A stretch of DNA of 64,000 bases, from assembly GCA_030527105.1 (NCBI GenBank), contig JAUNBK010000001.1:1-64000 (forward strand), in the 5' to 3' direction. Source of the stretch: Planctomycetia bacterium (GTDB taxonomy: Bacteria > Planctomycetota > Planctomycetia > Pirellulales > Thermoguttaceae). Positions 1 to 64,000 of this stretch are shown in pieces; positions within the stretch are counted from its first letter, which is position 1, and every line of letters starts with the position of its first letter. The notes under the pieces were generated by a model. That model was not told the origin of the DNA and ran no database searches. It was given only the letters and a program-made list of their open reading frames with translations. Made by a program: the position numbers and the translations under genes.

Positions 1-577
1 TTTCCCCCTCATAATTCCGCAGAATCATCCACGCAATCCCCGTAGCGACCATTCCCCAGCCGCCGATCAGGACGTGGAACAGCGTCGCCAGCCCCAGCCA
101 AACCCAGCAGGCATTCCACCGGTTTCGCACCAGTTCCCCCAACGCAATGAACAGGAATGCGAACGCAAACCCTTTCGCCTCCACACCTCCCACGACCCAC
201 TCCCCCGCGAAGGAAAAGTGGGAACAGAGGAACAGGAAAAGCGTACCTGAAACAATTCCCGCACCGGGTGGCAATTTCAGCCCACTGCAAATTCGCATCC
301 ATCCGACAGCCAGCAGGAACCAGGTCAGTCCACGTCCGATCCACGCCACGGTATCCATCGAGCAAAAGAGCGTCAGCCACCCGAAACTCCAATAAAAAAC
401 GGCATGCGCGTCGGGCGAGGAGAGGAAAAAGTCACCCGGAGCATAATCGGGATTCCAGAAAAACGCCGCTTTCCCGAGATAATGCGCCTCGTTCGTGTCC
501 GGGACGGCATACGCCCCAAAGAGGGCAAAAATCCCGAAAATAATCAGTATTTCCAAGAAAAACGTCGCTTTTTTCAT
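1..577 (-). CDS. Polytopic membrane protein, partial (3' end off the window)
   Basis: The frame is open from an ATG at 577 to the left edge, about 192 residues. It is preceded by a GGAAAGGG ribosome site. The N-terminus (MKKATFFLEILIIFGIFALF) is a first membrane helix. At about residues 26-60 comes a soluble loop containing VPDTNEAHYLGKAAFFWNPD, and further hydrophobic segments lie near 60-80, 105-125, 135-150 and 160-185. A conserved 'P-D-x-N-E-x-H-Y-L-x-K-A' loop after the first helix is something I associate with uncharacterised planctomycete membrane proteins; that family link is from memory. It reads away from the sigma-54 activator, about 50 bases downstream of that gene's stop on the same strand. 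The function is unknown. Confidence 0.75.
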   Translation of the reverse strand, partial: MKKATFFLEILIIFGIFALFGAYAVPDTNEAHYLGKAAFFWNPDYAPGDFFLSSPDAHAVFYWSFGWLTLFCSMDTVAWIGRGLTWFLLAVGWMRICSGLKLPPGAGIVSGTLFLFLCSHFSFAGEWVVGGVEAKGFAFAFLFIALGELVRNRWNACWVWLGLATLFHVLIGGWGMVATGIAWMILRNYEGE

Positions 578-616
578 AAAATCCCTTTCCTCGGCCCCAT
601 TCCCCGAGACTTTTGC

Positions 617-642
617 CCCATTAACATTATCCATTATCCATT
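617..642. repeat. Heptamer tandem repeat (ATTATCC-like)
   Basis: After CCCCATTA the plus strand reads roughly three copies of a 7-base unit (cattaac, cattatc, cattatc). The repeat supplies the last codons (MDNG) and the stop of the sigma-54 activator gene on the minus strand. A very similar element sits at 5417-5443, also introduced by CCCCATTA. Confidence 0.6.
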
Positions 643-2684
643 TTTTTCAGCTTTCTGTCCAGCGTCGTTCGTTCGATTCCCAGAAGGGCGGCGGCTTTGC
701 TTTTGTTGCCCTGCGTGTGGAGGAGCGTCTGGCGGATGTGTTCCAATTCCACCGCCTCCTGGGGTTGCGGATGAAAAAACGCTTTTCCCGAAAGGTTTTT
801 GACCTCCGGCATAATGGGTGTTTCGGTGGAGATTTTGGAGAGGAGCAAATCCTGTGCCTCAATCCGAGTGCCACGCGCAAAAACGACCGCTCGCTCAATG
901 ACATTTTTCAGTTCACGGATATTTCCCGGCCAGGAATAATGCGTCAGCTTTTCTTCCGCCTCGGTGGAAAAGCCGAGGATTTTCTTGCCCGTTTCGTTGC
1001 GGAATTGGATGCAGAAGTGTTCGGCCAACTCCAGAATATCGGACGCCCGCTCCCGAAGCGGCGGCACCCGAATCTCGATCACGCGCAGGCGGAAAAAAAG
1101 GTCTTTGCGAAAACGGCCCGCCAAAACCTCCTTTTCCAAATCACGGTTCGTGGCGGCAATTACCCGCACATCGACATGGATCGGCTTGTTCCCCCCCACC
1201 CGCTCGAACGGATGCCCCTCCAGCACGCGGAGAAACTTGGCCTGGATGTTCAGGCTCATCTCGCCAATTTCGTCCAGCATGAGCGACCCGCCATTGGCCG
1301 CCTCAAATTTCCCGATTTTTTTGTCCGTCGCACCGGTGAACGCACCCCGTTCATGACCGAAAAGCTCGCTTGCCAGCAAATCTTCTGACAACGCAGCACA
1401 GTTCAGGCAGATGAACGGATTCTTCTTCCGTTGGCTGGAATAGTGGACAGCCCGCGCGACCAGCTCTTTTCCCACGCCGCTTTCGCCATGGATCAGGACG
1501 GTGGAGCGGGTACGGGCCGCCATGGCAATCTGTTCGGTAATCTCCGCGACGCACCGACTGCTCCCGACAATCTCGCTCTGCACCCCCAGCCGCTTGCGCA
1601 AATCGGCATTTTCATTCCTGGCACGGGTGAGATTTTCGGCCAGAAGGAACTGTTTTTCCCAATTTTCCATCGACACCGCCAGGATTTCCGCCACGCCCAG
1701 TGTAAAATCGAGATCGTGTTCATCCGGGACTTTTTCCGCATCGGTGGAATAGACATGAATCAGCCCCCACAATTTTTCTGCCGTCACGATGGGAGCGCAA
1801 ATCACGCTGGTCGTTTCGATGATTCCCTGACTGTTCCGCCGCCCCAGAATGCTGTCTCCACGGACGTGACGGGCAATGACCGCGTTGCGGGACTCCATCA
1901 CCGTTTGTGCCAGAAAATCCGAAATCCGTTGATAAATCGACGGAGAACGATTCTGGCTTGCGTACGCGGCGGCCACCAGTTCTTTCGCGTCCAGACGTTC
2001 CGAATCGACAGGGCGAAGCAAAATTGCCGCGTGATTCAGGGGAGATTGCTGTAAAATACTTTTTAGTGCCAATTCCAGCTTCGTCTTCCGGTCTTCCGCA
2101 CGACTCATTTCAATCGCCAACCGACAGAGGTGGGCAATCGACTGCCGCATTCGCTTTCCCGAAGAGGGGAACGAACTGGCTTGTTCCAGCGCAAGCGTAT
2201 CCAGCAACCGTGCCTTTTCCCGACGGTACGTAATCATCGTCTCTTCCGCCAGAGGTGCGGAGGAGGAGAGGACGTGGGAGTTTTCGAGATTCTCTCCCGA
2301 TTTCAGCGACTCCAGTACCCGAAAATCGATTTTTTCCTCCGTCGTTCGGGCAATTCCTTTCAAGTCGTGCAGAAAAACGAGATGCGTTTTGCCAATCGTG
2401 ATGGTATCATTGGGAAAAAGAAGGTGATCTTCCTCTGGATTCACCTTCGTCCCATTGACATGCGTTCCGTTTCGACTGTGCAAATCCCGCAGGAACCAGT
2501 CCGATTCCTCCGATTGAAAAAAGATTTCCGCGTGGAGCCGACTGCACCGGTCGTCTGGAATCACGATAATATTGTTCGGTGCCCGTCCAATCGTCGTAAT
2601 CTTGTCGGTCGCCAGGTGAAAAACTTCGTTCCACTGCGAATCATCTCGAAAAACCAAATAAGCGGAAGGATTCACGATTTTCAA
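627..2684 (-). CDS. FHA-GAF-sigma-54 AAA+ transcriptional activator
   Basis: A bacterial enhancer-binding protein that remodels sigma-54 RNA polymerase using ATP. The domains are an FHA phosphothreonine-binding domain (about residues 25-95, with [20 protein letters not shown]), a GAF sensor (about 165-345), an AAA+ core (about 370-590) and a Fis-type HTH (about 640-680, ending [20 protein letters not shown]). In the core, Walker A is GESGVGKE and the sigma-54 contact loop is GAFTGA. The FHA input suggests control by Ser/Thr phosphorylation, and a Ser/Thr kinase gene lies 4 kb away; that link is inference. The longest frame begins at a TTG (2684) with a GGGG only one base upstream. A GTG at 2675 is better spaced and is the more likely start. 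Confidence 0.92.
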
Positions 2685-2809
2685 ACCCCGATTCTAAAAA
2701 TTCAAAGCCCAAAGTGTTTTGTTAAACTTCATAAATATAGATAATGATTTCCATTCCAACTTAACAGGTTAGAAGATGAAAACACTGTTTGAAAAAGTCT
2801 TTTGGCCAG

Positions 2810-2958
2810 GCGTAGCGCGACTCACGGCAAAAGCCGAGAGTGGCTTTCCCGACGACGATGGGAAAACCGCATTATTCACTACGTGGCAAGCGTCAGCAAC
2901 GCGACGCGAACTACTGTGAACGGTGCGATAGCACCTACTGGCAGCGGCAGCTTGCCGC
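2810..2958. other. Intergenic array of tandem short hairpins
   Basis: This lies in a 408-base gap with no convincing gene. Consecutive inverted repeats are: 2810-2818 (GCG/CGC); 2820-2841 (CTC-a-CGGC, loop AAAA, GCCG-a-GAG); 2842-2868 (GG-c-TTTCCC / GGGAAA-a-CC); 2890-2902 (GCGT/ACGC); 2922-2935 (GGTGC, loop GATA, GCACC); and 2944-2958 (GCGGCA, loop GCT, TGCCGC). AAACACTGT occurs on both sides, near 2779 and 2990. Short open frames here have no ribosome site and a biased composition. It could be a structured RNA or a palindromic intergenic repeat. Confidence 0.5.
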
Positions 2959-3092
2959 CCGCCGTGGAGAGGAAACCTTTCTTGTAAAAAACACTGTATT
3001 TGCCTTGACGAAGAAAGAGTTATCCTCTCCAGACCTCTCTTTCCAAAGACTTTTGTCCGCTCCTTGCGCCGCTATTATGTGCCGCTGCGCGG

Positions 3093-4631
3093 TTATTTAC
3101 TCATTTTTGTTTCTTTAACAAAGCAAGAGGCCATTTCTGCCCAAATCAGCAACGCCGTTTTTCCATCCGTCGGTCGAAGATGAACGGTATTGTATCCTTC
3201 CTCCACTGCCGACAACGGAAATGTCCACCGCAACGCACTTCCCGCAGAGCCATATCGCTGGGCCTGGGGAATGACCTCGCAGGAAAGCGGTTTTTCACCC
3301 TGGAGCGTCACGTCCCATCCCTCCCTTTCCAACCCTTTTTCCTGAAAAGCCAAAATCACCTCCACATTTCCCCGTTCCGGTTTGGAGCCAAAGAGGATTT
3401 TCAGCGAAATCTCCCGGTCGGTCTTTTTCGGCAATTGTCTGCCTTCATCGCCATGGGTGGGGCGTGTCATGTAATCGTGATACGAAATCGGATGCCGTCG
3501 AGGAGCATTGCGAATCGTCTCCCTTTCCAGCCCTTTCGTAATCACCCCCTGAAAAACAGCAGGCAGATAAACCAGATTGAACAGATAAAGCCCGTCCGCT
3601 TTCAGGTAGTGCATATTCGCCGCCCAGCCATTGTAAAGAGCGTGATCCAGCGTGGTTCGAGACGCGGGACTGCCGGGAGTGACACCATTATCGATCCCCA
3701 CCAGAATCGGGATTCGGGAGGCCATTTCCCCCAACTGTTCTTTCCAAAGTGCTACGGGAATGTCATAATCCCCGGACGAAAAGAAGCAGGAGGCCACAAT
3801 CACATCCACCAACCCCTCTTTCGCCCAGGCCACCGCATCCATCCCCATCTCGCGGGCAACGTTCGGGTTTACTGGCACACGCACGGAAATCCGAATCGGA
3901 TGTCCCCGTTTGACTTCCCATTCGCGGGCAATCTGGCGAACCTGGCGAACCACTTCCGTCAGATATTTTCCCTCTTCCTGAGCCTTTCCCGGCGTCAGAT
4001 GAAGGCAAAACCGCATCCAATCCAGCTCGAAACCGTCGAAATCGTACCGTTGGAACAATTCCCGGACAATTCCCAGGTGATAGTCGCGGACTTCCTGATG
4101 CGCGTAGTTGAACGCACAATCGTTCCAGTTTTTCCGGCTGCAATTCGGCACCCGCCAGAGTTGTGGATTTTCCCGCCAGAAATTCAGATTCCGAAAATAA
4201 GTCCAGTTATCGGTAAAATGAACGTCGTTCATCCGCATCGTCATCCACGGCGAAATCTTCTTTTCGCGACACCGTTCGATCCAGACGGTGTAGGGATCAA
4301 TTCCCTTTTCCGCCAGCGTTTTACAGTTCGTCACCCACCGAACATTTTCCGGCCCGCCGTAGGAGACCTCCTCACCACCGACAATTCCTTCCCAAACCGG
4401 CTCGGTTGCCTGGGAATCGTAACTGGCACGTTGTCCCTGCGGACACATGAAAAAATGCGTCACATGCGTTTCCGCCATCGCGTCGATATACCCTTGCAAA
4501 TGCTCCCGCGTCATCCACTGCGCGTCCTGTTTGAAATAGTGGTCGTTATCCTCATTGATCACCAGCCACTTTTCTTCTCCCATCGCCAGGGAAGTCAGCA
4601 ACAACAAACTCAAAATTCCCGAAAATTTCAT
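3093..4631 (-). CDS. Secreted TIM-barrel glycoside-hydrolase-like protein
   Basis: A protein of 512 residues starting at ATG 4631 with GGAG seven bases upstream. The N-terminus (MKFSGILSLLLLTSLAMG) is a signal peptide, so it should act outside the cytoplasm. The body has alternating beta/alpha segments with acidic and aromatic residues typical of glycosidase TIM barrels: PWMTMRMNDVHF near 145 and FDGFELDWMRF near 200, then a strand ending VPVNP and one ending LVGIDNG. About residues 400-505 form a beta-rich C-terminal domain. It resembles family-10-like or GHL glycosidases, but I cannot assign a CAZy family or substrate. It is transcribed divergently from peptide deformylase across 185 bases. 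Confidence 0.6.
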   Translation of the reverse strand: MKFSGILSLLLLTSLAMGEEKWLVINEDNDHYFKQDAQWMTREHLQGYIDAMAETHVTHFFMCPQGQRASYDSQATEPVWEGIVGGEEVSYGGPENVRWVTNCKTLAEKGIDPYTVWIERCREKKISPWMTMRMNDVHFTDNWTYFRNLNFWRENPQLWRVPNCSRKNWNDCAFNYAHQEVRDYHLGIVRELFQRYDFDGFELDWMRFCLHLTPGKAQEEGKYLTEVVRQVRQIAREWEVKRGHPIRISVRVPVNPNVAREMGMDAVAWAKEGLVDVIVASCFFSSGDYDIPVALWKEQLGEMASRIPILVGIDNGVTPGSPASRTTLDHALYNGWAANMHYLKADGLYLFNLVYLPAVFQGVITKGLERETIRNAPRRHPISYHDYMTRPTHGDEGRQLPKKTDREISLKILFGSKPERGNVEVILAFQEKGLEREGWDVTLQGEKPLSCEVIPQAQRYGSAGSALRWTFPLSAVEEGYNTVHLRPTDGKTALLIWAEMASCFVKETKMSK

Positions 4632-4816
4632 CTTTTTCTCCGTGTGTTTCTCACAAACAACCTTTTCATCTTCCGATTATACCATGGTTATTTTCCCCTT
4701 TCCAGTTCCCCCTCCTGGAAATCTTGCGGGAAATCGACTTTTCGGCACCCCTGTTTTTTTTGGCGGAGTGGTTTATATTATGAAAAATTGGTTTTTTGGG
4801 TCAGAAAGGAAGGTCT

Positions 4817-5407
4817 ATGTTGCAGATTGTCAAATATCCTCATCCGGCACTGTGCCAGAAATGTTATCCTCTTCGGAAGGTCGATGCGGAATTGAAGGAG
4901 ATGATTGGGGAAATGTTCCAACTGATGTACTCCCACAAAGGGGTTGGGCTGGCAGCCAATCAGGTGGGACTTCCGTACCGCTTTTTTATCATGAATCCTA
5001 CGGGAAAAGAGGAGAACAAAGAGGAGGAATACGTTTTCATCAACCCGGAAATCACTCGTGGAAGTGGTAAACCGATTACCGATGAGGAAGGTTGCCTCAG
5101 TTTCCCGGAAATCTACTTCGAGACGATTCGTTCGCCGAAAGTGACGATTCGTGCCTATAATTTAAGAGGGGAGGAAGTCACCTACAAATGGGACGGTTTT
5201 CCGGCACGGATTGTGCAGCACGAATACGACCATCTTGATGGCGTTTCCTTTTTTCTGCGTGCGGCGGAGGAAGATTGGGACATCATCGACCAGATTGAGA
5301 AACTGAAAAAAACATTCCAGCAACAACAGGCCGAAGGAACCATTGCCGACAACGAAACGCTCCAAAAAGAACTCCAACGTCTCGCAGAATTACGCGCAAT
5401 GCTCTAA
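4817..5407 (+). CDS. def: Peptide deformylase
   Basis: Removes the N-formyl group from nascent proteins in the cytoplasm. All three family motifs are present: motif I GVGLAANQVG, motif II EGCLSFP with the metal-binding Cys, and motif III QHEYDHLDG with two metal-binding His and the catalytic Glu. The start is the ATG at 4817 with AGAAAGGAAGG just upstream, giving 196 residues, normal for the family. A longer frame from a TTG at 4796 would place the ribosome site inside the gene. The C-terminal tail (about 165-196) is a charged helix. Confidence 0.96.
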   Translation: MLQIVKYPHPALCQKCYPLRKVDAELKEMIGEMFQLMYSHKGVGLAANQVGLPYRFFIMNPTGKEENKEEEYVFINPEITRGSGKPITDEEGCLSFPEIYFETIRSPKVTIRAYNLRGEEVTYKWDGFPARIVQHEYDHLDGVSFFLRAAEEDWDIIDQIEKLKKTFQQQQAEGTIADNETLQKELQRLAELRAML

Positions 5408-5416
5408 AAATCCCCC

Positions 5417-5443
5417 CCCATTATCAATTATCAATTATCAATG
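5417..5443. repeat. Heptamer tandem repeat (ATTATCA)3
   Basis: CCCCATTATCA is followed by further perfect 7-base units and runs into the ATG of the deaminase-like gene. It lies directly after the peptide deformylase stop. The element at 617-642 is its close relative. Such heptamer arrays resemble the STRR class of intergenic repeats. Confidence 0.6.
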
Positions 5444-6334
5444 TTCCATCCCCGTCCAATTTGCGGTTCCCACGAACGTTTTGACCTGCACCACCACCTT
5501 CTGCTGGGAGCCTGTCGGGCAGAGTTGGAAATGGCATTTCAGACGCGGCTTCCTGATTTTCGGACGTTTCAACCACGGAACACCACTCCGATCGACCGTT
5601 TGAATCGGTGGATTCGGGAATACTACGCACCGTTGTGTGGCCGTTGTGATTTTTTGGACGTGGTTCTTGCCAGCGTTTTTCGGCAGGCCTTGCGAGACCA
5701 GGTGGCGCGACTGGAAAGTAGTCTGGATGTCACCGCGACGGCACTTTTTCAGTATTCTCCCCAACAACTTCTGGAAAAAATCGACGCGATTCATCAGGAA
5801 ATTGCCCCGGATATGGAATTTTCACTCGATTTGGGACTTTCCCGACGGATTTCCAGGGAGGTACTTCAAAAAAATCTCGACGCGTTCCTGGCCGCAGCGC
5901 TGGCCGATCGGATGATTGGCGGAATCGACCTTTACGATCAGGAAGACGCACAGCCGCCGGAAGTTTTTCGCCCACTCTACCAACAGGCAAAATCCGCCGG
6001 ACTTCTCCGCAAGGCTCACGTGGGAGAGTTCGGGTCGCCGGAAAGTGTGCGATCTACCGTGGAGATTCTTGAACTGGATGAAATACAACACGGCATTCAG
6101 ATTTATCGTTCGCCGGAGGTCATGCGGTGGATTGTCGAGCGGAATATTCCGTTGAACCTCTCCCCCATCAGCAACCAGATTCTGGGAGCGGTCGATTTTC
6201 ACACACCCCCTTCCCCTTTGGAGATTCTCACTTCCGCCGGAGTTGCGTTCACGTTCCACACGGATGATTTTTTGTTGTTTGAAACGTCGATCCAGGAACA
6301 GGAAAAAATCTTCCTTACTTCTCCCGGCCAATAA
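5441..6334 (+). CDS. Adenosine deaminase / metal-dependent amidohydrolase-like protein
   Basis: A protein of 297 residues with the zinc and substrate motifs of the adenosine deaminase family in order: H-x-H in LHHHL (residues 16-20), HVGEFGS (the H-x-GE motif, about 190), ELDEIQHGI (in place of RIGHG, about 213), NLSPISNQ (in place of C-P-x-S-N, about 238) and FHTDDFLLF (the T-D-D motif, about 275). The usual Pro after TDD is absent. It is shorter than typical ADA (about 330-350), so the substrate may differ from adenosine. The ATG at 5441 is at the edge of a heptamer repeat and has no clear ribosome site, but a later start would lose the first zinc motif. Confidence 0.8.
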   Translation: MFHPRPICGSHERFDLHHHLLLGACRAELEMAFQTRLPDFRTFQPRNTTPIDRLNRWIREYYAPLCGRCDFLDVVLASVFRQALRDQVARLESSLDVTATALFQYSPQQLLEKIDAIHQEIAPDMEFSLDLGLSRRISREVLQKNLDAFLAAALADRMIGGIDLYDQEDAQPPEVFRPLYQQAKSAGLLRKAHVGEFGSPESVRSTVEILELDEIQHGIQIYRSPEVMRWIVERNIPLNLSPISNQILGAVDFHTPPSPLEILTSAGVAFTFHTDDFLLFETSIQEQEKIFLTSPGQ

Positions 6335-6384
6335 ATCTCTTTCCCATCATTCTGAGCCACCGCAAGAAAAGTTCAAAATTTCGG

Positions 6385-6413
6385 TTGACTTGCTATTGGA
6401 AATTTGTTAAAAT
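6385..6413 (+). promoter_or_regulatory. Sigma-70-type promoter of the kinase gene
   Basis: TTGACT (6385-6390), a 17-base spacer, then TAAAAT (6408-6413), about 107 bases upstream of the kinase ATG at 6520. Confidence 0.6.
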
Positions 6414-6519
6414 AAGTCCTGATGAGGCAGGAAACGTTTGAGTCGCATCTCTTTTGGCAAGGGAACCCACCCTTTGCGTTCCCGTCCCTTTCCCGTCATT
6501 CCGAATCACGAGTTCCTTC

Positions 6520-7851
6520 ATGGTTACCCCTTTATCCATCAACACGAATCCCGAATCTTCTTCGCCCTCCCGAAGAACAGCTCCCGGTTCGTCGAATGCG
6601 GCTCCCCCTTTCACCGATTCGGAGAAGGAAGCTCTGGAATTGCAGAAAACGGTCTCGCGTCCCCTTCCGCCGAAAAAAGTCCCCCCGGCAGTACGAATCG
6701 AAGGGGATATTCTGGAATTGGGCGTGATTTTCGACGAATTTGAACTGATTCGCTATATCGGCGGCGGAGGAATGGGACACGTCTGGCTCGCTCAGGATGG
6801 TAATCTGAATCGACTGGTGGCTTTGAAAGTGCTGCATACCGACAAGATTGAAAATCTGGAAGTGACTCGTCGTTTTCGCGCGGAAGCACAGGCCGTTGCT
6901 CTGTTGAATCATCCGAACATCGTTCAGGTTCACGCCTTTCGGGAAGACCCGGAATCTCGCCGAATGTACATGGTCATGGAGTACATTCCCGGTGAAAATA
7001 TTCGCGATCGGATCAACGAATCGGGACCGTTGCCAGTGGAAAAAACAGTCATTTACGCCCTCCAGATTGCCCATGCGCTGGCGCATCTGGATGAAAATCA
7101 TATCGTCCATCGGGATATTAAGCCTTCCAATATTCTCATTTCCCCGATGGGAGACGCCAAACTGATCGATTTGGGACTGGCCCGTCAATTTGGATCGGAA
7201 GAGGATGCCGATGATCCTGAAAACGTCCAGTTCCGCAGCCCTGCCACCGACATTACAGCCAGTGGCGTGACGCTGGGTACCTTTGACTACATTTCCCCCG
7301 AACAGGCTCGCGATCCTCGGACGGTCGACATTCGCAGCGACATTTACTCTCTGGGATGTACGCTCTATTTCATGATTACAGGCCATCCCCCCTTCCCGCA
7401 GGGGAATCCACTGCAAAAATTATTGCAACACCAGAGCGACCATCCCCTGGACGTGCGGCTCCACCGTTCCGACATTCCCGAATCACTTTGTAACGTCCTT
7501 TTCAAGGCAATGCGGAAGAATCCCCAGCAACGTTACTCCAATCCTCTGGAGATGATTCGGGATTTGGAACTGGTGACGCAGGAATTGGGACTTCAACCGA
7601 AATACGGTACCGGTTTTGTCAATCAATCCCGGTGGATCGTTCCGCAAGAAGAACGTTTCTCGCTCTTTCAGTGGAATCTGTTGCACAAAAATCTGTTTTG
7701 GATCGTACCTTTGGCTGTATTGGCGTTGGTACTGATCGTTTTGAATCTTCTGTGGACGCCGGCGCCGGAGGATGTAGCGATTCCTGCCGCCCCGGAACTT
7801 CCGCCAGCCATCGAAGAACGACTTCCGCCGGGAAATCCCTGGCAACCTTAA
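6520..7851 (+). CDS. Membrane-anchored Ser/Thr protein kinase (Hanks/PASTA-kinase type, no PASTA)
   Basis: Phosphorylates proteins on Ser/Thr. From the ATG at 6520 it is 443 residues. There is a Ser/Pro-rich leader (1-65), then a kinase domain (about 72-335) with glycine loop GGGGMGHVW, lysine in VALKVL, catalytic loop HRDIKPSN, the bacterial DLG variant in LIDLGLA, and GTFDYISPEQA at the activation segment end. One transmembrane helix (LFWIVPLAVLALVLIVLNLL) lies near 390-410, followed by a short Pro-rich outer tail with no sensor domain. Catalytic residues are intact. A TTG at 6454 would add 22 residues but has no better ribosome site. It could signal to the FHA activator nearby, which is inference. 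Confidence 0.93.
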   Translation: MVTPLSINTNPESSSPSRRTAPGSSNAAPPFTDSEKEALELQKTVSRPLPPKKVPPAVRIEGDILELGVIFDEFELIRYIGGGGMGHVWLAQDGNLNRLVALKVLHTDKIENLEVTRRFRAEAQAVALLNHPNIVQVHAFREDPESRRMYMVMEYIPGENIRDRINESGPLPVEKTVIYALQIAHALAHLDENHIVHRDIKPSNILISPMGDAKLIDLGLARQFGSEEDADDPENVQFRSPATDITASGVTLGTFDYISPEQARDPRTVDIRSDIYSLGCTLYFMITGHPPFPQGNPLQKLLQHQSDHPLDVRLHRSDIPESLCNVLFKAMRKNPQQRYSNPLEMIRDLELVTQELGLQPKYGTGFVNQSRWIVPQEERFSLFQWNLLHKNLFWIVPLAVLALVLIVLNLLWTPAPEDVAIPAAPELPPAIEERLPPGNPWQP

Positions 7852-7887
7852 GGAATATTTTCCATTCATTCATTTCAAGGAGTTTTC

Positions 7888-9012
7888 ATGAAAAAGCAAT
7901 TTTATTGGTCGATCGCCCTGATTCTGGCCTGCTGGTGTCTGGGAGATTCGGCATCGTCCCAGGAAGTTCCCGCCAGTGTTCAGGAATTCAACACGCAATA
8001 TGCGGTGCTGAAAACCGAAAGCGAAGAGATTCAGAAATGGCAAAAGGAATATCCTACCGCCACACCGGAACGTCAGAAGGAAATCCAGAAAGAGGGGAAT
8101 GCCAAAGCTCAAAAAATCATGCAGCTTTATCAGTCGTTGATTCCCGTGGCACGGAAAGCCTTCCCGGAAAGTGACGGCCAGAATAGCGATTTGAACGCGT
8201 TCGTCATGGACTATGCCATCCTTTGCCTGGAGCGGGACGACTATGAAAAAGCGTACCAGACCATTTCCATGCTCCTGAAAAAAGGGTTGCAGAAAGAACA
8301 TCCTGAATTGCTCGAAATGGCAGGAACCGCCTCTTTCATGCTGAATCAGTTTGCCGTGGCGCAAAATTGCTACGATATTGCCAAAAAAGCGGGAAAACTC
8401 TCCCAACGCGGAGCGATGTTTGCCTCCATGATTCCTTATTACACGGAAGCGTGGGAAGCGGAAAAGAAAATCCGTGCCCAGGAAGCCCAGGCCAACGACT
8501 TGCCGGTCGTCCTGGTGCGTACCACGGCTGGGGATATGGAGTTGCTCCTCTATGAAAACGAAGCTCCCAATACGGTGGCGAATTTCATTTCCCTCGTGGA
8601 AAAAGGGTTCTACAACAACCTGACGTTCCACCGCGTGCTGCCGGGATTCATGGCGCAGGGCGGTTGCCCGAAAGGGGATGGCACAGGCGGCCCCGGGTAC
8701 GCGATTCCGTGCGAAACGAAAAATCCGAATGCCCGCATACACTTTCGTGGTACGCTGAGCATGGCTCATGCCGGGCCGGATACAGGTGGTTCCCAGTTCT
8801 TCATCACGTTCATCCCCACCAAGTCACTGGATGGCGTTCACACCGCTTTTGGACGAGTCGTCAAAGGAATGGATGTCCTCTCCAAAATTGAGCGAATCGA
8901 CCCCGAACGCCCCTATCCCGGACAAGTTCCGACGAAAATCCTCGAAATGAAAGTGATTCGCAAACGGGATCATGCCTATGCGCCGACAACGCTGGCAGAT
9001 CCGCGTGGCTGA
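7888..9012 (+). CDS. Exported cyclophilin-type peptidyl-prolyl isomerase
   Basis: Catalyses proline cis/trans isomerisation outside the cytoplasm. ATG 7888 follows AAGGAG at good spacing. Residues 1-26 form a signal peptide ending near SASSQ. Residues 30-195 are helical and TPR-like. Residues 200-360 are the cyclophilin domain with [33 protein letters not shown] and [11 protein letters not shown]. The active-site Arg (FHRV) and the usual QFFIT strand are kept. It lies 36 bases after the kinase gene, possibly in one operon. This is the last clearly chromosomal gene before the base composition changes. Confidence 0.93.
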
Positions 9013-9257
9013 AATTTCTCTTCCAGAAATCTTACTATAACCTCATGTACTTAAAATTACGATACTTTTAATATCCGAACGCAAATGGTGGGCTTAAATG
9101 CAGGCTTGTTAGTTATAACAGGCCTGCTAGATACAGCTGTACCCAGGTTTACAATCTTAGACACTATTTTCATAAATTAATTTTTATTAGTGTATTACTC
9201 TGTTATCGTCGTATATAACTAATGTATAAAATTTTTTCTTTAGAAAGGAGATGAAAT
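9013..9257. other. Host-phage junction region, no gene
   Basis: 245 bases without a supported gene. GC content falls sharply across it. A weak hairpin (ATTTCT/AGAAAT) lies just after the cyclophilin stop. TTAGTTAT (9109-9116) and ATAACTAA (9215-9222) face each other about 100 bases apart. They are half-sites of the palindrome found at 23334 and 53400. I see no tRNA end and no duplicated core, so an att site cannot be named. Confidence 0.5.
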
Positions 9258-9959
9258 ATGAGTTACGGTATCATGACAGCAGAGGAACTTTTGGAGGTTT
9301 TGAAGGTCTCTAGAAAGTCACTGCATAGATTACGAGAGATGGAAGGGTTTCCTGCTCCTGCGCGGGTAGGTAATATCGTAAGGTATGACGGAGATGCGGT
9401 AATGCGTTGGTTTATGTCACAGAAGAAAGACAGTAATAGTATTTCCAGGCATAATATCTCAGGAGAGGTTGTTATGGCTGGAAAGAATAATGATGGCGAG
9501 TATGTGTTTATCGATAATGCCAGTAATCAGATACAGTCTGAGTATGCGCAGATACTGGCTAAAGCATTGACAGGCGTTACCGGGGGTGTTGTGTCACACA
9601 TGTATGTAGCTTATAACAATGACGCGGCTCCTACGGCGGATGCTTTTGATGTGTCGGATGGTGTTGAGTATTTTGTGAATTTGACGGGGAGTAAGGATTT
9701 TATTAAAGTGCCTGTTATTGTTCTTCCGTCTAAGACTGAGGATTCTTCCAGGTTTCAAGTAATTGTAGGAAACAGTGTAGGCTATAGAGGTCTGGTATTT
9801 AATGAGTCTTCGTGGGTTTATTGTATTGCTCTAGTTGCAGAAACTGCAAGTGACGATGTTACCAGAGACAAAATATTTGCAAGATTGAATTGGACGCCAC
9901 CAAGACAGAAAACAGCAGATCAGTTGAGTATTGACTGGACTATTAAATTTACAGAGTAA
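9258..9959 (+). CDS. HTH_17-type DNA-binding domain fused to a phage virion-like domain
   Basis: A protein of 233 residues with AAAGGAG seven bases before the ATG. Residues 1-52 match an excisionase/MerR-like helix-turn-helix: TAEELLEVLKVSRKSLHRLR, then FPAPARVGNIVRYDGDAVMRW. Residues about 73-233 are a beta-rich domain (MYVAYNNDAAP, FINLTG-like strands, IFARLNWTPP) of the kind seen in phage structural proteins; I do not recognise the exact family. An internal ATG (9474, residue 73) has its own AGGAG at 9461-9465, so the C-terminal domain may also be made alone. It is the first gene on the phage side and ends at a strong bidirectional terminator. The HTH may act in lysogeny or excision control. 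Confidence 0.65.
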   Translation: MSYGIMTAEELLEVLKVSRKSLHRLREMEGFPAPARVGNIVRYDGDAVMRWFMSQKKDSNSISRHNISGEVVMAGKNNDGEYVFIDNASNQIQSEYAQILAKALTGVTGGVVSHMYVAYNNDAAPTADAFDVSDGVEYFVNLTGSKDFIKVPVIVLPSKTEDSSRFQVIVGNSVGYRGLVFNESSWVYCIALVAETASDDVTRDKIFARLNWTPPRQKTADQLSIDWTIKFTE

Positions 9960-9962
9960 CAA

Positions 9963-9993
9963 AAAAAGCCCTGATTAACTGTCAGGGCTTTTT
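9963..9993. terminator. Bidirectional intrinsic terminator
   Basis: A perfect 12-base stem AAAAAGCCCTGA / TCAGGGCTTTTT with a 7-base loop. The A and T tracts serve both strands. It separates the convergent genes ending at 9959 and 9999. Confidence 0.92.
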
Positions 9994-9998
9994 AATAG

Positions 9999-10355
9999 CT
10001 AAGCGGCATCAACACCGCCACTCTCAGGGGGACTATCTGTTGGTGTGTCATCTGGAGTATTGGAGTTTGTGACGATCTCCAGATCGCCTGTTTTCGCGGC
10101 CATATACAGCCAGTTTCTGAGTCGCATGGCTTTTGTATAGGAAATAGGATTCCTGAGATAGGTGTCAACGGTATCACCTGCGTTGATGTAGATACCTCTG
10201 TATCCAAAACAGGGACAGTAAAGTCGCGTATCTTTCAAGTTCTTCACCGTAATTTTCCCCTGATTCGGGTATTTACGGTAAATACGACGAGCCTGTCGAA
10301 ACGAGGCTCGGTTCGTAAGGGAGCTTGGAAGTGTTTCGAGTGTTATGAATGTCAT
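9999..10355 (-). CDS. Small phage protein, unknown
   Basis: 118 residues; ATG 10355 after AAGGAG. The N-terminal 85 residues are basic and likely folded (RQARRIYRKYPNQGKITVKN, then YCPCFGYRGIYINAGDTVDTYLRNP). The C-terminus is a disordered acidic Thr/Pro tail (about 95-118). It lies downstream of the capsid gene in the leftward head block and is the last gene before the terminator. It could be a head completion or decoration protein, but no motif shows this. Confidence 0.7.
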   Translation of the reverse strand: MTFITLETLPSSLTNRASFRQARRIYRKYPNQGKITVKNLKDTRLYCPCFGYRGIYINAGDTVDTYLRNPISYTKAMRLRNWLYMAAKTGDLEIVTNSNTPDDTPTDSPPESGGVDAA

Positions 10356-10370
10356 AACAATAACTCCTTT

Positions 10371-10658
10371 CTACCACGACAGTGCGTCAAGACACTGAGC
10401 AATGTCAGGACGGTTTGCCAGTTGGCGAATTTCAGGAGAGGTTGCATACGCTGCACTCTTCTGCATACCCCTCTGTGCGGCTGCCTGTGGACTGTAACCA
10501 CCGGCTTTCTGCATATTGTGGGCTTCCAGCTGCAACGCCATGTTACATGCCTGTACAAGCTCTTCCTGAGTATTGAATTGGATACCCGTATACTCTGCTA
10601 CTTTACGCATAAATAACGGGTTATACACTGTCTCATCCAAATATTGCATGGGATTCAT
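10371..10658 (-). CDS. Small phage protein, unknown
   Basis: 95 residues with GGAGG before ATG 10658. It is helical and Ala/Gln-rich (GYSPQAAAQRGMQKSAAYA) with no membrane segment. It sits 12 bases after the major capsid gene stop and 15 bases before the next gene, so it is probably co-expressed with the capsid as a minor head protein. Confidence 0.7.
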   Translation of the reverse strand: MNPMQYLDETVYNPLFMRKVAEYTGIQFNTQEELVQACNMALQLEAHNMQKAGGYSPQAAAQRGMQKSAAYATSPEIRQLANRPDIAQCLDALSW

Positions 10659-10670
10659 ATAACACCTCCG

Positions 10671-11690
10671 TTAAGTTGCTGGTACGACAGTAACCGGGTC
10701 GCCAGAAGCCGACAAGCCGGACGGGTTGAAATCGGCACGTGCCAGTCCGCCAAGGTTGCCAATTCCGATACCAGAACTTTGATACTGGAACCAACTTGTC
10801 ATAAAGGCCTCGGATTTGACATACAGTGTGAGAGGTTCCAAAATGAAGTGTCTTCCAATATACTTTGGTTCTGCAAAGTAATAGACAGTCCCGTTTGGAA
10901 TCAGTTCTGATTTGATGGATACGATAAAATCAATACCCATCCGTCGGTGATCTGTCATACCATTGCGGATAATATCCCCTGCCATCGTGTCACCCGTTTC
11001 GTCGTGACCCCATTTAGCCAGTTGCAACCAGGTATGCGTGTTGGTGAGGGCGACGGAGGGATTAAGATGGTTCGGAAGAGACGACATGATAGCCGTGGAT
11101 TCCACCAGGTTTTCTCGCGTCATTCCTTGTTCAAAGCTACGCCATTGCGGTGCCGTCTTGATACCAATCCCCATCGATCCGAGAAAGTCGCTTACGCGAA
11201 TACCTTCATCCACTGCCTGCAAAAACCGGCGGTCGATTTCATTCTCGATGTGTTTGGTTTGCTGGTCAAGCAAAATTTGACGCACATCGTAGCGATAAGT
11301 CAGAAGCTCAGCCACGTCCATGGTGTACATTCGCGTGATAATTCGGTTAAAATACACGCAATACTGCTTCTGATCCATCATGATGGTAGACGGTACGGTA
11401 CCGAACTGTACCGTGATTGCTCCTGTGGAGTTTGGCTCAACAGGGACAACCACAAAGGGTTTTCGTTCCGAAGGGTGAACCGCCAGCTCTTCTTTGGTAA
11501 TAGTCTCCGGCGGCAGAATCTTGGCTGCCCAGGAGTCTTCGTACAGTTTTGTGCGTGTTACCTCTTCTACGCTGGCAAGTTTCACACGTTCTGTCGGATC
11601 ACCTTTACCGGCAAGTTCAAAAGTATTAATAAGACGAGCGTTCAGCTCTTCGTCTCGATAATCTGTATTTTGTGATGCGCTAAATTTCAT
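10671..11690 (-). CDS. Major capsid protein (probable, HK97-fold)
   Basis: 339 residues. The pattern is that of HK97-type capsid proteins: an extended helical N-arm (RLINTFELAGKGDP), a long helix rich in charged residues around 150-175 (DQQTKHIENEIDRRFLQAV), a strand-loop with VALTNTHTWLQLAKWG near 230, and a C-terminal P-domain-like stretch (YFAEPKYIGRHFILEPLTLY, then SEAFMTSWFQYQSSGIGI). There is no obvious N-terminal propeptide. It is the largest gene in a dense leftward head block, next to an acidic scaffold candidate. Other possibilities are a vertex or decoration protein, but length and context favour the capsid. Confidence 0.7.
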   Translation of the reverse strand: MKFSASQNTDYRDEELNARLINTFELAGKGDPTERVKLASVEEVTRTKLYEDSWAAKILPPETITKEELAVHPSERKPFVVVPVEPNSTGAITVQFGTVPSTIMMDQKQYCVYFNRIITRMYTMDVAELLTYRYDVRQILLDQQTKHIENEIDRRFLQAVDEGIRVSDFLGSMGIGIKTAPQWRSFEQGMTRENLVESTAIMSSLPNHLNPSVALTNTHTWLQLAKWGHDETGDTMAGDIIRNGMTDHRRMGIDFIVSIKSELIPNGTVYYFAEPKYIGRHFILEPLTLYVKSEAFMTSWFQYQSSGIGIGNLGGLARADFNPSGLSASGDPVTVVPAT

Positions 11691-11726
11691 ATATCAATCC
11701 TTATAAAGCAGTTTAGTAATAGTGTA

Positions 11727-12470
11727 TTACGCTCCGTCCCCTTCAGTCGCTGTGCCGGGGCAATAGCACGGCCAGAAGGACAGAATCATAACTCCGTTTT
11801 CGTTGATCCTGGGTGGTCGAGAGACCACGCCACACACATTATCTCCAGCCTCGGCAGGTGTCAAATAACCACCACGTAACTGTTGATACCACGCAGGTGT
11901 CTGTGCAGTTTCAGTAGATGTGATTGCGGGTTCCGGGGATGTCAACTGAGTGTTCGGGGCAAAGTCTGTCGGAACTTTGGTTTTGTCGTACTCCGTAGAG
12001 GTAAGTTCCATAGCACATGTAGCTGGATACGTCTTGAAGTTTCCTACAGCGCTGCCAGACGTAGCCGTCATAGCCCCATCTGTCCACTGTACTCGGATGT
12101 AACCAGCACCTCCAGAGGCATCGTTGGAACGATCCCACAAAGCCTGGATGTCGTCTCCGCCGAAGCTGTTACCACTGACAGAGGTAAGGTTTGTCCCGTC
12201 CGCAGTCAAGTAGCCGGCATAACCGTCATTGTCATCCGCGTCCCAGAACAGAAACAACGGCATTTTCTTACCAGTACAACCAGCAATAAGTTGTCCACTG
12301 TCGTTAAGCGACGTTACCGACCCGGCAGGCAGTCCCATAGGCTCTCCATAGCCATTATCACGAGAGACGGTAGTCTTCTCCATAGGTGCGGTAAACTGCA
12401 AGTGTGTAAGCTGATTGTAGCCAGCAACAGGGATAAGTCGGTGTTGCGCGGGATGATTATAAGTTTGCAT
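11727..12470 (-). CDS. Putative head structural protein
   Basis: 247 residues, beta-rich and Gly/Thr/Ser-rich with aromatic strands (MPLFLFWDADDNDGYAGYLT). No signal peptide. It lies directly upstream of the capsid gene in the same operon, where decoration, vertex or major-capsid-associated proteins are often found. I do not recognise a family. A pair of Cys near the end (FWPCYCPG) is unusual. Pro-rich linker around 170-200. Confidence 0.6.
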   Translation of the reverse strand: MQTYNHPAQHRLIPVAGYNQLTHLQFTAPMEKTTVSRDNGYGEPMGLPAGSVTSLNDSGQLIAGCTGKKMPLFLFWDADDNDGYAGYLTADGTNLTSVSGNSFGGDDIQALWDRSNDASGGAGYIRVQWTDGAMTATSGSAVGNFKTYPATCAMELTSTEYDKTKVPTDFAPNTQLTSPEPAITSTETAQTPAWYQQLRGGYLTPAEAGDNVCGVVSRPPRINENGVMILSFWPCYCPGTATEGDGA

Positions 12471-12494
12471 ATATATCTCCTATTTTAGTAAAGG

Positions 12495-12857
12495 TTAAAG
12501 TCCGTAGATGTCGTAGTACGGGTCGTGCGTTGCACTTTTTGTAGGAGCAGCACTTTTAAGCACGGTTCCTACAGAGTTGGCAGAACTACGCACAGCCTTG
12601 GTAGCTACTTTTTCCAGGAGGTGCAGAGTCGTATCATGATGTCGTAACATCTGAGCAACTTTCATGCCTTCTCCAGCACCTACAAATTGATTTGATACAA
12701 GCGCGTCCACGACATCAGGAATGATAGATTCCACTTCTGCCTGTTTAGCGTTATACTCATTACGCATATTCGCTGCTTTTTCCATACCGGCAGTTGCGTG
12801 TCCGATAAGGTCTTGCAGAATCTGAATGGTCGTATTGTTCATATTAAAGTTCTCCAT
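12495..12857 (-). CDS. Small helical phage protein
   Basis: 120 residues, mainly alpha-helical (IQILQDLIGHATAGMEKAAN and a second amphipathic helix around 65-90) with a short tail ending DPYYDIYGL. The ATG at 12857 follows a weak GGAG-like site. Just 10 bases from the acidic protein gene upstream. Probably a minor head protein; no function can be assigned. Confidence 0.65.
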   Translation of the reverse strand: MENFNMNNTTIQILQDLIGHATAGMEKAANMRNEYNAKQAEVESIIPDVVDALVSNQFVGAGEGMKVAQMLRHHDTTLHLLEKVATKAVRSSANSVGTVLKSAAPTKSATHDPYYDIYGL

Positions 12858-12867
12858 GTAAATATCA

Positions 12868-14313
12868 CTAGTTCATCAGTTCACGCAAAAAATTACGACA
12901 CTGTTTTCGCAACTTTGCGGCCTTGGCGTTTTTAGCTGGTTTCCAATTGGGGTTGTGCTGACGATAATGTCGAAGGTCACTTGCGAATTTACGTGCATAA
13001 GCCTGTTTTTCAGGAGCAGCGACCGCTTCCAGGTCTTCGGGCGTAATCTGTTCTTCTTCCAAAGTCGACGACAGCGCCTCGAGAGCTTCCTCTGTACTGG
13101 GTTCTTCGCCAGCAGGTTCAGGAGCATTTGCCATAGCCTCCTCAGCGGCGATTTCTTCGGCAACTTCCGCTACAATAGCTTCTACCTGTTCAGGCGGAAG
13201 CGTTTCCAGAATTGCTGTGGCTTCAGGATCGCCACCAGTAATATCAGAGGCCAGTTTATGGATGTAGTAGGCCAATTTCTTAGCCTGTTTTTCTTCTTCC
13301 TCAGTAGCTTGTTCTGCATCAGTGTTACTGGCTTCCTCCTCGGCAACAATTGCGGGAAGTACTTCTTGCGCGATAGCTTCAAGAACCTCTGGAGGTGCTG
13401 CCTCAAGAGCTGCCGCCAATTCGGCATCTCCCTCTGAAATATCACTGGCGATTTTACGTGTGTAAGAAGCCAACTTAGCTTCCTCTTCAGCGACCGCAGG
13501 AGCTTCTGTCTCTGCCAGAATTTCTTCAGCAAGCTCATCAACTACTTCTTCAACAAGAGCCGGATCCGACATAATAGCCTCTGCTAACGCGCTTTCCGCC
13601 TCCGCTGCGTTACCCTCTCCAGCACCTGCAAGATCAGACAACACGGCGGCATCGGCACCGTCTCCTCCTGCTGCCATTGCCAAAACTTCTGGCGGAAGTT
13701 CTGCCATACTTTCAACAGGTTCGTCATCTCCAAGACCCGTAGCCAGTTTGTATCGGCCTTTCAGAATATTCGCAGCCAGACGTTCGCCATCCGCATTGGC
13801 CTTATGTACGATAGCAGCCAGTTTCTGCTCACGAGTATATTTGCTGGTATTTGTTTGCTCGCTTGCTTGTTTAATATTGTTAATTTCCTGAATGGCCAGC
13901 GATGCCAGTTTATTAAACATCATGTAATTCTGATCGAACGTAGCTTGTTTGTACTGACTTACTTTGACAGGAGACGAAGTACCCGGGTCTTTGATATTCT
14001 GATTATAGTCTTCCTGAATCAGAGAATCCATGTCGAAAAGTTCCGTGCCAAAGTTTCCGCCATTAGCTTCCTGGTTAGAACCCGTAAGCGACTGGGCGTC
14101 AGCAGTTTCAGCGTTCACCTCAACATTAGGAGATTTTTTAATATCACGACTCATCTCGTCGTACAGTGGACCTGTGCTAGGTTCCGTCGTACCATCTCCA
14201 GACGGATCGTCGGGCATGGTGGTTGTCGTCTGGTCCGCAGTGGCACTTTTAACAGTACCGTGCTGCGAAGTAATGGCGTCCAGCATAGAAAATATAGATG
14301 CTTGTTTGAGCAT
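12868..14313 (-). CDS. Acidic repeat protein, capsid scaffold candidate
   Basis: 481 residues, strongly acidic. Residues 1-110 look disordered. About 190-450 hold related units built on 'Y-x-R/H-K-hydrophobic-A-S-D' followed by an amphipathic stretch 'PPE-x-hydrophobic-E-A-I'. Examples are YTRKIASDISEGDAELAAAL with PPEVLEAIAQEV, and YIHKLASDITGGDPEATAIL with PPEQVEAIVAEV. A fourth partial unit begins YARKFASD near the basic C-terminus (NWKPAKNAKAAKLRKQCRNF). An acidic, helical body with a basic C-terminal patch beside the capsid gene fits a scaffolding protein; this is inference. Confidence 0.55.
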   Translation of the reverse strand: MLKQASIFSMLDAITSQHGTVKSATADQTTTTMPDDPSGDGTTEPSTGPLYDEMSRDIKKSPNVEVNAETADAQSLTGSNQEANGGNFGTELFDMDSLIQEDYNQNIKDPGTSSPVKVSQYKQATFDQNYMMFNKLASLAIQEINNIKQASEQTNTSKYTREQKLAAIVHKANADGERLAANILKGRYKLATGLGDDEPVESMAELPPEVLAMAAGGDGADAAVLSDLAGAGEGNAAEAESALAEAIMSDPALVEEVVDELAEEILAETEAPAVAEEEAKLASYTRKIASDISEGDAELAAALEAAPPEVLEAIAQEVLPAIVAEEEASNTDAEQATEEEEKQAKKLAYYIHKLASDITGGDPEATAILETLPPEQVEAIVAEVAEEIAAEEAMANAPEPAGEEPSTEEALEALSSTLEEEQITPEDLEAVAAPEKQAYARKFASDLRHYRQHNPNWKPAKNAKAAKLRKQCRNFLRELMN

Positions 14314-14365
14314 AATTTTTTCCTTTATTCAAAGTTACGGTAATTATTCAACGATAGGTGTTTTG

Positions 14366-15439
14366 TCAAGATAAATAATTATTAAGTTCCTTATCTATCT
14401 TGCTACGATTTTTAATAACAGGAGTTAGCGGCTCGTCTTTTAGTTTCGTTCTAGGCAAAACATACGATGTGTCATCCATTTTGCGAAGTATTTGATAGGC
14501 TTGAAGAGCCTCATCAGCGGCTGTAACTCTATCCTTGGAAGTATTATAACCATCTCTCATACCTTTTGCAAATGACGCGGCCGCGACAGCAGTACCAGCA
14601 GCCCCTGTCCACAGGGCGGCTTGCATTAGTGTACGCCATATATCAGATGTGCCACTGCTGGAGCCTGTATGAGGTTTAAGCGCTGTGCCAGCGCCATAAC
14701 CACCAAATCCCCAACCTACAGCATTTGCTATTCCCGAAAGCACGGACGCATTTTTCTCTGTATTATCAGAGGAATAATTAGCGGTTTTTAATTTGTTATA
14801 CTCTGACATCAACTTATTCAAACTATTGGCAGCTTCTTCATATTCTTTCTTTTGCTTTTTAACTTCGCGTGACTTAGGACTTGCAGAGCGATTCTTCATA
14901 ATATTACCGGTTAAGATCGATCCTCCGTGTTGTCCAGCGTAAAAAGCAGCCAATGCAGCAGGGACAGTGGCAGCGTATAGCCAGGGTGTTAAGTTTGATT
15001 TGGATTCAGGTTTTGGCGTATCTGGTGGCGTTGCGTTGCCAGATGATGCCATATACCAGCCGGCTACAGCAGGTACAGCAGTGGTAAGAAGTAATTTGCC
15101 ACCTTGTATAACCCAAGGCCATACAGCTTGTTTTGTATGCACATCAGATGTCTTTACCTGTTTCTTGCTTACATCTTTCGCTTCATTGACAGGAGCGCCG
15201 ATAAATGTATTTGTAATAGGAATATCAGCTCGTGTGTAGGTATCTTTAACAGGATTTTTCTGCTCTGCAATTTCTCGAACGCGATTTATATAAACTAGAT
15301 CACCGAGTGTTTGAATTCCGTGCCAGGCAAGTCCTGCTCCGCCGGCAGTCAGTGTCAAAGCACCAAGAGCTTCCAGCCACCCAGCTGTTTTAGGAGAGTG
15401 CTGTGAGCGATTGTCGTAAATATTGTAGTATTCTTGCAT
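14366..15439 (-). CDS. Gly/Ala-rich membrane-active phage protein
   Basis: 357 residues with several Ala/Gly-rich hydrophobic segments: about 18-42 (WLEALGALTLTAGGAGLAW), 105-130, 150-170 and 245-300. They alternate with a charged coiled-coil stretch near 190-220 (KKQKKEYEEAANSLNKLMSE). No cleavable signal peptide. The glycine-zipper-like pattern resembles virion proteins that insert into membranes during DNA delivery. A second protein of this type is encoded at 39575-40324. Located upstream of the scaffold candidate in the head operon. Confidence 0.55.
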   Translation of the reverse strand: MQEYYNIYDNRSQHSPKTAGWLEALGALTLTAGGAGLAWHGIQTLGDLVYINRVREIAEQKNPVKDTYTRADIPITNTFIGAPVNEAKDVSKKQVKTSDVHTKQAVWPWVIQGGKLLLTTAVPAVAGWYMASSGNATPPDTPKPESKSNLTPWLYAATVPAALAAFYAGQHGGSILTGNIMKNRSASPKSREVKKQKKEYEEAANSLNKLMSEYNKLKTANYSSDNTEKNASVLSGIANAVGWGFGGYGAGTALKPHTGSSSGTSDIWRTLMQAALWTGAAGTAVAAASFAKGMRDGYNTSKDRVTAADEALQAYQILRKMDDTSYVLPRTKLKDEPLTPVIKNRSKIDKELNNYLS

Positions 15440-15459
15440 ACGTTAAATCTCCTATAATG

Positions 15460-15789
15460 TCATGGAGTGTGCTTAACAAGTTCGCGGTATTGCTGCAACC
15501 ATTCCAGCCATATTTCTGGATAACCGCTGTCAGTCCAGTGATAGTTTTCTTTCAATAGTTGATACCACCCATCACATATTCTTTGTTTAACGAGACAGTA
15601 TAACTCCATATCGTGTTTGTTCTCCAGCTTAAATAAAGAGCAACGATACTCGGACACCAACCTGGAGTTCTGTCTTGAGTAGGTATCCACAGTTGACGTT
15701 TTACTGATTACAGGTATGGAACCTGTATCCACGAACCATTGTAGTTGTGGTTTATTAACAGACAATTCATCAAATTCTGGATACTTCAT
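15460..15789 (-). CDS. Small phage protein, unknown
   Basis: 109 residues, soluble, rich in Trp and Tyr towards the C-terminus (WYQLLKENYHWTDSGYPEIW). Two bases separate its start from the gene upstream, so translation is probably coupled. No family recognised. Confidence 0.6.
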   Translation of the reverse strand: MKYPEFDELSVNKPQLQWFVDTGSIPVISKTSTVDTYSRQNSRLVSEYRCSLFKLENKHDMELYCLVKQRICDGWYQLLKENYHWTDSGYPEIWLEWLQQYRELVKHTP

Positions 15790-15791
15790 GA

Positions 15792-16109
15792 TTAAATAAA
15801 GGGCGACCTTACAGCTTTTGCGGCACGATCAGTCTCTTGCTCTAGTTTGTTTTGCATAATGCGGATACGTCTATTGATTAGATCTGTTTCTCGTTTCAAA
15901 TAGGCGGCATACTCATCCTCAGTCATATTATTAAATAGTGCGTCCTCCGCATCTTCCCGATCAGTAGTTCCGGTACTGAGACGACCAAAAGTGTCTCCGA
16001 TATTGTTACCAATAGCTCGACCTGCCGCGTAAGGCGCATTAACTATAGAGGATAGATTGGAATCATTCCAGGCAGCGTATTTGCGAATAAGTTTATTAAT
16101 GTTTGTCAT
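15792..16109 (-). CDS. Small helical phage protein
   Basis: 105 residues. The N-terminal half is Gly/Ala/Asn-rich (APYAAGRAIGNNIGDTFGRL) and the C-terminal half is a charged helix (about 60-100). The start overlaps the upstream stop by four bases (ATGA), indicating coupled translation. Function unknown; a minor virion protein is likely from position. Confidence 0.6.
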   Translation of the reverse strand: MTNINKLIRKYAAWNDSNLSSIVNAPYAAGRAIGNNIGDTFGRLSTGTTDREDAEDALFNNMTEDEYAAYLKRETDLINRRIRIMQNKLEQETDRAAKAVRSPFI

Positions 16110-16465
16110 TTCAAAATCAATCCCTTTCCAACACCATTACAGGATTTATGTGAGCGTTTGAATTCATCCGAAAGCTCTGCAAGTACTTTCGGATTGGTAG
16201 GGTCTCCCTGGTTAATAGCGTCTTTGAGTACTTTGTGCATAACCTCTAGCCAGTTATCAAGGTTTTGGCAAAATTCCTTGGTAAACGTATCTTTATGACT
16301 TTTGAAGGTATTTGTCATGGAAGTAAAATCGTCAATACGACGTACCCATTCCGGTACAGGGATAAGTCTTACAGAGTTCAAATCCTCATCTTTATTAACA
16401 TCAGCAACAGCAATGCCACCATTACGAGCGGCCATTTCAAGATGTTTATAACGATAGTGTTGCAT
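16106..16465 (-). CDS. Small phage protein, unknown
   Basis: 119 residues, mixed alpha/beta N-terminus (YRYKHLEMAARNGGIAVADV) followed by helices. Overlaps the next gene by four bases. ATG 16465 has GAGAGGG upstream. Possibly a head-tail connector component from its place between capsid and connector-like small genes, but there is no motif to prove it. Confidence 0.6.
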   Translation of the reverse strand: MQHYRYKHLEMAARNGGIAVADVNKDEDLNSVRLIPVPEWVRRIDDFTSMTNTFKSHKDTFTKEFCQNLDNWLEVMHKVLKDAINQGDPTNPKVLAELSDEFKRSHKSCNGVGKGLILK

Positions 16466-16475
16466 AAAACCCTCT

Positions 16476-16781
16476 CTAAAAGGTTATTCTCTTTGTTCTT
16501 CCGTTGGCATCTTTACTGAATATCGTGACATAATCAGTATGCAATGCCTTTTTTAATTTGATTTTATTTTCAGACGACATAGCACATATAGCTTGTCGTG
16601 TTTTCTCCAGTACAGAGATTACCCCAGGAGATCGATTTCTCCTACATTTGCAACCTTTTGTGTTGCTGGCTGCTGTCGTGTATTCCTTGTAGTAATTGGA
16701 AAATACAGGAAACTCCGCCCATAACTCACGATTAGACAGTAAATTACGAACCGTTATATCGTCCAACTTAAGGGTTGTCAT
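16476..16781 (-). CDS. Small basic phage protein
   Basis: 101 residues with a basic centre containing GCKCRRNRSPG. Starts by a four-base overlap with the upstream gene. Ends with TIFSKDANGRTKRITF. No recognised family. Confidence 0.6.
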   Translation of the reverse strand: MTTLKLDDITVRNLLSNRELWAEFPVFSNYYKEYTTAASNTKGCKCRRNRSPGVISVLEKTRQAICAMSSENKIKLKKALHTDYVTIFSKDANGRTKRITF

Positions 16782-17179
16782 TTCAGCACCGCCTCTACAG
16801 AGTGTTCGGAAGTACCTACAAGAGTAGTATACTCCGCAATATTATCTATTAAAAATTGAATATCATCCTCTATGTCGTTGCAGCATTTATTGGCTATAGA
16901 CATACAGGGTACTAAAATATCCAAATAATCTTTTCTTACAAAAGCACCTCCGTCTGTCTCAGGTATATCCACCAGGTCTGTAGCGCTTGCAATGTGATCG
17001 AACTGGTAGGAATCTCCTTTTTGGCTATAAACAAAAATAGCGGATGGAATAACAGCTTCTGTTGTTGTAGAGCCTTCTATCGTATCTACTCCCGTACACT
17101 TATAGGCGATACGTACTGCTCTTGTAGTATCTTTCCATGGACTGACGGCTTTTTTGAAATGAAGGCGTAATGTTGTCAT
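16778..17179 (-). CDS. Putative head-tail connector-region protein
   Basis: 133 residues, beta-rich first half and an acidic C-terminal helix. The sizes and order of this gene and the next (133 and 179 residues, directly overlapping) resemble the neck or tail-terminator genes of other tailed phages. That is positional inference only. Contains an adjacent Cys pair (ANKCCNDIEDD). Confidence 0.5.
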   Translation of the reverse strand: MTTLRLHFKKAVSPWKDTTRAVRIAYKCTGVDTIEGSTTTEAVIPSAIFVYSQKGDSYQFDHIASATDLVDIPETDGGAFVRKDYLDILVPCMSIANKCCNDIEDDIQFLIDNIAEYTTLVGTSEHSVEAVLK

Positions 17180-17718
17180 TATTCCGACCTGTTGTTCATG
17201 ACTGTGGTGACATAGGCATGTGTATCTGTAACGGCAGAGCCGTTTTTATAATGCAGCACCACATATATGGTAGTTTGGGCTGTGCTGTAATGTCCTTTTT
17301 CACTTGCTGTGATTTCGTAAGGGGCTTCCTTGAACTCGGTTAAACCTGCGCCAGACTCTCGAATAGAGAACGGGATAGGCCACGGAAGTCTATCTTGATC
17401 CCAGAGACAGGGGCGACCTGTAATGCAGAAAGCTCCAGGATAACCTGTAGTGTAGGCAATAGGCCATTGCGGGTCTCCAAGAGCTTTTGTATTCCACGGA
17501 ATAGCCGGATCTATGGCTGTGGTTACAAATTCATGTGCTGCCCGAAGATTTGAGAATGCGTACACCGTCAGCTTTGGATCGGAAGTACACGCAGTTGTAT
17601 GAGATACCTGAATATCATACAATGAACTTCTGCTTGCAGACGGAACAGGTAGGATTCCTGTCTTGCTCCCTTCTGCTGTGTCGGACAATTCTACGATTCT
17701 TCGATTGAGTACAAACAT
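17179..17718 (-). CDS. Putative neck or connector protein
   Basis: 179 residues, beta-rich, soluble, ATG 17718 after AAGGA. It shares one base with the next gene's start. First gene of the leftward head block; only 33 bases separate it from the divergent gene at 17752, so its promoter must overlap that gene. Family not recognised. Confidence 0.55.
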   Translation of the reverse strand: MFVLNRRIVELSDTAEGSKTGILPVPSASRSSLYDIQVSHTTACTSDPKLTVYAFSNLRAAHEFVTTAIDPAIPWNTKALGDPQWPIAYTTGYPGAFCITGRPCLWDQDRLPWPIPFSIRESGAGLTEFKEAPYEITASEKGHYSTAQTTIYVVLHYKNGSAVTDTHAYVTTVMNNRSE

Positions 17719-17751
17719 TTTTTAATCCTTTTAATTAAGTTACAGATTATT

Positions 17752-18210
17752 ATGCCATTATTACCTTTTAGCTCCAAATACACAAATATCGATTGGTGTG
17801 TGTTTTCTGGTGTACAGCCGAATACTTCTTCTTTATTAGAACCCTCGGTGATACAGGGAGGTCTGTGTACGGGCATTCAAAAACTTGTACAGCGATGGCT
17901 TATAAGATTAATGACTATCAAAGGCTCTATGCCCTTTGCTCAAGAGAGAGGGTGTGGTTTTATAAGTGAGATCAGTAAAGTACAGACAGAATCCGCAGTT
18001 CGTATAGCTTACCTGTTTGCACAAATGGAAATAGAACCCCAATTACTGGCAGAGGAGACAGAGGATATGCCTGATGATGAGCGGTTTTTGTCTTCTGAAT
18101 TACTTGGTGTATCGCGGTTGCGAGGTGCTTGTTCTTTAAGTGTAAAATTAACAAGTCGTGCAGGCGAGTCCAGAGAAGTACTTTTACCTATTTACGAGAC
18201 AGGACGTTAA
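17752..18210 (+). CDS. gp25-like baseplate wedge candidate
   Basis: 152 residues. The segment GIQKLVQRWLIRLMTIKGS then MPFAQERGCGF, followed by a helical stretch and a C-terminal beta unit (ACSLSVKLTSRAG), follows the pattern of the GPW/gp25 baseplate family, in which 'L-x-T-x-x-G-x-x-P-x-x-x-x-x-G' marks the core. The resemblance is moderate. The ATG at 17752 has almost no Shine-Dalgarno sequence, unusual here. Followed two bases later by a baseplate-like gene. Confidence 0.5.
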   Translation: MPLLPFSSKYTNIDWCVFSGVQPNTSSLLEPSVIQGGLCTGIQKLVQRWLIRLMTIKGSMPFAQERGCGFISEISKVQTESAVRIAYLFAQMEIEPQLLAEETEDMPDDERFLSSELLGVSRLRGACSLSVKLTSRAGESREVLLPIYETGR

Positions 18211-18211
18211 A

Positions 18212-18757
18212 ATGATATTCAGCGATTCCGATTATGTTGTGGAACCTGCCAACATTCAGGTTATACACTGTGTCAATACTGTTAATATTGCGAATATGCC
18301 GCGACAGATAGTGCCGCCGCCAGTCGGTGTAACGTCTGACGATTATGGCGAAGTGGTAGACTTTGTAGATAGCTATGCCATGATAAACAAAGAAGGTCTG
18401 CAAGGCGATATTGTATTAGAGGCAGGATATAATTGTGACATAGTTTTTGAAGATACTGTAAAAGTATCCGCCGTGCCTCAGGAAGGGTATAAACCGGCAG
18501 AAGTACCGGTTACACAAGAGGAGGAAGACTTATTGGCGAAAGGCCAGTATCTTTCCAGAGGATTGAAGTGTCATCAGGTCGTCTCTAATATAAATGGTAT
18601 TTATACTTCCGCTATTCCTCTTGTGGCAGGAAGTGGAATTTCTATAGACAGTAATTCCGAGGCAAATACGGTATTGATAAGTCTTGCTCCTATCAGCGAA
18701 AGTAAAGGGTGTGATTTGCCAGAGTGTGTTAAATCTTTGCCTGCAAGTAAAAGTTAA
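18212..18757 (+). CDS. Phage baseplate/fibre-type protein
   Basis: 181 residues from ATG 18212, one base after the previous stop, with AGGA upstream. It shares motifs with the 312-residue protein at 47314-48252: GDIVLEAG near residue 74, then a Cys, 'S-x-I-N-G-x' (SNINGIYTS), a glycine turn (AGSGISI) and a terminal Cys pair (GCDLPEC). The two are therefore paralogues over about 120 residues. A structural tail role is likely from context. Confidence 0.6.
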   Translation: MIFSDSDYVVEPANIQVIHCVNTVNIANMPRQIVPPPVGVTSDDYGEVVDFVDSYAMINKEGLQGDIVLEAGYNCDIVFEDTVKVSAVPQEGYKPAEVPVTQEEEDLLAKGQYLSRGLKCHQVVSNINGIYTSAIPLVAGSGISIDSNSEANTVLISLAPISESKGCDLPECVKSLPASKS

Positions 18758-18800
18758 TGCGATTGTGTAGAAGAACTTCGTAATAATAGATAGCTACTTT

Positions 18801-18884
18801 TATATCACCGCAGAGTGCTTAAACTGCTTTTCTGTGACGCTAAGTGGTTGTATAATAAAGACATCCGTATATAACCGCAGAGTG
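18801..18884. repeat. Direct repeat pair in a convergent gap
   Basis: TATATCACCGCAGAGTG (18801-18817) and TATATAACCGCAGAGTG (18868-18884) differ at one base and are 67 bases apart. AAACTGCT (18821-18828) and AGCAGTTT (18894-18901) also form an inverted repeat. They lie between convergent genes, so they may act in termination or regulation. Confidence 0.6.
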
Positions 18885-18889
18885 ATTGA

Positions 18890-21223
18890 TCAGAGCAGTT
18901 TTCGCTTATCAGGCGGTGCGATAGCCCCTGTTAAACCAAAATCACTATCCCCGAAAGCCAACGCGGGGACGTAACTGGAGCCTTCGGTGTAGCTGGTGCC
19001 GCCTCTTCGGGCAGACTCTAACACGCTGGATTGTTGGTATCCGCCTAGCATTTTCGTACCCCAGTCCGGGTCGTTAGCCACGTGAGCCATTCCGCGAACC
19101 ATTTCCGGCTCAAAGGGTGGCGGGTCTTTGTGCGCATAAACATTTTTCACACCGTAGGCTTCCAGTTCTTTAACGACAGAGGGTCGTAATTTGGTTCCTA
19201 CCGTGTAATGCAACACCGGTTTTTCCAGGTATCGATTGGTCAGTTGCTTGGGCGCCCCCTGCATGAAACCTTTACGCGGTTCCCAGTTGTGCGTTACCAT
19301 GGCGTAGGGGAGTACGTCATCAGGTACATAGTCGCCTAATTCATCGGTAAGACGTACATAGCTGATAAGACCTCGGCTGAGTGCTTCCAGATTACGTCGA
19401 TGTACGGATTGCCCCGCGTTTCTTAGAGCGGCTTGAAATTGATTGACAAAAGCTCTTCGGCCTTCGCCAATTCCTTTATACTTCACTACCATGGCAGGAT
19501 TGGGAATGCCGTCGGAAATTACATCCCCGGCTTCTACAGTATCACCAGGTTTGACAAGCAGATCAATGTCCGTACCTTGTTGTTTTCCTACATAGTGACG
19601 CACTCCGTTAATATAAACATACTTTCCACCCTGTGGAGCGTCTTCAATTTTACCAATAGTTCCATCTTCCGTAGCATGAACCGCACCATGCTTGAATTTT
19701 TGAGGTACTTGGATCATCTGATTCAGATATTCAAAACCAGAGATGGTTTTTCCTGCTCCGACAACACCTCCCGTGTGTTTGGAATTGGAACAAATCATAC
19801 CGTTGGCGAGCACAAATAAATGGTCTGGATGATCTACCTCAATGTCCATTGTTTCCAGTTCGCCAACATACATCTGGTCTTGCCGTGTCAGAGCTTTTTG
19901 TAGTTTATCATCATGTAAATACAGAAGGTTATCAGACAGTAAACCTATGGGAATCTGCTTATTGGTATTGTCAAGTACTCCAAGGAATCTATGTTCCAAG
20001 GTAGAAGCTACTGTAATATAACTTCCTTCCGCTATTTTATAGGTGGTAGAGTAACAAGATTGTATGCCATTATGGAAAATGTTGACAACCTCTACCGGGA
20101 ACGTACCGCCCTCTGTGTTGGAGCCAAGTACATAATCCCCTATAGCAATATCTCTGAGTTTTTTGACAGTATTATCTGCCATTCGGACAGTCGTGTTTGG
20201 GTGCAGGCAGGAGATAGAACTTTGTGTGATAGGTTCCGTTACTGCTTGTACCGCGGATATGCCTACAAAATCTCCGATAGCCGGACGTGTTCCCGATTCC
20301 CGCAAACCAGCATCGTAAGAATAAATACCACCGTCTGTCGGTCCGCCTACGGTTACGGACCTGACCAGAATTCTTTTATGTCCTTTGGAATCCAGGTCTT
20401 GCAGTATTTTCGGTGTGAGTAACGTGTTTCTCGGATAACCACCTACAGGGTGTGCCAGATACGCACCCTCATTACCCTCATCCATAGTATCCGCCGGGTA
20501 GCCTCTTGGGTTTGTCTCGTCGTAAGGGTCTGGATCGTCGTCCGCAGTGACAACTTCCCTGTGAGCTATTTGCACCAATTGTTTGGCAAGAAAACCCGCG
20601 TCGGCAGTCGCTTTCTGCAAGTCAACACCGCCTTTGCGCGCACCGTAGGCACCTGCAATGTACTGCACAGGAGTCAAGCCCTTTCCATAACCGCGTGTAA
20701 TAGGTACAGGCACAGGACGGCCTTCCGGGTCTTCGTATAACAAGTCCGCGCCAACGATAGAGGTGTAGGGAACCACTTTATTTCCCAGGGTACCGGTGGC
20801 CTGATGATACAGAGGTGATTCTTTGCGCTCTTTGAGAATCTCTTGCTTGATAATAGGTTGGTATTTAAGGGTGTTTTGAACGATCTCTTTCTGTACTCTG
20901 GGGTCGTCGCTCAGAACTCTCTTTTGATACCATTTAGCGAGAATCTTCTCTGTTTCATCTTCAATACGGTTTCGGATAGCTTCCATCGCTTTGATTTCCG
21001 CCGCGTCGGATACCGAGAAAGACTGTCCGCCTGTAAGGTAAGCAGCCTCCGCGCCGAATTTAAGGATTTTGTGAGAAATTTCCTTAAATTTGTCAGGATG
21101 TTTCCGTGCCAACTCTGTCAAAACTTTGGATGTTGTTTTAGAGTCCCATACACGATAATCATCTCTCATATCATCCGGCAACATCTCGTTAAGTATCACA
21201 GAGCCTACCGTTGTTTCCGTCAC
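18890..21223 (-). CDS. RNA polymerase beta'-like protein with an in-frame mini-intein
   Basis: 777 residues, about 635 after splicing. It matches the C-terminal half of bacterial beta' (RpoC): residues 175-225 (ITRGYGKGLTPVQYIAGAYG, then ARKGG, then TADAGFLAKQLVQIA) correspond to the bridge-helix region. VRSVTVGGPTDGG (288-300) and GDFVGISAVQAVTEPITQ (317-334) lead into the trigger loop, which resumes as SKHTGG (481-486). GEGRRAFVNQFQAALRNAG (586-604) corresponds to the conserved VNEVQKVYR region, and LGGYQQSSVLESARRGG (726-742) to the late-beta' segment. The zinc-binding Cys of beta' are lost, and the NADFDGD catalytic barrel is not in this protein. It overlaps the portal gene by four bases. 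Likely one subunit of a split phage polymerase or a virion derivative. Confidence 0.88.
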   Translation of the reverse strand: MTETTVGSVILNEMLPDDMRDDYRVWDSKTTSKVLTELARKHPDKFKEISHKILKFGAEAAYLTGGQSFSVSDAAEIKAMEAIRNRIEDETEKILAKWYQKRVLSDDPRVQKEIVQNTLKYQPIIKQEILKERKESPLYHQATGTLGNKVVPYTSIVGADLLYEDPEGRPVPVPITRGYGKGLTPVQYIAGAYGARKGGVDLQKATADAGFLAKQLVQIAHREVVTADDDPDPYDETNPRGYPADTMDEGNEGAYLAHPVGGYPRNTLLTPKILQDLDSKGHKRILVRSVTVGGPTDGGIYSYDAGLRESGTRPAIGDFVGISAVQAVTEPITQSSISCLHPNTTVRMADNTVKKLRDIAIGDYVLGSNTEGGTFPVEVVNIFHNGIQSCYSTTYKIAEGSYITVASTLEHRFLGVLDNTNKQIPIGLLSDNLLYLHDDKLQKALTRQDQMYVGELETMDIEVDHPDHLFVLANGMICSNSKHTGGVVGAGKTISGFEYLNQMIQVPQKFKHGAVHATEDGTIGKIEDAPQGGKYVYINGVRHYVGKQQGTDIDLLVKPGDTVEAGDVISDGIPNPAMVVKYKGIGEGRRAFVNQFQAALRNAGQSVHRRNLEALSRGLISYVRLTDELGDYVPDDVLPYAMVTHNWEPRKGFMQGAPKQLTNRYLEKPVLHYTVGTKLRPSVVKELEAYGVKNVYAHKDPPPFEPEMVRGMAHVANDPDWGTKMLGGYQQSSVLESARRGGTSYTEGSSYVPALAFGDSDFGLTGAIAPPDKRKLL
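19784..20209 (-). other. Mini-intein (Hint domain, no endonuclease) in the beta'-like trigger loop
   Basis: 142 residues (339-480 of the host protein). Block A begins with Cys1 in CLHPNTTVRMADNTVKKLRD and GDYVLG. Block B carries T-x-x-H in STLEHRF. Blocks F and G are near VDHPDHLFVLANGMICSN, with the terminal Asn followed by Ser as +1 residue. The penultimate residue is Ser rather than the usual His. No DOD or HNH endonuclease is inserted. Removing it joins ITQSSIS to SKHTGG, the same length as the uninterrupted bacterial trigger-loop motif, which supports accurate splicing. Confidence 0.9.
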
Positions 21224-23205
21224 ATCCCACCTCCGCCACCGAATTGCTGTTGTAAAACCATGTCACGTCCCTGGGACGCTGCGTTACGTCGGATTTCTTC
21301 GATCATATCTTTCACGAGAGGGTGAAGTTCCGGTGCTTGTTTCTCAAGCTCGATTAGATGGCTGGCGGTATTTCCCTGCATGAATAATTGCGCCAGTGTC
21401 CGCGCTTTCTGGTACATCTTTGGCAAAGGATCGCCTGGCTGATAGCCAGTTTGTGCGATCCAAACAGACACAGGGTCTTGTCCAGGCATAATACCAGGAG
21501 CCATAGGAGGAGCAGCCCCTGCTTGCATGGGCATACCTTGTGCTGGCATACCTTGTGACATATCCGCTCCTCCAGCCATAGGCATACCGCCAGCCATAGG
21601 CATACCGCCAGCGCCTTGTTGTAGTGCCGCCATTGGACCTCCGGGAGCCGCGTCTGATAGTTGTTGTGTAGTTTCCATTAACTCTTGCAATTTGTTTTGT
21701 TGTTCCACCTCGTCCAATTGTTCTTCCATACGTCGTCGGACCTCTTCTTTGTAATTGACTCCGATAGATTCCAAGGCTGTTGTATTGGACATGACTGGCG
21801 AACCAAGCAACTGCAATTTCTGTACTTGTTGATTCAGGTCGTCGATAAATTTAACTGCAATATATTTCGCATTGACAGGCTCCCAACCCAGTAACGCACT
21901 TACACGTTTAACTACAAAAGCCAAAAATTTATCGTAGGAGCTTACAAGTCTTGACCAATAAGAAGAGAACAGTCGCAGCGCTACAGGAGCGACTTGCAGG
22001 GACAGACTTCCTTTGTATAACTCTACAGGAATACCCGCAGAGGTTAAAAAGGTGTCTAAGGTATAGTCCAACAAATCTCTGGGCAATAACTGTGTAGCGT
22101 CACCGCCAAAATACTGATACTGTAACGCACAAGGTGATATATGCCAACTATTTGGATCTTTCCTGCGATTCTCCAGCATAGCTTTCACATGCTCACGAAA
22201 AGAAGCGCCTTCCACCTTGAACACAGGGTCTACAGCCGTTGTATTTCCTGTCGGTGGTGACAATACACGCAAAGGAGACAACGCCTCTTTTGTAATCATT
22301 TCCACATGCAAGTGCAGACTCTGGTGCAACCAGGCATATCGGAAATTGGCAATTGTTTCCGGTATACCCCATCCTTCTGAATTTATACCGGATAGCGTAG
22401 ATGTTTTCAGGTGGAGAATGTTATCTTTGTCAAGCTGTATATATCCGCCATCTCTGGCTGCCTCTAAGACTTCTTGCGGTGCTGTCTCCAACACATGGGG
22501 GGTTCCTTGTTCCAGTAAAGAAATGTAATCTTTGGGCAGTCGCCACAGAATAACGTTCTTTCCTGTGAAGTCGTCATGCAAAATCTCAATGTCGTGAACA
22601 TTCCAGCGTTTGATGTACACATCCGACATGCTCTTGGAGTCGTAATCAATTACATTCCATTCGTCAGAGTAGCCACAATAAGGACATGTTGCTGTAAATT
22701 TCCAATTTTTGAACTTAAATTGGTAGTTAGAGGATTTATCCAGTATCTGAGTAATGGGTGCTTGATGAGAGCAGTTACTTCCGTCTTTATTCTTTCCACG
22801 ACACTGCAACCATCTCTCAAAGGAGATATACACACTGGCAAAAGCATTCCCGTATGTAAGTAAGTCCATACCGATATTAAGCGTTTCGTCATTTATCGAC
22901 AGATAAGCGCTTGACAAAATACTGAGATACCGTTGTCGCGTATCTTTTCCGCTCAGAATCACATCATCAGGACCGTCTACAATCTCTGGCTCTGTGATAA
23001 AAAAAGAGCAAATACGCGATAATGCAGCACGGTACACCCCTGTAACCGATACGATATACTCGCTCCAATCTAATGCCTCATCCATTGTGGTAGGCATGTG
23101 CATGGAGGCCAGGTCTACATACGGATTATGATAGTTACTGTTACCGTTTTGTGCTATTTTCGGTGTTATACGATTTTCCCATAGACGGATTGCTGATCTT
23201 TGCAT
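21220..23205 (-). CDS. Portal protein (probable)
   Basis: 661 residues. Features fit phage portals: an N-terminal region with an Asp-rich helix, YLSINDETLNIGMDLLTYGN (about 103-122) and a central beta wing. Then comes a helical crown with TLDTFLTSAGIPVELYKGSL near 400, and a long C-terminal helical tail with a Met/Gly/Pro-rich low-complexity segment (about 530-590). An unusual insertion carries four Cys (QCRGKNKDGSNC and CPYCGY, about 140-195), which look like a zinc ribbon. It would form the dodecameric DNA entry ring. It sits between the Met-rich small genes and the beta'-like gene, with which it is translationally coupled. Confidence 0.7.
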   Translation of the reverse strand: MQRSAIRLWENRITPKIAQNGNSNYHNPYVDLASMHMPTTMDEALDWSEYIVSVTGVYRAALSRICSFFITEPEIVDGPDDVILSGKDTRQRYLSILSSAYLSINDETLNIGMDLLTYGNAFASVYISFERWLQCRGKNKDGSNCSHQAPITQILDKSSNYQFKFKNWKFTATCPYCGYSDEWNVIDYDSKSMSDVYIKRWNVHDIEILHDDFTGKNVILWRLPKDYISLLEQGTPHVLETAPQEVLEAARDGGYIQLDKDNILHLKTSTLSGINSEGWGIPETIANFRYAWLHQSLHLHVEMITKEALSPLRVLSPPTGNTTAVDPVFKVEGASFREHVKAMLENRRKDPNSWHISPCALQYQYFGGDATQLLPRDLLDYTLDTFLTSAGIPVELYKGSLSLQVAPVALRLFSSYWSRLVSSYDKFLAFVVKRVSALLGWEPVNAKYIAVKFIDDLNQQVQKLQLLGSPVMSNTTALESIGVNYKEEVRRRMEEQLDEVEQQNKLQELMETTQQLSDAAPGGPMAALQQGAGGMPMAGGMPMAGGADMSQGMPAQGMPMQAGAAPPMAPGIMPGQDPVSVWIAQTGYQPGDPLPKMYQKARTLAQLFMQGNTASHLIELEKQAPELHPLVKDMIEEIRRNAASQGRDMVLQQQFGGGGGM

Positions 23206-23314
23206 GGTTAATAGCTTTCTTTGTACGCTCCGCGAGATTACTTACAATGTCATCTTCCGATTTTGTAACATTGTTCTCCTCTGACAGCTTTTTGAACACG
23301 CCGGTCTTTTGCAT
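23141..23314 (-). CDS. Small overlapping protein upstream of the portal gene
   Basis: 57 residues, MQKTGVFKKLSEENNVTKSE onward, ending NTENSTKR. The ATG at 23314 has AGGAG seven bases upstream. Its last 65 bases overlap the portal coding start (23205) in another frame. Hydrophilic, probably helical. An overlap this long may couple its translation to the portal. Function unknown. Confidence 0.6.
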   Translation of the reverse strand: MQKTGVFKKLSEENNVTKSEDDIVSNLAERTKKAINHAKISNPSMGKSYNTENSTKR

Positions 23315-23333
23315 AGTGTTTCTCCTGACATTT

Positions 23334-23351
23334 TTAGTTATTAATAACTAA
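23334..23351. promoter_or_regulatory. Perfect 18-base palindrome
   Basis: TTAGTTATTAATAACTAA, located between the stop of the Met-rich gene and the ribosome site of the small portal-upstream gene. The same palindrome, extended to 20 bases, recurs at 53400-53419; an imperfect copy is at 63838-63855. Probably a protein-binding site. Confidence 0.6.
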
Positions 23352-23353
23352 TT

Positions 23354-23827
23354 TTAGTAACGATTCAGCACACTACCCCAAGGGTACAACGCCTCGCCAT
23401 TTTGTGGTTGTGTAATGTGTTTGTAGTTGGATGTCTTCATTCCTTCTGTGGGAAGAGGACCACCTCCAGGATCGGATTCACTCATATCTCCTGCCTTTGG
23501 TTTGATAAGCGCATCTACTGGGGCGCTTAAGTTAAGCGCGTTCATAATAGCACCGAGCATAACGTTAATGTCGTACAATCTACTCTCAATTTGTGCAAGC
23601 ATCTCTTCTGGACGCTGCTTTTTGGGCTTATCTGCGGTAGGTGCTGTCGGAGGCATTCCCATCATAGACGGATCCGTAGGTGCCGTCATAGGAGGTGCCA
23701 TGGGTGTTGCTCCGCCCATCATAGAGGGATCCATTGGAGGCATACCTCCCATCATAGAGGGGTCCGTCGGAGGCACAGGCACAGCAGCTTGTTTATTATA
23801 GGGATAACGATAGTTTGTACGATACAT
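23354..23827 (-). CDS. Met/Pro-rich repeat phage protein
   Basis: 157 residues from ATG 23827 (AAGGAG upstream); an earlier start would add an implausible hydrophobic leader. Residues 18-60 contain tandem units DPSMMGG, MPPM and DPSMMGGATPMAPPM. Residues 70-105 form a helix (RPEEMLAQIESRLYDINVML). The Met/Gly/Pro style matches the low-complexity tail of the adjacent portal protein. First gene of the portal block, divergent from the tail block. Role unknown; possibly a minor head protein. Confidence 0.6.
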   Translation of the reverse strand: MYRTNYRYPYNKQAAVPVPPTDPSMMGGMPPMDPSMMGGATPMAPPMTAPTDPSMMGMPPTAPTADKPKKQRPEEMLAQIESRLYDINVMLGAIMNALNLSAPVDALIKPKAGDMSESDPGGGPLPTEGMKTSNYKHITQPQNGEALYPWGSVLNRY

Positions 23828-23921
23828 GAAATTCTCCTTATCAATGAGTTTGAGATAGTTATTAAGAAAGTATAATAGGCATAATAAGAATGTGCAAATT
23901 AACTTTAACAGGGAGAAAAGT

Positions 23922-24236
23922 ATGGCACATACAGATTGGAATGTCATTAACTCGTATAGGGATTATCCTTTCTGCCCTACAGATAACAGTAATTTACCTA
24001 GTGATGCTATTCTGGATTGTAAATTTTTTATTATAAATCCAGAGATATTACCACCAAAAGTATGGTTGCATTCCTATCTAAAGGAAGAATCCAGAAGAAT
24101 CTTCGTATTTAAGAATACAGACAATCAGGAAATGACATTTTATGTTCCAGATTCTGAGGAGTGGCAATGTATCTGGAATACGAACGATCCCGCGTGGTAT
24201 GGTTTTGTAGTGTTTGGAAAAGCGGAGAATAGCTGA
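23922..24236 (+). CDS. YPF-motif baseplate/tail protein, small
   Basis: 104 residues from ATG 23922 (GGGAG upstream). It opens with a motif shared by two other proteins here: SYRDYPFCPTD followed by LPSDAILDCKFFI. The protein at 46608-47306 has NTKYPFEDTATL followed by LPETLFLDGTFY, and the one at 47314-48252 has RSYPLAE followed by LPDDFLLAL. This shared N-terminal module suggests that all three dock in the same way on the baseplate. It is the first gene of the rightward tail block. A TATAAT lies at 23871-23876. Confidence 0.6.
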   Translation: MAHTDWNVINSYRDYPFCPTDNSNLPSDAILDCKFFIINPEILPPKVWLHSYLKEESRRIFVFKNTDNQEMTFYVPDSEEWQCIWNTNDPAWYGFVVFGKAENS

Positions 24237-24237
24237 C

Positions 24238-26832
24238 ATGGGTTTGAATGATATGTTCTCAGATGCGTTTAAGCGTCTTAATAAAATAGAACAGGATGTT
24301 TCCTATACAACAGACGCATCCGTGTCTGATCCGATGAATATACGAACCAGCCAGATAGCGAATACTGGCAATTCTGGAGTAAATGTCTATGTCGGAACTA
24401 TCACGGATACGTGCCCGTCGATGCACGCATACCGTGTATCTGTGCCCGGAGCAGGTATCTATGTATGCGGTGTGTGCAGTTTTGCTGGAGGCGACACTCG
24501 CGTTAGTGCAGGGTACTCTCCAGGAGACCAGGTTATTATCATTAACTTGGCGGCAGATCAGGGTATTATACTTGCTAAAATGCCAGATGTCGCAGAGTAC
24601 GGTTCCGCAGAGCCTAGAACATGGGTAGGTTTGTCGGATAGTTATAAAGCGGACGCACTACAGAAATCCTATACAACATCATCAGGAGATAAAGTATATT
24701 CTCCATCCTATACTTCAGGGTCGCCTGTAAATAATACAGACGTAGGTGAGTTTATTGCAGGAGGCATACAAGGAACGCAAATTTTTGTAGACCCTTATAT
24801 GGCTTATATGCGATCTACGGATATGACAGGTGTATGGGCGTTTGTAGAAGATGCCATGTTACGTGTAGGAGGGCATAATTATCAACATATCACAGCTGGA
24901 AGTTATTCAGAGCAATTCAATGACAATGGGGAATGGATAAGCTATACAGGCTATGCGGCTAATTCGTGGGAACCTTACGGTTACTACACAAAACCTTCTA
25001 AAGTTATCAAGACAGAAGATACGTGGTATAATTCCGAAGAACCTTCTGCTTTCTGGGAGCCGGAGAATAAAGAATTATTGCCGTGGTATCGTTATGCGGA
25101 GTATAAAGGTTATCCAGGTATGCAAAGTTATGTATTTGCGGCTCCTGAAAGTAAAAATGAACGAACAGGCAAAGAAATGGATATGCTTGGCTTGTCGCAA
25201 GTAACACAGTTAGCTGATGGGTTTGTAGGTGTATCCTCTGCCAAGGGTATTTCATTAACAAAACGGTCTGTATTTCCTGCAATACAGAAGCTGAAATCGC
25301 CAGATGATCCTGAGGGCGACACGGCAGATAATTACGATTTTGAGCATTCCGGCTTCAAACACAAAGGAGAGCCGGATTATACAGCGACGGATACCGCCAA
25401 AGTAATGCAGTCCACAATGGGTGTATTGGATTACAGTACTTACACTTCTAACTATAAATCACTATATCCGTTTTTGTATCACAGTAAAGATTATGCGGTT
25501 GTTGAGAATTCTGAGATACCTGTAGCGCCTGTCAATTGGAGTAAATGTGTACAACAGTTACAATCAAAGCAGTACGCAGATCCGCCAGAAACTTACACTC
25601 GTGATATTGATGGGGAAGAACATAAGTTTTATATTGCTGAGGCGGGTTTTCATTTATTGCCGGATGGTGGTGTCATGATTCATGATGGCTATGGCGCTGC
25701 CATAACTATGTCTGGTGGGAATATAACTCTGACTGCTCCCGGAGATATTTCCATCAGACCCGGCAGGACTGCTGATATTTGGGCTGGGAAAGATATTATT
25801 CTTAAATCTAAAAAAGCTGTGGATGTCTCTTCCACGGAGTCTTCTGTACGTATCAAAGCGGAAAGAAACCTGGAAATGCTCGGAGGAAACTGTGGGTCTG
25901 GAGCAGGTGTGGTTATTGAGAGTAAGAGTCACGGAGATTACGATTTTGCCCCTGGAGGGGATAAAGTTACTACGAATGGTATTGTTCTAAAATCCGAAAA
26001 CGGTGTTGTTGCCGCTCTTGGCGGTACTGTATATGTAAACGCCAGTAAACGAGGATCAGGTATTTTGTTGGATTCTGGCAATGGCACTCGACCTATTTAT
26101 ACAGCGTCTAACATAAAGCAGGATTATGTGAAAAGTCGTCATGATCTTGTTTTTGGTGATGTGTCTAATGGTCGTGTATATGCGACACAGACTTCTACAC
26201 GGTACGAGTCAACGTTTCCAGGTAATATTTCATGTAATGGTACAACGACAACAAAAGGTTCTTTGTATGTGGATGGTTATATTATGGGAGGGAAGCACAT
26301 TGCTACTAAACAGGCAGAATCTAACCCTTATGTGAGTCCTTTGAAAGACAAAGCGGCTACTGCATTCGATACGGTCGTTCGCGACTCTGTAGAAAGAATT
26401 ACAAAAGACAGACCTAATGAGGTGAAAGATACTCATTCTTCCAATATAAAACCCTCTTTTTATGCTGCAAAAAAAATCGGAAACGCAGATACTATAGAGC
26501 AGACAGAGTTTAGTTTTCGACGCGATGATGAATTAGACTTGACGGATTACAGAGTATATGCCAGTTTTTGGCAAACGGTAAGTCCTGACGCTGGAACAGT
26601 ATGGAAAGAAAAGCAGGTTAAAACGTATTCTGGTGAGGGAACGTATCCTTATCCAGGTAAAAAATATACAGAGGATGAGGATTGTTTTGTAATACAACCT
26701 CTTAAATTATATAAAAATGGTATAGCGGTCGATAGGTGGGAGCAGAACTCTCCATCAGAAGTCTATTCCGAACCGGAGTATGCTGAGCCGCAAAGTAAGA
26801 AACTGGAGCAATATCGTATTACAGGAGCATGA
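24238..26832 (+). CDS. Tail spike / baseplate central needle protein (gp5/VgrG-like)
   Basis: 864 residues from ATG 24238, directly after the previous stop. N-terminal helix (1-30), then an OB-fold-like beta domain (about 45-125, with VYVGTITDTCPSMHAYRVSV). After a long middle region comes a beta-helix-like stretch (about 475-640), with repeats such as DGGVMIHDGYGAAITMSGG, NITLTAPGDISIRP and ADIWAGKDIILKSKKAVDVS. This is the pattern of T4 gp5-C and VgrG spikes. The C-terminal 200 residues are mixed. No lysozyme motif is evident. It would form the membrane-piercing tip of the contractile tail. Confidence 0.72.
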   Translation: MGLNDMFSDAFKRLNKIEQDVSYTTDASVSDPMNIRTSQIANTGNSGVNVYVGTITDTCPSMHAYRVSVPGAGIYVCGVCSFAGGDTRVSAGYSPGDQVIIINLAADQGIILAKMPDVAEYGSAEPRTWVGLSDSYKADALQKSYTTSSGDKVYSPSYTSGSPVNNTDVGEFIAGGIQGTQIFVDPYMAYMRSTDMTGVWAFVEDAMLRVGGHNYQHITAGSYSEQFNDNGEWISYTGYAANSWEPYGYYTKPSKVIKTEDTWYNSEEPSAFWEPENKELLPWYRYAEYKGYPGMQSYVFAAPESKNERTGKEMDMLGLSQVTQLADGFVGVSSAKGISLTKRSVFPAIQKLKSPDDPEGDTADNYDFEHSGFKHKGEPDYTATDTAKVMQSTMGVLDYSTYTSNYKSLYPFLYHSKDYAVVENSEIPVAPVNWSKCVQQLQSKQYADPPETYTRDIDGEEHKFYIAEAGFHLLPDGGVMIHDGYGAAITMSGGNITLTAPGDISIRPGRTADIWAGKDIILKSKKAVDVSSTESSVRIKAERNLEMLGGNCGSGAGVVIESKSHGDYDFAPGGDKVTTNGIVLKSENGVVAALGGTVYVNASKRGSGILLDSGNGTRPIYTASNIKQDYVKSRHDLVFGDVSNGRVYATQTSTRYESTFPGNISCNGTTTTKGSLYVDGYIMGGKHIATKQAESNPYVSPLKDKAATAFDTVVRDSVERITKDRPNEVKDTHSSNIKPSFYAAKKIGNADTIEQTEFSFRRDDELDLTDYRVYASFWQTVSPDAGTVWKEKQVKTYSGEGTYPYPGKKYTEDEDCFVIQPLKLYKNGIAVDRWEQNSPSEVYSEPEYAEPQSKKLEQYRITGA

Positions 26833-26833
26833 T

Positions 26834-27913
26834 ATGGAAAATGTAGATTATGATGAGTTGGATTTGAGTATTCTGGAATGTAACGTACATCTGAATAGTG
26901 AACACCCGGAAAACGTACCTCAAGTGGTAATGCCTGGCACACTGGATTTGCTGAAATCTGTCGGATGGGAAGAAGGGCAGAAAATACCTGGAGGATTGTC
27001 GAAGTATTTGTCTGCTGTACTGGAGATTCTTGGATTGTCTGCAACAAAGAAAAACATCAAACTGGTTATGTCCAATAAAACGGTGCAACATTCACTTAGA
27101 ACCAAGTTGCAAAATATGAGGGATTTGCAAAACATAGATAATATAGCTAGACAAGCTGCTTCTGATATTACCAATATTGACCCATCTAATATGACCGATG
27201 CGCAGGAGGAGATATTTAATGTTGCCATGTCTAAAGTATTGCAGGACACGCATAAAGATTTGACATCTATAGATATAAAACCTGTAACGCCGGATAAGAA
27301 GGCGGTAAGCGAAGAACAATCAACAGAACCAGAGCAAGAGGAATCCAGCAAAGAATCTGTAGATGTGTTATCGCATCACTATTGTCCATGTTGCCACTGG
27401 AACTTGGATAAGGAATATCCTGAGGATGCGATAACAGAGAGTGATGAGAAGGCGTATCTGGCCTATATTCTCGGAGGGAGTACGTTTTATAAGACTTATT
27501 CTATATGGAATGACGCTGCAAGGGTTACTTACCATGTTTTAACGACAGAGGAAGAAGAGCAGATACAGGACCAGATAACTCGTGATTATCACAGTGGCAA
27601 GTGTAATCTGGTTTACCAGATGCACGCACTGGAGTCAAAATATAAAACAGCTTTGTCGGTTGATAGTGTTGTATTTACACAGGGAAGCATAACTTCTCCC
27701 AGGTTGCCTAGGTGGAATAGTAGTATTATTCAACCAGAGGAAGGACAGACTCGTATAGAGGCGTTCTATACACAAGGATTTTGTAAAACGTTTCCTGCAA
27801 AAACGTTACAAGATCAGCTTATCACTAAGTGGAGGGTATTTCAAAACCAGCTTACGTTGCTGGAGCATAGGCTGTTCTCTAAGGATTTTTGGGAAGGGCT
27901 GACCATGCAATGA
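26834..27913 (+). CDS. Zinc-ribbon tail/baseplate assembly protein
   Basis: 359 residues from ATG 26834 (CAGGAG upstream). It is mostly helical with a Glu/Ser-rich linker (about 165-190) and a zinc-ribbon-like HHYCPCCHWNLD near 192-204. It lies between the spike and the tape-measure candidate, where T4-like phages encode gp26/gp51-type baseplate hub assembly factors with similar Cys motifs and others encode tail chaperones. Either role would fit; I prefer hub assembly. Confidence 0.5.
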   Translation: MENVDYDELDLSILECNVHLNSEHPENVPQVVMPGTLDLLKSVGWEEGQKIPGGLSKYLSAVLEILGLSATKKNIKLVMSNKTVQHSLRTKLQNMRDLQNIDNIARQAASDITNIDPSNMTDAQEEIFNVAMSKVLQDTHKDLTSIDIKPVTPDKKAVSEEQSTEPEQEESSKESVDVLSHHYCPCCHWNLDKEYPEDAITESDEKAYLAYILGGSTFYKTYSIWNDAARVTYHVLTTEEEEQIQDQITRDYHSGKCNLVYQMHALESKYKTALSVDSVVFTQGSITSPRLPRWNSSIIQPEEGQTRIEAFYTQGFCKTFPAKTLQDQLITKWRVFQNQLTLLEHRLFSKDFWEGLTMQ

Positions 27914-28254
27914 TGATACGGTCTGCCGCGTTACGCGGTCTGGATTACAGTCATGGCAGCCCTAAAACACGTCAATACTGGGACAGGATTCATCTAATTA
28001 CCAATGATTTGCAATCCCTGAATTGCAGTATTGTAACTTTTTTTGATGCGATGTATTTAATAGGAACAGTTGATCCTTCCGACAGTCAAGAAATCCTACG
28101 CCAGAAAAGAGATAAATTAACAGATTATTTGCATTGTATAGTAGACAAGTCTGCCTCTGAGACACCAAGTGGTGTAGGCGATCCGACTATACAACGACTT
28201 ATTAAAATTCTGGATGAGATTAAAAGTACACATGAGATAGATAATAATGAGTAG
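27910..28254 (+). CDS. Small phage tail protein, possible assembly chaperone
   Basis: 114 residues from ATG 27910, which overlaps the previous stop (ATGATG); GGAAGGG lies just upstream. Helical and soluble, with a Cys-bearing helix (DYLHCIVDKSASETPS). Directly before, and overlapping by eight bases, the tape-measure candidate. Position suggests a tail assembly chaperone. Family not recognised. Confidence 0.5.
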   Translation: MMIRSAALRGLDYSHGSPKTRQYWDRIHLITNDLQSLNCSIVTFFDAMYLIGTVDPSDSQEILRQKRDKLTDYLHCIVDKSASETPSGVGDPTIQRLIKILDEIKSTHEIDNNE

Positions 28255-31200
28255 TTCTTTTACATTACAGTTGGGAGCGTCTGCGGACGCCTACGGTTTG
28301 CCGGACAAGTTGTCATTCGGGGAATCTAAGAGCGGTAGTGCTTTTAAGTGGATAGAAGAACAACGAAAAGTGCTTGATAATGATTTAAGTTACTACTCAA
28401 AAGGTTATTTTGAGGCGAAAGTTGCTCTGTGTGACCTTGTAATTAAAAAAGCAACTTTTGCTTTTCAACAGTATCAAGCACAACACAGTTCCGATGCTGA
28501 TACAACAAAGACTGTCGTATTTAATGCCTGGCTTGCAGAGATGAACTCACTAAAGAATGAGTTTAACAGGGCTAGTTTTAATGATAGTGTACAAGAAGAT
28601 GACGGAACATCGGAATTGATCGGCAGAGGTTTTTACAATGCAGATACAAGAGAGTTGTTTGTTAATGAGCCAGGTAATGTGCAATACGGTACACTACAAG
28701 GAGATCAGTACGTATTGCGCAGGCTATCCGGGCGTAAAGCCAATGACCCGGAAAGTGTAGCAGCGTTCGATCTTGCAAACCGTAATATAGCATCTGCGTA
28801 TGATTCTTTTTCCACATATGGTGTATCTTCTCTAAATGATGCTGTCAAGGCAGATATTGCTTCCGCTGCTGGAGGTCTTAGAGGGTATCAGAAAGTTCCT
28901 GACAGATATTCTGATGAAGAGATAGCCGCTACGTTAAGCAATGCTGTCACAGAGGCTGCTACTGTACGTCATTTGGAAGATACCAGCGATACAAAGAGTT
29001 CCGAGTATGTGGAAGCCAGACAACGGCTTGACGGGCTGTCTGCTACATTGGCCTCTCATAGATTAGGTATCTCTACAGATACGTTCAAAAAATTAAAACC
29101 AGAGTCCAAACATCAGATCGTTACACAGTTTGCACGAGATGTATTACGTGTGGAAGATTATAATAGCAGACAGACGAAATTTACAGATAATCAGGATTTG
29201 CTGGACAGTGTTTTATCGTTTTTTACTGTCAAACCAAGGTTGTTATATTCTCCAGTATACAATCAGACGACGTTATATGATTTAGGTCGTTATGACAAGA
29301 GCACAGAGGCGTATGGTGCGTTGTCGGAAATAGCAGATTCGTCTGCGTCAGAATTGCTGTCGAAGACATTTAGACGTTTTGGTCTGGATATAGAACCTGA
29401 TTTGATTGCACCTATGTTACGTCCCATCCGCAAGGTATTTGCCTCTGGTAAATGGAGGCAACAGATGGCTGGTTCTGAGGTAGACCCTGCTCTTTTGGAT
29501 ATGATAGAAAGAGAGGTATCGGCAGCTTTATATGGTACAGACGGCAATCTGAGCCAGATATATGATGTTTTGACATCTTTTGTCGTCAATAAAGATGACT
29601 TTGATTCGATGTATAAAGTAACTATGGCTATGCCAGAACTCTCACAGGGGATCAGTTATCGGGATATTGCCAGAACTTTGAGACACCAGGCATTTTCTCA
29701 AGGAAGAGATTTTGTAGCGAGTGCAGGACGACGAAGTATGTCTGCCTTGAGGCAGTATCAAACAGATGATCGCATGGATGAGATTAAACAATATATTGTA
29801 GATTCTCTGGATTCTGATCGGTTGGATACTGCTGTGGATTTAAGGAGTGGAGAGTTTTTAGTGTTACAGGACTCTATTCGCGGTATTCGTGAGCAAGATA
29901 AGAATATATCTTACACGGATATGGCGACGCGATTAAGTACTGTGGCTGGAAAGAGAATTTCTGAGAAACAGGCAAAAGAGTTTGAAAGGCTTGCAAGTAT
30001 TCAATATGTCACAGGTAGGTTATCTGAGAGTCCGGCTTTAACGTTGGAAGATATACAAAAAGAATCACCTTTCAGAATAACTGAGGATATTCTTAATGAT
30101 AGTAGAGCTTTGTTTTCTAACAGAAAGCAGGCTCTTGTTATGCTTGACTGGTTAGCACGCGCAGGGGACGACAAGACAGCGGAAGAACTTAAAGAGTTCG
30201 TAAAAACCAATATGCAGACACCGGATTCTCAAGGGCGAATGGAGACATTTGACGAGAATGTATATACTGCCATACTAGACCGTCTGGCTCAAGGAGTGGG
30301 TGCCGTTGAGACAGGAAGACAGATATATTCTGCTGCCAATAAATATGTTACGTTGGAGAATATGGCAAAGTCTGTAGGCGGTTACAGGGAGCTTGTGCAG
30401 GCGTCAGGAGGTTCTGTATCGGCAATGGATGCCTGGATTACGGCTGTGTTTGGTAATCAGCAGTACAGGTATCAGGATGCGGATATTATGCTTGCTGCGG
30501 CTATGCCTCTACAAACAGCATTTGAAACACGTACCAGCATGACAGATATGATTCGTATGTTTGGTGCTACCAGTAATTTTATGCAAAAGAATGGTACGGA
30601 TAGTGTATTTACTCCTCTTGCCAATACGCTGGCTTCTTCTCTGTATCAGGCACGCTATGCACAAATGCAAGAATCAGGAATGCCTATTGATAAGGCAAGA
30701 TTAGCAGCAGAGACAGCGGAAGTGTCTGCTAGTGTCGCGGGCGGAGTAGCCGTAAGAAATCTTGTGTTGCTGGATAAAGGACGCTTTGCAGAGGGGTCTG
30801 CTATGGCAGGCATACAGGAGCGTTACAGAGCGGGACGACTTACAGATGATGATAAAGCCCTACTGTCCGATTACTCTTTATTCAACGAGCAATATAGGCG
30901 GAGCGGAGGCCAGGAAGAGTATATGACGCAAGCCTCTGTGGAGGGTTTTGTCAGGGATATGTCAGCAGCAGAGGCTTCTCGTCTTGGGGTTACTGCGGCA
31001 TCTGTAGATAGTGCCAGGTATCTGGATGATTACAATGACATTATGCGTCGGTCGATCGATTCCGAGCGATCACAATGGAATCGTATAACAGAGGCGTATG
31101 CCGGTATAACAGGACTTGGTAATTATACGGCAGAGCAATTTATTTCCGATAGAGATAAGATTGCAAGACGTCTTGGAAGTACCCGACGAGCAACCGAGTT

Positions 31201-32089
31201 ACTGACTAATACAGGCAGTCCGTTAAGTGAGGAAGAGGCAAAACTGATTGGCGATAGCGCTCTTGTAGGTAGATTGCAGGCTATATCGAAAGCCAAAGAC
31301 TTTGCCGGACAAGATGTACGGGACGAGATAACATCATTACAGGCTAATATTAACAATCAGTATCGTTCTTATGTAGATATGTCGAATGAGGCGTATGACA
31401 GAGCCGTGGCTCTTGAGGATACTTCCAGAATAGAGACAGACAATCGTATACGTGCAGATATTATAAGCAGACTAAAAAACTCTAAAGCAGACCAGGCTAT
31501 CCTTTCTCGGTTTGCAGAAGAAGGTTTCCAAGCAGCGTTGAAAGCTGGGATGGGGGATAACTTACCGACTTCTAATGAACTTATAAAACAACTGGATAAC
31601 GCAGATGAGGCGTTTGTCCAAAGTATGACTCTGTCAGATTTTGATGACTTCTGGGCAGACGACAAATCGGAATCCTTAAGGCGTAGCTTGTTGGATGCGG
31701 CTGTAAACACAGGAATAGTATCTCCAACAAGTAATTTTGAGGAATTAAAGAGCGTTATCAGACGCCGCCCTGAAAAGGCTAGTTTGCTTAAAATAGAGTA
31801 CGAGCGGTCACAATCCAGTCGTACTTTAGCCACGGATTTTGTGCAGGCTTTAAGTGGTGATGATGGCGCACACGTAGTTACGCCAATATCAGATACAACA
31901 GGCGCGGCAGGTACAACTACAACAGTAGAACCTCTAACGCCTTCTGTAGAACCACCGACAGCGAGTACCGTAGGCGAGATACCTGTATCCAAAGCAGGCA
32001 GTACGGAGCCTCTTGGACCAAAGGGAGTTAAGACGGATCCCGTGTATGTCTATGTTTTGAATGGAGAGACTGTCACTGCGACAGCTTAA
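28247..32089 (+). CDS. Tape-measure candidate (long helical virion protein)
   Basis: 1,280 residues, the longest protein in the window. Nearly all helical and rich in Ala, Ser, Asp and Arg with repeated R/K-x-L/Y heptad-like spacing. No clear transmembrane segment. A Thr/Pro/Gly-rich tail lies near 1,215-1,280. It occupies the tape-measure slot between tail assembly genes and the hub gene. If so, a tail near 190 nm would follow from about 1.5 angstrom per residue. The absence of hydrophobic segments is atypical, so an internal virion protein is the alternative. Confidence 0.5.
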   Translation: MSSSFTLQLGASADAYGLPDKLSFGESKSGSAFKWIEEQRKVLDNDLSYYSKGYFEAKVALCDLVIKKATFAFQQYQAQHSSDADTTKTVVFNAWLAEMNSLKNEFNRASFNDSVQEDDGTSELIGRGFYNADTRELFVNEPGNVQYGTLQGDQYVLRRLSGRKANDPESVAAFDLANRNIASAYDSFSTYGVSSLNDAVKADIASAAGGLRGYQKVPDRYSDEEIAATLSNAVTEAATVRHLEDTSDTKSSEYVEARQRLDGLSATLASHRLGISTDTFKKLKPESKHQIVTQFARDVLRVEDYNSRQTKFTDNQDLLDSVLSFFTVKPRLLYSPVYNQTTLYDLGRYDKSTEAYGALSEIADSSASELLSKTFRRFGLDIEPDLIAPMLRPIRKVFASGKWRQQMAGSEVDPALLDMIEREVSAALYGTDGNLSQIYDVLTSFVVNKDDFDSMYKVTMAMPELSQGISYRDIARTLRHQAFSQGRDFVASAGRRSMSALRQYQTDDRMDEIKQYIVDSLDSDRLDTAVDLRSGEFLVLQDSIRGIREQDKNISYTDMATRLSTVAGKRISEKQAKEFERLASIQYVTGRLSESPALTLEDIQKESPFRITEDILNDSRALFSNRKQALVMLDWLARAGDDKTAEELKEFVKTNMQTPDSQGRMETFDENVYTAILDRLAQGVGAVETGRQIYSAANKYVTLENMAKSVGGYRELVQASGGSVSAMDAWITAVFGNQQYRYQDADIMLAAAMPLQTAFETRTSMTDMIRMFGATSNFMQKNGTDSVFTPLANTLASSLYQARYAQMQESGMPIDKARLAAETAEVSASVAGGVAVRNLVLLDKGRFAEGSAMAGIQERYRAGRLTDDDKALLSDYSLFNEQYRRSGGQEEYMTQASVEGFVRDMSAAEASRLGVTAASVDSARYLDDYNDIMRRSIDSERSQWNRITEAYAGITGLGNYTAEQFISDRDKIARRLGSTRRATELLTNTGSPLSEEEAKLIGDSALVGRLQAISKAKDFAGQDVRDEITSLQANINNQYRSYVDMSNEAYDRAVALEDTSRIETDNRIRADIISRLKNSKADQAILSRFAEEGFQAALKAGMGDNLPTSNELIKQLDNADEAFVQSMTLSDFDDFWADDKSESLRRSLLDAAVNTGIVSPTSNFEELKSVIRRRPEKASLLKIEYERSQSSRTLATDFVQALSGDDGAHVVTPISDTTGAAGTTTTVEPLTPSVEPPTASTVGEIPVSKAGSTEPLGPKGVKTDPVYVYVLNGETVTATA

Positions 32090-32099
32090 TGGAGCTAAT

Positions 32100-32573
32100 A
32101 TGACGCAATCTGTTTTACTGAAATCCACTCCAGGGAGTGCAAGTTATACCCAGGCAGATAATCCTTTGTTTACATTACATGTACGCACAGGGGATTCTGA
32201 CATGGATGAACTGCTTGAGAAGGGTAAATACATCGTTACCGCTATCAAAATAGGTGAAAATGATAATTTGCAGGCGGTATGTACCCTTGGTTCCGATATA
32301 TACTATTATCTTACAGGTACCACCCCTGTTACTATGGAATTATCTGGTGTATTGTATTTTCCAGGTTGTGATGGACAAGATGCAAGTACGTTTGTGAGTG
32401 CAATCAAAAATACTTGGGATACATACCGCGTAAGTAAGTATAAGAAACCTATCCGTTTGTTGCTTGATGAAGTTGGTTATTGGTTCTACTTACAAAGCGC
32501 ACAATGGAATCCCGTCTCTGCGTCAAGTGAGTTGACAACTTTCTCCTTACGAGGAATAGGGGAACGCAAATGA
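32100..32573 (+). CDS. Tail/baseplate protein upstream of the hub
   Basis: 157 residues from ATG 32100 (GGAG upstream). Beta-rich (TLHVRTGDSD, YIVTAIKIGENDNLQAVCTL) with a central PGCDGQDASTF. It overlaps the hub candidate by four bases. In Mu-like order this slot holds a protein linking tape measure and hub. No motif is decisive. Confidence 0.5.
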   Translation: MTQSVLLKSTPGSASYTQADNPLFTLHVRTGDSDMDELLEKGKYIVTAIKIGENDNLQAVCTLGSDIYYYLTGTTPVTMELSGVLYFPGCDGQDASTFVSAIKNTWDTYRVSKYKKPIRLLLDEVGYWFYLQSAQWNPVSASSELTTFSLRGIGERK

Positions 32574-34213
32574 ATTTTAGGGCATTAAAGGTCTCTCTGT
32601 GTAAGTTGCAGGGGGATAACCCCTCTAAAGCCTCCAGAGGGGAGTTTATCGGAGAGATTATCAGTGCTGCATTGCACTGGTCTCTGAACACAATACCTAC
32701 TGCTACAGTAGTACTGCCGCTAGGCGTTAAACTGACGAGCGATGCGACAAAACCTGAATCTTCTTATGTGTATGCAAAGATAATGCCTCTTATTATGCAC
32801 AGAGAGCCGGTTGGTCTGTTTTTAGATATTGAGGTACCGGAGCACGATACACATAATATAGACAATAGAGAACTTCCCTATAATAAACGAATTTGTATCT
32901 TTAAGGGATACATGGATATGCCTGCTATCCAGCTTGGTACGACTAATACATATATGCAGGTACAGCTGACTCACTGGCTGTGCGATACTGCCATTTTCCC
33001 TCTGCTTCACAGGCTGTCACACCCGGAAAATCCTATGGATTACGCTACACATGCCATGTACGGAATTGGCAGTGTAGATACTTTTTCAAGCTCCAGTAAC
33101 GGATTTAATTGGATTCCAATAATTGATGACATACACAAACATATTGAGGGCGGTAAAGTATTCACAGCGATCAAAACTACATTTCAGCATTTCATAACGG
33201 AAGGTAACACCAAATTATCGGATAAAGACCCTGGACACATATCGACTGATTTATTAAACAGAGAACAGTATGCTCTGGATAGTATTATAGAAGACAGTTC
33301 CGCTACGCTGTCAGAAGCCTTAACAGGAAATGAAATACGGCTTTCTATACATAATATACTTGCAAATAAAGAAGCGGAAAAGGGGTATTATGCGACTCCA
33401 TGGAGAAAACTTACAGGACAGTTGTTGCCCCTGTTTTTATTGTCGTGTGTGCCTATGGTAGATAAGGTTATGGTTATACCATCTCCAGGAATTGCCATGA
33501 AGTCGATTAATCCTAAGATTATCAAAACAGATAGCATAGTGCATTATTCCTCTTCTAAAAAATTGTCAGATACATTAGGGTATATGATAGCTGCTCCTAA
33601 CGCTTCCATGTTCTCACGTGTCAATCGTACCAATATAAATACAGTATTACTGGCCTCAAAATACCCTGAACAACCAAAACCAGGTGTTGGAAAAGTATGC
33701 AATATACCTGCATGGATCGTACCTCCAATGCTGTCTAATACGGTACCTGAAACGGAGATCAGGGCAACCTCTGAAGATGCTGTTTCTATAGCAGAGCAGG
33801 ATAATAAGGAGCAGGAAGATAAGATAAATAAACAAATAGATGTAGCTACAGACTGGATTAAGAAATACACAGCTACTATGTATGGTTTGGAGGTTTTAAG
33901 ATACAATTCTGCCAATATACGAACGGTGTTACGTTTTGATTTGTTGCCTGGCTCTGTTATATGTATAGAGGAGGTGTCGGATATATTGGCAAAAGAAGAG
34001 GCAGTACCGAAACAATATGGAACAATTGCGGAGACCGTTATTTCGCTGTCTAATAATGGCGTTTCTACGGATATTAAGGTTATCAATATGCGTACTGAGG
34101 AGCAGTTAAAAGACGAGGACATTACACCATCCGGCAATCTGGTATATAGCTCTGCGTGGAATGCTGTTGATAGTTACTTATATTCAGATGAGGAGGAGTT
34201 AACAAATGGCTAA
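32570..34213 (+). CDS. Baseplate hub candidate (gp27/gp44-like)
   Basis: 547 residues. The first 190 are beta-rich, with HWSLNTIPTATVVLPLGVKL resembling the opening strands of hub proteins that carry a tail-tube-like fold. Later parts are mixed, with a KQY/E-rich helix (about 400-430). It lies after the tape-measure candidate and in the same operon as the spike it would hold. Overlaps the sigma-like gene by eight bases, which ties that gene to tail expression. Identification is by fold pattern and position only. Confidence 0.5.
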   Translation: MNFRALKVSLCKLQGDNPSKASRGEFIGEIISAALHWSLNTIPTATVVLPLGVKLTSDATKPESSYVYAKIMPLIMHREPVGLFLDIEVPEHDTHNIDNRELPYNKRICIFKGYMDMPAIQLGTTNTYMQVQLTHWLCDTAIFPLLHRLSHPENPMDYATHAMYGIGSVDTFSSSSNGFNWIPIIDDIHKHIEGGKVFTAIKTTFQHFITEGNTKLSDKDPGHISTDLLNREQYALDSIIEDSSATLSEALTGNEIRLSIHNILANKEAEKGYYATPWRKLTGQLLPLFLLSCVPMVDKVMVIPSPGIAMKSINPKIIKTDSIVHYSSSKKLSDTLGYMIAAPNASMFSRVNRTNINTVLLASKYPEQPKPGVGKVCNIPAWIVPPMLSNTVPETEIRATSEDAVSIAEQDNKEQEDKINKQIDVATDWIKKYTATMYGLEVLRYNSANIRTVLRFDLLPGSVICIEEVSDILAKEEAVPKQYGTIAETVISLSNNGVSTDIKVINMRTEEQLKDEDITPSGNLVYSSAWNAVDSYLYSDEEELTNG

Positions 34214-34931
34214 TATGTTGGAACCAGAATTACAGGAAGTGTACCAACAATGGAAGATGTACCCAGGACCAGAGACGAACGCTATGTTGGCGGCTAAGTT
34301 ATCTCCGTGGATTTCGCAATCTGTTGTAGCGGCAGGAGGAGACCCTAACAACAAAGCGTTACTTGCCAAGGCACGTATGATGGCAATTGCCAGTCTGAAC
34401 AGGTACAATCCAGAACAGTCCAATATGAAAAATTTCTTGTATGCACAATTACGTGGTTTACATCGTGTTGTGGGCAATGACTCTAACATTATACAAATGC
34501 CGGAACGTATGGTATTAGGAAGAAAGACTATAGATGAGGCGGAAAAAGAGTTGTTAGAGGCACTTGGACGATACCCATCATCTTCAGAACTGGCAGATAA
34601 AACAGGTTTTTCGATTAAACAGATAGAGAAATGGCGGCATGTCAATCTCCCTACAAATGCAGGAGGAGACATAGCAGATATGCCTGGTATGCAGAGGACA
34701 TCTAATCAAACAAAAGCAGATGAAGCATGGATGGAATATGTGTATGATTCTATGCCGGATAGACGTAAAGCAGTTATGGAGCGTCTGTATGGTATGCACG
34801 GATACGATCCTCAGAAGGCTGTAGAGGTGGCTAAACAATTAAAAATCTCTCCAGTATCGGTAAGCCAGCATAAGAAAGAAATTGATAAATTGCTGTATGA
34901 TGATTCGCAGTATTCGTTGTTTGGAGATTGA
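34206..34931 (+). CDS. Sigma-70-family-like RNA polymerase sigma factor
   Basis: 241 residues. Region-2-like helices (about 48-90: ALLAKARMMAIASLNRYNPE, then FLYAQLRGLHRVV) lead to a region-3-like segment (about 115-150: LLEALGRYPSSSELADKTGF, SIKQIEKWR). The C-terminal region-4-like HTH (about 180-232) reads MPDRRKAVMERLYGMHGYDP, then AVEVAKQLKISPVSVSQHKKE. The usual aromatic promoter-melting residues of region 2 are weak. It would direct RNA polymerase to phage promoters. It is fused into the tail operon, overlapping the hub candidate, so it is probably made late and may be packaged or may act with the phage beta'-like protein. Confidence 0.75.
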   Translation: MANMLEPELQEVYQQWKMYPGPETNAMLAAKLSPWISQSVVAAGGDPNNKALLAKARMMAIASLNRYNPEQSNMKNFLYAQLRGLHRVVGNDSNIIQMPERMVLGRKTIDEAEKELLEALGRYPSSSELADKTGFSIKQIEKWRHVNLPTNAGGDIADMPGMQRTSNQTKADEAWMEYVYDSMPDRRKAVMERLYGMHGYDPQKAVEVAKQLKISPVSVSQHKKEIDKLLYDDSQYSLFGD

Positions 34932-34933
34932 TA

Positions 34934-35329
34934 ATGGAAATCAGGGCTAAATTATATACAGAGTTTACAAAGTGGCTGGAAAATAGAAGTAATACCGCTA
35001 AAGAACAGGTAAATAAGTTACAGGAGAGCGGGTGTCGTGACTGGATGTCGGAAGAGTATTCAGTAACAGAGTGCAACTCTGCTTATCAGGAATCCTTGAA
35101 GAATGACGTTACGGTTGCCGATATGATCGCTATCCGATTGCAGGCAGGTCATCTTAAAGCCTGTCGAAGAGCGTCTCGTTTACGGCACGAGACCGTGCCA
35201 CGCCTCTTGGCTCATGGCTGTGCTGAGCAGATATATCTTACTAACGGGCTGTATAAGAAATATCTTACCGACAAAATATCAGGTTTTTTATCTGTCGCTA
35301 AACAGGGGTTGGCAGAGAAAGAAAGCTGA
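34934..35329 (+). CDS. Small helical phage protein
   Basis: 131 residues from ATG 34934, with GGAG six bases upstream inside the end of the sigma-like gene. Helical, basic second half (HLKACRRASRLRHETVPRLL). Last gene of the rightward tail block; a hairpin follows. Might cooperate with the sigma-like protein, but there is no motif evidence. Confidence 0.6.
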   Translation: MEIRAKLYTEFTKWLENRSNTAKEQVNKLQESGCRDWMSEEYSVTECNSAYQESLKNDVTVADMIAIRLQAGHLKACRRASRLRHETVPRLLAHGCAEQIYLTNGLYKKYLTDKISGFLSVAKQGLAEKES

Positions 35330-35347
35330 CTTGTTTAAGGTCAGCTT
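35323..35347. terminator. Hairpin between convergent tail blocks
   Basis: AAGCTGAC / GTCAGCTT with a 9-base loop, straddling the stop of the rightward block. On the minus strand a T/C-rich tract follows (CTTTCTTTCT), so it is best as the terminator of the leftward block; no T tract follows on the plus strand. Confidence 0.55.
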
Positions 35348-35377
35348 GTGCGAGTGTTTACGATGTATAACTTGTTA

Positions 35378-35911
35378 TTATACTTGTAAGTCTGCATTAA
35401 CAGGTTTTGCACCTTCTTGTGCATACACAGCATCGTAGCATGAGAACGTGCAGTTTCCGATAATCACATAATTGTCAGAGGTCGATTGTACTGCCAATCC
35501 TGTGAGTACACAGCCTGTAAATGTTACAGACTCGCCTGCGCCGGTTCGTTTTCCTAAACTATCAGTACATACGCAGCTACCGTAAGTACCAATTTTCAAT
35601 TTTCCGTCGGCACATACATCTGCCAAGCCCGCTAAAGTGCTGAAAAATTTCTGTGTTCCGAGACCTACAGCGGCTTGTACATTGACTGTACCAGTAGGAC
35701 GTCCGTCTATCTTATAGGCTTTATTACTGCCCAAAGCATACAACGTTGTAATGGTTTTTTGTACCTGTCCTGTAGCTTGCCGCGCTACGATACTATCATG
35801 TGTGAATAAAGAGTCGTTACCGTTCGTCAACTCAACAATAGCACAACTGCCGTTCAAGCCTCCGCCGAATGAATAAGTTGTATTTGGATTAATAATGGAC
35901 GTGTCTGCCAT
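35378..35911 (-). CDS. Tail tube protein candidate
   Basis: 177 residues with AGGAACC before ATG 35911. Beta-rich, with GQVQKTITTLYALGSNKAYKI and a C-terminal GNCTFSCYDAVY; two further Cys at YGSCVC. Directly downstream of the sheath gene in the same operon, the usual place of the inner tail tube gene. Size matches T4 gp19-class tubes (about 160-180). Confidence 0.65.
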   Translation of the reverse strand: MADTSIINPNTTYSFGGGLNGSCAIVELTNGNDSLFTHDSIVARQATGQVQKTITTLYALGSNKAYKIDGRPTGTVNVQAAVGLGTQKFFSTLAGLADVCADGKLKIGTYGSCVCTDSLGKRTGAGESVTFTGCVLTGLAVQSTSDNYVIIGNCTFSCYDAVYAQEGAKPVNADLQV

Positions 35912-35939
35912 ATATAGGTTCCTCCGATAGGGTTATTTG

Positions 35940-38882
35940 TTAAACTTGAATGTACAAATTAATAACATTCATTGCGTAAGGTACGGAAACAGCTAATACA
36001 ATAGTAAGCTGGTCCTTAAGCAGTATATCCTGATCAATGGATACGATGGTGTAATCGTTGAGCCTGCCGCCCAAGGATGCGGATGTTGCCACGATACACT
36101 TCTCGCAGTAGTCATGCACGTAATTTTTTACCAATGCAATAGTATTTGCGTTGATGTTATATACGCCGATAAACTGTTTAAGTCCCGATGACAGTTCCAG
36201 GGAAATCTGATCAAGATTGCGTGTAACCATCTCCTCTGTGTAATTCAGGTCGTCTACTTCGGTAGTCAGGCCGTGGAGTACAACAGGAGAGCCATCTCTG
36301 TTTCGACGCACCACCAGTACTCCATTCGCCGCCAACTGTTTGAGTTGTGACTCACTGAACATCGGAGAAGATCGTGTAAAACCGTCAAATCCTGTAATGA
36401 CGCTGTTGGTAAGACTCTGATGAGGCTCTACTCCAGATGCAAGACCGGCAATCGCTGCACATAACATTGTCCCAGGCATGGTAACAGTGCCTTCCGATAC
36501 CTGATCCGGCCATACCAGAGAAACACGTCGATTACGCATGGTTCCTGCAACGTCTGTAATATATTTAACCGCCTCGTCTTTGGTAAGAGTATGTCGGATA
36601 GCAATACGCTGTGGTGTAGCGTTTTCAGCTACTGTCTCCTGAATCGAAATAACATCACCACGTACAGAGGTTACTGTATATGCTTTGTCACTTCCCGCGA
36701 ATACGACAAGCGAATCTCCAGGCTGTACAGATGACAGGTCGACGTTGATTTTACCATCTACACGAGACGTGATATTAACCGTTCCATCACCACTGAACGT
36801 AGCCATTACCGGCTTGCCGTCTGTAGAGGTTGTCTGTCCAACACGTTCCACATAATCAGGACACGCTACCGACAGAAAACAACGTTTCCAGGCACACTCC
36901 TCTTCGTTGGAATCAGCGTCTACAGCCTGAATAGCTGCCGACAGCACGTCGATGTCCTGTGACATAGGAACAACCATATAAACGTTCGTATCGCCCTTTG
37001 CAGCGGATAACGCCTCTGTCCAGGCAGTCAGAGACTCCCCAACCACCGGAGTCCATGCTACATCCGCACCATTGGACATAGTAAGTGCTTTATATACACC
37101 ATACTTAACCGGGTTATCGGGAGACAATTCGCCGGGGATAGTCGCCAGATCGTCTGTGGAACTTACGATATTGATAGCACCGCTACCTTGTGCTGATAAT
37201 TCGTCATACAGCACAACAAGATTACCGTTCAACAAAGTAAGTGATTTGCCAAATGCTTCATTGTAAACAGTGACTCCTGGAGCCGTTGTAATGGTCAACT
37301 CTTCATTATTCAGAGTATAAAACGTATCAGGAACTGTAACTGTCTGCGCAACACACAATTCCACATTAAGAGATACAAGCGCGTCGGATGCTGCCGATCG
37401 CAAGGTTTGCGGCAATGAGTCTTTAAGTAACAGTCCATGCACTGCGCCATTTTTGCTGGCCTCTACTTGTACCATATAAGCCTGTCCTGGAAGCATTTCA
37501 TTCTCACTGAATGTAAGAACAAGTCCGTATTTGGTTGTGATGGAAGTAGAGGCAAGCGATACATTCTCCATATAATCCTCGCCCATAGCGCTGATAATGG
37601 ATACGACAGGTGCGTCGGACGGGTCGCCTACGGTACCTCCTTGTTCGCAACGAATAATATAAGTATCGTCAACTTCTCCACTGTAGGTACCTGAAGTTGT
37701 CAGCGATGCAGGAGTATAAGCCCCTGTGAGTCTATAAGCCCACGTGTCACCGATAGCGATATTATCATAATCGTCATTAGAAAAAGCACCCTGGAAATTA
37801 TTGGAAGTAATGGGAAATACCCAATCCGTTCCTTCGCCACGCACTGCCTGAACATAAGTTGCAGGGTTCGTACCGACAGTAACTGCAAGTTCGATGTTTT
37901 TACAGGCGGCTGTATTGGTTTTGCCCGTAACACGAATAGTGCAGATAGCGGACAATTCGCCATAATCCATAGGATTGTAGGTGCCGGTAATAGTCAGATT
38001 GGTTGCGGCGTCGTACAGGTCTGCCATGACACGTTCAGGATTTGCAGCGGCAAATGCAGAACTTTTAATCATAATAATATATTCCGCGTCGTCCAGAGTA
38101 GACAACTGTGCTTTAATGCCACACGTGCCTACCTGGAACGCGGTTTCGGTTGCAAGCGATGTAAATTCCGACGGATAACTATCCTGTCCACTTGCTGAAA
38201 TAACTTTATACTGACTGTCCTGTACAATTACCGTATAGACATCTTCTGCAAAATTTCCCGTGTAAGTACTTCCGGCAGCAGCACTGATAGCAGAGCCGCT
38301 TGGGAAGGTAGCTGTAGGATTGTTGGCATTGGTGGTACGAATACCGTAACCAATGTTGTCGTCAGTCATAGTGACAACATAATCCGCGACCGTGGTTTCA
38401 AAAGCAACATCACTGCATTCAGTAGCCCCTGCAATATTAGCGGCGTAGGCCTGCAAACGGACGGTATCACCAATCTGCACATCTCTTGTACCGAACATCG
38501 CATCGCGCGTATGACTGCCGTTAGTAGCTACGTTGATGTTGTTAAAAAACAACACGTTCGCAGTTCCTGGTACGTTGTAGACAAACTGTTCGGAACTATC
38601 CTCTGTAGGAGACGCAATTGCCGGGATTTCTGCGTAACGCAAGGTTGCGTTTTCCGCTACCACAGAAACAGAGTCTTTGTCCAGAACATTACCGGCAGTA
38701 AAGCTGGGATAGTTATAGGTACGAACATTATTCTCATACTCTCCTAGTACCGCACGATTGGAGTCTAATGTATGTTTAATAATGGCAGTTCCAACGATCC
38801 ACGAACGTAAAACAGCTTCTGTATTTGTAGGGTTAGTGGAAAGTTGCTGGTACACCCGTACACCCGGTGCTGTATATGGCAT
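35940..38882 (-). CDS. Contractile tail sheath protein
   Basis: 980 residues, larger than usual (about 400-700). The N-terminus (MPYTAPGVRVYQQLSTNPTN) is the standard sheath opening. The C-terminal domain has the canonical order: RRVSLVWPDQ, MLCAAIAGLASGVEPHQSLT, GFDGFTRSSPMFSESQLKQL, ANGVLVVRRNRDGSP and VTRNLDQISLEL. The extra length is a large beta-rich insertion (about 100-620) that probably faces the outside. It forms the contractile outer tail and makes this a myovirus. Confidence 0.92.
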   Translation of the reverse strand: MPYTAPGVRVYQQLSTNPTNTEAVLRSWIVGTAIIKHTLDSNRAVLGEYENNVRTYNYPSFTAGNVLDKDSVSVVAENATLRYAEIPAIASPTEDSSEQFVYNVPGTANVLFFNNINVATNGSHTRDAMFGTRDVQIGDTVRLQAYAANIAGATECSDVAFETTVADYVVTMTDDNIGYGIRTTNANNPTATFPSGSAISAAAGSTYTGNFAEDVYTVIVQDSQYKVISASGQDSYPSEFTSLATETAFQVGTCGIKAQLSTLDDAEYIIMIKSSAFAAANPERVMADLYDAATNLTITGTYNPMDYGELSAICTIRVTGKTNTAACKNIELAVTVGTNPATYVQAVRGEGTDWVFPITSNNFQGAFSNDDYDNIAIGDTWAYRLTGAYTPASLTTSGTYSGEVDDTYIIRCEQGGTVGDPSDAPVVSIISAMGEDYMENVSLASTSITTKYGLVLTFSENEMLPGQAYMVQVEASKNGAVHGLLLKDSLPQTLRSAASDALVSLNVELCVAQTVTVPDTFYTLNNEELTITTAPGVTVYNEAFGKSLTLLNGNLVVLYDELSAQGSGAINIVSSTDDLATIPGELSPDNPVKYGVYKALTMSNGADVAWTPVVGESLTAWTEALSAAKGDTNVYMVVPMSQDIDVLSAAIQAVDADSNEEECAWKRCFLSVACPDYVERVGQTTSTDGKPVMATFSGDGTVNITSRVDGKINVDLSSVQPGDSLVVFAGSDKAYTVTSVRGDVISIQETVAENATPQRIAIRHTLTKDEAVKYITDVAGTMRNRRVSLVWPDQVSEGTVTMPGTMLCAAIAGLASGVEPHQSLTNSVITGFDGFTRSSPMFSESQLKQLAANGVLVVRRNRDGSPVVLHGLTTEVDDLNYTEEMVTRNLDQISLELSSGLKQFIGVYNINANTIALVKNYVHDYCEKCIVATSASLGGRLNDYTIVSIDQDILLKDQLTIVLAVSVPYAMNVINLYIQV

Positions 38883-38899
38883 ATTAATTCTCCTATTAT

Positions 38900-39571
38900 T
38901 TAATTAGTAATTGTCTTCTTGATTCTCTTCAAACGAGGATCCGCAGTAACAACATAAATCAATTCGGTAACTGTACCCTGTGTCGCCACAGTAGATACAA
39001 ATCCAGGTGGCGTACCATTCTCTTCTCCGATGGATTGTACTTTACTTTGCTCGGTTACACGAAAATTCATAAATTGTAAGTTTTCTCGAATGACTGGTAA
39101 AGAGCATACATGCCGAATAGCAGAGGACAGCAGCATGGATTCCACCTTTGTTTTGGCAAGTACGCTGTAAGTGTGTTTTATAGTCCAATCGATTCGATAA
39201 GTTCCTGTACTGCTCTGTACATCATAAGCTATCCGGTCATTTGTAGCAAATGGACTGTTCGCCTGCATACCGGCAAAGTCGATCACAACTTTAGGCAGAA
39301 CACCCACGGTTTTTGCGTCCCAATGTGTCATCATGGAGACATCTACAGTGCTGCTTTGCAATAATTTCTGAATTTGAGGGTTCTGGAAATTCTCCGGTCG
39401 TTGAAAATACTGCTTGATAATTTCCGTAATCAGGGAAGTAAGAATATAAGGGTCGCTCTGCCACGACAGATCAGGACAATCCCATTCGGTCACTCTGTTT
39501 TCAGGGCTACTGTCCCAGTCCGAGAACATATTTTCTACAGACGACGGATTTTGAGGTTTGCACTCAGCCAT
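38900..39571 (-). CDS. Tail completion / sheath-terminator candidate
   Basis: 223 residues, alpha/beta. Contains TSLITEIIKQYFQRPENFQN and a central strand-rich part (DWTIKHTYSVLAKTK). It lies 17 bases upstream of the sheath gene in the same operon. In T4-like order, the gp15/gp3-type completion proteins sit near sheath and tube. No decisive motif. Confidence 0.5.
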   Translation of the reverse strand: MAECKPQNPSSVENMFSDWDSSPENRVTEWDCPDLSWQSDPYILTSLITEIIKQYFQRPENFQNPQIQKLLQSSTVDVSMMTHWDAKTVGVLPKVVIDFAGMQANSPFATNDRIAYDVQSSTGTYRIDWTIKHTYSVLAKTKVESMLLSSAIRHVCSLPVIRENLQFMNFRVTEQSKVQSIGEENGTPPGFVSTVATQGTVTELIYVVTADPRLKRIKKTITN

Positions 39572-39574
39572 AAA

Positions 39575-40324
39575 TTACTTACTCGTATTTTTTTTATCTG
39601 CCATGAGTTTTTCAATGTATTTCTTGTTTTCTACGTTATTGTCGAGATTGGACAAGTGGCTCGAAGCACCTAGGGATTTGAATTGGTTATACGTACCATA
39701 TCCCGGAATAAGGTAGTTTTTTGCAATAGTTCCAGCGTTATTTTCATAGGTTCTCTGCTGTTCCAAAGTACGTCGTTTGCGGAGCAACGCAATTAATCCA
39801 GGTAGAAGTGTACTAGAAGCCAGTCCAGCAGCACCTCCAAGTAATGTGACTAGCGCTCGATCGTTAGGATCTTTCGACACAAATCCTGATGCTCCATAGC
39901 CTGCAAGTGCACCAAGTGTGGTACCTATCGCTGTACCTGTAGATGATCCTAGAGACTCAGATATAGGCACACTAATATCGCTTTTAGAGGTTCTATCTTT
40001 TAATATATTACGCAATGCTTTGCGTCTCATTATAGATCGCATAGGACCTATAGCTGGTATCAGACTACGTGCTGGAGTTGCATCCATCTTGCTAATCTCT
40101 GTAAGACTTGGCGTCGGCCCGACAAGACCGGCACCATATCCACCCAGACTGCCAAGTCCGTATATTGGCGACAGAGGCGTAAGCGCTAAGGCATTTCGAG
40201 GTATCTCGGACAAAATAGCGTCTGAGTAGGCTCCGGCTTGTTTGGTACCGCAATTGCGTCGGATTGTATTCGCCTCTGCTAGTTTAGTCAGTAGAATTTG
40301 TTTTATAATAGCTTTGTCAGTCAT
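39575..40324 (-). CDS. Gly-rich membrane-active phage protein
   Basis: 249 residues from ATG 40324 (AAGGAA upstream). Two glycine-zipper-like hydrophobic stretches (GTAIGTTLGALAGYGASGF near 145-165 and LVTLLGGAAGLASSTLLPGL near 180-200). Basic flanks and a charged C-terminal helix follow. It is similar in style to the 357-residue protein at 14366-15439. Such proteins may form a channel during DNA delivery. First gene of the sheath sub-operon; an inverted repeat lies just upstream. Confidence 0.55.
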   Translation of the reverse strand: MTDKAIIKQILLTKLAEANTIRRNCGTKQAGAYSDAILSEIPRNALALTPLSPIYGLGSLGGYGAGLVGPTPSLTEISKMDATPARSLIPAIGPMRSIMRRKALRNILKDRTSKSDISVPISESLGSSTGTAIGTTLGALAGYGASGFVSKDPNDRALVTLLGGAAGLASSTLLPGLIALLRKRRTLEQQRTYENNAGTIAKNYLIPGYGTYNQFKSLGASSHLSNLDNNVENKKYIEKLMADKKNTSK

Positions 40325-40361
40325 TTTGTATAGTTCCTTAACCGAGAGTAAAAAAGTAAGG

Positions 40362-40378
40362 GTGTTCTTGTTGAACAC
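40362..40378. promoter_or_regulatory. Inverted repeat operator candidate
   Basis: GTGTTC-TTGTT-GAACAC, a perfect 6-base inverted repeat with a 5-base spacer. It lies 38 bases upstream of the membrane-active protein ATG (minus strand). A TATAAC lies a little further upstream on the minus strand. Confidence 0.45.
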
Positions 40379-40492
40379 GATAAAGTTATACTATCACAGG
40401 CTGTAAAAAGAGACAAATAACGCAATCTCTAAAAGGAACGTAAGCGGCATTTTAAATGCAATTGGGTATAGAATGAAGATTCAAATGAAAAG

Positions 40493-40888
40493 CTACTCCC
40501 ACTTCCCTTCCGGGCATTTTTGGGTACGCATGGCAATTTTATTCCCTTCTAGAAATCTATGGGGGGCTACGCCGAGATAGCAGCCGCAAATAGCACACCG
40601 ACCACGTTTGCGGGTCTCGTCGATATTGATAAAGTTGGGGCAGGATTGGCAGATAGTGAAGCAGACTTGCATTTCTTCCGCATTGCGGGTTGGTTTGCCT
40701 GCCTTGAGCCATTCATAAACGGCAATGGTGTAGGCACGGACAGAACGCCAGAATCGACGCTGGATAACCGGGTCATCGGGGCTGGGTGAATCGTTTGGTT
40801 GGGAGCCGAATTCCGAACGGATCGTTTGGTCAATGGCTCTGTTTTCAGGGGCGATTAAATGTTTTCCCCCACATCCTCCACATGGCAT
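40493..40888 (-). CDS. Small Cys-rich zinc-ribbon phage protein
   Basis: 131 residues. N-terminal PCGGCGGKH and C-terminal Cys set CFTICQSCPNF, RCAICGCYLG and TQKCPEG (about 73-128), consistent with one or two zinc-binding sites. A helical centre (RRFWRSVRAYTIAVYEWLKA) lies between. Its start lies one base from the stop of the 308-residue gene. Role unknown. Confidence 0.65.
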   Translation of the reverse strand: MPCGGCGGKHLIAPENRAIDQTIRSEFGSQPNDSPSPDDPVIQRRFWRSVRAYTIAVYEWLKAGKPTRNAEEMQVCFTICQSCPNFINIDETRKRGRCAICGCYLGVAPHRFLEGNKIAMRTQKCPEGKWE

Positions 40889-40889
40889 A

Positions 40890-41816
40890 TCAGGCCTCCG
40901 ACGGGATAAATTTCAAATCTACGTTTACTGTTAAATTTTCCGCATAATAAACGTTCCAATCTGTAAACGAAGTTTCCGATTGAACGCATTCGTATCCACG
41001 ACCAGATAATAATGAAAGCCACCTTTGAATCACTCCTTCCCGGTCGCTGGTATAAAATGAGGAAACATCCCCAACATATAACACTCCCGACACGGTGTAG
41101 CTAATGGGTACTGGGAGCGTTATTCCTTCCAGTAAATCCGAATAACAAATACCTTTTCTAATGTTGTATCGTGTGCTATCACAATTAGGTGTCGTTTTTA
41201 TGTAATGCCGTAAACTCACTCTGGATGGAAAAGACGATATAGCATTCGTTTGGGTATAATACATTGGGTTGTCAACAGAAATATTTTCAAGATGATACGT
41301 ATAAATATAAACGTTTTGTTGTAAAGAATGATTGTTGTTGGCGAGTATGTTTTTCAAGTTGACGTCGAGCGTGCTTGAACCAGCATCACTACTACCAACA
41401 CGGTAAAAATGTAAACCCAATAATACACATACTTCATTACCATAATCGTTGGTATAGCATGTTTTTCGGGATGTGTCCGACGGCAACAAAAAATCTTCGT
41501 TGTAAATGTAATCTTGGTTCGTCGTTGCTAAATTTTCCATTCCTCCATCGCTATTACGTTCTTTTCTGATTTCTCCAATCGGATAAACATCCGCCGACCA
41601 TGCAGTACATCCGCTTTCATAAACGGTAAGGTTGTAATTTGTTTGTGTTTTAGACACCGTAGGCTTGTAAAGTTGCGGCAACCCCCGGACGACAACCTCA
41701 AAATTACCATTCACTTGAGTTGTCGCCCCAAACGGATTTTCACACTCACTACACGGACTACTACACACTTCCCCGCAACACTCCGGGCAATCCCAGGTAT
41801 GTCTTATTTCTATCAT
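40890..41816 (-). CDS. Cys-rich tail fibre/baseplate accessory protein
   Basis: 308 residues. The first 30 carry eight Cys (WDCPECCGEVCSSPCSECEN). A beta-rich body follows (NYNLTVYESGCTAWSADVYP, and later GVLYVGDVSSFYTSDREGV). It lies between the repeat fibre gene and the zinc-ribbon gene. The Cys cluster may bind metal or form disulfides. Possible receptor-binding or fibre-tip role from context; no family recognised. Confidence 0.55.
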   Translation of the reverse strand: MIEIRHTWDCPECCGEVCSSPCSECENPFGATTQVNGNFEVVVRGLPQLYKPTVSKTQTNYNLTVYESGCTAWSADVYPIGEIRKERNSDGGMENLATTNQDYIYNEDFLLPSDTSRKTCYTNDYGNEVCVLLGLHFYRVGSSDAGSSTLDVNLKNILANNNHSLQQNVYIYTYHLENISVDNPMYYTQTNAISSFPSRVSLRHYIKTTPNCDSTRYNIRKGICYSDLLEGITLPVPISYTVSGVLYVGDVSSFYTSDREGVIQRWLSLLSGRGYECVQSETSFTDWNVYYAENLTVNVDLKFIPSEA

Positions 41817-41834
41817 GATAAATCTCGTATAGGG

Positions 41835-44711
41835 TTACTTACACTTTACATGGATACTGGATATGTTTGTAATGTTTGTAAAGCTGAAAGAGTCGGCAGG
41901 AATATTTAGCTTATCTGGAATCACCACATTTTCTTTTGTTGGCTCGCACTTGCCTTCTGTTTTGACGCCTGTGTGTACATTGGTCGCTGTTTCTGGCAAT
42001 GTGAATGTAATGGTACCTGGTGTTGCCGCGACAGGTACCGCAAGGAGTTGATTATCAAAGGTTACTCCTGTAACAGTCGTTATGGTTTCCGGGGTTACTG
42101 TCGGATTTCCAGACAGATTTCCAGTAAAGTTTTTAATCTTCGCAGTAGCTGGAGTTAGGGTTGTTTCCGCCATCGTTGCTTTCGTCGGAATCGTAATAGA
42201 GGCGTTGGTGGTAGACAATGCGCCTCCAGCAATCCCTGTTGGGATTTTTACGGTAGGGCCTTTAATAGGTGTAAACACGGGGTCGGGAAGCTGAAAAGTA
42301 ATATCTTCTGTCGTCCAGTTAATTTCAGGCGTGGCGGATACTGTTGGACTACCTGTAAGATAAGAGATGGTTTCTCTGTGCTCCACTATCTCACAACCAT
42401 CTACAGATACGCTTGTTACCACATCTTTTGTTGTCGTAGTCAGTCCGGTTATCTGAAATGTAAAAGAGATATTGTCAATTTTAGGCACAGACAGGGTTAC
42501 GGTTTTGTTTCCAGAAGAGAACGCTACACTTCCACCTGTAAGGTACTGTGTACCAGAGGACGGCAGGGAAAGCGTTGGTTGTGTGTAAGTTATACCAGAT
42601 ATAAGTTGTTGCGATTCACCGCCAGCCAAAGGCAATTCCGTGGCAGGTATTTTAACTTCCGTCACAACCTCTGTGTCGTCTCCGTTCTTTTCCAGCGTAA
42701 CGGAAGACATCTCTACGCTCAAAGATACAGGCGTTCCATACTGGATACTTCCTGAAGGTGTAATATCTTTGTTCTCTATATTGAGAGCGACCTTATCCAT
42801 TGTGGCCGCAGTAGGGATTTTGATGGCTTCTGTCTCAAACACAGTGTCGGTATAAGTAATACCGGTTACAAGGGAGGTACTCCCTCCTTCGCCAGAACCG
42901 CTTCCCTGTAACTTCCAACCAGACGGGCTAACTCCGGTCAGTACAACTTCGGATGACGATACAACCTCCAACTCAGGACAGGCTACATCCAACGCTAAAT
43001 CCAGCACAGGTTGAAATTTTACATTTATACAGTCGCTTGTATCCGTTGTCTCTTCTGTCACTTGAATAGCCAGTGTACCAGACAGCGTTACTCCGTTATC
43101 GGATGCAGATATAGTAGCAGTGCTTTCGGATAGCCGCTCTTTATTGTCAAATGTGTAACAATCAACCTGCAACCCTGTATCAGGACTCATGATAAGTTCG
43201 GGTGTCAGCGTTCTAACGCAGCTGCCATCTTCGTTGGTTTCTTCTGTGACTGCTATTGTCGGTGTGACATATAATGTTTCGGAGCCATATTTTAGCAGTT
43301 CTATGGGTGCGCCACTTCCTGTAATTAAATCACAACCTTCGCCACAATCAAGAGGTGTGTTTAATTCTGCCGTTAAAACAGGTGTTAAAGTAGTAACGCA
43401 GTCTTCGTCGGTTACGACTTCAATACCGGAAGTAATAGTGAGTGTGCTATTGCCTAACTGTACCGTCTCAGTAACGTCGCCAGAGACATTTATTTCAGGG
43501 CAAGACACATTAAGCTGTCCTGAGGCGTTCAGAACCATGCCTTGACGCAGTGTGCCATTGCAGTTCTCGTCTGTAACCCACTGTAGCGTAGGTTGAGCGG
43601 TTAGAGTGATACCGGCAATATCTACGGATACCGGGTCGGCATTTTGCGTAGCGATCTGAATACACCCGTCCATGTACTGGTCAAGTACAGGGGTTAGTAT
43701 AACGGAGCAATCTTCTTCGGATGTCTCGGTGGTCAGGCTAAGACGTGTATAAAGGACGCTGCCAAGAATATTGGTCTCTGTCAGGATTTCCTCGGAAGTT
43801 ACCTGAATTTCAGGACAAGGTATTTCTCCATCAATGGTTAGATCGAACTCTGGTTGAATGTAGGTCAGGCAATCTTCCGAGTTGTCCTCCGCTGTGTTGA
43901 GAGTTACGCTGCCACACAGTTTTACAGGAGGGTTGGACCGGAGATACAGGCAAACTTCGGAAGTGGCACTGGAGGTTATCGTACTTTCTGCTGGTAACTC
44001 CTCTGTTACCTCTATTACAGGACACGAAAACTCTCCATCCATAGTTAAGTCGAACTCTGGTTGGATGTAGGTGGTACAAGTGTTGTCATCTTCCACCGCG
44101 GACAGTTTTACAGTGCCGCATAGTTCGATAGGCGGATTTCTACGCAGATAGAGACAGGATTTATCTTCTGCCTGAGAAGAGATAGTCGTTCCAGGAGTAC
44201 TTTCAGTGACAATTACAGTAGGGCATTCGTAGTCCACATACGGGTTTTTCCACTCCAACATGGGTTGAATGATGATTTTATCCTCACCATTTTCCGCGTC
44301 ACAACAGCATTTATTCGTGACAGCAAAGTCCAACACCAAACGTCCGCCAAGTTCCAAACGTCCTTTCTCATCTTCAAAGTGAATATTGACGCTATTATTA
44401 CCGGTAGCCTCTTCGATTTTATCAATATCGATTGTCGGACAGGGAAAAAGACCCTCTTCATCACAAGGCAACATAGAGGCAATCACCGATTTCGGTATCT
44501 CCATCACATCACTGGGAGTATCCGTTCCCCAAACAGGCGGTTCCGGTACTTCGATAACATGTTCAGGAGGTTCCGGTATATCGCAGATAGGTGTCAAAGA
44601 GACCGGGTTGAACTGGATATTACCTAATTTGTTGGCAGGTATGGAAATAGAGCCTTCCGCAACCTCTACTTCAATCTCTCTCCCGCCTAACGTTGTTCTA
44701 ATGACTGTCAT
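41835..44711 (-). CDS. Long repetitive tail fibre protein
   Basis: 958 residues. From about 85 to 600, six to eight units of 50-70 residues repeat a pattern 'CP-x-I-x-V ... L-x-x-x-L-C-G ... D-x-C ... I-x-PEFDL-x-x-DG'. The clearest pair are CLYLRRNPPIELCGTVKL and CLYLRSNPPVKLCGSVTL, each followed by TYIQPEFDL. The Cys are regularly placed. The C-terminal 350 residues change to a Thr/Pro/Ile beta pattern (KIPTAATMDK, SIPTKATM-like). DNA-level repetition is visible around 43810-44060. Likely an elongated fibre or baseplate arm; its start overlaps the 138-residue gene by 14 bases. Confidence 0.65.
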   Translation of the reverse strand: MTVIRTTLGGREIEVEVAEGSISIPANKLGNIQFNPVSLTPICDIPEPPEHVIEVPEPPVWGTDTPSDVMEIPKSVIASMLPCDEEGLFPCPTIDIDKIEEATGNNSVNIHFEDEKGRLELGGRLVLDFAVTNKCCCDAENGEDKIIIQPMLEWKNPYVDYECPTVIVTESTPGTTISSQAEDKSCLYLRRNPPIELCGTVKLSAVEDDNTCTTYIQPEFDLTMDGEFSCPVIEVTEELPAESTITSSATSEVCLYLRSNPPVKLCGSVTLNTAEDNSEDCLTYIQPEFDLTIDGEIPCPEIQVTSEEILTETNILGSVLYTRLSLTTETSEEDCSVILTPVLDQYMDGCIQIATQNADPVSVDIAGITLTAQPTLQWVTDENCNGTLRQGMVLNASGQLNVSCPEINVSGDVTETVQLGNSTLTITSGIEVVTDEDCVTTLTPVLTAELNTPLDCGEGCDLITGSGAPIELLKYGSETLYVTPTIAVTEETNEDGSCVRTLTPELIMSPDTGLQVDCYTFDNKERLSESTATISASDNGVTLSGTLAIQVTEETTDTSDCINVKFQPVLDLALDVACPELEVVSSSEVVLTGVSPSGWKLQGSGSGEGGSTSLVTGITYTDTVFETEAIKIPTAATMDKVALNIENKDITPSGSIQYGTPVSLSVEMSSVTLEKNGDDTEVVTEVKIPATELPLAGGESQQLISGITYTQPTLSLPSSGTQYLTGGSVAFSSGNKTVTLSVPKIDNISFTFQITGLTTTTKDVVTSVSVDGCEIVEHRETISYLTGSPTVSATPEINWTTEDITFQLPDPVFTPIKGPTVKIPTGIAGGALSTTNASITIPTKATMAETTLTPATAKIKNFTGNLSGNPTVTPETITTVTGVTFDNQLLAVPVAATPGTITFTLPETATNVHTGVKTEGKCEPTKENVVIPDKLNIPADSFSFTNITNISSIHVKCK

Positions 44712-45114
44712 CTATCTGCTTCCGATATACCGTATCTTCAAAAGAGTAAGCCGCACACATGGTTACTTCCTCTTGAATCTTATCAAGAGTTATGGCATTC
44801 TCCAAAGGAGTAGTTTCCAGGGTCACAAGGATTTTATCACCTGCCGGGATACAATCTTTTAGTCGTGGTATGGCCTGGGTCAAGTCTTTTTGAATACAAT
44901 TCTCTTTAATACGCACAGATACAATATGGGATCGTAGCAATTTATCTACAAGAAATTGAAACACGTTCAGTTTTTCCGGCAAATGCGCAGGGGTTGGCTC
45001 GCCATAACTGATTGTCCTTGTATCCAGCCAATGAGCAAGGGTGCTTTTTCGGTATATTTTTCCGTCATGATAAATAACATAATCACGTATATTCAATGGT
45101 AACGCTCCTTGCAT
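44698..45114 (-). CDS. Baseplate-associated phage protein
   Basis: 138 residues from the ATG at 45114. However, AAGGAG lies inside its first codons and is ideally placed for a TTG at 45096, so the real protein may be 132 residues (starting at NIRDYVIYHDGKI). Mixed alpha/beta, with a helix FQFLVDKLLRSHIVSVRIKE. Follows the baseplate J-like gene and precedes the fibre gene, so a baseplate wedge role is likely. No family recognised. Confidence 0.6.
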   Translation of the reverse strand: MQGALPLNIRDYVIYHDGKIYRKSTLAHWLDTRTISYGEPTPAHLPEKLNVFQFLVDKLLRSHIVSVRIKENCIQKDLTQAIPRLKDCIPAGDKILVTLETTPLENAITLDKIQEEVTMCAAYSFEDTVYRKQIDDSH

Positions 45115-46585
45115 AAAATACCGTTGTTCGTGACGTCACACCACGCATTGGGTCATTAGGAGCCTCTGCAAGCTCACAACCAGAGGCCTGATAAACTAAG
45201 TTGTCAGGACCCCATACTTCGGAACTGAGTCGCAACGTATAGAGTTGCTGATCGTTCGTCAGAACATCACCAAGAGCACGCGCAAGTTCTACAGAGGTGA
45301 TGACACCCGCGAAGCCTGTATTGTTGATGTGGTTTGTAATGGTGTTACGTATGGCAGCTTCGTTACCTGCTTTACTTGTGATAGTAACGACAACATCGAC
45401 GAAAGCAGGCCATGCGGCTCTAACAAGCGCATCGTTTGTAACAGGCATTAAAGCTCTGTCTTCCAATACAGCTTGTACTTTATCAATATCAGACTGTCCT
45501 ACAATGGTTACAAGGCAGTCTTTGTTGACATCATCGACAAGACTGTCGGATAGGAATTCGACTAAAATTTTACTGTCAGCGGTATGGGGAATGCCAGTAA
45601 CTGTATGCTTTACAATCTCACAGGATTTATCTTCCAGTCGCACATCGGTTACACGATAACTTCCAGGAAGTGCCTTCGTGGATAATTGCCATCGTGCAAG
45701 TCCTTTATCCATAGTCAGAAAGGTAGCTGGTTCAGTAACTGTCAGAGCGGTGACAGAAGGGGTTGTTTTTACATAAATATCTGCTCTGCCACCTACAGAT
45801 ATAGGAAACACTGTCAGTTTGTCACGCTGCATTTCCGCATCTCCAAAACCGATTACCGAAATATCCACCATTTCAGGGAAGTTCTGCAACAACAGAGCGG
45901 CAATGTTGGCGCGATTACCCCAGCAGGGTGTAGCCATGCCGTCAGCAAGACGTTGCATGACATGTGCGTTGGATTCTGTATCTGATCCAATTGTAAAATC
46001 TTCCGCAGCGGTTATGCGTATTAGATTGTCAAAAGAACTGTCTGTAGTAAACTCTGTTCCTTTGGCAATGAAAGAAGAGGCTCCGGGGACCTCGGCGACG
46101 ACATCTGCATAATAACCAAAAACGTCGTGTGAAATTTGGGACAGTGTGTCGGAAGCCCCGGAGTTTGTTGAATATATCACTACAGAGGAGCTGGTGATAT
46201 AAGTTTCGTCGTTATAATAAAAACGTGTATTGACGGGTAGAAGTACACTTACATTTTCGGAAAACTCCAATAATACCCGTCCGCGACTATAAGTTGCGCT
46301 TTTACGAGTTATATTATAGTTGGAAAATACTTTATCTGCAACTGATTCTTCCGCAAGAGTAGGGTCTTGTGATATACTCAGTAGGCTCTGTGCTGATTTA
46401 TACCGAGAAAGCTCTGTAGAAGTACGGGCAGCCAGAACAGCGTGCAAATAAAGTACAAGGTCGTGCAGGACTCCACGAGAAATGTCAATACCAGGATATT
46501 TCTCTTGAATCAGTTGCGTGAGTAATTGTTGATACTCTGTAACTGTACTAACATCGATTTGGTCAAACGAGTTTACTTCGATCAT
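45083..46585 (-). CDS. Baseplate J-like wedge protein
   Basis: 500 residues. The N-terminal helices match the baseplate J family: GIDISRGVLHDLVLYLHAVL, then TELSRYKSAQSLLSISQDPT, then SNYNITRKSATYSRGRVLLE. Then come a beta domain (SVVIYSTNSGASDTLSQI) and the characteristic GNRANIAALLLQNFPEMVDI and C-terminal IRNTITNHINNTGFAGVITS. It forms the wedges of the contractile-tail baseplate. Overlaps the next gene by 32 bases. Strong family resemblance. Confidence 0.9.
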   Translation of the reverse strand: MIEVNSFDQIDVSTVTEYQQLLTQLIQEKYPGIDISRGVLHDLVLYLHAVLAARTSTELSRYKSAQSLLSISQDPTLAEESVADKVFSNYNITRKSATYSRGRVLLEFSENVSVLLPVNTRFYYNDETYITSSSVVIYSTNSGASDTLSQISHDVFGYYADVVAEVPGASSFIAKGTEFTTDSSFDNLIRITAAEDFTIGSDTESNAHVMQRLADGMATPCWGNRANIAALLLQNFPEMVDISVIGFGDAEMQRDKLTVFPISVGGRADIYVKTTPSVTALTVTEPATFLTMDKGLARWQLSTKALPGSYRVTDVRLEDKSCEIVKHTVTGIPHTADSKILVEFLSDSLVDDVNKDCLVTIVGQSDIDKVQAVLEDRALMPVTNDALVRAAWPAFVDVVVTITSKAGNEAAIRNTITNHINNTGFAGVITSVELARALGDVLTNDQQLYTLRLSSEVWGPDNLVYQASGCELAEAPNDPMRGVTSRTTVFYARSVTIEYT

Positions 46586-46607
46586 GATTTTTCGTCTATT
46601 TTCTCTT

Positions 46608-47306
46608 CTATGCCAGCCGTTTTATTTCAATTGCTTTACCGTCTGTGGAAGTACGCAAACTAGGTCTGTTTCCTGTAATAGTGGAGGTTATTCGGAATCC
46701 GCCATAAATATCAGGAGGCATTCCGTTGATAGTTTGTACATAGCGAGGTGTTTGTATGGCAGTTGTACAGGCTTTTCGTTTATACAATACTTCTCCAAGC
46801 ACGTCGAAACGTACTTTATCATCCACATAGCGTAAAAACACACCATCAGCGCCTACAAGCCACACATCTCCTGTGAGAGAGTTATCTCTTACTCCAATAG
46901 AGGCTACTCCCATAGTATTTACCGGCATACGACATCGAACAGCGAAGGAAGTAGCGTCTCTGTAAAAGGTATAGGTGCCTATTGGCAGAGAACGTAACCA
47001 AGACAATCGATTCTTATCGGACACAAGACAACCTGCCAATTTTTTAGTATCTGTGTAAAAATACAGCATATCCGAGTCTTCCAGCAGACTGGTAGCGTGT
47101 AAATCATCATCTGTTACGGTTAGACGTATTTGTGTGTCTGATACTTGAATTTCAGACAGATACGGTTCCGTCATATAGAACGTACCATCTAAAAATAACG
47201 TCTCTGGCAAGGTAATGGAGTCTCCAGACAGGGTTGCAGTGTCTTCAAATGGATATTTTGTGTTCTCGAACTGGTCTCGAAACTCTTGATAAATAATACG
47301 TGGCAT
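46608..47306 (-). CDS. YPF-motif baseplate/tail protein
   Basis: 232 residues. The N-terminal module NTKYPFEDTATLSGDSITLP, then LFLDGTFY, is shared with the proteins at 23922 and 47314. A beta-rich body follows, with a C-terminal SINGxPP-type motif (QTINGMPPDIYGGFRIT). Located just upstream of the baseplate J-like gene. Likely docks on the baseplate through the shared N-terminal module. Confidence 0.6.
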   Translation of the reverse strand: MPRIIYQEFRDQFENTKYPFEDTATLSGDSITLPETLFLDGTFYMTEPYLSEIQVSDTQIRLTVTDDDLHATSLLEDSDMLYFYTDTKKLAGCLVSDKNRLSWLRSLPIGTYTFYRDATSFAVRCRMPVNTMGVASIGVRDNSLTGDVWLVGADGVFLRYVDDKVRFDVLGEVLYKRKACTTAIQTPRYVQTINGMPPDIYGGFRITSTITGNRPSLRTSTDGKAIEIKRLA

Positions 47307-47313
47307 AAATCAC

Positions 47314-48252
47314 CTAACATCCGTTACTTAAAGAGCTTGAAGTCACTACTAATTGTGTTTGCATGATAGCCCCATACAAATTCTCCAGTAATGCGGACTG
47401 AGTTGTGTTATTATTCTCAATAGTACGCAATGCTTGTGCAAGAGCTTCCAATTCATCACAGCCGCAGTCTGGAGTAGCGCAAGAGTCGCTTAATTGTACC
47501 CCGTTGGTTGTCGTTGCCGCTACAAGACATCCACTTCCGGCTATATTGATGTTACCAGTAGCGTCAGGACGTACTCCGTTGATGGAAGTAATGCAATTCC
47601 CTGTTTCATGTAGGTCGCAAACGCAAGTTTCTTCAAAATTATCCGTATTTTTGGCACTTAACGTAATTATCGTGGTATTTCCGTTACGTTTTGTCGTTAT
47701 TTCCATGTTAGAACCGGCTTCCAGCACAATATCGCCATAAATCTTGTCAGATACAGTCGATTTGTTCTGTATGGCAATAGAGGAGACGGATCGTAACATG
47801 GGAATGACGCAATCTGGCTCAATAGGTGTTGATTCTGGCAAAAAAGTGTATGTCCCAGCCAAATTTTTCACTGCGGAAGGGTTTATTGCTGCATAACCAG
47901 CGGTATCTGCAAAATCACCCAACCCGGTCATACGACAAGTAGCGATTTCCTCCCCAGAAGTGGCATAAATTGAGGCAACATCAGGAAATTCGGACGGTTC
48001 TGTCGCACTAGAGCCATCGTTATACCCTATAAGCACTGTACACCCGGTACCGGCGACGGTAATACTCTTTACAAAAAAGTTTTCTACGCGAATATTGTGT
48101 CCTGCATTGATAGAAAGGCGTAAAGCCAGTAAAAAATCGTCAGGAAGACGAATATCCTGGCTTAGAAAGCATAATTTGTCACCATGTTCCGCTAATGGGT
48201 ATGATCTTTGGCTGTTTTGGTTGAGCCAATTGACATTCCAGAGTCCAATCAT
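47314..48252 (-). CDS. YPF-motif tail protein with GDIVLEAG module
   Basis: 312 residues. It opens NSQRSYPLAE and then LPDDFLLALRLSINAGHN, the shared docking module. The second half shares GDIVLEAG and 'C-x-x-S-I-N-G-V' (NCITSINGVRPD) with the 181-residue protein at 18212-18757. A third part carries Cys clusters (SCATPDCGC). A mosaic of baseplate modules. The gene start overlaps the upstream gene by four bases. Confidence 0.6.
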   Translation of the reverse strand: MIGLWNVNWLNQNSQRSYPLAEHGDKLCFLSQDIRLPDDFLLALRLSINAGHNIRVENFFVKSITVAGTGCTVLIGYNDGSSATEPSEFPDVASIYATSGEEIATCRMTGLGDFADTAGYAAINPSAVKNLAGTYTFLPESTPIEPDCVIPMLRSVSSIAIQNKSTVSDKIYGDIVLEAGSNMEITTKRNGNTTIITLSAKNTDNFEETCVCDLHETGNCITSINGVRPDATGNINIAGSGCLVAATTTNGVQLSDSCATPDCGCDELEALAQALRTIENNNTTQSALLENLYGAIMQTQLVVTSSSLSNGC

Positions 48253-49850
48253 GCGTTTTCTCCGATATTAAGAATCCCTGCCATGCGGATAAAGCCTGCG
48301 TCGGCGATATAACCATCCGCATTCTCCCGTTTAAGAATCCAAACCAAAGTATCCCCTTCCGAAACATCAATTTCTTCACTCTCAAGCTCGAAAACGGTGT
48401 CAGAAGTTACCGCTACCGTGCTTTGGAGCGTCACATCACGTGGCGAGAATCGCGTTGTAAGGTCGATAGCCTGATTGACAGGCCTTGGAATGCGAATATA
48501 CTGCAAATCAAGTTGCGGATAAGTCCCAGACAACTTGGCAAGGCAAGTCAGACGTAATTTCAAGCGTAAATTAGAGCCGAAAACTCCTGGAACCTCCATT
48601 TTCATGGTTAAAGAAGCAGGACGTGAGTAGGGAAGAGCGATATAAGTGATACGATTGTACTCACTTTCCAACGCTTCCGCCAATTTCACGACTTGAGGAT
48701 GTAATTCATAGTCTTCAGAGTAAGCAGAAGTCTCTACGGACAGCAATTTATGGTAATAGGTAGAGCCTTCGTAGGAAAATGTATCCCCGGAAAGGCGTAA
48801 ATTGTTGTTTAGACTGCGAATACCGTGAATGACAGGGACATTTTCCTGCTCCCATTGCTCGTTAAACTGTTTAATTGCTTTTCCAGTCAGATTCGAGGAC
48901 TCAATAACCTTGTTTCCGAGTGTAAATTGAGCGTATAAGTCTCCTGTTGAAGCGGCATTGCCGTTACAATCGACAAAAGCAAGGGGCTGATTCGCGTCTG
49001 GTTGTAATCGCGTTACGTAAATTTCGTTATTTCCATAGCGAATTCGTGAAAAATGAATGGTTATGCGAAAATCAGGAGATTCTTCTGTCTTTCCAGGGCT
49101 AATATCCTGCTTAAGCCACCAAATACCTTTAGAATCCACTTGAATATAAGTTCCAACAGGTACTTCTCTTCCTCCAAACGTCTCTTGTAATACCGTGCCA
49201 GACTCATTTTTACCGTCCCAGTCAATCGTACACGCGCAAGCCTCTACAGGGATAGGTGGAAAACAGACTTTCAGGCCTTCATCTTCTCTCCAGTCATATC
49301 CTTTAACGGCGTTGGCAGGCACATTCGTAAACTCTGTTACGTCTTTCCATAAGGAATCCTGTAATGTAAAGGAGTAATGGGTGTGTTGGAAGGGTTTTCC
49401 CGCATATTCAGGATGTACATAGACCAAAACTCTGGTGTCGCACGGGTCTGAAGAGCCTAAAACAACTCCGACAGGGACACATACAGAAGAAGGAAGAAAG
49501 GAACAAAAACCTTCCTCAGTACTAAGAAAGAAGCGTCCCTCGCCGGAGCCTAGATAGTTGCGAATAGCTGGCAGGTCAACAATTCCAAACATGACAATAT
49601 CGGCACGTGTCTTTGTTTTCTTGACAGATACGATACCAATACAGTCTGCCTCAGGAGAGGGTGTGTACTCTCCTGTATTGCAATCCTGCATGACTTTGGC
49701 ACAGGCAGGTGCAAAGTACTGGTTTTCTATATCCCAGTAAACCGGCATACCTGCAATAACATCCTCTCGTACCGGCATATCAGATAGCACTAATGTTGAC
49801 GGGTTGTCTGCTGCGCACACGCTGTTATAGTTGTAGGTTTGGCTCATCAT
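48249..49850 (-). CDS. Tail structural / receptor-interaction candidate
   Basis: 533 residues, beta-rich, Cys-rich in the first half (CAADNPST, CAKVMQDCNTGEY, CIGIVSVKK, VEACACTIDW). Contains FALQD-like strands and a later segment (SYPQLDLQYIRIPR-like). First gene of the leftward baseplate/fibre block, probably transcribed first. Position and composition suggest a peripheral tail protein; no family recognised. Confidence 0.55.
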   Translation of the reverse strand: MMSQTYNYNSVCAADNPSTLVLSDMPVREDVIAGMPVYWDIENQYFAPACAKVMQDCNTGEYTPSPEADCIGIVSVKKTKTRADIVMFGIVDLPAIRNYLGSGEGRFFLSTEEGFCSFLPSSVCVPVGVVLGSSDPCDTRVLVYVHPEYAGKPFQHTHYSFTLQDSLWKDVTEFTNVPANAVKGYDWREDEGLKVCFPPIPVEACACTIDWDGKNESGTVLQETFGGREVPVGTYIQVDSKGIWWLKQDISPGKTEESPDFRITIHFSRIRYGNNEIYVTRLQPDANQPLAFVDCNGNAASTGDLYAQFTLGNKVIESSNLTGKAIKQFNEQWEQENVPVIHGIRSLNNNLRLSGDTFSYEGSTYYHKLLSVETSAYSEDYELHPQVVKLAEALESEYNRITYIALPYSRPASLTMKMEVPGVFGSNLRLKLRLTCLAKLSGTYPQLDLQYIRIPRPVNQAIDLTTRFSPRDVTLQSTVAVTSDTVFELESEEIDVSEGDTLVWILKRENADGYIADAGFIRMAGILNIGENA

Positions 49851-49935
49851 TATTTTTTTTTGCTAAAATTTTCAACTTTTGTTAAGATTATTTCAGTTTA
49901 ATAACAAACAAGCCCTTTAGCAAATAGAATTCTTG

Positions 49936-49944
49936 TGGTATACT
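49936..49944 (+). promoter_or_regulatory. Extended -10 promoter element
   Basis: TGG followed by TATACT (49939-49944), 23 bases upstream of the ATG at 49968. The -35 is weak (TTTAGC at 49916-49921 with a 17-base spacer). It lies in the divergent gap between the tail block and the rightward virion block. Confidence 0.5.
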
Positions 49945-49967
49945 GCAAGAAGAAAGGAAGACAGAGA

Positions 49968-50408
49968 ATGTCGAAATATTGTATGGTTAAAGCCAAGGCT
50001 CCATTTCGTTCCGGCTTGCGACGGTTAACCGCTGCGGATTTGAATCTGCCCGTCAAGGAGATTGAGGTAGAAGAGAAGAAGGATGAGAAACTGGAAGAAG
50101 TCAAAGTAGTAGAACCTGAAATTCAGGAAACTGTTGTAGAGACGGAATCTGAGACGCAGGAAACGACAAAAGAAGTTTCTGCAAACGAAACTCAGGAAGA
50201 AGTCATTTATCTGAAAGACTGTAAAGAATTTACCAGCAATAATGTAAAATTGCTTGCAGTAAACAATATAGAAACTACAGAACAGTTGCAAACCTACATG
50301 GAGACGAATGGTGATCTGGAAGCCCTGGACAAGATTGGCGCAGTTCGCGCAGAAAGTATTGTCAAGGAATATAATACATGGAAAACCAATCAAAACGACC
50401 AAAATTAG
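49968..50408 (+). CDS. Acidic phage protein with a C-terminal HhH-like motif
   Basis: 146 residues from ATG 49968 (AAGGAAG upstream). N-terminus basic (FRSGLRRLTAADLNLPVKE). A long Glu/Thr-rich linker (about 30-80) then leads to a helical end resembling helix-hairpin-helix DNA-binding units (about 95-135, with LEALDKIGAVRAESIVKEYN). The start of the next gene overlaps it by 31 bases. Possibly a nucleic-acid-binding virion or late protein; function unproven. Confidence 0.6.
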   Translation: MSKYCMVKAKAPFRSGLRRLTAADLNLPVKEIEVEEKKDEKLEEVKVVEPEIQETVVETESETQETTKEVSANETQEEVIYLKDCKEFTSNNVKLLAVNNIETTEQLQTYMETNGDLEALDKIGAVRAESIVKEYNTWKTNQNDQN

Positions 50409-51064
50409 ACCGCTCCAAAAGTATTGATTTTGTAAGTAAGATACTTGGAGCAGTAGCTTCCCCTTTGCGTGGACTATCTGCTTTCAGGTACGCCATGGAA
50501 ACGGCTAATTATGGTGAAACTCTCTTCCGTTCAAGGTTCCCGGAAGGAACAGAATTATGTTATCCTGATATTGACTTGCGTGCTGAGATAGGTTGGCACG
50601 CAAGTCTTTTATCATTTGCACAGTTATATGGAAGAGCCTCTTATGAAGATATACTTCGTATAAGTAATTCGGAACTTGCGGGATGTATATTACTCTTGAA
50701 TCCAGATATGCGAATGCCTCTGGATTCAAGAGTTTTGCGTTATATTTCCAATTTATCGCAGGCAACAGATGAATTGAAACTGGCGGCAATGGCACGAACG
50801 CTTACGGCTGTCAACTATATTGGTGAAGAGGCGACCGATTACCCTCCAGCTATTTTATACGAGCTGGCTTATTATGTAAAACATTTCCAGGCATTCTCCC
50901 CGCACTCCGATTTCACTCTCAAAGAATGGCAGAAAGCCTGTCACTGTATAAACTCCTGGTATCTTCAAGAAGCTATCTCCAGACATCTTCCAAGACTTAG
51001 CACTGTATTCTCTCTGGATTCGGATAGACGACTGAATCAGTTACGAGAGCTTGTGGAAGTATAA
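50378..51064 (+). CDS. Helical phage protein, unknown
   Basis: 228 residues, alpha-helical, soluble. Begins MENQSKRPKLDRSKSIDFVS and includes LAAMARTLTAVNYIGEEATD. Overlaps the preceding gene by 31 bases, so they are coexpressed. No family recognised. Followed by a strong hairpin and the 733-residue gene. Confidence 0.6.
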   Translation: MENQSKRPKLDRSKSIDFVSKILGAVASPLRGLSAFRYAMETANYGETLFRSRFPEGTELCYPDIDLRAEIGWHASLLSFAQLYGRASYEDILRISNSELAGCILLLNPDMRMPLDSRVLRYISNLSQATDELKLAAMARTLTAVNYIGEEATDYPPAILYELAYYVKHFQAFSPHSDFTLKEWQKACHCINSWYLQEAISRHLPRLSTVFSLDSDRRLNQLRELVEV

Positions 51065-51091
51065 TCCTGTACGCAACCCCATTATCAGTTT

Positions 51092-51131
51092 GTAGCTTTT
51101 CATTTTATGATTATAATCAGTGAAAAGCTAC
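51092..51131. promoter_or_regulatory. Nested inverted repeat before the 733-residue gene
   Basis: GTAGCTTTTCA (51092-51102) pairs with TGAAAAGCTAC (51121-51131). The loop contains the perfect palindrome TGATTATAATCA (51108-51119). It covers an ATG at 51107 that lacks a ribosome site, so it favours the later start at 51164. Could be an operator or an RNA structure controlling the gene. Confidence 0.55.
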
Positions 51132-51163
51132 ACGATAACTGGTTTTTGCAAGGATTGAAAAGA

Positions 51164-53365
51164 ATGGCATACCGATTAAAAAAAGCGTATCTGGGCGGAG
51201 AAGGTAACGACTTGTCTTTTGAACAAATGTTCGCAAAGATAGCGTTTACCTATATTCAGGATAAAGCTCCCTCACTGTTGCGTTACGCACAGGGTTTTCA
51301 AGTCGTAGAGCGTAACGAGGACGACACGAAAGCTCTAGGGGTTATGGGGTTCAGTATTAACGGATTGCAACTTTATGCCCCTGTGTTTTATGCAGGAGGA
51401 GAGATTAAAGGTCATGAGTTGCTACGTCTGGTAGATCAGAATCTCTGGATTCCTCTGAAAGAGGCGTGGCTTCATGAAATCTTTCGCACACAGCCCATCT
51501 CTATCGGAAGTCCTGTAGAAAGACCAGAGAAAGGTATGCGAGAGCCTGATTTGGATTTGTTGGCAGTACCGCCATTCAAACATGCCTCTGTGAGACAGAT
51601 AGAGGCGTTTTGTAAACGACTTGTAGATTATCCCAATACAGAGTTGACTAAAAAGGCTTGTAAAGATATTCTCTCTTGCGATCAACCTCTGGCAGAGTTG
51701 GCAAGGAAGGTATCTGCCAGCTTTGATCTTCCAACACACTTTAAGACAGCAGGGCTGAAAGGTCTTAAAAAGTTGCATAGCATGTTACAGTCGCAACCGT
51801 CGGTTAAAATGGCGTTCGACCAGAATTATCCAGACGGGTTCGACAGGCTTGATGTAGAAATTAAACATCGGGATTCGATGCGTAACTCTATTTTACGCGA
51901 TATGCCCTGGGCAAAACAGGCAGCTTCTGTAACCATTATGCGTTACTCTGCTGTAATCGATTCTCCTATGCCTATGGGACTTACGGATAAGGAAAAAGAA
52001 ACACTCACTACAGAGGGTTATCTTGTGCAGGACGCAAGACCTTCCGATGAAATATCGGAAATTCTGTGGGAGGAGAAAGGAGATGAAGAGTTATTCACTC
52101 CAGCACATACTGGTTTTTATGATACTATGTTAGATACGGGCGAGATTAAAAAACGTCTTGTAATAGTCAGCCCTGTGTCTGTCGAGGGTTGTTCTGATTT
52201 TTATCAGGCCGGACCTATTATTTATGATACCGATAAAAACCAGGCTACACATATATTTTCACGAGATAATCTCTGGTGTACTAAGAGTTATCCTGTAGAA
52301 CTGGCTAAGTGGGTACAGAGTCAACCTACGGCAGACAGTATTACAACAGGCAAGTCTTATATATTTCTCAGTTCATTGGGAACAGGGACAGAGGTTATTA
52401 AGATTGAGTCAAAGATTAATAATACTACTTATAAATCGATAAATGGTGATATAATTATAATCACCCCAAAAGGTTCTCGTTTTTCAAGTAAATCACCTGA
52501 GAAAAATTTCGCATCTGGAGAATGCCACATTCCTGCCGACTGGGCGTGTTTGCGTGTAGATGATTGTGTCACCAGGAGTATCGAAGTATTCCCTGTAGCC
52601 TCTGGTTCTTTGTCTCTTATCCATGGCGGTGTATTAAAACCCGCTCACTATAAACAGGCAAGATACAAAGGGTATAAACCTCTTAAAGTTACTGTAAAAT
52701 CAGGCGAGTGTGTTATCAATAATAAAAGAGCGGTGCCTGTATTTACTGGTTTTCAAGAACTTATTACAGAGCATGGACTGCGGGAAGCGGAAGCGAAAGA
52801 GATTATTAAACGAGCGGAGGCAAACACTACAGTAAGGTTGTATATCAAGTACGCCATGGAAGCTCCTGTATGGCCTGCCAAAGAACGTACTGGACCGGAT
52901 TTCTTCAAGTTCAAGGGGAGAAAAGCTCCTGATGATGAGCAGTTTGTATTGGGCTATGAAGAAACCAATCCTGACGTGTACAGAGCCGATAGCAGTACAG
53001 GCTATTCTGATACTGACAAAGCGGTATTTCAGCAAGCGATTGACCGTGGACAGAAAGAGGTATTTGATGTCTCTGCCATCAAACAATTGTACGTCAGTGC
53101 GGATACAGACACAGACATTGAGAAAGCATTGTCCAAAGTAGCTCAGGGTATGAATGCTGCGGGCGATTTGTTAATGCTGTATTATTGGAAAAGTGATCAG
53201 TTTGAAGAGATTTACGGTTCTCAGAGATTGCCAGAATTAGAAGCGTCGATTAAAAAGCTCTTCGAGATTGCTGGTGATGTGGTTCTTTTCTTAAAACGCA
53301 ATAAGCTCAATAAAGCGGATTATAAGCGACTAGCACCGATTGACTTGGGCGATAATGCTGAGTAA
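51164..53365 (+). CDS. Large phage protein, virion-associated candidate
   Basis: 733 residues from the ATG at 51164 (AAGGA upstream). An in-frame ATG at 51107 would add 19 residues but has no ribosome site and lies in a hairpin. Mixed alpha/beta; N-terminal RLKKAYLGGEGNDLSFEQM, a middle beta-rich domain with SYIFLSSLGTGTEVIKIES-like strands, and a C-terminal helical domain (ALSKVAQGMNAAGDLLMLYY, then RLPELEASIKKLFEIAGDVV). I recall similar long proteins in large tailed phages but cannot name the family. Ends at a strong terminator. Confidence 0.55.
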   Translation: MAYRLKKAYLGGEGNDLSFEQMFAKIAFTYIQDKAPSLLRYAQGFQVVERNEDDTKALGVMGFSINGLQLYAPVFYAGGEIKGHELLRLVDQNLWIPLKEAWLHEIFRTQPISIGSPVERPEKGMREPDLDLLAVPPFKHASVRQIEAFCKRLVDYPNTELTKKACKDILSCDQPLAELARKVSASFDLPTHFKTAGLKGLKKLHSMLQSQPSVKMAFDQNYPDGFDRLDVEIKHRDSMRNSILRDMPWAKQAASVTIMRYSAVIDSPMPMGLTDKEKETLTTEGYLVQDARPSDEISEILWEEKGDEELFTPAHTGFYDTMLDTGEIKKRLVIVSPVSVEGCSDFYQAGPIIYDTDKNQATHIFSRDNLWCTKSYPVELAKWVQSQPTADSITTGKSYIFLSSLGTGTEVIKIESKINNTTYKSINGDIIIITPKGSRFSSKSPEKNFASGECHIPADWACLRVDDCVTRSIEVFPVASGSLSLIHGGVLKPAHYKQARYKGYKPLKVTVKSGECVINNKRAVPVFTGFQELITEHGLREAEAKEIIKRAEANTTVRLYIKYAMEAPVWPAKERTGPDFFKFKGRKAPDDEQFVLGYEETNPDVYRADSSTGYSDTDKAVFQQAIDRGQKEVFDVSAIKQLYVSADTDTDIEKALSKVAQGMNAAGDLLMLYYWKSDQFEEIYGSQRLPELEASIKKLFEIAGDVVLFLKRNKLNKADYKRLAPIDLGDNAE

Positions 53366-53371
53366 GTTAGG

Positions 53372-53402
53372 AGCGTTGGTAGTAAAATACCAACGCTTTT
53401 TT
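53372..53402 (+). terminator. Intrinsic terminator of the 50-53 kb block
   Basis: AGCGTTGGTA / TACCAACGCT (10-base perfect stem, 6-base loop) followed by TTTTTT. It ends the block whose last gene stops at 53365. Confidence 0.92.
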
Positions 53403-53419
53403 AGTTATTAATAACTAAA
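53400..53419. promoter_or_regulatory. Perfect 20-base palindrome
   Basis: TTTAGTTATTAATAACTAAA. It immediately follows the terminator and precedes the stop of the macrodomain gene. Its central 18 bases equal the palindrome at 23334-23351. Confidence 0.65.
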
Positions 53420-53420
53420 T

Positions 53421-53885
53421 TTACGGGTGTAGTTGATACGGGATGTAAATCATGATATTGACATCCTTCAAAGGTTCTAATTTACGCTCCATCAAGGGTC
53501 TTACTTCAGACCAGTCAAGCCCTCCTAAGCCACAACCCAATGCCGGTACTGCAATCGATTTTATGTCTTCATCTTGTATCGTGTAAACCAACGCATCTAG
53601 ACCGACTTCAATGTATTCCAGTCTAGAGGCATTTGCACAATTCGCTTTTGTTGGAAAGTTGATGATATATTTCACACCATCTGTACTGCCTGTAGGCCAT
53701 ACATATAACATGCCTGTATAAAGTTGTTGCTCATCGCACAACTTCTTGTACTCTTGATACATTTCCGGGTAGCGTATTTTGAATTGCAGTGCAATACCTC
53801 CACCCATAATACCATCTGTGTTGACAGCGTTGACCAATGCTTCCGCGTCTGATTTGAACAAATCTCCAGTACAAAATGTAATCAT
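53421..53885 (-). CDS. Macrodomain protein (DarG-like ADP-ribosyl hydrolase)
   Basis: 154 residues from ATG 53885 (AGGAG upstream); an earlier in-frame start has no ribosome site. A single macrodomain with EALVNAVNTDGIMGGGIALQ (about 15-35), FPTKANC near 78 and SIAVPALGCGLGGLDW (about 110-125). These correspond to the ADP-ribose-binding loops of DarG and related hydrolases, which remove ADP-ribose from DNA or proteins. There is no C-terminal domain of DarG and no DarT toxin gene beside it. In a phage it may counter a host DarTG or other ADP-ribosylating defence; inference. The promoter carries an inverted repeat next to the -10. Confidence 0.82.
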   Translation of the reverse strand: MITFCTGDLFKSDAEALVNAVNTDGIMGGGIALQFKIRYPEMYQEYKKLCDEQQLYTGMLYVWPTGSTDGVKYIINFPTKANCANASRLEYIEVGLDALVYTIQDEDIKSIAVPALGCGLGGLDWSEVRPLMERKLEPLKDVNIMIYIPYQLHP

Positions 53886-53911
53886 TTCTTCTCCTGTAAT
53901 GTGATAGATAA

Positions 53912-53933
53912 ACACTGTTTACAGTGTATTATA
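53912..53933 (-). promoter_or_regulatory. Macrodomain promoter with operator-like repeat
   Basis: ACACTG-TTTA-CAGTGT (53912-53927) lies directly downstream of a minus-strand TATAAT (53928-53933). The adjacent TTATACGTAT (53930-53939) and ACACTGTTTA also occur together near 60485-60509. Likely a repressor site at the start of transcription. Confidence 0.5.
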
Positions 53934-53972
53934 CGTATATACCTGTGTTAGAAGAGCAAGAAAGAGTATATT

Positions 53973-54560
53973 ATGAACATACAAAAAGACAGAGTAATCG
54001 GACAAGACGGTAAGACATGTTACACTCCTTTTCTTGGGAAGATGGATGACACGGTTTACCGTGCGGCAGAACGGGTACTGCAAGAGCTTGGATGGGAATG
54101 GTCAGAGGACGATAACGCCTACATCTTAAAATTAGATCTTGGCGTGGTTAAACTTACAGAAGTGCTTTCCGTTCCTAAAGAGACAGAAGCGGAATACGCT
54201 GGTTGGTATTGGAAATTTTTCTGTCATACAGTATCTGCTGCGACCACTTGCAACGGTAAAGATGTCGCACCGGGCCAAATACATGACATGCTCAACAAGT
54301 ATATTGACGAACTGGAAGATGTTGAGTACAGTCCAGAAATGGATGTTTATACCCCGGATAGCCGGAAGTGTTTTGTTCGACAAGAAATACACGTAGACCG
54401 ATGGAAGCCCGATTTATGCGTAAAAACATGCCCCTCGCTGTGCGGAGGCACCTGCACCTACTTCCATACACGTCTAAAATACGAACCCATGACTATGGCA
54501 GATAATTATGATGTCGCTTATAGACGCTGCACAGCGTGTGTGTCGGCGGAAGAGATCTAG
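53973..54560 (+). CDS. Cys-rich accessory phage protein
   Basis: 195 residues from ATG 53973. Acidic first half (VLQELGWEWSEDDNAYILKL); C-terminal Cys cluster (CVKTCPSLCGGTC, then RCTACVSAEE, about 148-192) that could bind zinc. Single-gene unit between terminators, oriented opposite to its neighbours, as is typical of accessory cargo genes. Function unknown. Confidence 0.55.
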   Translation: MNIQKDRVIGQDGKTCYTPFLGKMDDTVYRAAERVLQELGWEWSEDDNAYILKLDLGVVKLTEVLSVPKETEAEYAGWYWKFFCHTVSAATTCNGKDVAPGQIHDMLNKYIDELEDVEYSPEMDVYTPDSRKCFVRQEIHVDRWKPDLCVKTCPSLCGGTCTYFHTRLKYEPMTMADNYDVAYRRCTACVSAEEI

Positions 54561-54576
54561 GCTACCATAGCTAAAA

Positions 54577-54606
54577 AAAAGACCATCCTTTATTGGATAG
54601 TCTTTT
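54577..54606. terminator. Bidirectional terminator
   Basis: AAAAGAC-c-ATCC / GGAT-a-GTCTTTT with a 6-base loop and a C/A mismatch; A and T tracts on both sides. It lies between convergent genes at 54560 and 54614. Confidence 0.75.
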
Positions 54607-54613
54607 CGTAAAT

Positions 54614-55291
54614 CTAGAACTCTATTTTTACAGAGTCCTGAGTCTCTGTGATTTTGATACCCAGATCATCAAATGTCAGAATTATGCCTGGATAGGAGCC
54701 TCTGAATCCTGCTAATTCTTTTGGAAAAACAAGCATTAGCTTGTTTTTCCCGTCGGACACACATGCGTATGTTACGCAATAGTGGTCTTCTTTGATCATG
54801 GTATTTGTGTTTGTTACCATTATATTCTGTATATATAGTAACAGTTCTGTGATTGCTTCGCCATACTGCTCCCTTTGTTCGTACGGCACGAAAACCATGC
54901 CCCACGGAGTGCCTACTTGAGCTATACACTCTGGGGGCACGTTATTCAACTGTTCTGGTAGAACAGTTTTAATATTTTCTGGGTTTAGTGCTATGTGGAA
55001 TAGTCGCTCGTTATTCTGTTTCATGGCTAGTTCGTATGCTCGCAGGTCAACTGCGGCTGCCTCTTCTTCTGTTGGCATTTCAATTTCTTTATTTGATTCC
55101 TTAAGCAACTCCCGACATTTTTCGTAAAGGCTATAGTCTTCTGTAGTGGAAGGTGTGCTCTCCATTGCATCCAGCAATTCTTGTGATGCTGGCTCGTCCT
55201 TCTTCCAGAGATCGGAAAAACTCCAACCTCCCATAACTTCATGTGTTTGCAGTAAAATTACCATTGTCAACAAAATTGCTACTTTCTTCAT
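54614..55291 (-). CDS. Exported accessory protein of unknown function
   Basis: 225 residues; ATG 55291 with AAGGAG upstream. The N-terminus (MKKVAILLTMVILLQTHEVM) is a signal peptide with cleavage near MGG. The mature part is acidic with helical and strand segments (HYCVTYACVSDGKNKLMLVF). A phage-encoded exported protein in a single-gene unit may be a lysogenic conversion or superinfection-exclusion factor; inference only. The inverted repeat at 55326-55346 lies 35 bases upstream. Confidence 0.6.
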   Translation of the reverse strand: MKKVAILLTMVILLQTHEVMGGWSFSDLWKKDEPASQELLDAMESTPSTTEDYSLYEKCRELLKESNKEIEMPTEEEAAAVDLRAYELAMKQNNERLFHIALNPENIKTVLPEQLNNVPPECIAQVGTPWGMVFVPYEQREQYGEAITELLLYIQNIMVTNTNTMIKEDHYCVTYACVSDGKNKLMLVFPKELAGFRGSYPGIILTFDDLGIKITETQDSVKIEF

Positions 55292-55325
55292 GTCTCTTCT
55301 CCTTGTTAAAAAATTTGAAATTTTA

Positions 55326-55346
55326 GAACTTACTCCATGTAAGTTC
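55326..55346. promoter_or_regulatory. Inverted repeat upstream of the exported protein
   Basis: GAACTTAC-TCCAT-GTAAGTTC, a perfect 8-base inverted repeat with a 5-base spacer. It lies 35 bases upstream of the ATG at 55291 (minus strand); operator candidate. Confidence 0.5.
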
Positions 55347-55424
55347 CTTTCTTATGTTATATGCCACAAAGAAACAGAAAATTAATATGTTTTAGAGGTA
55401 GCGATAAGTACTATAAAATCAACT

Positions 55425-55454
55425 TTTGCAGGTATAGTGGCAATTGATTATACT
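55425..55454 (+). promoter_or_regulatory. Promoter of the metalloprotease-like gene
   Basis: TTTGCA (55425-55430), an 18-base spacer and TATACT (55449-55454), about 53 bases upstream of the GTG at 55507. Confidence 0.45.
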
Positions 55455-55506
55455 GCATTAAACACATAACTAGACATCTACCGCAATCCATACGAAGCGA
55501 CGTACC

Positions 55507-57069
55507 GTGAATACTACAAAACTTAACAATTTGATAAAGCGTGCAGCTGATTCAAACTTCACACCTGGTGTGCATATTCGACAGACTCCAGCATCTAAAA
55601 AGCCACAGTATGCGGCTTATAATAAAGCTCTTGCGGATTTTAAGACAGACGTAGAAAAACGATTCCCGCATATCGGACTTCGTGTAACTACACATGAAAA
55701 TATCCCTCGTTCTGGATGGAATCCCTCTCACAGACTTCCACGTACATGGGGTGATTTTATACGAGAACGAGTGACCAAGAACCCTTCTTGGTTGACACCG
55801 CGAATATATGAGTGGCCTAATAAACGGATAGAGCCAAAGAATATTAACTATCGTATTGACGGAATACAGCCCCCGTACAGTGCAATCGTACCGATTAATG
55901 CGCAAAGTCAGCGTTCAAAATATATGTTGCCTATGTATAATTTAGGTAGTGATATAGGAGTAGCCTGGCGCCGCCCTAAGTCGCCGCAAGTCTCTACAGA
56001 CAAGCTAGATAGCCGGATGCAGGGCGTAGTAAGAAATGCGCTGTACCATGAACTGACACATGCCATGGACAATGGTTATTATCGTACACCGGTCAATACT
56101 AATCCGATTACAGAAGCATTCTCACATGAAGAGTTACCTGCTGTTATTGCCGAGGCTACACATAGAAATAATGGAATATTCGATCCAAATTATTTTTTCA
56201 TTTCTACGGGTCAAAATACAGATAACTACGAACCTCTGCACGTACGCCACGCAATAAATAAGCCTGATTCCTATACGCAAAAAGATATTAACCCTTACTT
56301 GCGGTATATTATGTCAACAACAAACGATGCCTATGTAACCGCAGATACAGATACAAATTCCGTGGCACCACTTAAAACGCTTGACAATCGTCTAGGATCA
56401 AATACTCAAGTTTTCTACGAGGACGGGCAAGATACTATACAAAATAAGACAAGCGACCCTAGGGAAGCTGCTCGCAATTTACTTAAAAATCGCAAGTCTA
56501 AAATATTAATGCGTGCCGTGCCATTTGATAAAATGCTTACAGAAACAGGTACTTGGGAATATACTCCACGAATAATGCTTAACGGTACAGTACCTAGTTG
56601 GTTACATCAACCAACACCTACTACACAGTTACCGTGGCCTTTCCGTAATATGGTCAACGCTGTAGGAAATTTACAACCAATACAGGCAGTTGAAGATGCC
56701 TTAAACCCTGCCACGTCAAAACAATTCTATACAGCGGATAAGCATTTTCAAGACCTAATGAAACCAGCCACAGAACGGTATTGGGATCAGTCCACACCTG
56801 ATAATAGCACTGTCGCGCCATTACCTATGGGAACTTCTGAATTCTTTAGAAAACACGTAATATCACCTACGATGCACAAACATGATTCTTTATGGAGTCA
56901 AAGATCTTTGAACCAACTCAATAACATGATTAAAGAATACTATGGTCTTATGAATAGAGATAAGGCTATACGAAACGCTACAGACACGGCACCGCATAGA
57001 ATGAGACGACAACAGCAACGATCTGTGACAGTACAACCACTGTCTGGTTATAATATGTATGAGAGCTAA
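55507..57069 (+). CDS. HEXXH zinc-metalloprotease-like accessory protein
   Basis: 520 residues starting at GTG 55507 with a weak ribosome site. It contains YHELTHAMDNG near residue 182, the zinc-protease signature H-E-x-x-H. A downstream acidic stretch includes HEELPAVIAEATHR, which could supply the third zinc ligand and the conserved Glu. No signal peptide. The rest is basic and Asn/Pro/Arg-rich with no recognised domain. Own promoter and single-gene unit. It may be an effector or a virion protein acting on entry; both are inference. Confidence 0.6.
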   Translation: MNTTKLNNLIKRAADSNFTPGVHIRQTPASKKPQYAAYNKALADFKTDVEKRFPHIGLRVTTHENIPRSGWNPSHRLPRTWGDFIRERVTKNPSWLTPRIYEWPNKRIEPKNINYRIDGIQPPYSAIVPINAQSQRSKYMLPMYNLGSDIGVAWRRPKSPQVSTDKLDSRMQGVVRNALYHELTHAMDNGYYRTPVNTNPITEAFSHEELPAVIAEATHRNNGIFDPNYFFISTGQNTDNYEPLHVRHAINKPDSYTQKDINPYLRYIMSTTNDAYVTADTDTNSVAPLKTLDNRLGSNTQVFYEDGQDTIQNKTSDPREAARNLLKNRKSKILMRAVPFDKMLTETGTWEYTPRIMLNGTVPSWLHQPTPTTQLPWPFRNMVNAVGNLQPIQAVEDALNPATSKQFYTADKHFQDLMKPATERYWDQSTPDNSTVAPLPMGTSEFFRKHVISPTMHKHDSLWSQRSLNQLNNMIKEYYGLMNRDKAIRNATDTAPHRMRRQQQRSVTVQPLSGYNMYES

Positions 57070-57136
57070 AAACTAACAATGGGCACGTAGCGACATCTAC
57101 ATACATTACAGCACAGTTCTAAGTATGTAAGTAACC

Positions 57137-57376
57137 TTATGACTTATAATAGGAAGCCGCCCATTGTTCCTGAATTACTGTATTAACGTCACACTCTTCT
57201 GGTTCTATACTTGGTATACCTATAAGCCGTTTTAACAGTCTTATTGGGCAAATACTGCCACGGTCAACTATTTCGTTATTGTATTCCAATATAACAACTT
57301 CCATATAATACGCACAAGGCACAGTTGCTACCGCTAGGCAACTTATCAACAACAATGTCATAAAAAATCTTTTCAT
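57137..57376 (-). CDS. Small exported protein
   Basis: 79 residues; ATG 57376 with AGGAGG upstream. Signal peptide MKRFFMTLLLISCLAVATVP then CAYY. The mature part carries two Cys (SICPIRLLKRLIG, EECDVNTVIQE). Could be a lipoprotein, although the residues before Cys are a poor lipobox. A promoter is present at 57473-57501. Role unknown. Confidence 0.65.
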   Translation of the reverse strand: MKRFFMTLLLISCLAVATVPCAYYMEVVILEYNNEIVDRGSICPIRLLKRLIGIPSIEPEECDVNTVIQEQWAASYYKS

Positions 57377-57472
57377 AGCAACCTCCTAAAATTAAAGTAC
57401 TGTTCTCTATTTACTTATTTTACAAACTAGTCACACTAAAACTTATCAGCATCGTATTTCTCCCTTTCTGCC

Positions 57473-57501
57473 ATGATACTATTAGAAACTCTCGTTGTCA
57501 A
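57473..57501 (-). promoter_or_regulatory. Sigma-70-type promoter (minus strand)
   Basis: On the minus strand, TTGACA (57496-57501), a 17-base spacer and TATCAT (57473-57478). It lies about 97 bases upstream of the small exported-protein gene. Confidence 0.65.
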
Positions 57502-57567
57502 GAGCAAACAGTATTTTTTGACTATTGATGTATTATACATTGCGGGGCAGCATAGATACTGAAAGCA

Positions 57568-57987
57568 TTAAACAATAACTTTCTTCAACGTCTGAATGAG
57601 CTTGTTCAGCTCTCCTGGTTGTTTCAAGTCAAAGTCGTACTCGTTGTGCTGTCCCGGTATTACCAAGTCAAAGTCACTGTAAGCGGCTGTTTTATTCTCA
57701 AACATAAACCCAACTATAATTCGATTATCTCCGATACACCATTCTGCATAGACGTTCGCTTCGGCATAAGGATACAGCACAGGAGGTTGCGGCAATTCGC
57801 AAGCTATGGTTATAAGAATAGGTTTCAGCCAATCCAGGTCTTCATCCTTAAAAGCATCTCCTGTACCGGCATACCAACCTGGTTCCAGACGTCGAAACTC
57901 GTCTAACCTGGTGTAAATATCTACTACCTCTTGAAGCGATTTCTTCAGCAGGATCAACCCTTGATTTCGACTCGTACTCTTCCACAA
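57568..57987 (-). CDS. DUF-type protein, possibly the 3' part of a frameshifted gene
   Basis: 139 residues if read from a TTG at 57987; the convincing part begins near residue 22 (VDIYTRLDEFRRLEPGWYAG) and continues with FKDEDLDWLKPILITIACEL and YAEANVYAEWCIG. The 'LEPGW...G.G' opening recalls an uncharacterised bacterial family, but I cannot name it. Its 5' end overlaps the coiled-coil gene at 57848-58246 by 140 bases in another frame and has no ribosome site. See the finding on a possible frameshift. Confidence 0.5.
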   Translation of the reverse strand: MWKSTSRNQGLILLKKSLQEVVDIYTRLDEFRRLEPGWYAGTGDAFKDEDLDWLKPILITIACELPQPPVLYPYAEANVYAEWCIGDNRIIVGFMFENKTAAYSDFDLVIPGQHNEYDFDLKQPGELNKLIQTLKKVIV

Positions 57988-58246
57988 GTTCCGAAAGAAT
58001 TTCCAACTCCTCCAACTGCTCGTTTGTCAGTTTGTCATCACCGATCTTCAGTAAAGTGTCTATCTTCGAGAGAGCTTCTTCGTAGTCCTCTTGCGAGAGG
58101 ATTGATTTGTACTTGTCCAGTTTTTTCTCCGCTTCCGATATTTCTTGTACCAAAAATTCACGGTCCAATTTCAAGAACTCTGGCATTGTTTGCAACAGAT
58201 GCCTGTTGTGATTTACTATTGACATCCAAAAGTCTCTACGATTCAC
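57848..58246 (-). CDS. Coiled-coil accessory protein
   Basis: 132 residues from GTG 58246, with AAAAGGAG at ideal spacing. About residues 25-105 form charged helices (EAEKKLDKYKSILSQEDYEE). The last 27 residues turn abruptly basic and Cys/Tyr-containing (GSRYLHQVRRVSTSGTRLVC), as if read out of frame. The normal protein may therefore continue in the frame of the 57568-57987 gene. Confidence 0.55.
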   Translation of the reverse strand: MNRRDFWMSIVNHNRHLLQTMPEFLKLDREFLVQEISEAEKKLDKYKSILSQEDYEEALSKIDTLLKIGDDKLTNEQLEELEILSELVEEYESKSRVDPAEEIASRGSRYLHQVRRVSTSGTRLVCRYRRCF

Positions 58247-58278
58247 AATTAAACTCCTTTTACAATAACACTTAAAAA

Positions 58279-58317
58279 AATAAGTCTGTTACGCATAGTT
58301 CGCGTAACAGACTTATT
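58279..58317 (-). terminator. Strong terminator of the DUF4325-ATPase unit
   Basis: A perfect 16-base stem, AATAAGTCTGTTACGC / GCGTAACAGACTTATT, with a 7-base loop. On the minus strand it is followed by a T tract. It ends the unit whose last gene stops at 58326. Confidence 0.93.
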
Positions 58318-58325
58318 AACAAAAA

Positions 58326-59864
58326 TCACTCTTCTCCATACTCCTCAATCCGTTTCAGGGCTTCATTGAAAGAAGCGAATATCTTCTCAACACTATTTCC
58401 CTGGTGCTGATAGACGTACTGTCCACTTTTCGATACTGGCTCTGCCAGATAAAAATCAATGACGACCCCTTCCTTCTTCGCGATTTTCTGTAACGCGCTG
58501 ATCATATCGGGATTATGCGACGATATAAAGAAGCGTGTGCCACAGTGTTTGTGGAGTAAAACGATCATGCGCGCATACTCTACAATCCACACTGGATGTA
58601 GATTCATTTCAGGCTCGTCTAGAATTGTCAGTACATCCTCTCGAAAATACTCCTTACGAATCAATTGATAGATGGTTCCCATGAGTTTTTCGCCGTTGCT
58701 GGACTCATCCAGTCGAGATACGACAGGTGAGCCATGACGTTGAAAATGAAGTACACCCTCATTCTCCAAGGTATCACCGACAGTATTTCTCATTTTCAAA
58801 ATCAGGGGCTTATTGCGATCATACCCTTCCGAGTAGACTGATTGTAACGCTACTGAATAGGCGTGATCCCAGTTAGGAACCTTTTCGTAAGGAAGTTCTA
58901 TATACTTGTATAGAACACCTGGATTATTCAAATAAAGTGCATCTCTAATACTAGATGTCGGAATGCACTTATCCTCGTTGTCTATTAAATGCACAGTGTT
59001 GTCTTCGATAATATCAAATTTTCCTTCGACGTCTATACTCAATACGTCTTTAAGATATTCGTATAAATATTGCGTTCTTTTCCTTGAAAGCTCGTCCGTG
59101 TACGTGTGATACCAATGGTCGACACAGTTTTTTAGAGCGGACAACTTCTTATATGCGCTCTTAGGACATCCAACGCCCTCAAATAACTGCTTCCAGGCAA
59201 CTTTCAACTGTTTGCGAAACGCTTTGTTTTTACGTATTTCATCTGACTGCATGTAATCCAACCACTCTTCGAGATATTTTTTTATCTCCCACAAAGTCGT
59301 CATTTCCCGATAATGCCAGCCAATGACATCTTCGTAGTTGTCTCTGCAATATTCCATAAGCTCTACAACTGGGGACAACTTTCTAAGGCATTTAACACAT
59401 AGCAATTGAGCCACCGTATCTGGCATACGGAAAGTATGGTAAAGCAATTGCGATAGAATACTCTTACCGCAACCGTTTTCACCGGTAACAACCGTAATTC
59501 CGTTCAGCGCAATGTTCGCTTCTTTGATGGAATAAAGGTCTTTGACCACTAAATTCATTGAATGGTACATTGGTATCTCCTCTTTCTTTGTACATTCACA
59601 TTCCACTACATAATCTATAAGTTCTTTATCGAATTTATCTGTATTTGTAAATGTTATCTTTTCATCTAACTGTTCTATAAACCCATTAAGTATTAACGGT
59701 GCAAGAGCTACCCTTATAAAATAAGGAGTAAGCATCTCAACTCCCTCAAAGTCTAATTCTACCGATTCGCCTTTCTTTATATAAGGCAATATTTTATTGT
59801 ACAGAGCAACGCCTGTCTCTTCTTTGATACAAATTGTATCTATCTCACTTACTTTGATTTTCAT
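58326..59864 (-). CDS. DUF4325 (STAS-like) domain fused to an AAA/ABC-type ATPase
   Basis: 512 residues. Residues 1-90 match the DUF4325/STAS-like fold (GESVELDFEGVEMLTPYFIR). Residues about 100-510 form an OLD/RecF/SMC-like ATPase: Walker A VTGENGCGKS, signature SSNGEKLMG, Walker B LTILDEPEMNLHP and SSHNPDM at the switch. Between the lobes lies a helical insertion (about 150-290). Such ATPases usually sense or process nucleic acids and are common in anti-phage systems. Its start overlaps the coiled-coil gene at 59861 by four bases, making a two-gene unit. The second DUF4325 gene at 63022 is a relative of its N-terminus. Confidence 0.8.
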   Translation of the reverse strand: MKIKVSEIDTICIKEETGVALYNKILPYIKKGESVELDFEGVEMLTPYFIRVALAPLILNGFIEQLDEKITFTNTDKFDKELIDYVVECECTKKEEIPMYHSMNLVVKDLYSIKEANIALNGITVVTGENGCGKSILSQLLYHTFRMPDTVAQLLCVKCLRKLSPVVELMEYCRDNYEDVIGWHYREMTTLWEIKKYLEEWLDYMQSDEIRKNKAFRKQLKVAWKQLFEGVGCPKSAYKKLSALKNCVDHWYHTYTDELSRKRTQYLYEYLKDVLSIDVEGKFDIIEDNTVHLIDNEDKCIPTSSIRDALYLNNPGVLYKYIELPYEKVPNWDHAYSVALQSVYSEGYDRNKPLILKMRNTVGDTLENEGVLHFQRHGSPVVSRLDESSNGEKLMGTIYQLIRKEYFREDVLTILDEPEMNLHPVWIVEYARMIVLLHKHCGTRFFISSHNPDMISALQKIAKKEGVVIDFYLAEPVSKSGQYVYQHQGNSVEKIFASFNEALKRIEEYGEE

Positions 59865-60385
59865 AGTCCTCTCCTTCTACGATACTTAGCATTACGTCTT
59901 TTCCGCCTGTTCCTGGTTAAGAGTGTTGCTGCCAAGGCTAGCATCTTATCCTGGTCGTGCTTGAGACTAGCTATCGTGTTCTGTGTCTCCTTGCTTGTTT
60001 GTGCTATAAGCTCTTCTATCTTATCCTGGTCGTGCTTGAGACTAGCTATCGTGTTCTGCGGCTCCTTGCCTGTTTGTGCTATAAGCTCTTCTATCTCCTC
60101 TGTTTCTTGATAGATTTGTTCCTTGTATCTGTCCTTAATTTTTGGTAAAGTATTAGACAACCACCACAGTTCCTTTGTAATCTTATTGACTCTAGCCTTT
60201 ACTTCTAAGACCTCGTCCTCTGTATGATAGATGTCAGGCTCGCTAATTATATGTTGATAGCCGAACAACGTATCATACACAAGACTCACCAAGTTTTCAA
60301 GTGTATCTGCCTGTTCCGCACGTTGTGCATATAATTGTATCGTATCCACCTTTTCCATTACATCTTCCACTATTTCCGCTGCCAT
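59861..60385 (-). CDS. Coiled-coil partner protein with a tandem 25-residue repeat
   Basis: 174 residues from ATG 60385 (GAGGAG eight bases upstream; a GTG one codon earlier is also possible). Helical throughout; contains two nearly identical 25-residue units, IEELIAQTGKEPQNTIASLK and IEELIAQTSKETQNTIASLK, each followed by HDQDK. The C-terminus is strongly basic (LLTRNRRKRRNAKYRRRRGL). It is coupled to the DUF4325-ATPase gene by a four-base overlap. It may be its partner or sensor. Confidence 0.7.
   Translation of the reverse strand: MAAEIVEDVMEKVDTIQLYAQRAEQADTLENLVSLVYDTLFGYQHIISEPDIYHTEDEVLEVKARVNKITKELWWLSNTLPKIKDRYKEQIYQETEEIEELIAQTGKEPQNTIASLKHDQDKIEELIAQTSKETQNTIASLKHDQDKMLALAATLLTRNRRKRRNAKYRRRRGL
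59943..60092. repeat. 75-base tandem duplication inside the coiled-coil gene
   Basis: Two copies, 59943-60017 and 60018-60092, differ at only a few bases. They encode the two 25-residue units and keep the frame, so this is a recent in-frame duplication. Confidence 0.9.
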
Positions 60386-60484
60386 CACTGCTACTCCTCT
60401 TCATTTTATTGTTTGTGTAATACCTAAACCCGCTAACTAATTTTGAATTCTACTTATTTCATGGTGCCTCTCCTTCTTCTTGTG

Positions 60485-60530
60485 TTATACGTATTTCGAC
60501 ACTGTTTATAACATATAAACACTGCGTCAA
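60485..60530 (-). promoter_or_regulatory. Promoter and operator region of the two-gene ATPase unit
   Basis: On the minus strand TTGACG (60525-60530) with possible -10 boxes near 60503-60510. TGTTTATA-ACA-TATAAACA (60503-60521) is a perfect 8-base inverted repeat. TTATACGTAT (60485-60494) and ACACTGTTTA are shared with the macrodomain promoter at 53912. Confidence 0.45.
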
Positions 60531-60620
60531 GACATGCCATTCATAAGTAAAAATACAATGATTCCTACATACTATATGCCACGAACGGTCAGGGAAATAA
60601 AGATAGAAGAAAAGTCAAAA

Positions 60621-60741
60621 TGGCGGATAACGAGATTACGTCGTTACAATAATTTCTGTTGCAGAATATCAATAATAGTCTTGAAATTACGACACCTCGT
60701 TATCATCCATGGCGGATAATAAAACGACAGATGGCGGATAA
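60621..60741. repeat. TGGCGGATAA repeats bounding an imperfect inverted repeat
   Basis: TGGCGGATAA occurs at 60621-60630, 60710-60719 and 60732-60741. Between the first two, GGATAACGAG ... CTCGTTATC-atcc forms an imperfect inverted repeat about 95 bases across. This lies in a 385-base gap (60386-60770) with no supported gene. It resembles a MITE-like or iteron element. An open frame of 61 residues here has no ribosome site. Confidence 0.55.
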
Positions 60742-60770
60742 TGACTCGTTAGGAAGAATAAAATAGGGTT

Positions 60771-61301
60771 TTATGGAGTTGTCGCTTTATTACCATTCCA
60801 TAGAAACTCTGGGTTTACTTCTCGCAATAGTTGTGGTAACGTTAGTGTCCGAATATTTAATTTTCGACATATATTAGGAATTTTGATACGCTTTAAGCAA
60901 CGCTCTTCAAAGGTTTCTTCTGTCACAATATCTAAATGATTTGCTAAGGCATACGCAATGAGATAAGAGTCTGCACAATTCTCAAATTCTGTGATAGCTC
61001 TTTGAGTGTATTTTTTCCCTTGAGATGTGTGATTATATACAACTTGTAAGACCGTACGTAGAGGGTCGACTATATTATCAGTAGTCTTAGTGGAGACTTC
61101 CTTGATTTGATTTTTCCATTCTTCAATACCGTCATAGTGTTTAAGTTCCTCCAAGACTTTATCAATTGTTTGAAATTGTTTAATTTTGTGTTCGTGCAAC
61201 ATCCACTCCCAATACCCAGGGAATACTGATTTAGGATGCCAAAGGTTCCATGATTGGATATAGATATTGGTGTCTAGAAGGTAACTTTTCAAGGAACTCA
61301 T
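60771..61301 (-). CDS. PIN-like (DUF4411-type) toxin candidate
   Basis: 176 residues. PIN-fold signs: SYLLDTNIYI with the first Asp (about 9), a central charged helix with IDKVLEELKHYD, and CADSYLIAYALANHLDIVTEE (about 110-130) with the later acidic residues. DUF4411 PIN nucleases form toxin-antitoxin pairs with ImmA/IrrE-like partners, and such a gene lies directly upstream with a four-base overlap. It would cleave RNA when released. Confidence 0.78.
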   Translation of the reverse strand: MSSLKSYLLDTNIYIQSWNLWHPKSVFPGYWEWMLHEHKIKQFQTIDKVLEELKHYDGIEEWKNQIKEVSTKTTDNIVDPLRTVLQVVYNHTSQGKKYTQRAITEFENCADSYLIAYALANHLDIVTEETFEERCLKRIKIPNICRKLNIRTLTLPQLLREVNPEFLWNGNKATTP

Positions 61302-62416
61302 GATATACGCATCCCAGGCATACAGCGATTTGCAAACTCTTCAAATGTTTTTCCGTGCATTCCAACTAGATTACAGGCATCTCTATAAAGCGTCTTACCG
61401 CTCTGCGCAGAGGCGATAACCGACATTACAAAATTCATCGAAAGATTACTTTTTCGAGTATTGTAGTAAGTTGGGTTGCCTTTTTGCTTTTTTTGATTTG
61501 TTTCAAATTTTTTCTGCTGGCTTCTAAAAAAAGCCCAAAATTCGTCAGAAGGTATAAGTCCACAGTCCCACGCACGTCTTGCAATTACAATCGTACTTAC
61601 TTTGAATACATGCGACAGGTGGCCTATATCACTATTGGTATCCCAGGCTTTCCGAAATAGTTCTTCTGGAACGAGAAGTTCTGCGGCTACATGATTCGCA
61701 AAATCTTCTTTAGCAAAATCAAAAACACCCTCTGTCCCACTCCAGAGATGGGCTATTTCATGAGCCAGTGTAAACATTCGGGCATTTCTGGCATCTGCGG
61801 AATTTATGAAAATAAGCGGTGCATAGGTATCCGACATGACGAAACCGCGAAACTCTTCCGGGTTAAATCGTTTTCGTGCCGTTGTATCCAGCCCGCTTTC
61901 CTGAAAGAGCAATACTCCCGCCTCCTCAACAACGTCACGGAGGTGTTCATAAGCCTTCTCCCAGTTGGCAAATGATTGCGTCCAGCCCTCTTTCAAATTC
62001 AAATCCTGTAGGATACGCTTTGTCGCCTCTAGGGGATCGGTAATTAACTTTAGTGAACCAACAAACGGAAGAGGCTCCGCTCCCTCTGAAAGAAGATAAT
62101 TATGCATCCATTCCTGACGAACAGACATAATATGAATTATCTCACGCAAATTCAAACTTGGTTCGGAGAGTTCCCGATCTGTCACTGTACGGCAATCTGG
62201 TATCGGAAGGGGTTCCTCTTCTGGAATCTTGCCAAGAAGTAGACTTGAGAAGGGAACCCGTAACGTTTGTGCAAAATTTTGAAGTTTTATAAAGGTTGTC
62301 TGTGCGGGTTCATTGGAAACCCAGGGGAAACGTGTATAGATTGCGTCCTCCGACAGGTCCGAATAGCGGATCGCCCATTGAAGTACCTCTGGTTTAACAC
62401 TAATATAATGGGTCAT
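61298..62416 (-). CDS. XRE-HTH/ImmA-IrrE metallopeptidase antitoxin
   Basis: 372 residues from ATG 62416, with GGAAA upstream; a TTG at 62428 would extend it. Residues 1-70 form an HTH-like domain (TFIKLQNFAQTLRVPFSSLL). Residues about 170-290 form the zinc peptidase domain, with NARMFTLAHEIAHLW carrying the H-E-x-x-H. It overlaps the PIN gene by four bases, the known order of antitoxin then toxin in this type of module. In a phage genome it may stabilise the prophage or block other phages. Confidence 0.82.
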   Translation of the reverse strand: MTHYISVKPEVLQWAIRYSDLSEDAIYTRFPWVSNEPAQTTFIKLQNFAQTLRVPFSSLLLGKIPEEEPLPIPDCRTVTDRELSEPSLNLREIIHIMSVRQEWMHNYLLSEGAEPLPFVGSLKLITDPLEATKRILQDLNLKEGWTQSFANWEKAYEHLRDVVEEAGVLLFQESGLDTTARKRFNPEEFRGFVMSDTYAPLIFINSADARNARMFTLAHEIAHLWSGTEGVFDFAKEDFANHVAAELLVPEELFRKAWDTNSDIGHLSHVFKVSTIVIARRAWDCGLIPSDEFWAFFRSQQKKFETNQKKQKGNPTYYNTRKSNLSMNFVMSVIASAQSGKTLYRDACNLVGMHGKTFEEFANRCMPGMRIS

Positions 62417-62536
62417 GCGCGTTTCCAAATAGATAAAACAATCTCTATTTTATATAAACTTAGATGGAAAGTCAATAGATTTTCCAAAAAAACTTTTTAT
62501 TTTTATAGAATTCTAGGATGAGATGAAATCTTCTTT

Positions 62537-62659
62537 ATGGACAAGGTGTATGAGGATACCCGTATTGCCCGGCTGTCCGATTATCGTATTCCCGACGGGT
62601 GTAATATTGAGAAAGATTATTTACACGGTAGGTTCGGTGGTATTGATGTGATTGGTTGA
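62537..62659 (+). pseudogene. Short remnant open frame
   Basis: 40 residues (MDKVYEDTRIARLSDYRIPD, then a short tail ending FGGIDVIG). No ribosome site. Looks like the end of a larger protein left after deletion beside other decayed genes. Not identified. Confidence 0.35.
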
Positions 62660-62691
62660 ACGGATTCTTGCATAAATACCTCTATTCCAGC

Positions 62692-62720
62692 TTGACACGT
62701 ATAGAGTGTTAGCTTATAAT
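62692..62720 (+). promoter_or_regulatory. Consensus sigma-70 promoter
   Basis: TTGACA (62692-62697), a 17-base spacer and TATAAT (62715-62720). All twelve box positions match consensus. It drives the ATPase remnant/DUF4325/Panacea unit. Confidence 0.85.
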
Positions 62721-62758
62721 AAAAGGATATTAAGTCATAGCAAGACAGGGAAACAGAA

Positions 62759-63025
62759 GTGAAAGTTACGCAATTACAATTAGTTGATTTTCGGAATGCG
62801 CCTTCCGTTTACTTTGGGGATGATCTTGCCTTACATCCACGAATGAACATTTTTTATGGCATGAATGGTTCTGGCAAAACAACGATTCTGGACGCTTTGG
62901 CAATTTTGCTGTCCTGGCAAAGCAATCGGCGGTTTACGCCATCTGCTTCGGGACGTCTTTTGCCAATTGCAAGCATTAACAATCGCGGGAATTTCTGCAA
63001 GATTCCAAGAGAAATGATGTCATGA
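62759..63025 (+). pseudogene. Truncated AAA/RecF-like ATPase
   Basis: 88 residues from GTG 62759. Residues 1-62 are the start of an AAA_23/OLD-like ATPase: TQLQLVDFRNAPSVYFGDDL and Walker A IFYGMNGSGKTTILDALAIL. The signature, Walker B and switch regions are absent. A short C-terminal tail (KIPREMMS) overlaps the next ATG by four bases, so an internal deletion probably fused the two ends. Unlikely to hydrolyse ATP usefully. Confidence 0.75.
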
Positions 63026-63353
63026 ATATCAAAGTAAAAGATGTAGTAGGTGATTATTGCATTACATGGAGTGATGGCGACGCCTTATATGGTTTGATTC
63101 GGGATAGTCTGAATAGGAACGAGCGTGTAGTATTGGATTTTTTAGGCATTAAATTGTTTGCCTCTCCTTTTTTTAACTTTTCTATAGGAAAATTATTTAA
63201 CGACTTTTCTAAAGAATATATTTTGGAAAACCACAGTTAGATAACTTGAGTGCATTGGGACAATCCATTGTTGATCAGGTTATAGTCAATTCTTCCAGAT
63301 TGAGTAAGACAATAGATTATCAGAAGATTTTTGATGAGATATTAAATTCTTAG
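63022..63353 (+). pseudogene. DUF4325 (STAS-like) gene with a -1 frameshift
   Basis: The first 71 codons (63022-63240) encode VVLDFLGIKLFASPFFNFSI, GKLFNDFS and related DUF4325 features. At about 63234 the frame must shift by -1 to continue as QLDNLSALGQSIVDQVIVNS and end at 63353 with FDEILNS, giving a full-length protein of about 109 residues. The N-terminal half resembles the start of the ATPase at 58326-59864. It may be a mutation, a sequencing error or a programmed shift. Confidence 0.7.
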
Positions 63354-63361
63354 GCATTATT

Positions 63362-63814
63362 ATGGAAAAAGTATACGATATAGCCAGGTGGTTTTTAAGT
63401 CAGGATTCCATGACACATAAAAAGCTACAGAAATTGTGCTATTACGCACAGGCATGGCATTGCGCACTTCATGACGGTACTCCATTGTTTGAAGACGATA
63501 TTCAAGTGTGGGTACATGGTCCTGTTGTCGTGTCGCTTTATTCCAAATATGCAGATTACAGGTGGAATCCCATCCCTAAACAGGAATTTGATGAATCTGT
63601 TTTGGCAGAGAATACTCTTGAACTACTGCATTCTGTATATAACACTTACGGAGACTTACAGGGATGCCAACTGGAAAATCTAACGCAGGCGGAAGACCCA
63701 TGGAAAATGGCTCGCGAAGACTTGAAACCATGGGAAGTGTGCTATAAAGTTATTCCCTGCTCTGACATGCAAGATTACTATGGGAAGAAATACCAACAAG
63801 AACAGGGAAAGTAA
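63362..63814 (+). CDS. Panacea-domain (DUF4065) antitoxin-like protein
   Basis: 150 residues. It contains the family core KKLQKLCYYAQAWHCALHDG (about 20-39), then FEDDIQVWVHGPVVVSLYSKY. The Panacea domain is the shared antitoxin part of many toxin-antitoxin pairs, including SocA-like systems. Here no clear toxin follows inside the window. It follows the decayed ATPase-DUF4325 pair by eight bases and shares their strong promoter. Weak ribosome site. Confidence 0.82.
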   Translation: MEKVYDIARWFLSQDSMTHKKLQKLCYYAQAWHCALHDGTPLFEDDIQVWVHGPVVVSLYSKYADYRWNPIPKQEFDESVLAENTLELLHSVYNTYGDLQGCQLENLTQAEDPWKMAREDLKPWEVCYKVIPCSDMQDYYGKKYQQEQGK

Positions 63815-63837
63815 AGTTCTTATAATGACGAAAAGAA

Positions 63838-63855
63838 TTAGTTGATATTAACTAA
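63838..63855. promoter_or_regulatory. Imperfect copy of the 18-base palindrome
   Basis: TTAGTTGAT-ATTAACTAA, one mismatch from perfect symmetry and close to the palindromes at 23334 and 53400. Located 24 bases after the Panacea stop. Confidence 0.5.
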
Positions 63856-63883
63856 ATTTTTGATAATTTCTATTATTTACCTA

Positions 63884-63912
63884 TTGCTTTTTTGTAACGT
63901 TGGAAGTATAAT
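63884..63912 (+). promoter_or_regulatory. Promoter reading off the right edge
   Basis: TTGCTT (63884-63889), a 17-base spacer and TATAAT (63907-63912). No complete gene starts before the window ends, so its target lies beyond 64000. Confidence 0.6.
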
Positions 63913-64000
63913 GAATATAAGATTGCTATGCGTAAGATGTATTATGATGAAAAACGTTGCATTTTTGTAGTTCTTACTTTATAGAATTGTTCGATACAGT

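Follow-up and report, generated by a model that had tools for sequence, protein, structure and literature searches.

The gene at 18,890-21,223 (minus strand) of the DNA analysed here (the window: the first 64,000 nucleotides of contig JAUNBK010000001.1, from a Planctomycetia bacterium) raises the question of what a 142-residue insert is doing inside the trigger loop of a protein that resembles the RNA polymerase subunit beta' and is encoded beside a phage portal gene. Multisubunit RNA polymerases use this mobile loop to close their active site. It is probable (about 0.8) that the gene encodes the C-terminal beta' chain (beta'C) of a two-chain phage polymerase type, with a Cys1/Ser+1 mini-intein in the trigger loop that would splice itself out to leave a 635-residue beta'C, and that the intein persists as a mobile element. 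As read from sequence, this interpretation is built on the identity of both parts, the exact insertion site, a complete set of splice residues, allelic inteins in other phages and an intein-free sister. The open reading frame has 777 open codons, a GTG start and a GGAGG-type ribosome site upstream, and is divided as follows.

20210..21223, minus strand: N-extein of beta'C, residues 1-338, with the funnel region, bridge helix and first half of the trigger loop (profile and PDB matches; a predicted helix at residues 320-337 stops right before the intein)
20564..20671, minus strand: bridge helix, residues 185-220 (model helix; aligned GARKG...TADAGF motif)
19784..20209, minus strand: mini-intein of 142 residues (339-480), Cys1 ... 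Ser141-Asn142, without an endonuclease domain (Hint/intein profile matches, conserved splice residues)
18893..19783, minus strand: C-extein, residues 481-777, with Ser+1, SKHTGG including the trigger-loop His (residue 483), and C-terminal beta' (alignment to beta')
18890-18892, minus strand: stop codon of the beta'C gene

The first-pass annotation had matched residues 175-225, 288-338 and 481-742 to beta'. The homology held, though its start at residue 175 did not, since the match begins at residue 2 and takes in almost all of the extein, from the funnel through the trigger loop towards the C-terminus. The Pfam profile PF04998 matches the window protein with an E-value of 3.9e-15, the TIGR02386 rpoC model matches residues 2-628 (E 9e-42), and the protein sequence alone finds solved beta' chains in the PDB (E 3.6e-25), as does a 21-member family profile (E 1.4e-90). 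The predicted structure (mean pLDDT 72) has the bridge helix as a single 36-residue helix, and a structure search with this model returned RNA polymerase beta' chains (E 5e-25). Judged by these matches, the two exteins (residues 1-338 and 481-777) are the C-terminal half of beta'. The trigger-loop His (residue 483) is invariant across 21 aligned sequences, and the bridge helix and trigger-loop Gln are also conserved in the window protein. M932 and R933 of the trigger loop are replaced (by I and S, respectively); R933 is replaced in relatives too, and catalysis may therefore differ from that of cellular enzymes. In the window protein (window 20290-20365) and in its relatives L122 and L123, other residues stand in place of the beta' zinc-site cysteines (CxxxxxxCxxC in relatives), which the other lineages shown in the alignment keep.

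The boundaries, frame and coordinates that had been proposed for a Hint domain at residues 339-480, between ITQSSIS and SKHTGG, are all correct, the junctions being SSIS/CLHP and ICSN/SKHT (a slash marks the splice junction). Alignment to solved beta' chains places S338 at the R933 position, S481 at T934 and H483 at the trigger-loop His 936 (E. coli numbering), and so bears out an insertion between the equivalents of R933 and T934. Two Hint models match the insert (E 6e-4 and 3e-4), as does an intein-containing NCBIfam model (E 1.6e-6), and a profile of three allelic inteins finds Npu DnaE (1e-6), gp41-1 (6.5e-5) and PI-SceI (7.5e-5) among solved structures. The structure predicted for the intein by itself is of low confidence (pLDDT 47.6) because just three sequences are available, yet its top structural matches are inteins and Hint folds. 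All splice residues are present, namely Cys1, T70-x-x-H73, D122, H130, Ser141, Asn142 and Ser+1; those from C1 to N142 are invariant among the three intein alleles. The missing penultimate His had been raised as a possible defect. The insert ends in Ser-Asn, as Npu DnaE does in the alignment, and for this reason the absent His is no objection; together with the profile match to DnaE, this led us to reject the idea that its absence would abolish splicing.

A whole-protein scan for close relatives gave no match, and the relatives came through alignments. The nearest, L122 (IMGVR_UViG_3300029705_000023, 187.7 kb), shares 66-72% identity with the window protein across the two exteins and has an uninterrupted loop, SEPITQAAIS-SKHSGG; the insert is likewise missing from L123 and from about two dozen to about 28 further loci, some of them near-identical. 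A mini-intein stands at the same spot in L117 and L118 (LK/C...TSN/SKHTGG; the 112.9- and 205-kb contigs of L106 and L107), and in L119-L121 one codon earlier (GL/C...VSN/SSKHSGG). Because other large phages carry this insert in this position, it can be taken as real and shared. Splicing had been proposed to restore the motif length, and this stands: the spacing it would leave is exactly that of the intein-free sister, and all the allelic inteins (window, L117/L118 and L119-L121) would splice to an identical loop length. Three residues further on, L124 has a 389-residue intein with a LAGLIDADG-like middle (NFKH/C...SN/SGKK), and its close relative L127 has no intein, which suggests a recent gain or loss.

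In a tree of the exteins, the window pairs with L122 (100/100), followed by L123 and then by L117 with L119. The three inteins are about equally distant from one another (41-44% identical); the exteins of L117 and L119 are 51% identical and each is 39% identical to that of the window. Intein divergence does not track extein divergence, a pattern that an old allele with subsequent losses could explain, as could a degree of transfer. With L123 as the outgroup, 37 changes are found only in the window and 38 only in the sister L122, and by this count the window beta'C has not evolved faster than that of its phage sister.

The relatives also indicate what kind of polymerase such a chain belongs to. 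In Salmonella phage Arash, one small gene comes after the portal gene and before a 1525-residue fusion of beta with the N-terminal part of beta' (beta-beta'N) containing DYDGD; the beta'C gene lies further on, and the two chains are gp206 (DYDGD) and gp216. Vibrio phage D69 and many IMG/VR phage contigs (up to about 205 kb) have the same two-chain architecture. The records of L122 and L123 contain polymerase partner genes, that of L122 (G121) a 1461-residue beta-beta'N fusion with DNDGD. The beta-beta'N fusion and separate beta'C of these relatives mark the window protein as the C-chain of a two-chain polymerase type. A one-chain phage polymerase was also seen, in L064 (4559-11734), where one chain of 2391 residues matches the beta-beta'N fusion of the relatives as well as their beta'C and has a near-canonical trigger loop.

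The window belongs to a contig of 115,958 bp that is bacterial on both sides, with an integrated element at 9,016-72,022 (63 kb). The neighbouring portal gene had been read correctly; the surrounding DNA is not a free phage genome. A 14-bp direct repeat brackets the element: the left copy begins four bases after a bacterial gene, and the right copy lies at contig 72,009, outside the window and just past the last phage gene. G+C is 0.42 between the repeats and 0.51 outside them. The sister contigs examined for an empty integration site either stop too soon or have no right flank, and none displays such a site. The main features of the element in the window are listed below.

9016..9029, no strand: left copy of the 14-bp direct repeat TTCTCTTCCAGAAA, likely att (about 0.03 such matches expected by chance)
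10671..11690, minus strand: major capsid protein (homology, including a G121 match)
21220..23205, minus strand: portal protein (portal relatives at about 25-48% identity; overlaps the beta'C start by 4 bases)
34206..34931, plus strand: sigma-like protein, regions 3 and 4 (PF04539 5e-7, PF04545 0.005; 54% identical to its G121 counterpart)
35940..38882, minus strand: tail sheath protein (phrog_279 4.9e-18; 38% to G121)
45083..46585, minus strand: baseplate wedge protein (phrog_6 2.4e-18)

The portal is homologous to those of phages D69 (about 1e-60) and Arash (1e-56). Many element genes match G121 and the block order is largely kept (capsid, portal, beta'C, sheath, baseplate, sigma-like). The DNA polymerase, helicases, large terminase and beta-beta'N of G121 are all without a counterpart on the contig. 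When the genome (93.9% complete) was searched directly, it gave no beta-beta'N, only bacterial rpoB/rpoC, and no TerL, the latter in a search without a positive control. A partner chain with DxDGD, present in relatives (DNDGD in G121, DYDGD in Arash), was thus not found in the same genome, and we accordingly claim a homologous chain and not part of a functional phage enzyme. The element has the look of an integrated derivative that has been reduced, with the structural block and beta'C remaining. At its border (window 9258-9959), an excisionase-like DNA-binding N-terminus appears to be joined to sequence matching another gene region of the sister phage. The genes at window 53421-64000, and on the contig to 67451, are mostly without a sister-phage counterpart; among them are macro-domain-like genes, AAA ATPases and a regulator that has a metalloprotease domain, and a cargo or defence role is possible.

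A search of host relatives with beta'C returned mostly bacterial rpoC, and therefore the portal was used as the query instead. Besides one further genome of the family, none of 397 genomes of the class yielded this portal. The portal in that second genome, which belongs to the same genus, is 48% identical and has a tyrosine-integrase-like gene next to it; a beta'C of the window kind was not found there.

The element could be a decaying prophage in which the intein may have lost its splicing activity and beta'C lies idle. The failure to find beta-beta'N and TerL in the genome, the lack of a recognised integrase in the element and its size, compared with about 187 kb in the sister phage, all speak for such decay. 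However, the frame and every splice residue are intact, the window lineage shows no excess of changes, and beta'C is the most conserved protein common to the element and G121; we therefore regard decay to this point as unlikely.

If the intein is active, as the preferred reading holds, the Hint domain of the precursor would sit where the trigger loop must fold, and the precursor should therefore be unable to close the active site. Class 1 splicing would proceed by an acyl shift at Cys1, transfer to Ser+1 and cyclisation of Asn142, which would release the 142-residue intein and join a 635-residue beta'C with the ancestral loop TEPITQSSIS-SKHTGG. We infer that such splicing occurs, that the unspliced protein would be inactive and that the mature protein would pair with a beta-beta'N chain. 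Most likely, what persists here is a mobile element whose endonuclease has been lost, and the intein would survive because only a precise deletion is tolerated at a catalytic site.

Inserts are also seen elsewhere in the polymerase genes of this clade. In L116 (5708-13527; G119, 205 kb), beta-beta'N has two more inteins (PE/CCHPD...GN/SLRVGLD and GIVSR/CFDEQ...LGN/TNSAAL) and is interrupted directly after NADFDGD, with an intein-like remainder in the next open reading frame (..LSN/TMTYYVPVS), giving four interrupted sites in the G119 polymerase when its trigger-loop intein is counted. Intein-like inserts occur in the polymerases of L141 (2711-8707; SPE/C...GN/SLRVGVD and KRIG/C...VSN/SMEIAAL) and L142 (4005-13350; KRM/C...VSN/SGFDATAL, with a break after NADFDGD). 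A ribonucleotide reductase-like open reading frame of the G119 phage (L116 17084-19003) also seems to hold an intein. The polymerase inserts make the polymerase genes of the clade look like an intein hot spot.

This distribution bears on whether the intein has been kept as a switch, with conditional splicing (by redox state, metal or temperature) activating the polymerase at the appropriate point in the infection. That three divergent lineages have endonuclease-free mini-inteins in this position is consistent with such a role, and other inteins are known to splice conditionally (PMC5790916, PMC6195587, PMC7360933). However, the closest relatives L122 and L123 lack the intein though polymerase partner genes are present in their records, the inteins have not diverged in step with the exteins, and inteins at several other polymerase sites in the clade, as expected of mobile elements, favour mobile-element biology over a dedicated switch. 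It is distinctly doubtful, then, that the trigger-loop inteins are a post-translational on-switch, with at least one related phage having up to four polymerase sites that would need splicing before transcription by that enzyme.

A further alternative, which we find quite improbable, is that beta'C now serves as a particle protein or as a binder of another polymerase, without a polymerase of its own. Its gene overlaps the portal gene and has been kept without a detected partner, but the bridge helix and the trigger-loop Gln and His are still conserved, and the sister phage, in which the partner chain is present, likewise has its portal and beta'C genes close together. Wrong joining of a phage contig to a bacterial one is hardly credible even in a fragmented draft genome of 210 contigs, given that the 14-bp repeats lie exactly at both borders, that G+C shifts at the same points and that the second genome of the genus has its own related portal and integrase-like gene.

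A trigger-loop intein shared by divergent phages and a 70% identical intein-free sister provide matched natural pairs with which to study whether splicing can control transcription and what lets inteins survive where constraint is strongest; the trigger-loop site is a natural position for a splicing-controlled polymerase. The first-pass annotation had called a trigger-loop intein in a phage polymerase undescribed; no paper describing one was found in the open-licence literature, and it is undescribed as far as our searches reach. A junction of His-Asn followed by TFHx(A/G)G, a pattern that other endings or shifted sites escape, was matched 40 times in 84,980 genomes, each time by chance as judged from context and never in an archaeon or a polymerase; a scan of viral contigs for His-Asn followed by TFH gave 5, also chance by context.

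Among known systems, phages with a deep-branching multisubunit polymerase have been described (PMC7481178), and the Arash/D69 type is possibly related to these RNAP-encoding Caudovirales. As in the window, the two-chain polymerases of Arash and D69 have a beta'C of about 600 residues that is homologous along its length and keeps the trigger-loop His, and their portal and capsid proteins are homologous; unlike the window, they have no intein and encode beta-beta'N, and the window copy lies in an integrated element with no partner found. The jumbo phage polymerases of the PhiKZ/AR9 type are likewise phage-encoded, with a split beta' and a separate C-part, but have more split chains, and the review of split phage polymerases that covers them makes no mention of inteins (PMC7598289). 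crAss-like phages are rich in inteins and introns (PMC7886860). Inteins are known in archaeal largest and eukaryotic second-largest polymerase subunits (PMC1635734); those of Mja rPol A' and of Mja and Nph rPol A'' interrupt the largest subunit, as here, but the enzymes are cellular. The closest likeness of the intein itself is to DnaE-type inteins (Npu DnaE) and gp41-1, its best profile matches among solved structures, which have similar block B and F motifs; Npu DnaE also has the Ser-Asn ending. DnaE inteins have Cys+1. The window intein differs from DnaE and gp41-1 in its host protein and in lying within one contiguous chain, with Ser+1.

Follow-up and report, generated by a model that had tools for sequence, protein, structure and literature searches.

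A predicted mini-intein that splits the trigger loop of a phage-encoded RNA polymerase beta' subunit, and related inteins at nearby positions in that enzyme

Why should an intein that cannot spread by itself persist in a gene, and does it control the protein that it interrupts? These questions were raised by a stretch of 64,000 nucleotides from a Planctomycetia bacterium (assembly GCA_030527105.1, contig JAUNBK010000001.1, positions 1 to 64,000; hereafter, the window), in which a reading of the sequence alone had pointed to an endonuclease-free intein and had proposed that its unusual ending may signal regulated splicing. We therefore analyzed the insert, the protein that carries it, its relatives in other phages, and the history of the surrounding locus.

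The insert resides in an open reading frame of 777 codons (18890..21223, minus strand), a precursor of intein plus host protein. Removal of the intein would leave 635 residues, the C-terminal subunit of a phage RNA polymerase beta' (beta'C). The exteins matched PF04998 at 3.9e-15, above the gathering score, and beta' chains in the PDB (best match 2.6e-25); they also matched TIGR02386 at 9e-42, far below the full-length cut-off of that model, as expected of a fragment. Homology extended across the Rpb1 domain 5 region, with both the bridge helix and the trigger loop recognisable, and phage homologues were found. Searched against viral contigs as a single sequence, the full precursor returned nothing, whereas alignment queries or the intein alone succeeded. 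By these sequence matches, the host protein is the C-terminal part of the beta' subunit of a phage multi-subunit RNA polymerase. The bridge helix region (GLTPVQYIAGAYGARKGGVDLQKATADAGFLAKQL, 20576..20680, minus strand) is uninterrupted in the window, and it is the trigger loop that carries the intein. The sequence-only reading had recognised neither the beta' host nor this position, and it is the position that makes the locus interesting.

The trigger loop is cut as TQSSIS/SKHTGG (slashes mark intein boundaries). The last six codons of the N-extein, TQSSIS (20210..20227, minus strand), form the N-terminal side of the loop, and the first six of the C-extein, SKHTGG (19766..19783, minus strand), include the Ser that would serve as the +1 nucleophile. 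Only this Ser and a Lys lie between the insertion point and the His that aligns with the catalytic His of the trigger loop (19775-19777, minus strand). The site falls in the 89th percentile of conservation along the spliced subunit. We could make the comparison with related phages lacking the insert that had been proposed from the sequence: a phage beta'C with exteins 69% identical to ours (L091) has an exact empty site, TQAAIS/SKHSGG, where the DNA runs from ATTTCC straight to TCAAAACAC, with no codon extra or missing. Since this empty site matches codon for codon, the boundaries of the intein are fixed by comparison as well as by motif. The alignment of the site took in 19 uninterrupted or other phage beta'C sequences, and uninterrupted trigger loops read TQAAISSKHSGG in L091, TQGQLSAKHSGG in L092, and TQMILGTKH in Salmonella phage Arash.

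Translation, profile, predicted fold, and the empty site together support a mini-intein of 426 bp (19784-20209, minus strand), exactly where it had been placed before, encoding 142 residues (CLHPNT...GMICSN) with no stop codon. On the same strand, we located block A (CLHPNTTVRMAD, 20174..20209), which includes Cys1; the T-x-x-H of block B, corresponding to Thr70 and His73 (19991..20002); block F, from Asp122 to His130 (19820..19846), absent from the earlier description; and the C-terminal Cys140-Ser141-Asn142 (19784..19792), of which the Ser and Asn are conserved across the family and the Cys is variable. Cys1, Thr70, His73, Asp122, His130, Ser141, and Asn142 are identical across four aligned family members, and Asn142 is followed by the +1 Ser. 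All class 1 catalytic positions are thus present except the penultimate His, which is replaced by Ser141, as in the Npu DnaE intein. This replacement does not bar membership in class 1, because the penultimate His is an assisting residue and functional inteins lacking it exist (PMC4031507, PMC2664965). A Pfam search of the 142 residues returned no endonuclease match, LAGLIDADG or other, in agreement with the earlier view that this copy cannot spread by itself.

As a single sequence, the intein matched the Pfam Hint models only below their cut-offs, and a phmmer search with it reached Npu DnaE at an E value of 0.011. A profile built from the window intein and three relatives matched DnaE inteins in the PDB over most of the profile's length, with E values of 6.2e-11 and 1.5e-10. 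An AlphaFold model computed from six sequences (pLDDT 81, pTM 0.75) aligned with Npu DnaE over 124 residues, with a Z score of 15.5 and an rmsd of 2.6; this model leans on known inteins, because two of its six input rows are DnaE-type phage inteins. A three-sequence model (pLDDT 47) was too poor and was left out. Taken with Cys1, the Thr/His pair, Asn142 followed by Ser+1, and the precise in-frame insertion, the predicted HINT fold identifies the insert as a class 1 intein, and the first description of it as an endonuclease-free intein with Cys1, T-x-x-H, and a Ser-Asn end was borne out by translation, family alignment, and fold.

Counting identical contigs once, we found five inteins in the beta'C subunit, and the viral relatives found are 36-48% identical. 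The intein of L042 occupies the same codon as that of the window (TQAGLK/C...STSN/SKH) and is about 44% identical to it. The intein of L088 lies one codon upstream of the window site (TQAGL/C...IVSN/SSKH), and that of L093 lies three codons downstream, past the His (ALNFKH/C...IVSN/SGKK). The L093 intein carries a LAGLIDADG_3 domain (2.4e-14), and its length of 389 residues was our yardstick for the 142 residues of the window copy. The fifth, in L120 (IMGVR_UViG_3300028829_006090, 5338-7671), is a mini-intein of 146 residues that interrupts the bridge helix (SRKGY/C...IVSN/SDVQ) and leaves the trigger loop uninterrupted. These sequences delineate a small intein family with two homes in phage beta'C, the trigger loop and the bridge helix, and its differing insertion codons could be separate insertions or the result of sliding.

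This family bears directly on the proposal of regulated splicing. The Ser-Asn end, which had been taken as unusual, is found in all five polymerase inteins and occurs naturally in DnaE inteins, among them Npu DnaE, which splices robustly (PMC2664965). The penultimate Ser was consequently dropped as an argument for special control. Similarly, the Cys of the terminal MICSN, which had been suggested as a possible contributor, is present in the window only; its position is taken by Thr in L042 and by Val in L088, L093, and L120, so that Cys140 is not a conserved redox switch. The argument for a control switch from these two residues is weak, and nothing that we found in the sequences points to conditional splicing.

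The same phages harbor further candidates in their other polymerase genes. All three trigger-loop-intein phages that we checked (G060, G065, and G067) have intein-like inserts in the gene that encodes beta and the N-terminal part of beta' (beta/beta'N; L071:7707-13334, L109:678-6704, and L108, respectively), and in the phages of L091 and L092, which are intein-free, the beta/beta'N frame is unbroken, at 1461 and 1507 residues. In G060 and G067 (L071:7707-15526 and L108:1008-9999), this gene stops about 20-60 codons past the catalytic NADFDGD motif, and the polymerase picks up again after ...LSN/T in a second open reading frame, which has a LAGLIDADG_3 match. This arrangement could represent a naturally split intein whose N-terminal piece is short and lies at the catalytic aspartates, or it may reflect a frameshift or another element. 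Separately, L034:2559-9731 encodes a single-chain phage RNA polymerase of 2391 residues that joins beta and beta', with an intein-like insert after RHGNKGIIT (CHDQWT...SGN/CIIPDHEMP). Phage G064, whose beta'C has no intein, has another intein-bearing gene (L114:17227-19818), an 864-residue frame with Hint_2 and LAGLIDADG_3 matches.

To what extent was the window intein inherited vertically, as had been suggested to explain its persistence? In a maximum-likelihood tree of the exteins, the window pairs with L091, and L093 pairs with L096, both with a support of 100/100; each pair consists of one carrier and one empty member. Carriers and non-carriers are interspersed, and the branches with good support require the no-intein label to change at least three times. 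The change between L093 and L096, which has no insert, is fairly recent, because the two are 85% identical; that a LAGLIDADG-bearing member has such a close sister without the insert indicates that gain and loss are at work. Between the window and L042, the intein (about 44% identical) and the exteins (37-45%, 38.5% overall) have diverged alike, which makes a recent transfer between them unlikely. The lower G+C content of the insert (41% vs 49%) is a mild hint that it arrived later than strict descent would imply. The suggestion of vertical inheritance thus stands as far as the similar divergence from L042 goes, but not in strict form, given the empty site of L091, the changes in the tree, and the L093/L096 pair. 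The difference between the window and L091 may reflect gain in the former or loss in the latter, and the carrier pattern, as read from these sequences, fits gain and loss in a homing cycle rather than demonstrated strict vertical inheritance. Recent spread into unrelated genes, which had been named as the contrary scenario, was not seen: among 397 genomes of the class, the sole other match was a HINT domain in an RHS-like protein, and no second copy was found in the organism's own genome. Terminase inteins returned by tblastn were distant matches (E 0.01 to 0.3) and were rejected.

We then examined the locus that carries the gene. On its contig (C100, 115,958 bp), the genes to the left of 9.0 kb and to the right of 72.6 kb belong to the host and have homologues in other genomes of its genus. 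A direct repeat of 14 bp (TTCTCTTCCAGAAA) is found at 9016-9029 and 72009-72022; when the two flanks were shuffled 500 times, no common word of that length turned up. Between these flanks, most phage genes match those of the 187.7-kb phage G064, the source of L091, in largely colinear order. Regions 6-101 kb and 135-172 kb of G064 have almost no counterpart here, and the absent part includes the beta/beta'N gene (88.7-93.0 kb), a family A DNA polymerase, helicases, a RecA-like protein, and ribonucleotide reductase. The rightmost phage gene is devoid of its N-terminal part. We interpret the locus, on this gene content, as a prophage reduced by deletion. The relic spans roughly 63 kb, against roughly 190 kb for the original phage; its part inside the window is 9016..64000, and its end is near contig position 72,022. 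The locus may instead be a mis-joined contig. Directly upstream of beta'C is a portal protein gene (21220..23205, minus strand), 45% identical to that of G064, which in tblastn matched the portals of phages Arash, D69, D148, and D181 at 3e-49 to 7e-50. A gene for a sigma-70-like factor (34206..34931, plus strand; Sigma70_r3 at 5.1e-7, phrog_351) is 54% identical to its G064 counterpart.

The partner of the subunit is the missing piece: in the 93.9% complete assembly, we detected no phage beta/beta'N gene, only the host rpoB and rpoC, whereas the gene is present in the relatives. A working phage polymerase is therefore doubtful here; the subunit may be partnerless, the intein perhaps freed from selection for splicing, and the consequence of splicing in this organism may be nil. 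Genes for the portal, major head, sheath, baseplate, and sigma-like factor survive in the relic, but replication genes and beta/beta'N are absent; from this gene set, it is possibly a domesticated particle. At about 53.4-67.6 kb of the contig, accessory genes stand in place of G064-like phage genes. They include a macro domain, two AAA ATPases (AAA_21 matches), and an IrrE-like metallopeptidase gene that adjoins a small gene (window 53421-63814 and L036:235-3451); their G+C content is low (35-40%), and they look like cargo.

Taken together, these results make it very probable that the insert is a class 1 mini-intein, an endonuclease-free form of the homing cycle in the trigger loop of a phage beta'C, most likely able to excise itself after translation. 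In class 1 chemistry, Cys1 starts the reaction with the assistance of block B, the +1 residue takes the N-extein, and the Asn cyclises (PMC4031507). Here, an acyl shift at Cys1, aided by Thr70 and His73 of block B, would be followed by transfer of the N-extein to Ser+1 and by cyclisation of Asn142, with Asp122 and His130 of block F present where the penultimate His is missing; this Asp/His pair could, to some extent, stand in for it. TQSSIS would then be joined to SKHTGG, in a ligated product that contains TQSSISSKHTGG. Because the unspliced subunit would carry the insert within its trigger loop, next to the catalytic His, it is expected to be inactive; excision would restore a normal loop, so that polymerase activity would depend on splicing. 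On the simplest account, suggested by the family, the window copy presumably once had an endonuclease: the intein would have arrived with it, lost it, and then persisted, as imprecise removal would destroy the active-site loop. Persistence of this kind is known for conserved sites, where only precise deletion is tolerated (PMC2814812).

Other explanations account for the insert less well. A conditional switch, in which redox state, temperature, or the state of infection times the activation of the phage polymerase, draws on the site itself, since splicing beside a catalytic His would amount to an on-switch, and on the persistence of the insert in several phage lineages without an endonuclease. 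Against it, the penultimate Ser is ordinary in the family and in DnaE inteins, the suspected Cys is not conserved, sister phages live without the intein, and the organism's assembly yielded no partner gene; we consider such a switch improbable. We are equally doubtful of its broader form, in which an intein lineage of large phages adapted to the trigger loop and bridge helix, moved between neighbouring codons, and made splicing a post-translational on-switch. If true, a newly made polymerase would stay inactive until a set time or condition.

The state of the relic, which lacks replication genes and beta/beta'N and whose rightmost phage gene is incomplete, could instead mean that both intein and subunit are dead, in a reading frame merely not yet broken. 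However, all 777 codons are open, every splicing residue is kept, and many structural genes of the relic are likewise intact and align with G064, which makes this account highly improbable. Nor is fold alone specific to inteins: a BIL or Hedgehog-like domain, which would cleave but not ligate, has the HINT fold as well, and the model scored nearly as well against Hedgehog (Z 14.1) and BIL2 (Z 14.0) as against DnaE (15.5). Yet the residue after Asn142 is Ser+1, the sequence of a conserved enzyme runs on through both exteins, and the empty site agrees with the window codon by codon. BIL domains are, moreover, found in non-conserved regions of variable proteins (PMC2814812), unlike the conserved trigger loop occupied here, and we regard this last explanation as extremely improbable.

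The closest structural counterparts are the DnaE inteins (Npu, 2KEQ/4KL5; Synechocystis, 1ZD7; and a halophilic one, 7QIL), which share the fold of the window intein (Z 13-15.5) and its lack of an endonuclease, at only 22-25% identity; the Npu and halophilic inteins also share its Ser-Asn end. Their host is the alpha subunit of DNA polymerase III, and the Npu and Synechocystis inteins are naturally split. The host protein, in turn, has the same split beta' architecture as that of Salmonella phage Arash (gp206, gp216) and Vibrio phage D69, in which a polypeptide of ~1525 residues (beta plus N-terminal beta') is complemented by a beta'C of ~606 residues. Portal and beta/beta'N genes are close by in both phages; in Arash they adjoin, and a sigma factor gene is also present. 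Their beta'C subunits have no intein and are 23-25% identical to the window exteins.

Inteins are known from archaeal polymerase subunits A' and A'', from eukaryotic and viral second-largest subunits, and from chloroplast rpoB (PMC1635734, PMC5784728). The archaeal A'' inteins (Mja rPol A'', Nph rPol A'') interrupt the homologous part of the largest subunit but have a cellular host, whereas the host here is a phage (PMC1635734). When 84,980 genomes were scanned for PGTQ-x-TMR with a Cys immediately following, there was a single out-of-context match, upstream of panB, which we dismissed as chance and which left no candidate for a cellular intein at the window's codon. Judged by this motif scan rather than by the archaeal site itself, the A'' inteins are unlikely to occupy the identical codon; they may occupy a nearby site in the trigger loop. 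The inteins of RPA2, RPB2, RPC2, and rpoB (eukaryotic, chloroplast, and large-virus) likewise lie at conserved sites near the polymerase active center, but in another subunit and at other sites, and many carry an endonuclease (PMC1635734, PMC5784728). The titles and abstracts of the open-access literature that we searched held no description of phage beta' inteins. The position in the trigger loop and bridge helix, with relatives at neighbouring sites of a phage polymerase, looks new to us, and the intein chemistry looks ordinary. To the known polymerase inteins, our analysis adds a family that interrupts two elements of phage multi-subunit polymerases, the trigger loop and the bridge helix. 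This family offers an empty site that matches exactly, a member with an endonuclease domain, and four insertion codons within one gene family, and hence a natural test bed for changes of intein site, endonuclease loss, and splicing as a gate at an enzyme's active site.

Follow-up and report, generated by a model that had tools for sequence, protein, structure and literature searches.

The phages phiKZ and AR9 have a beta' subunit that is split after the catalytic barrel, at a site shared with cyanobacteria, and one of their two enzymes is packaged (as outlined in PMC7598289). In Salmonella phage Arash, proteomics of purified particles is reported to detect beta.beta'N (gp206), a fusion of beta with the catalytic barrel subunit, together with the C-terminal half of beta' (beta'C, gp216) and a sigma factor, gp10 (PMC10585845). 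Weinheimer and Aylward (2020) described the multimeric RNAP-encoding Caudovirales (mReC), metagenomic contigs with both beta and beta' (PMC7481178). By term search, the main text of that paper contains no intein, sigma or fused beta.beta'N; 'fused' occurs once, for crAssphage. Cellular RNA polymerases also have inteins, placed where their large subunits are most conserved; archaeal rPol A' and A'' and eukaryotic RPA2, RPB2 and RPC2 are examples (PMC1635734). In the open literature searched, titles and the opening parts of abstracts gave no account of inteins in multisubunit RNAPs of phages, nor of a beta'C that lacks its partner.

The window (the whole stretch analysed, 64,000 nucleotides at the start of a 115,958-bp contig from a Planctomycetia bacterium) contains a beta'C gene, a sigma factor gene and a set of virion genes (Table 1). 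We favour, at roughly even odds (about 0.5), a reduced, integrated relative of the Arash-type phages whose polymerase half would be carried in the virion; its partner would be needed in trans, or its role would now be confined to the virion.

Table 1. Features of the element and their supporting matches
Feature	Position	Strand	Evidence
Putative attL, left copy of 14-bp direct repeat	9016..9029	+	Exact 14-mer, just two occurrences in 115,958-bp contig
xis-like HTH_17 domain fused to virion-module protein	9258..9959	+	HTH_17 1.3e-5; residues 67-231 match G397_187118, 1.2e-12
Major capsid protein, HK97 fold	10671..11690	-	blastp Arash gp226 1e-17; NF042927 5.1e-7 (below cut-off); G408 homologue 2.5e-59
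beta'C precursor (beta' C-terminal half)	18890..21223	-	777 aa, of which 635 remain once the intein is removed; GTG start
142-aa mini-intein inside beta'C trigger loop	19784..20209	-	Residues 339-480; C339...N480, next extein residue S481
Portal protein	21220..23205	-	blastp Arash gp204 (annotated portal) 3e-56; 48% identical same-genus portal
orfX, homologue of gene between beta.beta'N and beta'C in relatives	23354..23947	-	G397_146542 profile 3.3e-12
Baseplate protein, VgrG/DUF2345-like, hub candidate	24214..26832	+	DUF2345 4.8e-4 (below Pfam cut-off); G397_171047 profile 6.8e-137
Tail-operon protein upstream of sigma	32570..34213	+	G397_180315 profile 3.3e-23; no Pfam family at E 0.1; PHROG 0.038
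Sigma-70-type factor, orthologue of Arash gp10	34206..34931	+	241 aa; gp10 profile hmmsearch 3.9e-12; G410 homologue 4.5e-43
Tail sheath protein	35940..38882	-	PHROG tail sheath 4.9e-18; D69 homologue 3e-29
Baseplate wedge protein, gp6-like, Arash gp13 family	45083..46585	-	PHROG baseplate wedge 2.4e-18; gp13-family profile 6e-16 to 6e-18
Homologue of Arash virion protein gp218	51107..53365	+	hmmsearch 9.5e-19; G410 5e-68
Right copy of 14-bp direct repeat	contig 72009-72022		Beyond the window

The beta'C product is matched by Pfam RNA_pol_Rpb1_5 (PF04998; 3.9e-15, over the cut-off) and NCBIfam rpoC (9e-42), and it aligns with solved beta' chains in the PDB (from E 2.6e-25) through the bridge helix and trigger loop. 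The original prediction placed a beta'-like gene in overlap with the portal gene, and this is borne out: the two share 4 bp, and the 3' end of the portal gene contains a GGAGG shortly ahead of the GTG. Portal and beta'C would be translated as a coupled pair. The split falls after the barrel; beta.beta'N of the relatives ends near position 550 of E. coli beta' and beta'C begins near 572. A host origin of beta'C was rejected, as the 30 host rpoC rows (29 loci and the host's own copy) lie far from it in the tree. In this quick tree with long branches, a single branch (SH-aLRT 100) separates them from the 16 phage rows, and the element's beta'C groups with those of relatives G397, G410 and G407 at 100% SH-aLRT. 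The machinery is split and of phage rather than host type, as predicted. Matches in 99 relatives, with the gene itself and its own host copy excluded, fall within the range of host rpoC; the 29 host loci in the tree were drawn from this search. An Arash gp7 profile also matches beta'C, which is taken as profile drift.

Identity of beta'C is 53% to that of G397 and 69.4% to that of a second relative, L208. The gene is under sequence constraint: it is the most conserved among 18 compared proteins and shows no relaxation relative to the others. A second zinc-binding cysteine set found in the Arash clade is absent from beta'C of the element and also from G397 and G410, a trait of their clade and not a sign of decay. 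Single-sequence scans of viral and genome contigs with beta'C returned no relatives, and the portal alone had no match among viral contigs; alignment-based scans later found the relatives. The structure model of beta'C has a mean pLDDT of 47.7 and is confident only over approximately residues 510-710; Foldseek returned bacterial beta' chains with low TM-scores, which adds little.

The trigger loop of beta'C is interrupted by a mini-intein. Its site is exact, as intein-free orthologues read QIS|SKH where the element has SIS-[142 aa]-SKH; G407 is likewise uninterrupted (QLS|SKH). The insertion is precise and in frame, with a nucleophile at position 1, a C-terminal asparagine and a serine following it. 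Profile scores are 0.0017 for Hint and 1.6e-6 for NF038136, an intein-containing family (both below the cut-off), and 0.1 for TIGR01443; PDB intein matches are weak (0.011-0.07, with DnaE intein chains at 0.011). The intein modelled alone has a pLDDT of 31.8, which is unusable and supports nothing. Related inteins occur in three of 46 loci of relatives. The mini-intein is expected to splice out of the beta'C precursor and so restore the trigger loop. Neither the intein nor the integrated state of the genes had been noticed in the original prediction.

The sigma factor contains Sigma70_r3 (5.1e-7) and r4 (0.0051) domains, and a six-member sigma profile matches PDB SigA chains at 1.6e-17. It belongs to the gp10 family and retains its position in the tail operon. 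Its predicted overlap with the gene upstream exists (8 bp). The naming of that gene as a hub candidate is not supported, as its product has no Pfam family and a PHROG match at only 0.038. The VgrG/DUF2345-like protein is the better hub candidate. The capsid protein has no Pfam match at E 0.05, including to PF07068, the capsid family reported for mReC. The gp218 homologue adjoins beta'C in most relatives.

These genes sit in an integrated chromosomal element of about 63 kb (contig 9016 to about 72022), not mid-way in a larger phage contig. Host genes flank it on both sides, and G+C outside it is host-like. It is bounded by two copies of a 14-bp direct repeat; 10 of 40,000 random pairs of 250-bp windows share a 14-mer by chance. 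On the left, nucleotide homology with a genome of the same genus runs through the host flank and stops at 9019. The same-genus contigs compared for an empty site stop near that site. The contig could in principle be chimaeric, with host and phage DNA misjoined, since the source is a metagenome-type assembly of 210 contigs. We regard this as very improbable: the left flank is syntenic with the same-genus genome (72-75% identical), short matching repeats stand at both ends, and a second same-genus assembly has a 48% identical portal adjoining an integrase and a xis-like gene. The integrase of L073 has no significant match anywhere on the contig.

The content of the element is the virion module of a known myophage lineage of about 180-205 kb, which includes Arash and Vibrio phage D69 and probably also the mReC phages; the IMG/VR relatives found here very probably fall within mReC. 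The suggestion that this was a new lineage therefore does not hold as such, as Arash is published. Replication genes are absent from the element, and neither a DNA polymerase nor an integrase was found; in 45 other ORFs of the element there are no matches to integrase, TerL or polymerase families at E 0.01.

The catalytic NADFDGD barrel and beta are absent from the window, as had been noted. It was proposed that they might lie beyond it; a search found none in the contig or the whole assembly apart from host rpoB and rpoC, which the query recovers at 3.6e-38. TerL, reported for mReC as PF03237, is also absent from element and assembly with profiles derived from Arash and G397; a profile that finds none here detects TerL in 4/4 related genomes at 2e-29 or better. 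The absence of any other RNAP-like gene, which the prediction counted against itself, holds for the element, yet relatives carry both halves: beta.beta'N lies near beta'C in 42 of 46 related loci. Its loss in the element may for this reason be a recent defect. That frequency, and an assembly that is 93.9% complete, also fit a complete enzyme whose beta.beta'N was missed in a gap or on a separate replicon. This is improbable, as the element is contiguous between its repeats with host sequence outside, and orfX, which follows beta.beta'N in relatives, here adjoins the portal without it.

L208 (IMGVR 3300029705_000023, a record of 187,654 bp) shares the order portal-beta'C-o23-o22-o21 with the element and has no beta.beta'N within 8 kb. 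Its record is not among the best 80 matches in either of two beta.beta'N scans, which together recovered 38 of the 42 known carriers; this suggests that L208 lacks the gene. The record could still carry one outside the reach of both scans.

Missing TerL and replication genes also fit a dying prophage, which speaks against the favoured reading. An Arash-type temperate phage may have recently deleted its early region, TerL and beta.beta'N, leaving beta'C and sigma as leftovers that have not yet mutated. The lack of DNA polymerase and integrase agrees with this, as does the presence of the portal in just 2 of 396 genomes of the order. However, beta'C and the virion ORFs named here have intact reading frames from end to end, the genes stand in a reshuffled order with a tight new portal/beta'C junction, the arrangement is common to L208, and beta'C is not seen to evolve faster than its neighbours. 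We consider decay possible but less probable than the favoured reading.

Under the favoured reading, a reduced Arash-type relative retains the late virion module, beta'C and the tail-operon sigma. Because Arash virions contain gp206, gp216 and gp10, carriage of the element's beta'C and sigma in the particle is plausible by homology, and both are probably incorporated. With no encoded beta.beta'N, polymerase activity is possible only if that subunit is supplied in trans; a related phage might supply it, or else beta'C would have been retained to serve in the virion. More tentatively, an integrating lineage comprising the element and L208 may have given up the catalytic half while keeping the trigger-loop half under purifying selection, gated by splicing in the element, as a virion part or for completion in trans by the beta.beta'N of a related phage. 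If so, two viral genomes would interact in assembling the polymerase.

These findings link a little-studied lineage of phage polymerases with a group of bacterial hosts and with chromosomal integration, and they place inteins in the mobile catalytic segment of a phage enzyme. The element is a natural case of one multisubunit-polymerase half retained without the other. The role of virion-packaged halves and sigma, and the exchangeability of halves between phages, can now be tested.

The enzyme had been likened to that of phiKZ and AR9, with which the lineage shares a beta' split after the catalytic barrel. It is not of this type: in those phages beta is also split and there is no sigma homologue, whereas the element has a sigma-70 factor and its relatives fuse beta to beta'N. 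Among the 25 phage records matched by tblastn of beta'C (E 0.01), neither phiKZ nor AR9 occurs. Cellular RNAP inteins likewise occupy highly conserved sites of a large-subunit gene, but the intein here is in a phage gene, in the trigger loop. The mReC are metagenomic tailed phages with cellular-type beta and beta' in a clade apart from cells; they encode both subunits, whereas the element and its assembly hold just the phage beta'C. Closest are Arash (OQ632216) and Vibrio phages D69, D148 and D181, which share with the element the portal, capsid, sheath, gp218, gp219 and gp221, a beta'C split at the same place and the tail-operon sigma. They differ in having phage genomes of about 180-187 kb rather than a 63-kb integrated element, and a beta'C without an intein. 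In Arash and D69 beta.beta'N adjoins the portal; in the element, the portal directly adjoins beta'C.

The C-terminal half of an RNA polymerase beta' subunit (beta'C, comprising bridge helix and trigger loop) is encoded next to the portal gene of an integrated, phage-derived element. The original prediction of a beta'-like gene overlapping the portal, and of a sigma-70-like gene, is borne out. Beta'C matches solved bacterial beta' chains from 2.6e-25; its Pfam match spreads 252 profile positions across 445 residues. A GGAGG motif lies directly 5' of its GTG start.

Features of the element (Pfam, profile and domain assignments)
Feature	Position	Strand	Evidence or content
beta' C-terminal half of RNA polymerase	18890-21223	-	Pfam RNA_pol_Rpb1_5, 3.9e-15
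portal gene	21220-23205	-	4 bp overlap with beta'C
sigma-70-type factor	34206-34931	+	Pfam and profile comparison
tail sheath gene	35940-38882		long N-terminal extension relative to PHROG family
accessory block	53421-63814 (window) and 65432-66742 (contig)		Macro domain; AbiEii-like AAA with STAS-like domain; AAA_21 ATPase; DUF4411 and M78 pair (toxin-antitoxin-like); SocA/Panacea antitoxin-like gene

The 115,958-bp contig contains exactly two copies of a 14-bp sequence, at 9016 and 72009; when 250-bp windows were paired at random 40,000 times, 10 pairs had a 14-mer in common. Compared with a same-genus genome, nucleotide homology stops at 9019, and two genes to the left are syntenic there (72-75%). 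G+C is 0.38-0.45 across most of the element in 5-kb bins (0.47 in the 10-15 kb bin), and 0.46-0.53 outside it; the host rpoB/rpoC loci have 0.53. The portal is present in two of 396 genomes of the order, this one and G007 of the same genus, where it adjoins an xis-like gene and an ORF named integrase-like from its sequence. Portal coordinates are identical in the G007 contig and JAUNAI010000057.1. In L073, the portal locus of the second same-genus genome, a homologue of the Panacea gene (49% identical) adjoins the portal, and a run of phage-like ORFs of no named function lies 3' of it (11793-17090); clear L073 matches on our contig are limited to the portal, the xis-like gene and the SocA-like gene.

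Residues 339-480 of beta'C are an insert. Model matches are weak (Hint 0.0017; NF038136 1.6e-6; DnaE intein chains 0.011). The decisive evidence for an intein, judged from sequence, is comparison with orthologues: phage genomes G397 and G410 are uninterrupted at the site (...TQxQIS/SKHSGG...), as is G407 (SQSQLS/SKHSGG), and our protein reads ...TQSSIS-[C...SN]-SKHTGG.... The insert begins with Cys and ends with Ser-Asn, followed by Ser; the compared DnaE intein likewise ends Ser-Asn. In alignments to solved beta' chains, S481-K482-H483 correspond to T-F-H of the bacterial trigger loop. At 142 aa, the insert has no room for an endonuclease domain. Related inteins occur in three of 46 related beta'C loci: at the same junction in L252, and three residues downstream, after SKH, in L207 and L249. 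That of L207 is 389 aa long and may contain an endonuclease.

Tblastn of beta'C against phage records gave 25 matches. Salmonella phage Arash is among them, as are three Vibrio phages, and several more fall in records that lack annotation or have a bacterial rpoC annotation. Additional scans supplied further IMG/VR relatives. Arash gp216 is beta'C; gp206 (PF00562 2.8e-56, PF00623 6.1e-16) and its homologue in Vibrio phage D69 join beta to the N-terminal beta' half, including the catalytic barrel (beta.beta'N). Among 20 records chosen from 33 portal relatives, four have beta'C and the same four have beta.beta'N; the other 16 are often fragments. Beta.beta'N lies near beta'C in 42 of the 46 loci; L212 is cut at a contig end, and L208, L248 and L252 have none within 8 kb. 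Other arrangements occur: a single 2392-aa ORF spans beta, beta'N and beta'C in IMG/VR record L071 (4559-11734), beta.beta'N appears as two ORFs, a further split, in L058, L060, L066 and L072, and L068 has one piece within the locus. In four unusually long beta.beta'N ORFs inspected (L245, L246, L249, L251) there are seven inserts of at least 60 aa, several with intein-like ends (candidate inteins); one in L251 directly follows the catalytic DFDGD. Eight further matches about 1 kb or more above usual length (L287-L289, L292, L310, L311, L313, L319) possibly hold more.

The missing barrel and beta parts, which it was suggested may lie beyond the window, were not found in the assembly: gp206 and PF00623, PF00562 and PF04997 retrieve host copies only (host rpoB/rpoC for gp206). 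PF04998 finds the host copy, our beta'C and a stretch on contig C118 far below cut-off (E 0.345). Of the profiles built from 226 ORFs of G397, a relative of 197 kb, 31 match the element (E 0.01; two appear antisense and three share one ORF), and nearly all of these derive from the late virion region; those for beta.beta'N and TerL have no match in the element at this threshold. The Arash TerL profile detects TerL in 4/4 related genomes; as a single-sequence query it has no match in the assembly, which shows little by itself.

Since beta.beta'N is absent, the element alone cannot provide catalysis, leaving trans-complementation, a structural role or decay. Eighteen proteins could be compared with orthologues in G397 as well as G410; the highest identity is that of beta'C, at 53.2% to G397. 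Set against the distance between G397 and G410, its divergence gives a ratio of 2.48, the 11th lowest of the 18 (median about 2.2), which indicates no clear relaxation compared with its neighbours. In the tree, its end branch (1.33) exceeds those of its three sisters, which measure 0.2-0.29 on top of 0.66 that they share. L208 has the same order (portal, beta'C, o23, o22, o21), with an ORF that we take from its sequence to be methylase-like separating portal from beta'C, and its integrase-like and xis-like ORFs are homologous to those of L073. Its beta'C lacks the intein and is 69.4% identical to ours (dN 0.25); the portals are 47.0% identical (dN 0.52). Saturation at synonymous sites precludes a dN/dS value. 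L208 is absent from the best 80 matches of each of two beta.beta'N scans, which jointly recovered 38 of 42 known carriers. These data favour maintained constraint on beta'C, although recent loss of beta.beta'N is a possible alternative.

Passages of PMC10585845 give 3516 spectra for Arash gp206, the most of any protein, 1210 for gp216 and 467 for sigma gp10; its authors name carry-over through high expression as another possibility. The sigma of our element is orthologous to gp10, and Arash, G397, G410 and G408 all have it in this tail operon. Most simply read, beta'C and sigma would enter the particle.

Several parts of this system have precedents. Polymerase large subunits of archaea and eukaryotes are known to carry inteins (passages of PMC1635734). 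Gut 'Jug' phages have inteins and an rpoC-like gene; the passages of PMC12363816 at hand do not place an intein within rpoC, nor was such a case found in those of PMC12619734, PMC7824862 and PMC13282480. Phages of the mReC group are already described (passages of PMC7481178). Cyanobacteria and phiKZ/AR9 have beta' split at this site too, according to passages of PMC7598289 and to the comparison made here. The present lineage is nevertheless set apart from them by its sigma factor and, in relatives, by the fusion of beta to beta'N.

Follow-up and report, generated by a model that had tools for sequence, protein, structure and literature searches.

The two-gene unit described here lies on the minus strand of a 64,000-nucleotide stretch of DNA from a Planctomycetia bacterium (referred to as the window), which forms the first part of a 115,958-base contig in a genome of 4.1 Mb. 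Two ORFs were found where the original prediction had placed them, and they are listed here together with the features discussed below.

58279-58317, minus strand: intrinsic terminator, perfect 16-bp stem followed by a T tract
58326-59864, minus strand: fusion of STAS (DUF4325) and ABC/SMC-type ATPase, 512 aa, 181 bits against a family HMM built without it
58335-59558, minus strand: ATPase domain, fusion residues 103-510
58608-58619, minus strand: end of Walker B, DEPE, fusion residues 416-419 (from sequence)
59460-59483, minus strand: Walker A GENGCGKS, fusion residues 128-135 (from sequence)
59571-59864, minus strand: STAS/DUF4325 domain, fusion residues 1-98, Pro (LTPYF) at the VapS Ser48 position
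59861-60388, minus strand: coiled-coil protein of 175 aa with basic tail, without relatives in the searches
59943-60092, minus strand: tandem duplication of 75 nt (25 residues), copies 96% identical
60620-60741, no strand assigned: ATGGCGGATAA in three exact copies and nowhere else on the contig, candidate operator
62759-63025, plus strand: N-terminal fragment of a PtuA-like ATPase, 88 aa, coupled by ATGA to the second DUF4325, related context
63022-63240, plus strand: second DUF4325/VapS-like ORF, 72 aa, Ser kept, without the C-terminal part, outside the operon

The coiled-coil gene lies upstream, with possible starts at GTG 60388 and ATG 60385, and shares the predicted ATGA overlap at 59861-59864 with the fusion gene downstream; both ORFs are favoured over the five other frames by the codon usage of the prophage genes. 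Two further features claimed for the coiled-coil protein could be confirmed, namely the 25-residue duplication, whose tandem copies differ by 3 mismatches, and the basic tail, with 11 K/R among the last 20 residues. The terminator following the fusion gene is as strong as had been stated (-23 kcal/mol, z -5.7 on folding). Past it, at 57568-58246 on the minus strand, two ORFs overlap in different frames and perhaps constitute one frameshifted gene. The claim of an own promoter did not hold up: the best sigma-70-like match upstream of the operon reaches 9/12, the same as in shuffled sequence. ATGGCGGATAA occurs in its three copies about 230-350 bases upstream of the operon and is absent from the rest of the 116-kb contig, from which we infer a candidate regulatory site. 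Neither Rfam nor folding revealed an RNA element in the 5' region of the operon. Upstream of the operon (60388-60480, minus strand) there is a two-codon ORF (ATG AAA TAA) with a good ribosome-binding site in front of it.

The operon is located in an element of approximately 9.2-72 kb with a GC content of 0.35-0.47, situated between host-like genes of GC 0.50-0.53. Since this low-GC element carries an excisionase-like gene and matches to a major head protein, a tail sheath and a baseplate wedge, it is a prophage, whether intact or not, and the operon belongs to its cargo, in agreement with the predicted location in phage accessory DNA. Only weak partial matches to sister prophages were found in the host family. 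On the minus strand of the element, whose length is only about 63 kb, a 777-aa protein (18890-21223) matches RNA polymerase Rpb1 domain 5 (3.9e-15), and in a 980-aa protein (35940-38882) the sheath match is limited to the last 210 residues, behind a long N-terminal extension. The cargo region contains a macro-domain protein, a toxin-antitoxin-like pair at 60771-62428 (minus strand) in which a DUF4411 PIN-like gene is coupled to an IrrE/M78 gene and not to the fusion operon, and a Panacea gene at 63362, after the second DUF4325 ORF. The PtuA-like fragment and the truncated VapS-like DUF4325 are preceded by a 12/12 consensus promoter (TTGACA-17-TATAAT), the whole occupying 62692-63240 on the plus strand. 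Just past the window lies an AbiL-like pair, AbiLi (E 6e-68) and RloB/AbiLii (contig 65432-67451; L020 9433-11452). The cassette can therefore not be called isolated, as had been proposed; sitting among AbiL, PIN/IrrE and Panacea genes, it is part of a conflict-gene cluster.

In the fusion protein, the Pfam order is DUF4325 followed by AAA_21/AAA_15, and the claimed fusion of DUF4325 to an intact ATPase is well founded: DUF4325 is matched at residues 18-77 with 42.5 bits (cut-off 23), and the ATPase retains its catalytic residues, i.e. Walker A, the signature G-x-K, DEPE and the H-switch His, while the nearly invariant family columns in which it differs are non-catalytic. The HMM match is full length (model 1-418), and the best relative shows 32% identity over residues 102-510. 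Related ATPases were collected at 86 loci, 80 from genome contigs and 6 from viral contigs, and at 78 of them the ATPase gene is immediately followed by a small gene belonging to one and the same family, a count which describes rather than tests the family, since the HMM was partly trained on those loci. The D, E-x-K and K residues of this partner protein are 97-98% conserved, and PD-(D/E)xK nucleases take the top rows for its AlphaFold model (pLDDT 92) with modest Z-scores of 4.5-6.0, so that motifs and fold match together suggest a putative PD-(D/E)xK-like nuclease. At two loci among the closest relatives (L054 and L058), the HMM missed ORFs that lie downstream and carry a similar ExK motif. 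Judged by its sequence, the ATPase half belongs to this widespread two-gene family, putatively acting in phage defence. The best PADLOC model is HEC-02A; we found nothing in the literature on the function of HEC-02, nor a name for the pair of ATPase and nuclease-like gene. Structural matches of the fusion ATPase comprise an SMC head (Z 15.5), MlaF (Z 13.8) and PtuA (Z 13.4). On another Thermoguttaceae contig (L057, 1-2089), shortened ATPases of the same kind stand in tandem, with DEPE changed to DSPD or ELPE.

The nuclease-like partner (D..ExK..K) of the fusion ATPase is absent from the contig and from the whole genome, while the identical search, applied as a positive control to a genome from the host's taxonomic family (G049), does detect one. 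Conversely, a STAS domain was found at none of the 86 related ATPase loci. The only solved sequence relative of the fusion STAS domain is Escherichia VapS (PDB 9z7o, E 5e-4), and the stand-alone DUF4325 proteins of the sampled genomes reside in kinase-STAS-PIN-like operons, i.e. VapKSC, for which a model has been put forward in which VapS is phosphorylated at Ser48 and the toxin thereby freed (PMC13373217). Counted along the 9z7o alignment with its 18-residue tag, Ser48 falls in FASPFF. All aligned stand-alone DUF4325 proteins have Ser at this position, as does the window's second DUF4325; in the fusion it is Pro, and a conserved Asn and Gly nearby are also altered. Because of this exchange, phospho-switching at the Ser48-equivalent residue is excluded, and the domain likely has a different role. 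The predicted structure of the STAS part is of low confidence (pLDDT about 55-70), too poor for a structure search. A VapS-like domain that cannot be phosphorylated could also serve counter-defence, binding VapC toxins or VapK kinases so that VapKSC stays off, which would fit both the VapS-like character of the domain and the abolished VapKSC protection in VapS S48A (PMC13373217), given Pro in place of Ser in the fusion. We consider this highly improbable, since the VapS C-terminal region, which is required for VapC inhibition (PMC13373217), is replaced by the ATPase, and the host lacks any further DUF4325 gene.

Within the host phylum, 46 of the 392 sampled genomes contain DUF4325, the window's genome being one of them. 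For the phyla to which a Bacteroidaceae, a Lachnospiraceae and a gammaproteobacterial genome belong, the counts are 65/395, 12/289 and 25/284, respectively. Across the samples from these four phyla, 1,360 genomes in total, no second fusion of DUF4325 with an ABC ATPase was detected; the DUF4325 frames are mostly about 100-200 aa long and the longer ones were read in part (those of 340-380 aa incompletely). Other long DUF4325 frames, reaching 533 aa, were considered as candidates for the same fusion; those checked were GHKL-type or unrelated, one of them radical-SAM-like, and had no ABC motifs. No DUF4325 relative was confirmed in viral contigs. When searched with the coiled-coil protein, collections of phages, plasmids and viral contigs, as well as 296 genomes from the host's order, yielded only the query itself, and a DNA search of phages gave no match. 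Conservation of the gene pair in other genomes, on which the original prediction was to stand or fall, is thus not seen within the searched collections for either the fusion or the coiled-coil gene, whereas the ATPase family is conserved.

These observations bear on the main rival to a functional unit, a mosaic or decaying leftover in which a recombined VapS remnant and an orphaned ATPase without nuclease persist as open but now functionless ORFs. The missing nuclease with its successful positive control, the lost STAS phospho-site residues, the occurrence of the gene pair nowhere else and the truncated ATPase/DUF4325 pair 3 kb away (62759-63240), evidence that breakage and shuffling of such pieces occur here, all point in this direction, while the intactness and coupling of both ORFs, their element-like codon usage, the retained ATPase catalytic residues and a clean terminator argue against it. 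We regard the leftover as doubtful, yet not far behind the reading of a rebuilt defence ATPase. The coupling of two genes, the toxin-antitoxin genes in the neighbourhood and the AriA models and chains matched by the ATPase would also suit a toxin-antitoxin- or PARIS-like pair, in which the ATPase complex keeps the coiled-coil protein inactive until it is freed on infection. However, no toxin fold or family was recognised in the coiled coil, and the resemblance to AriA is one shared by ATPases in general, rendering this explanation rather unlikely.

We favour, at a probability of about 0.42, a rebuilt conflict-system (defence) ATPase that is carried by the prophage and would exclude competing phages. 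This reading is based on the full-length family match, the nuclease-like partner at most related loci, the retained catalytic residues, the SMC-head and PtuA fold matches, the cargo neighbours, the ATGA coupling and the shared terminator; against it stand the single copy, with no second genome carrying the fusion or the pair, the lack of a recognisable effector and the low confidence of the STAS part of the structure model. The ATPase core belongs to a family whose usual partner is a PD-(D/E)xK-like nuclease, and this nuclease is gone; a VapS-type STAS domain without phospho-acceptor is fused ahead of the core, and a coiled-coil gene whose product ends in a very basic tail is translationally coupled upstream. 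The ATPase may dimerise on ATP like SMC, RecF and PtuA heads, as its fold matches suggest. The STAS domain could act as a structural or regulatory clamp in cis instead of a phosphorylation switch, a step suggested by the MlaF match, the exchange of Ser for Pro and the precedent of the STAS protein MlaB, which binds and stabilises the MlaF ATPase in trans (PMC7367683). The coiled-coil protein might bind the ATPase complex and, via its basic tail, nucleic acid, as effector or tether, and competing phages would be excluded from the lysogen. The prediction of a defence-type ATPase in phage accessory DNA is supported by family membership and by the AbiL, PIN/IrrE and Panacea context; that of the pair as a conserved defence module is not, given the unconserved pair and the absent family nuclease. 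A rearranged defence cassette, possibly a functional one, is plausible. That the unit represents a new architecture, in which a STAS domain devoid of its phospho-switch gates an SMC-like ATPase in cis and a basic coiled coil replaces the nuclease as effector, is unlikely and put forward very tentatively.

Here the antiphage toolkit of STAS switches (CapS/VapS) and that of SMC-like conflict ATPases come together in one prophage protein, and the finding draws attention to the widespread ATPase and PD-(D/E)xK-like pair. If the rebuilt unit works, conflict ATPases of this family would be able to swap effectors.

Compared with known systems, the fusion shares a VapS-type STAS domain with the antiphage toxin-antitoxin system VapKSC (2026; PMC13373217), from which it differs by Pro at the phospho-Ser position, by the fusion of STAS to an ATPase and by a coiled-coil gene and a terminator as neighbours in place of the GHKL kinase VapK and the PIN toxin VapC. 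An ABC/SMC-like ATPase fold is shared with PtuA of Septu PtuAB and of retron Ec78, but neither neighbour belongs to the HNH family (PtuB) and no reverse transcriptase was seen. Like PARIS AriA, a RecF/SMC-like ATPase stands with a small partner gene; the similarity is limited to ATPase motifs, with no TOPRIM/DUF4435 AriB in the neighbours. MlaFB (PMC7367683) likewise associates a STAS domain with an ABC ATPase, there a transporter ATPase with STAS in trans, an analogy that does not claim close sequence relation. From the ATPase and PD-(D/E)xK-like family (e.g. L054 from Chitinophagales, L055 from Bacteroidaceae and L111 from the planctomycete Im510_bin130) the unit is set apart by the lack of the nuclease partner, the fused STAS domain and a partner gene that lies upstream and encodes a coiled coil, whereas the full-length ATPase and its catalytic residues are common to both.
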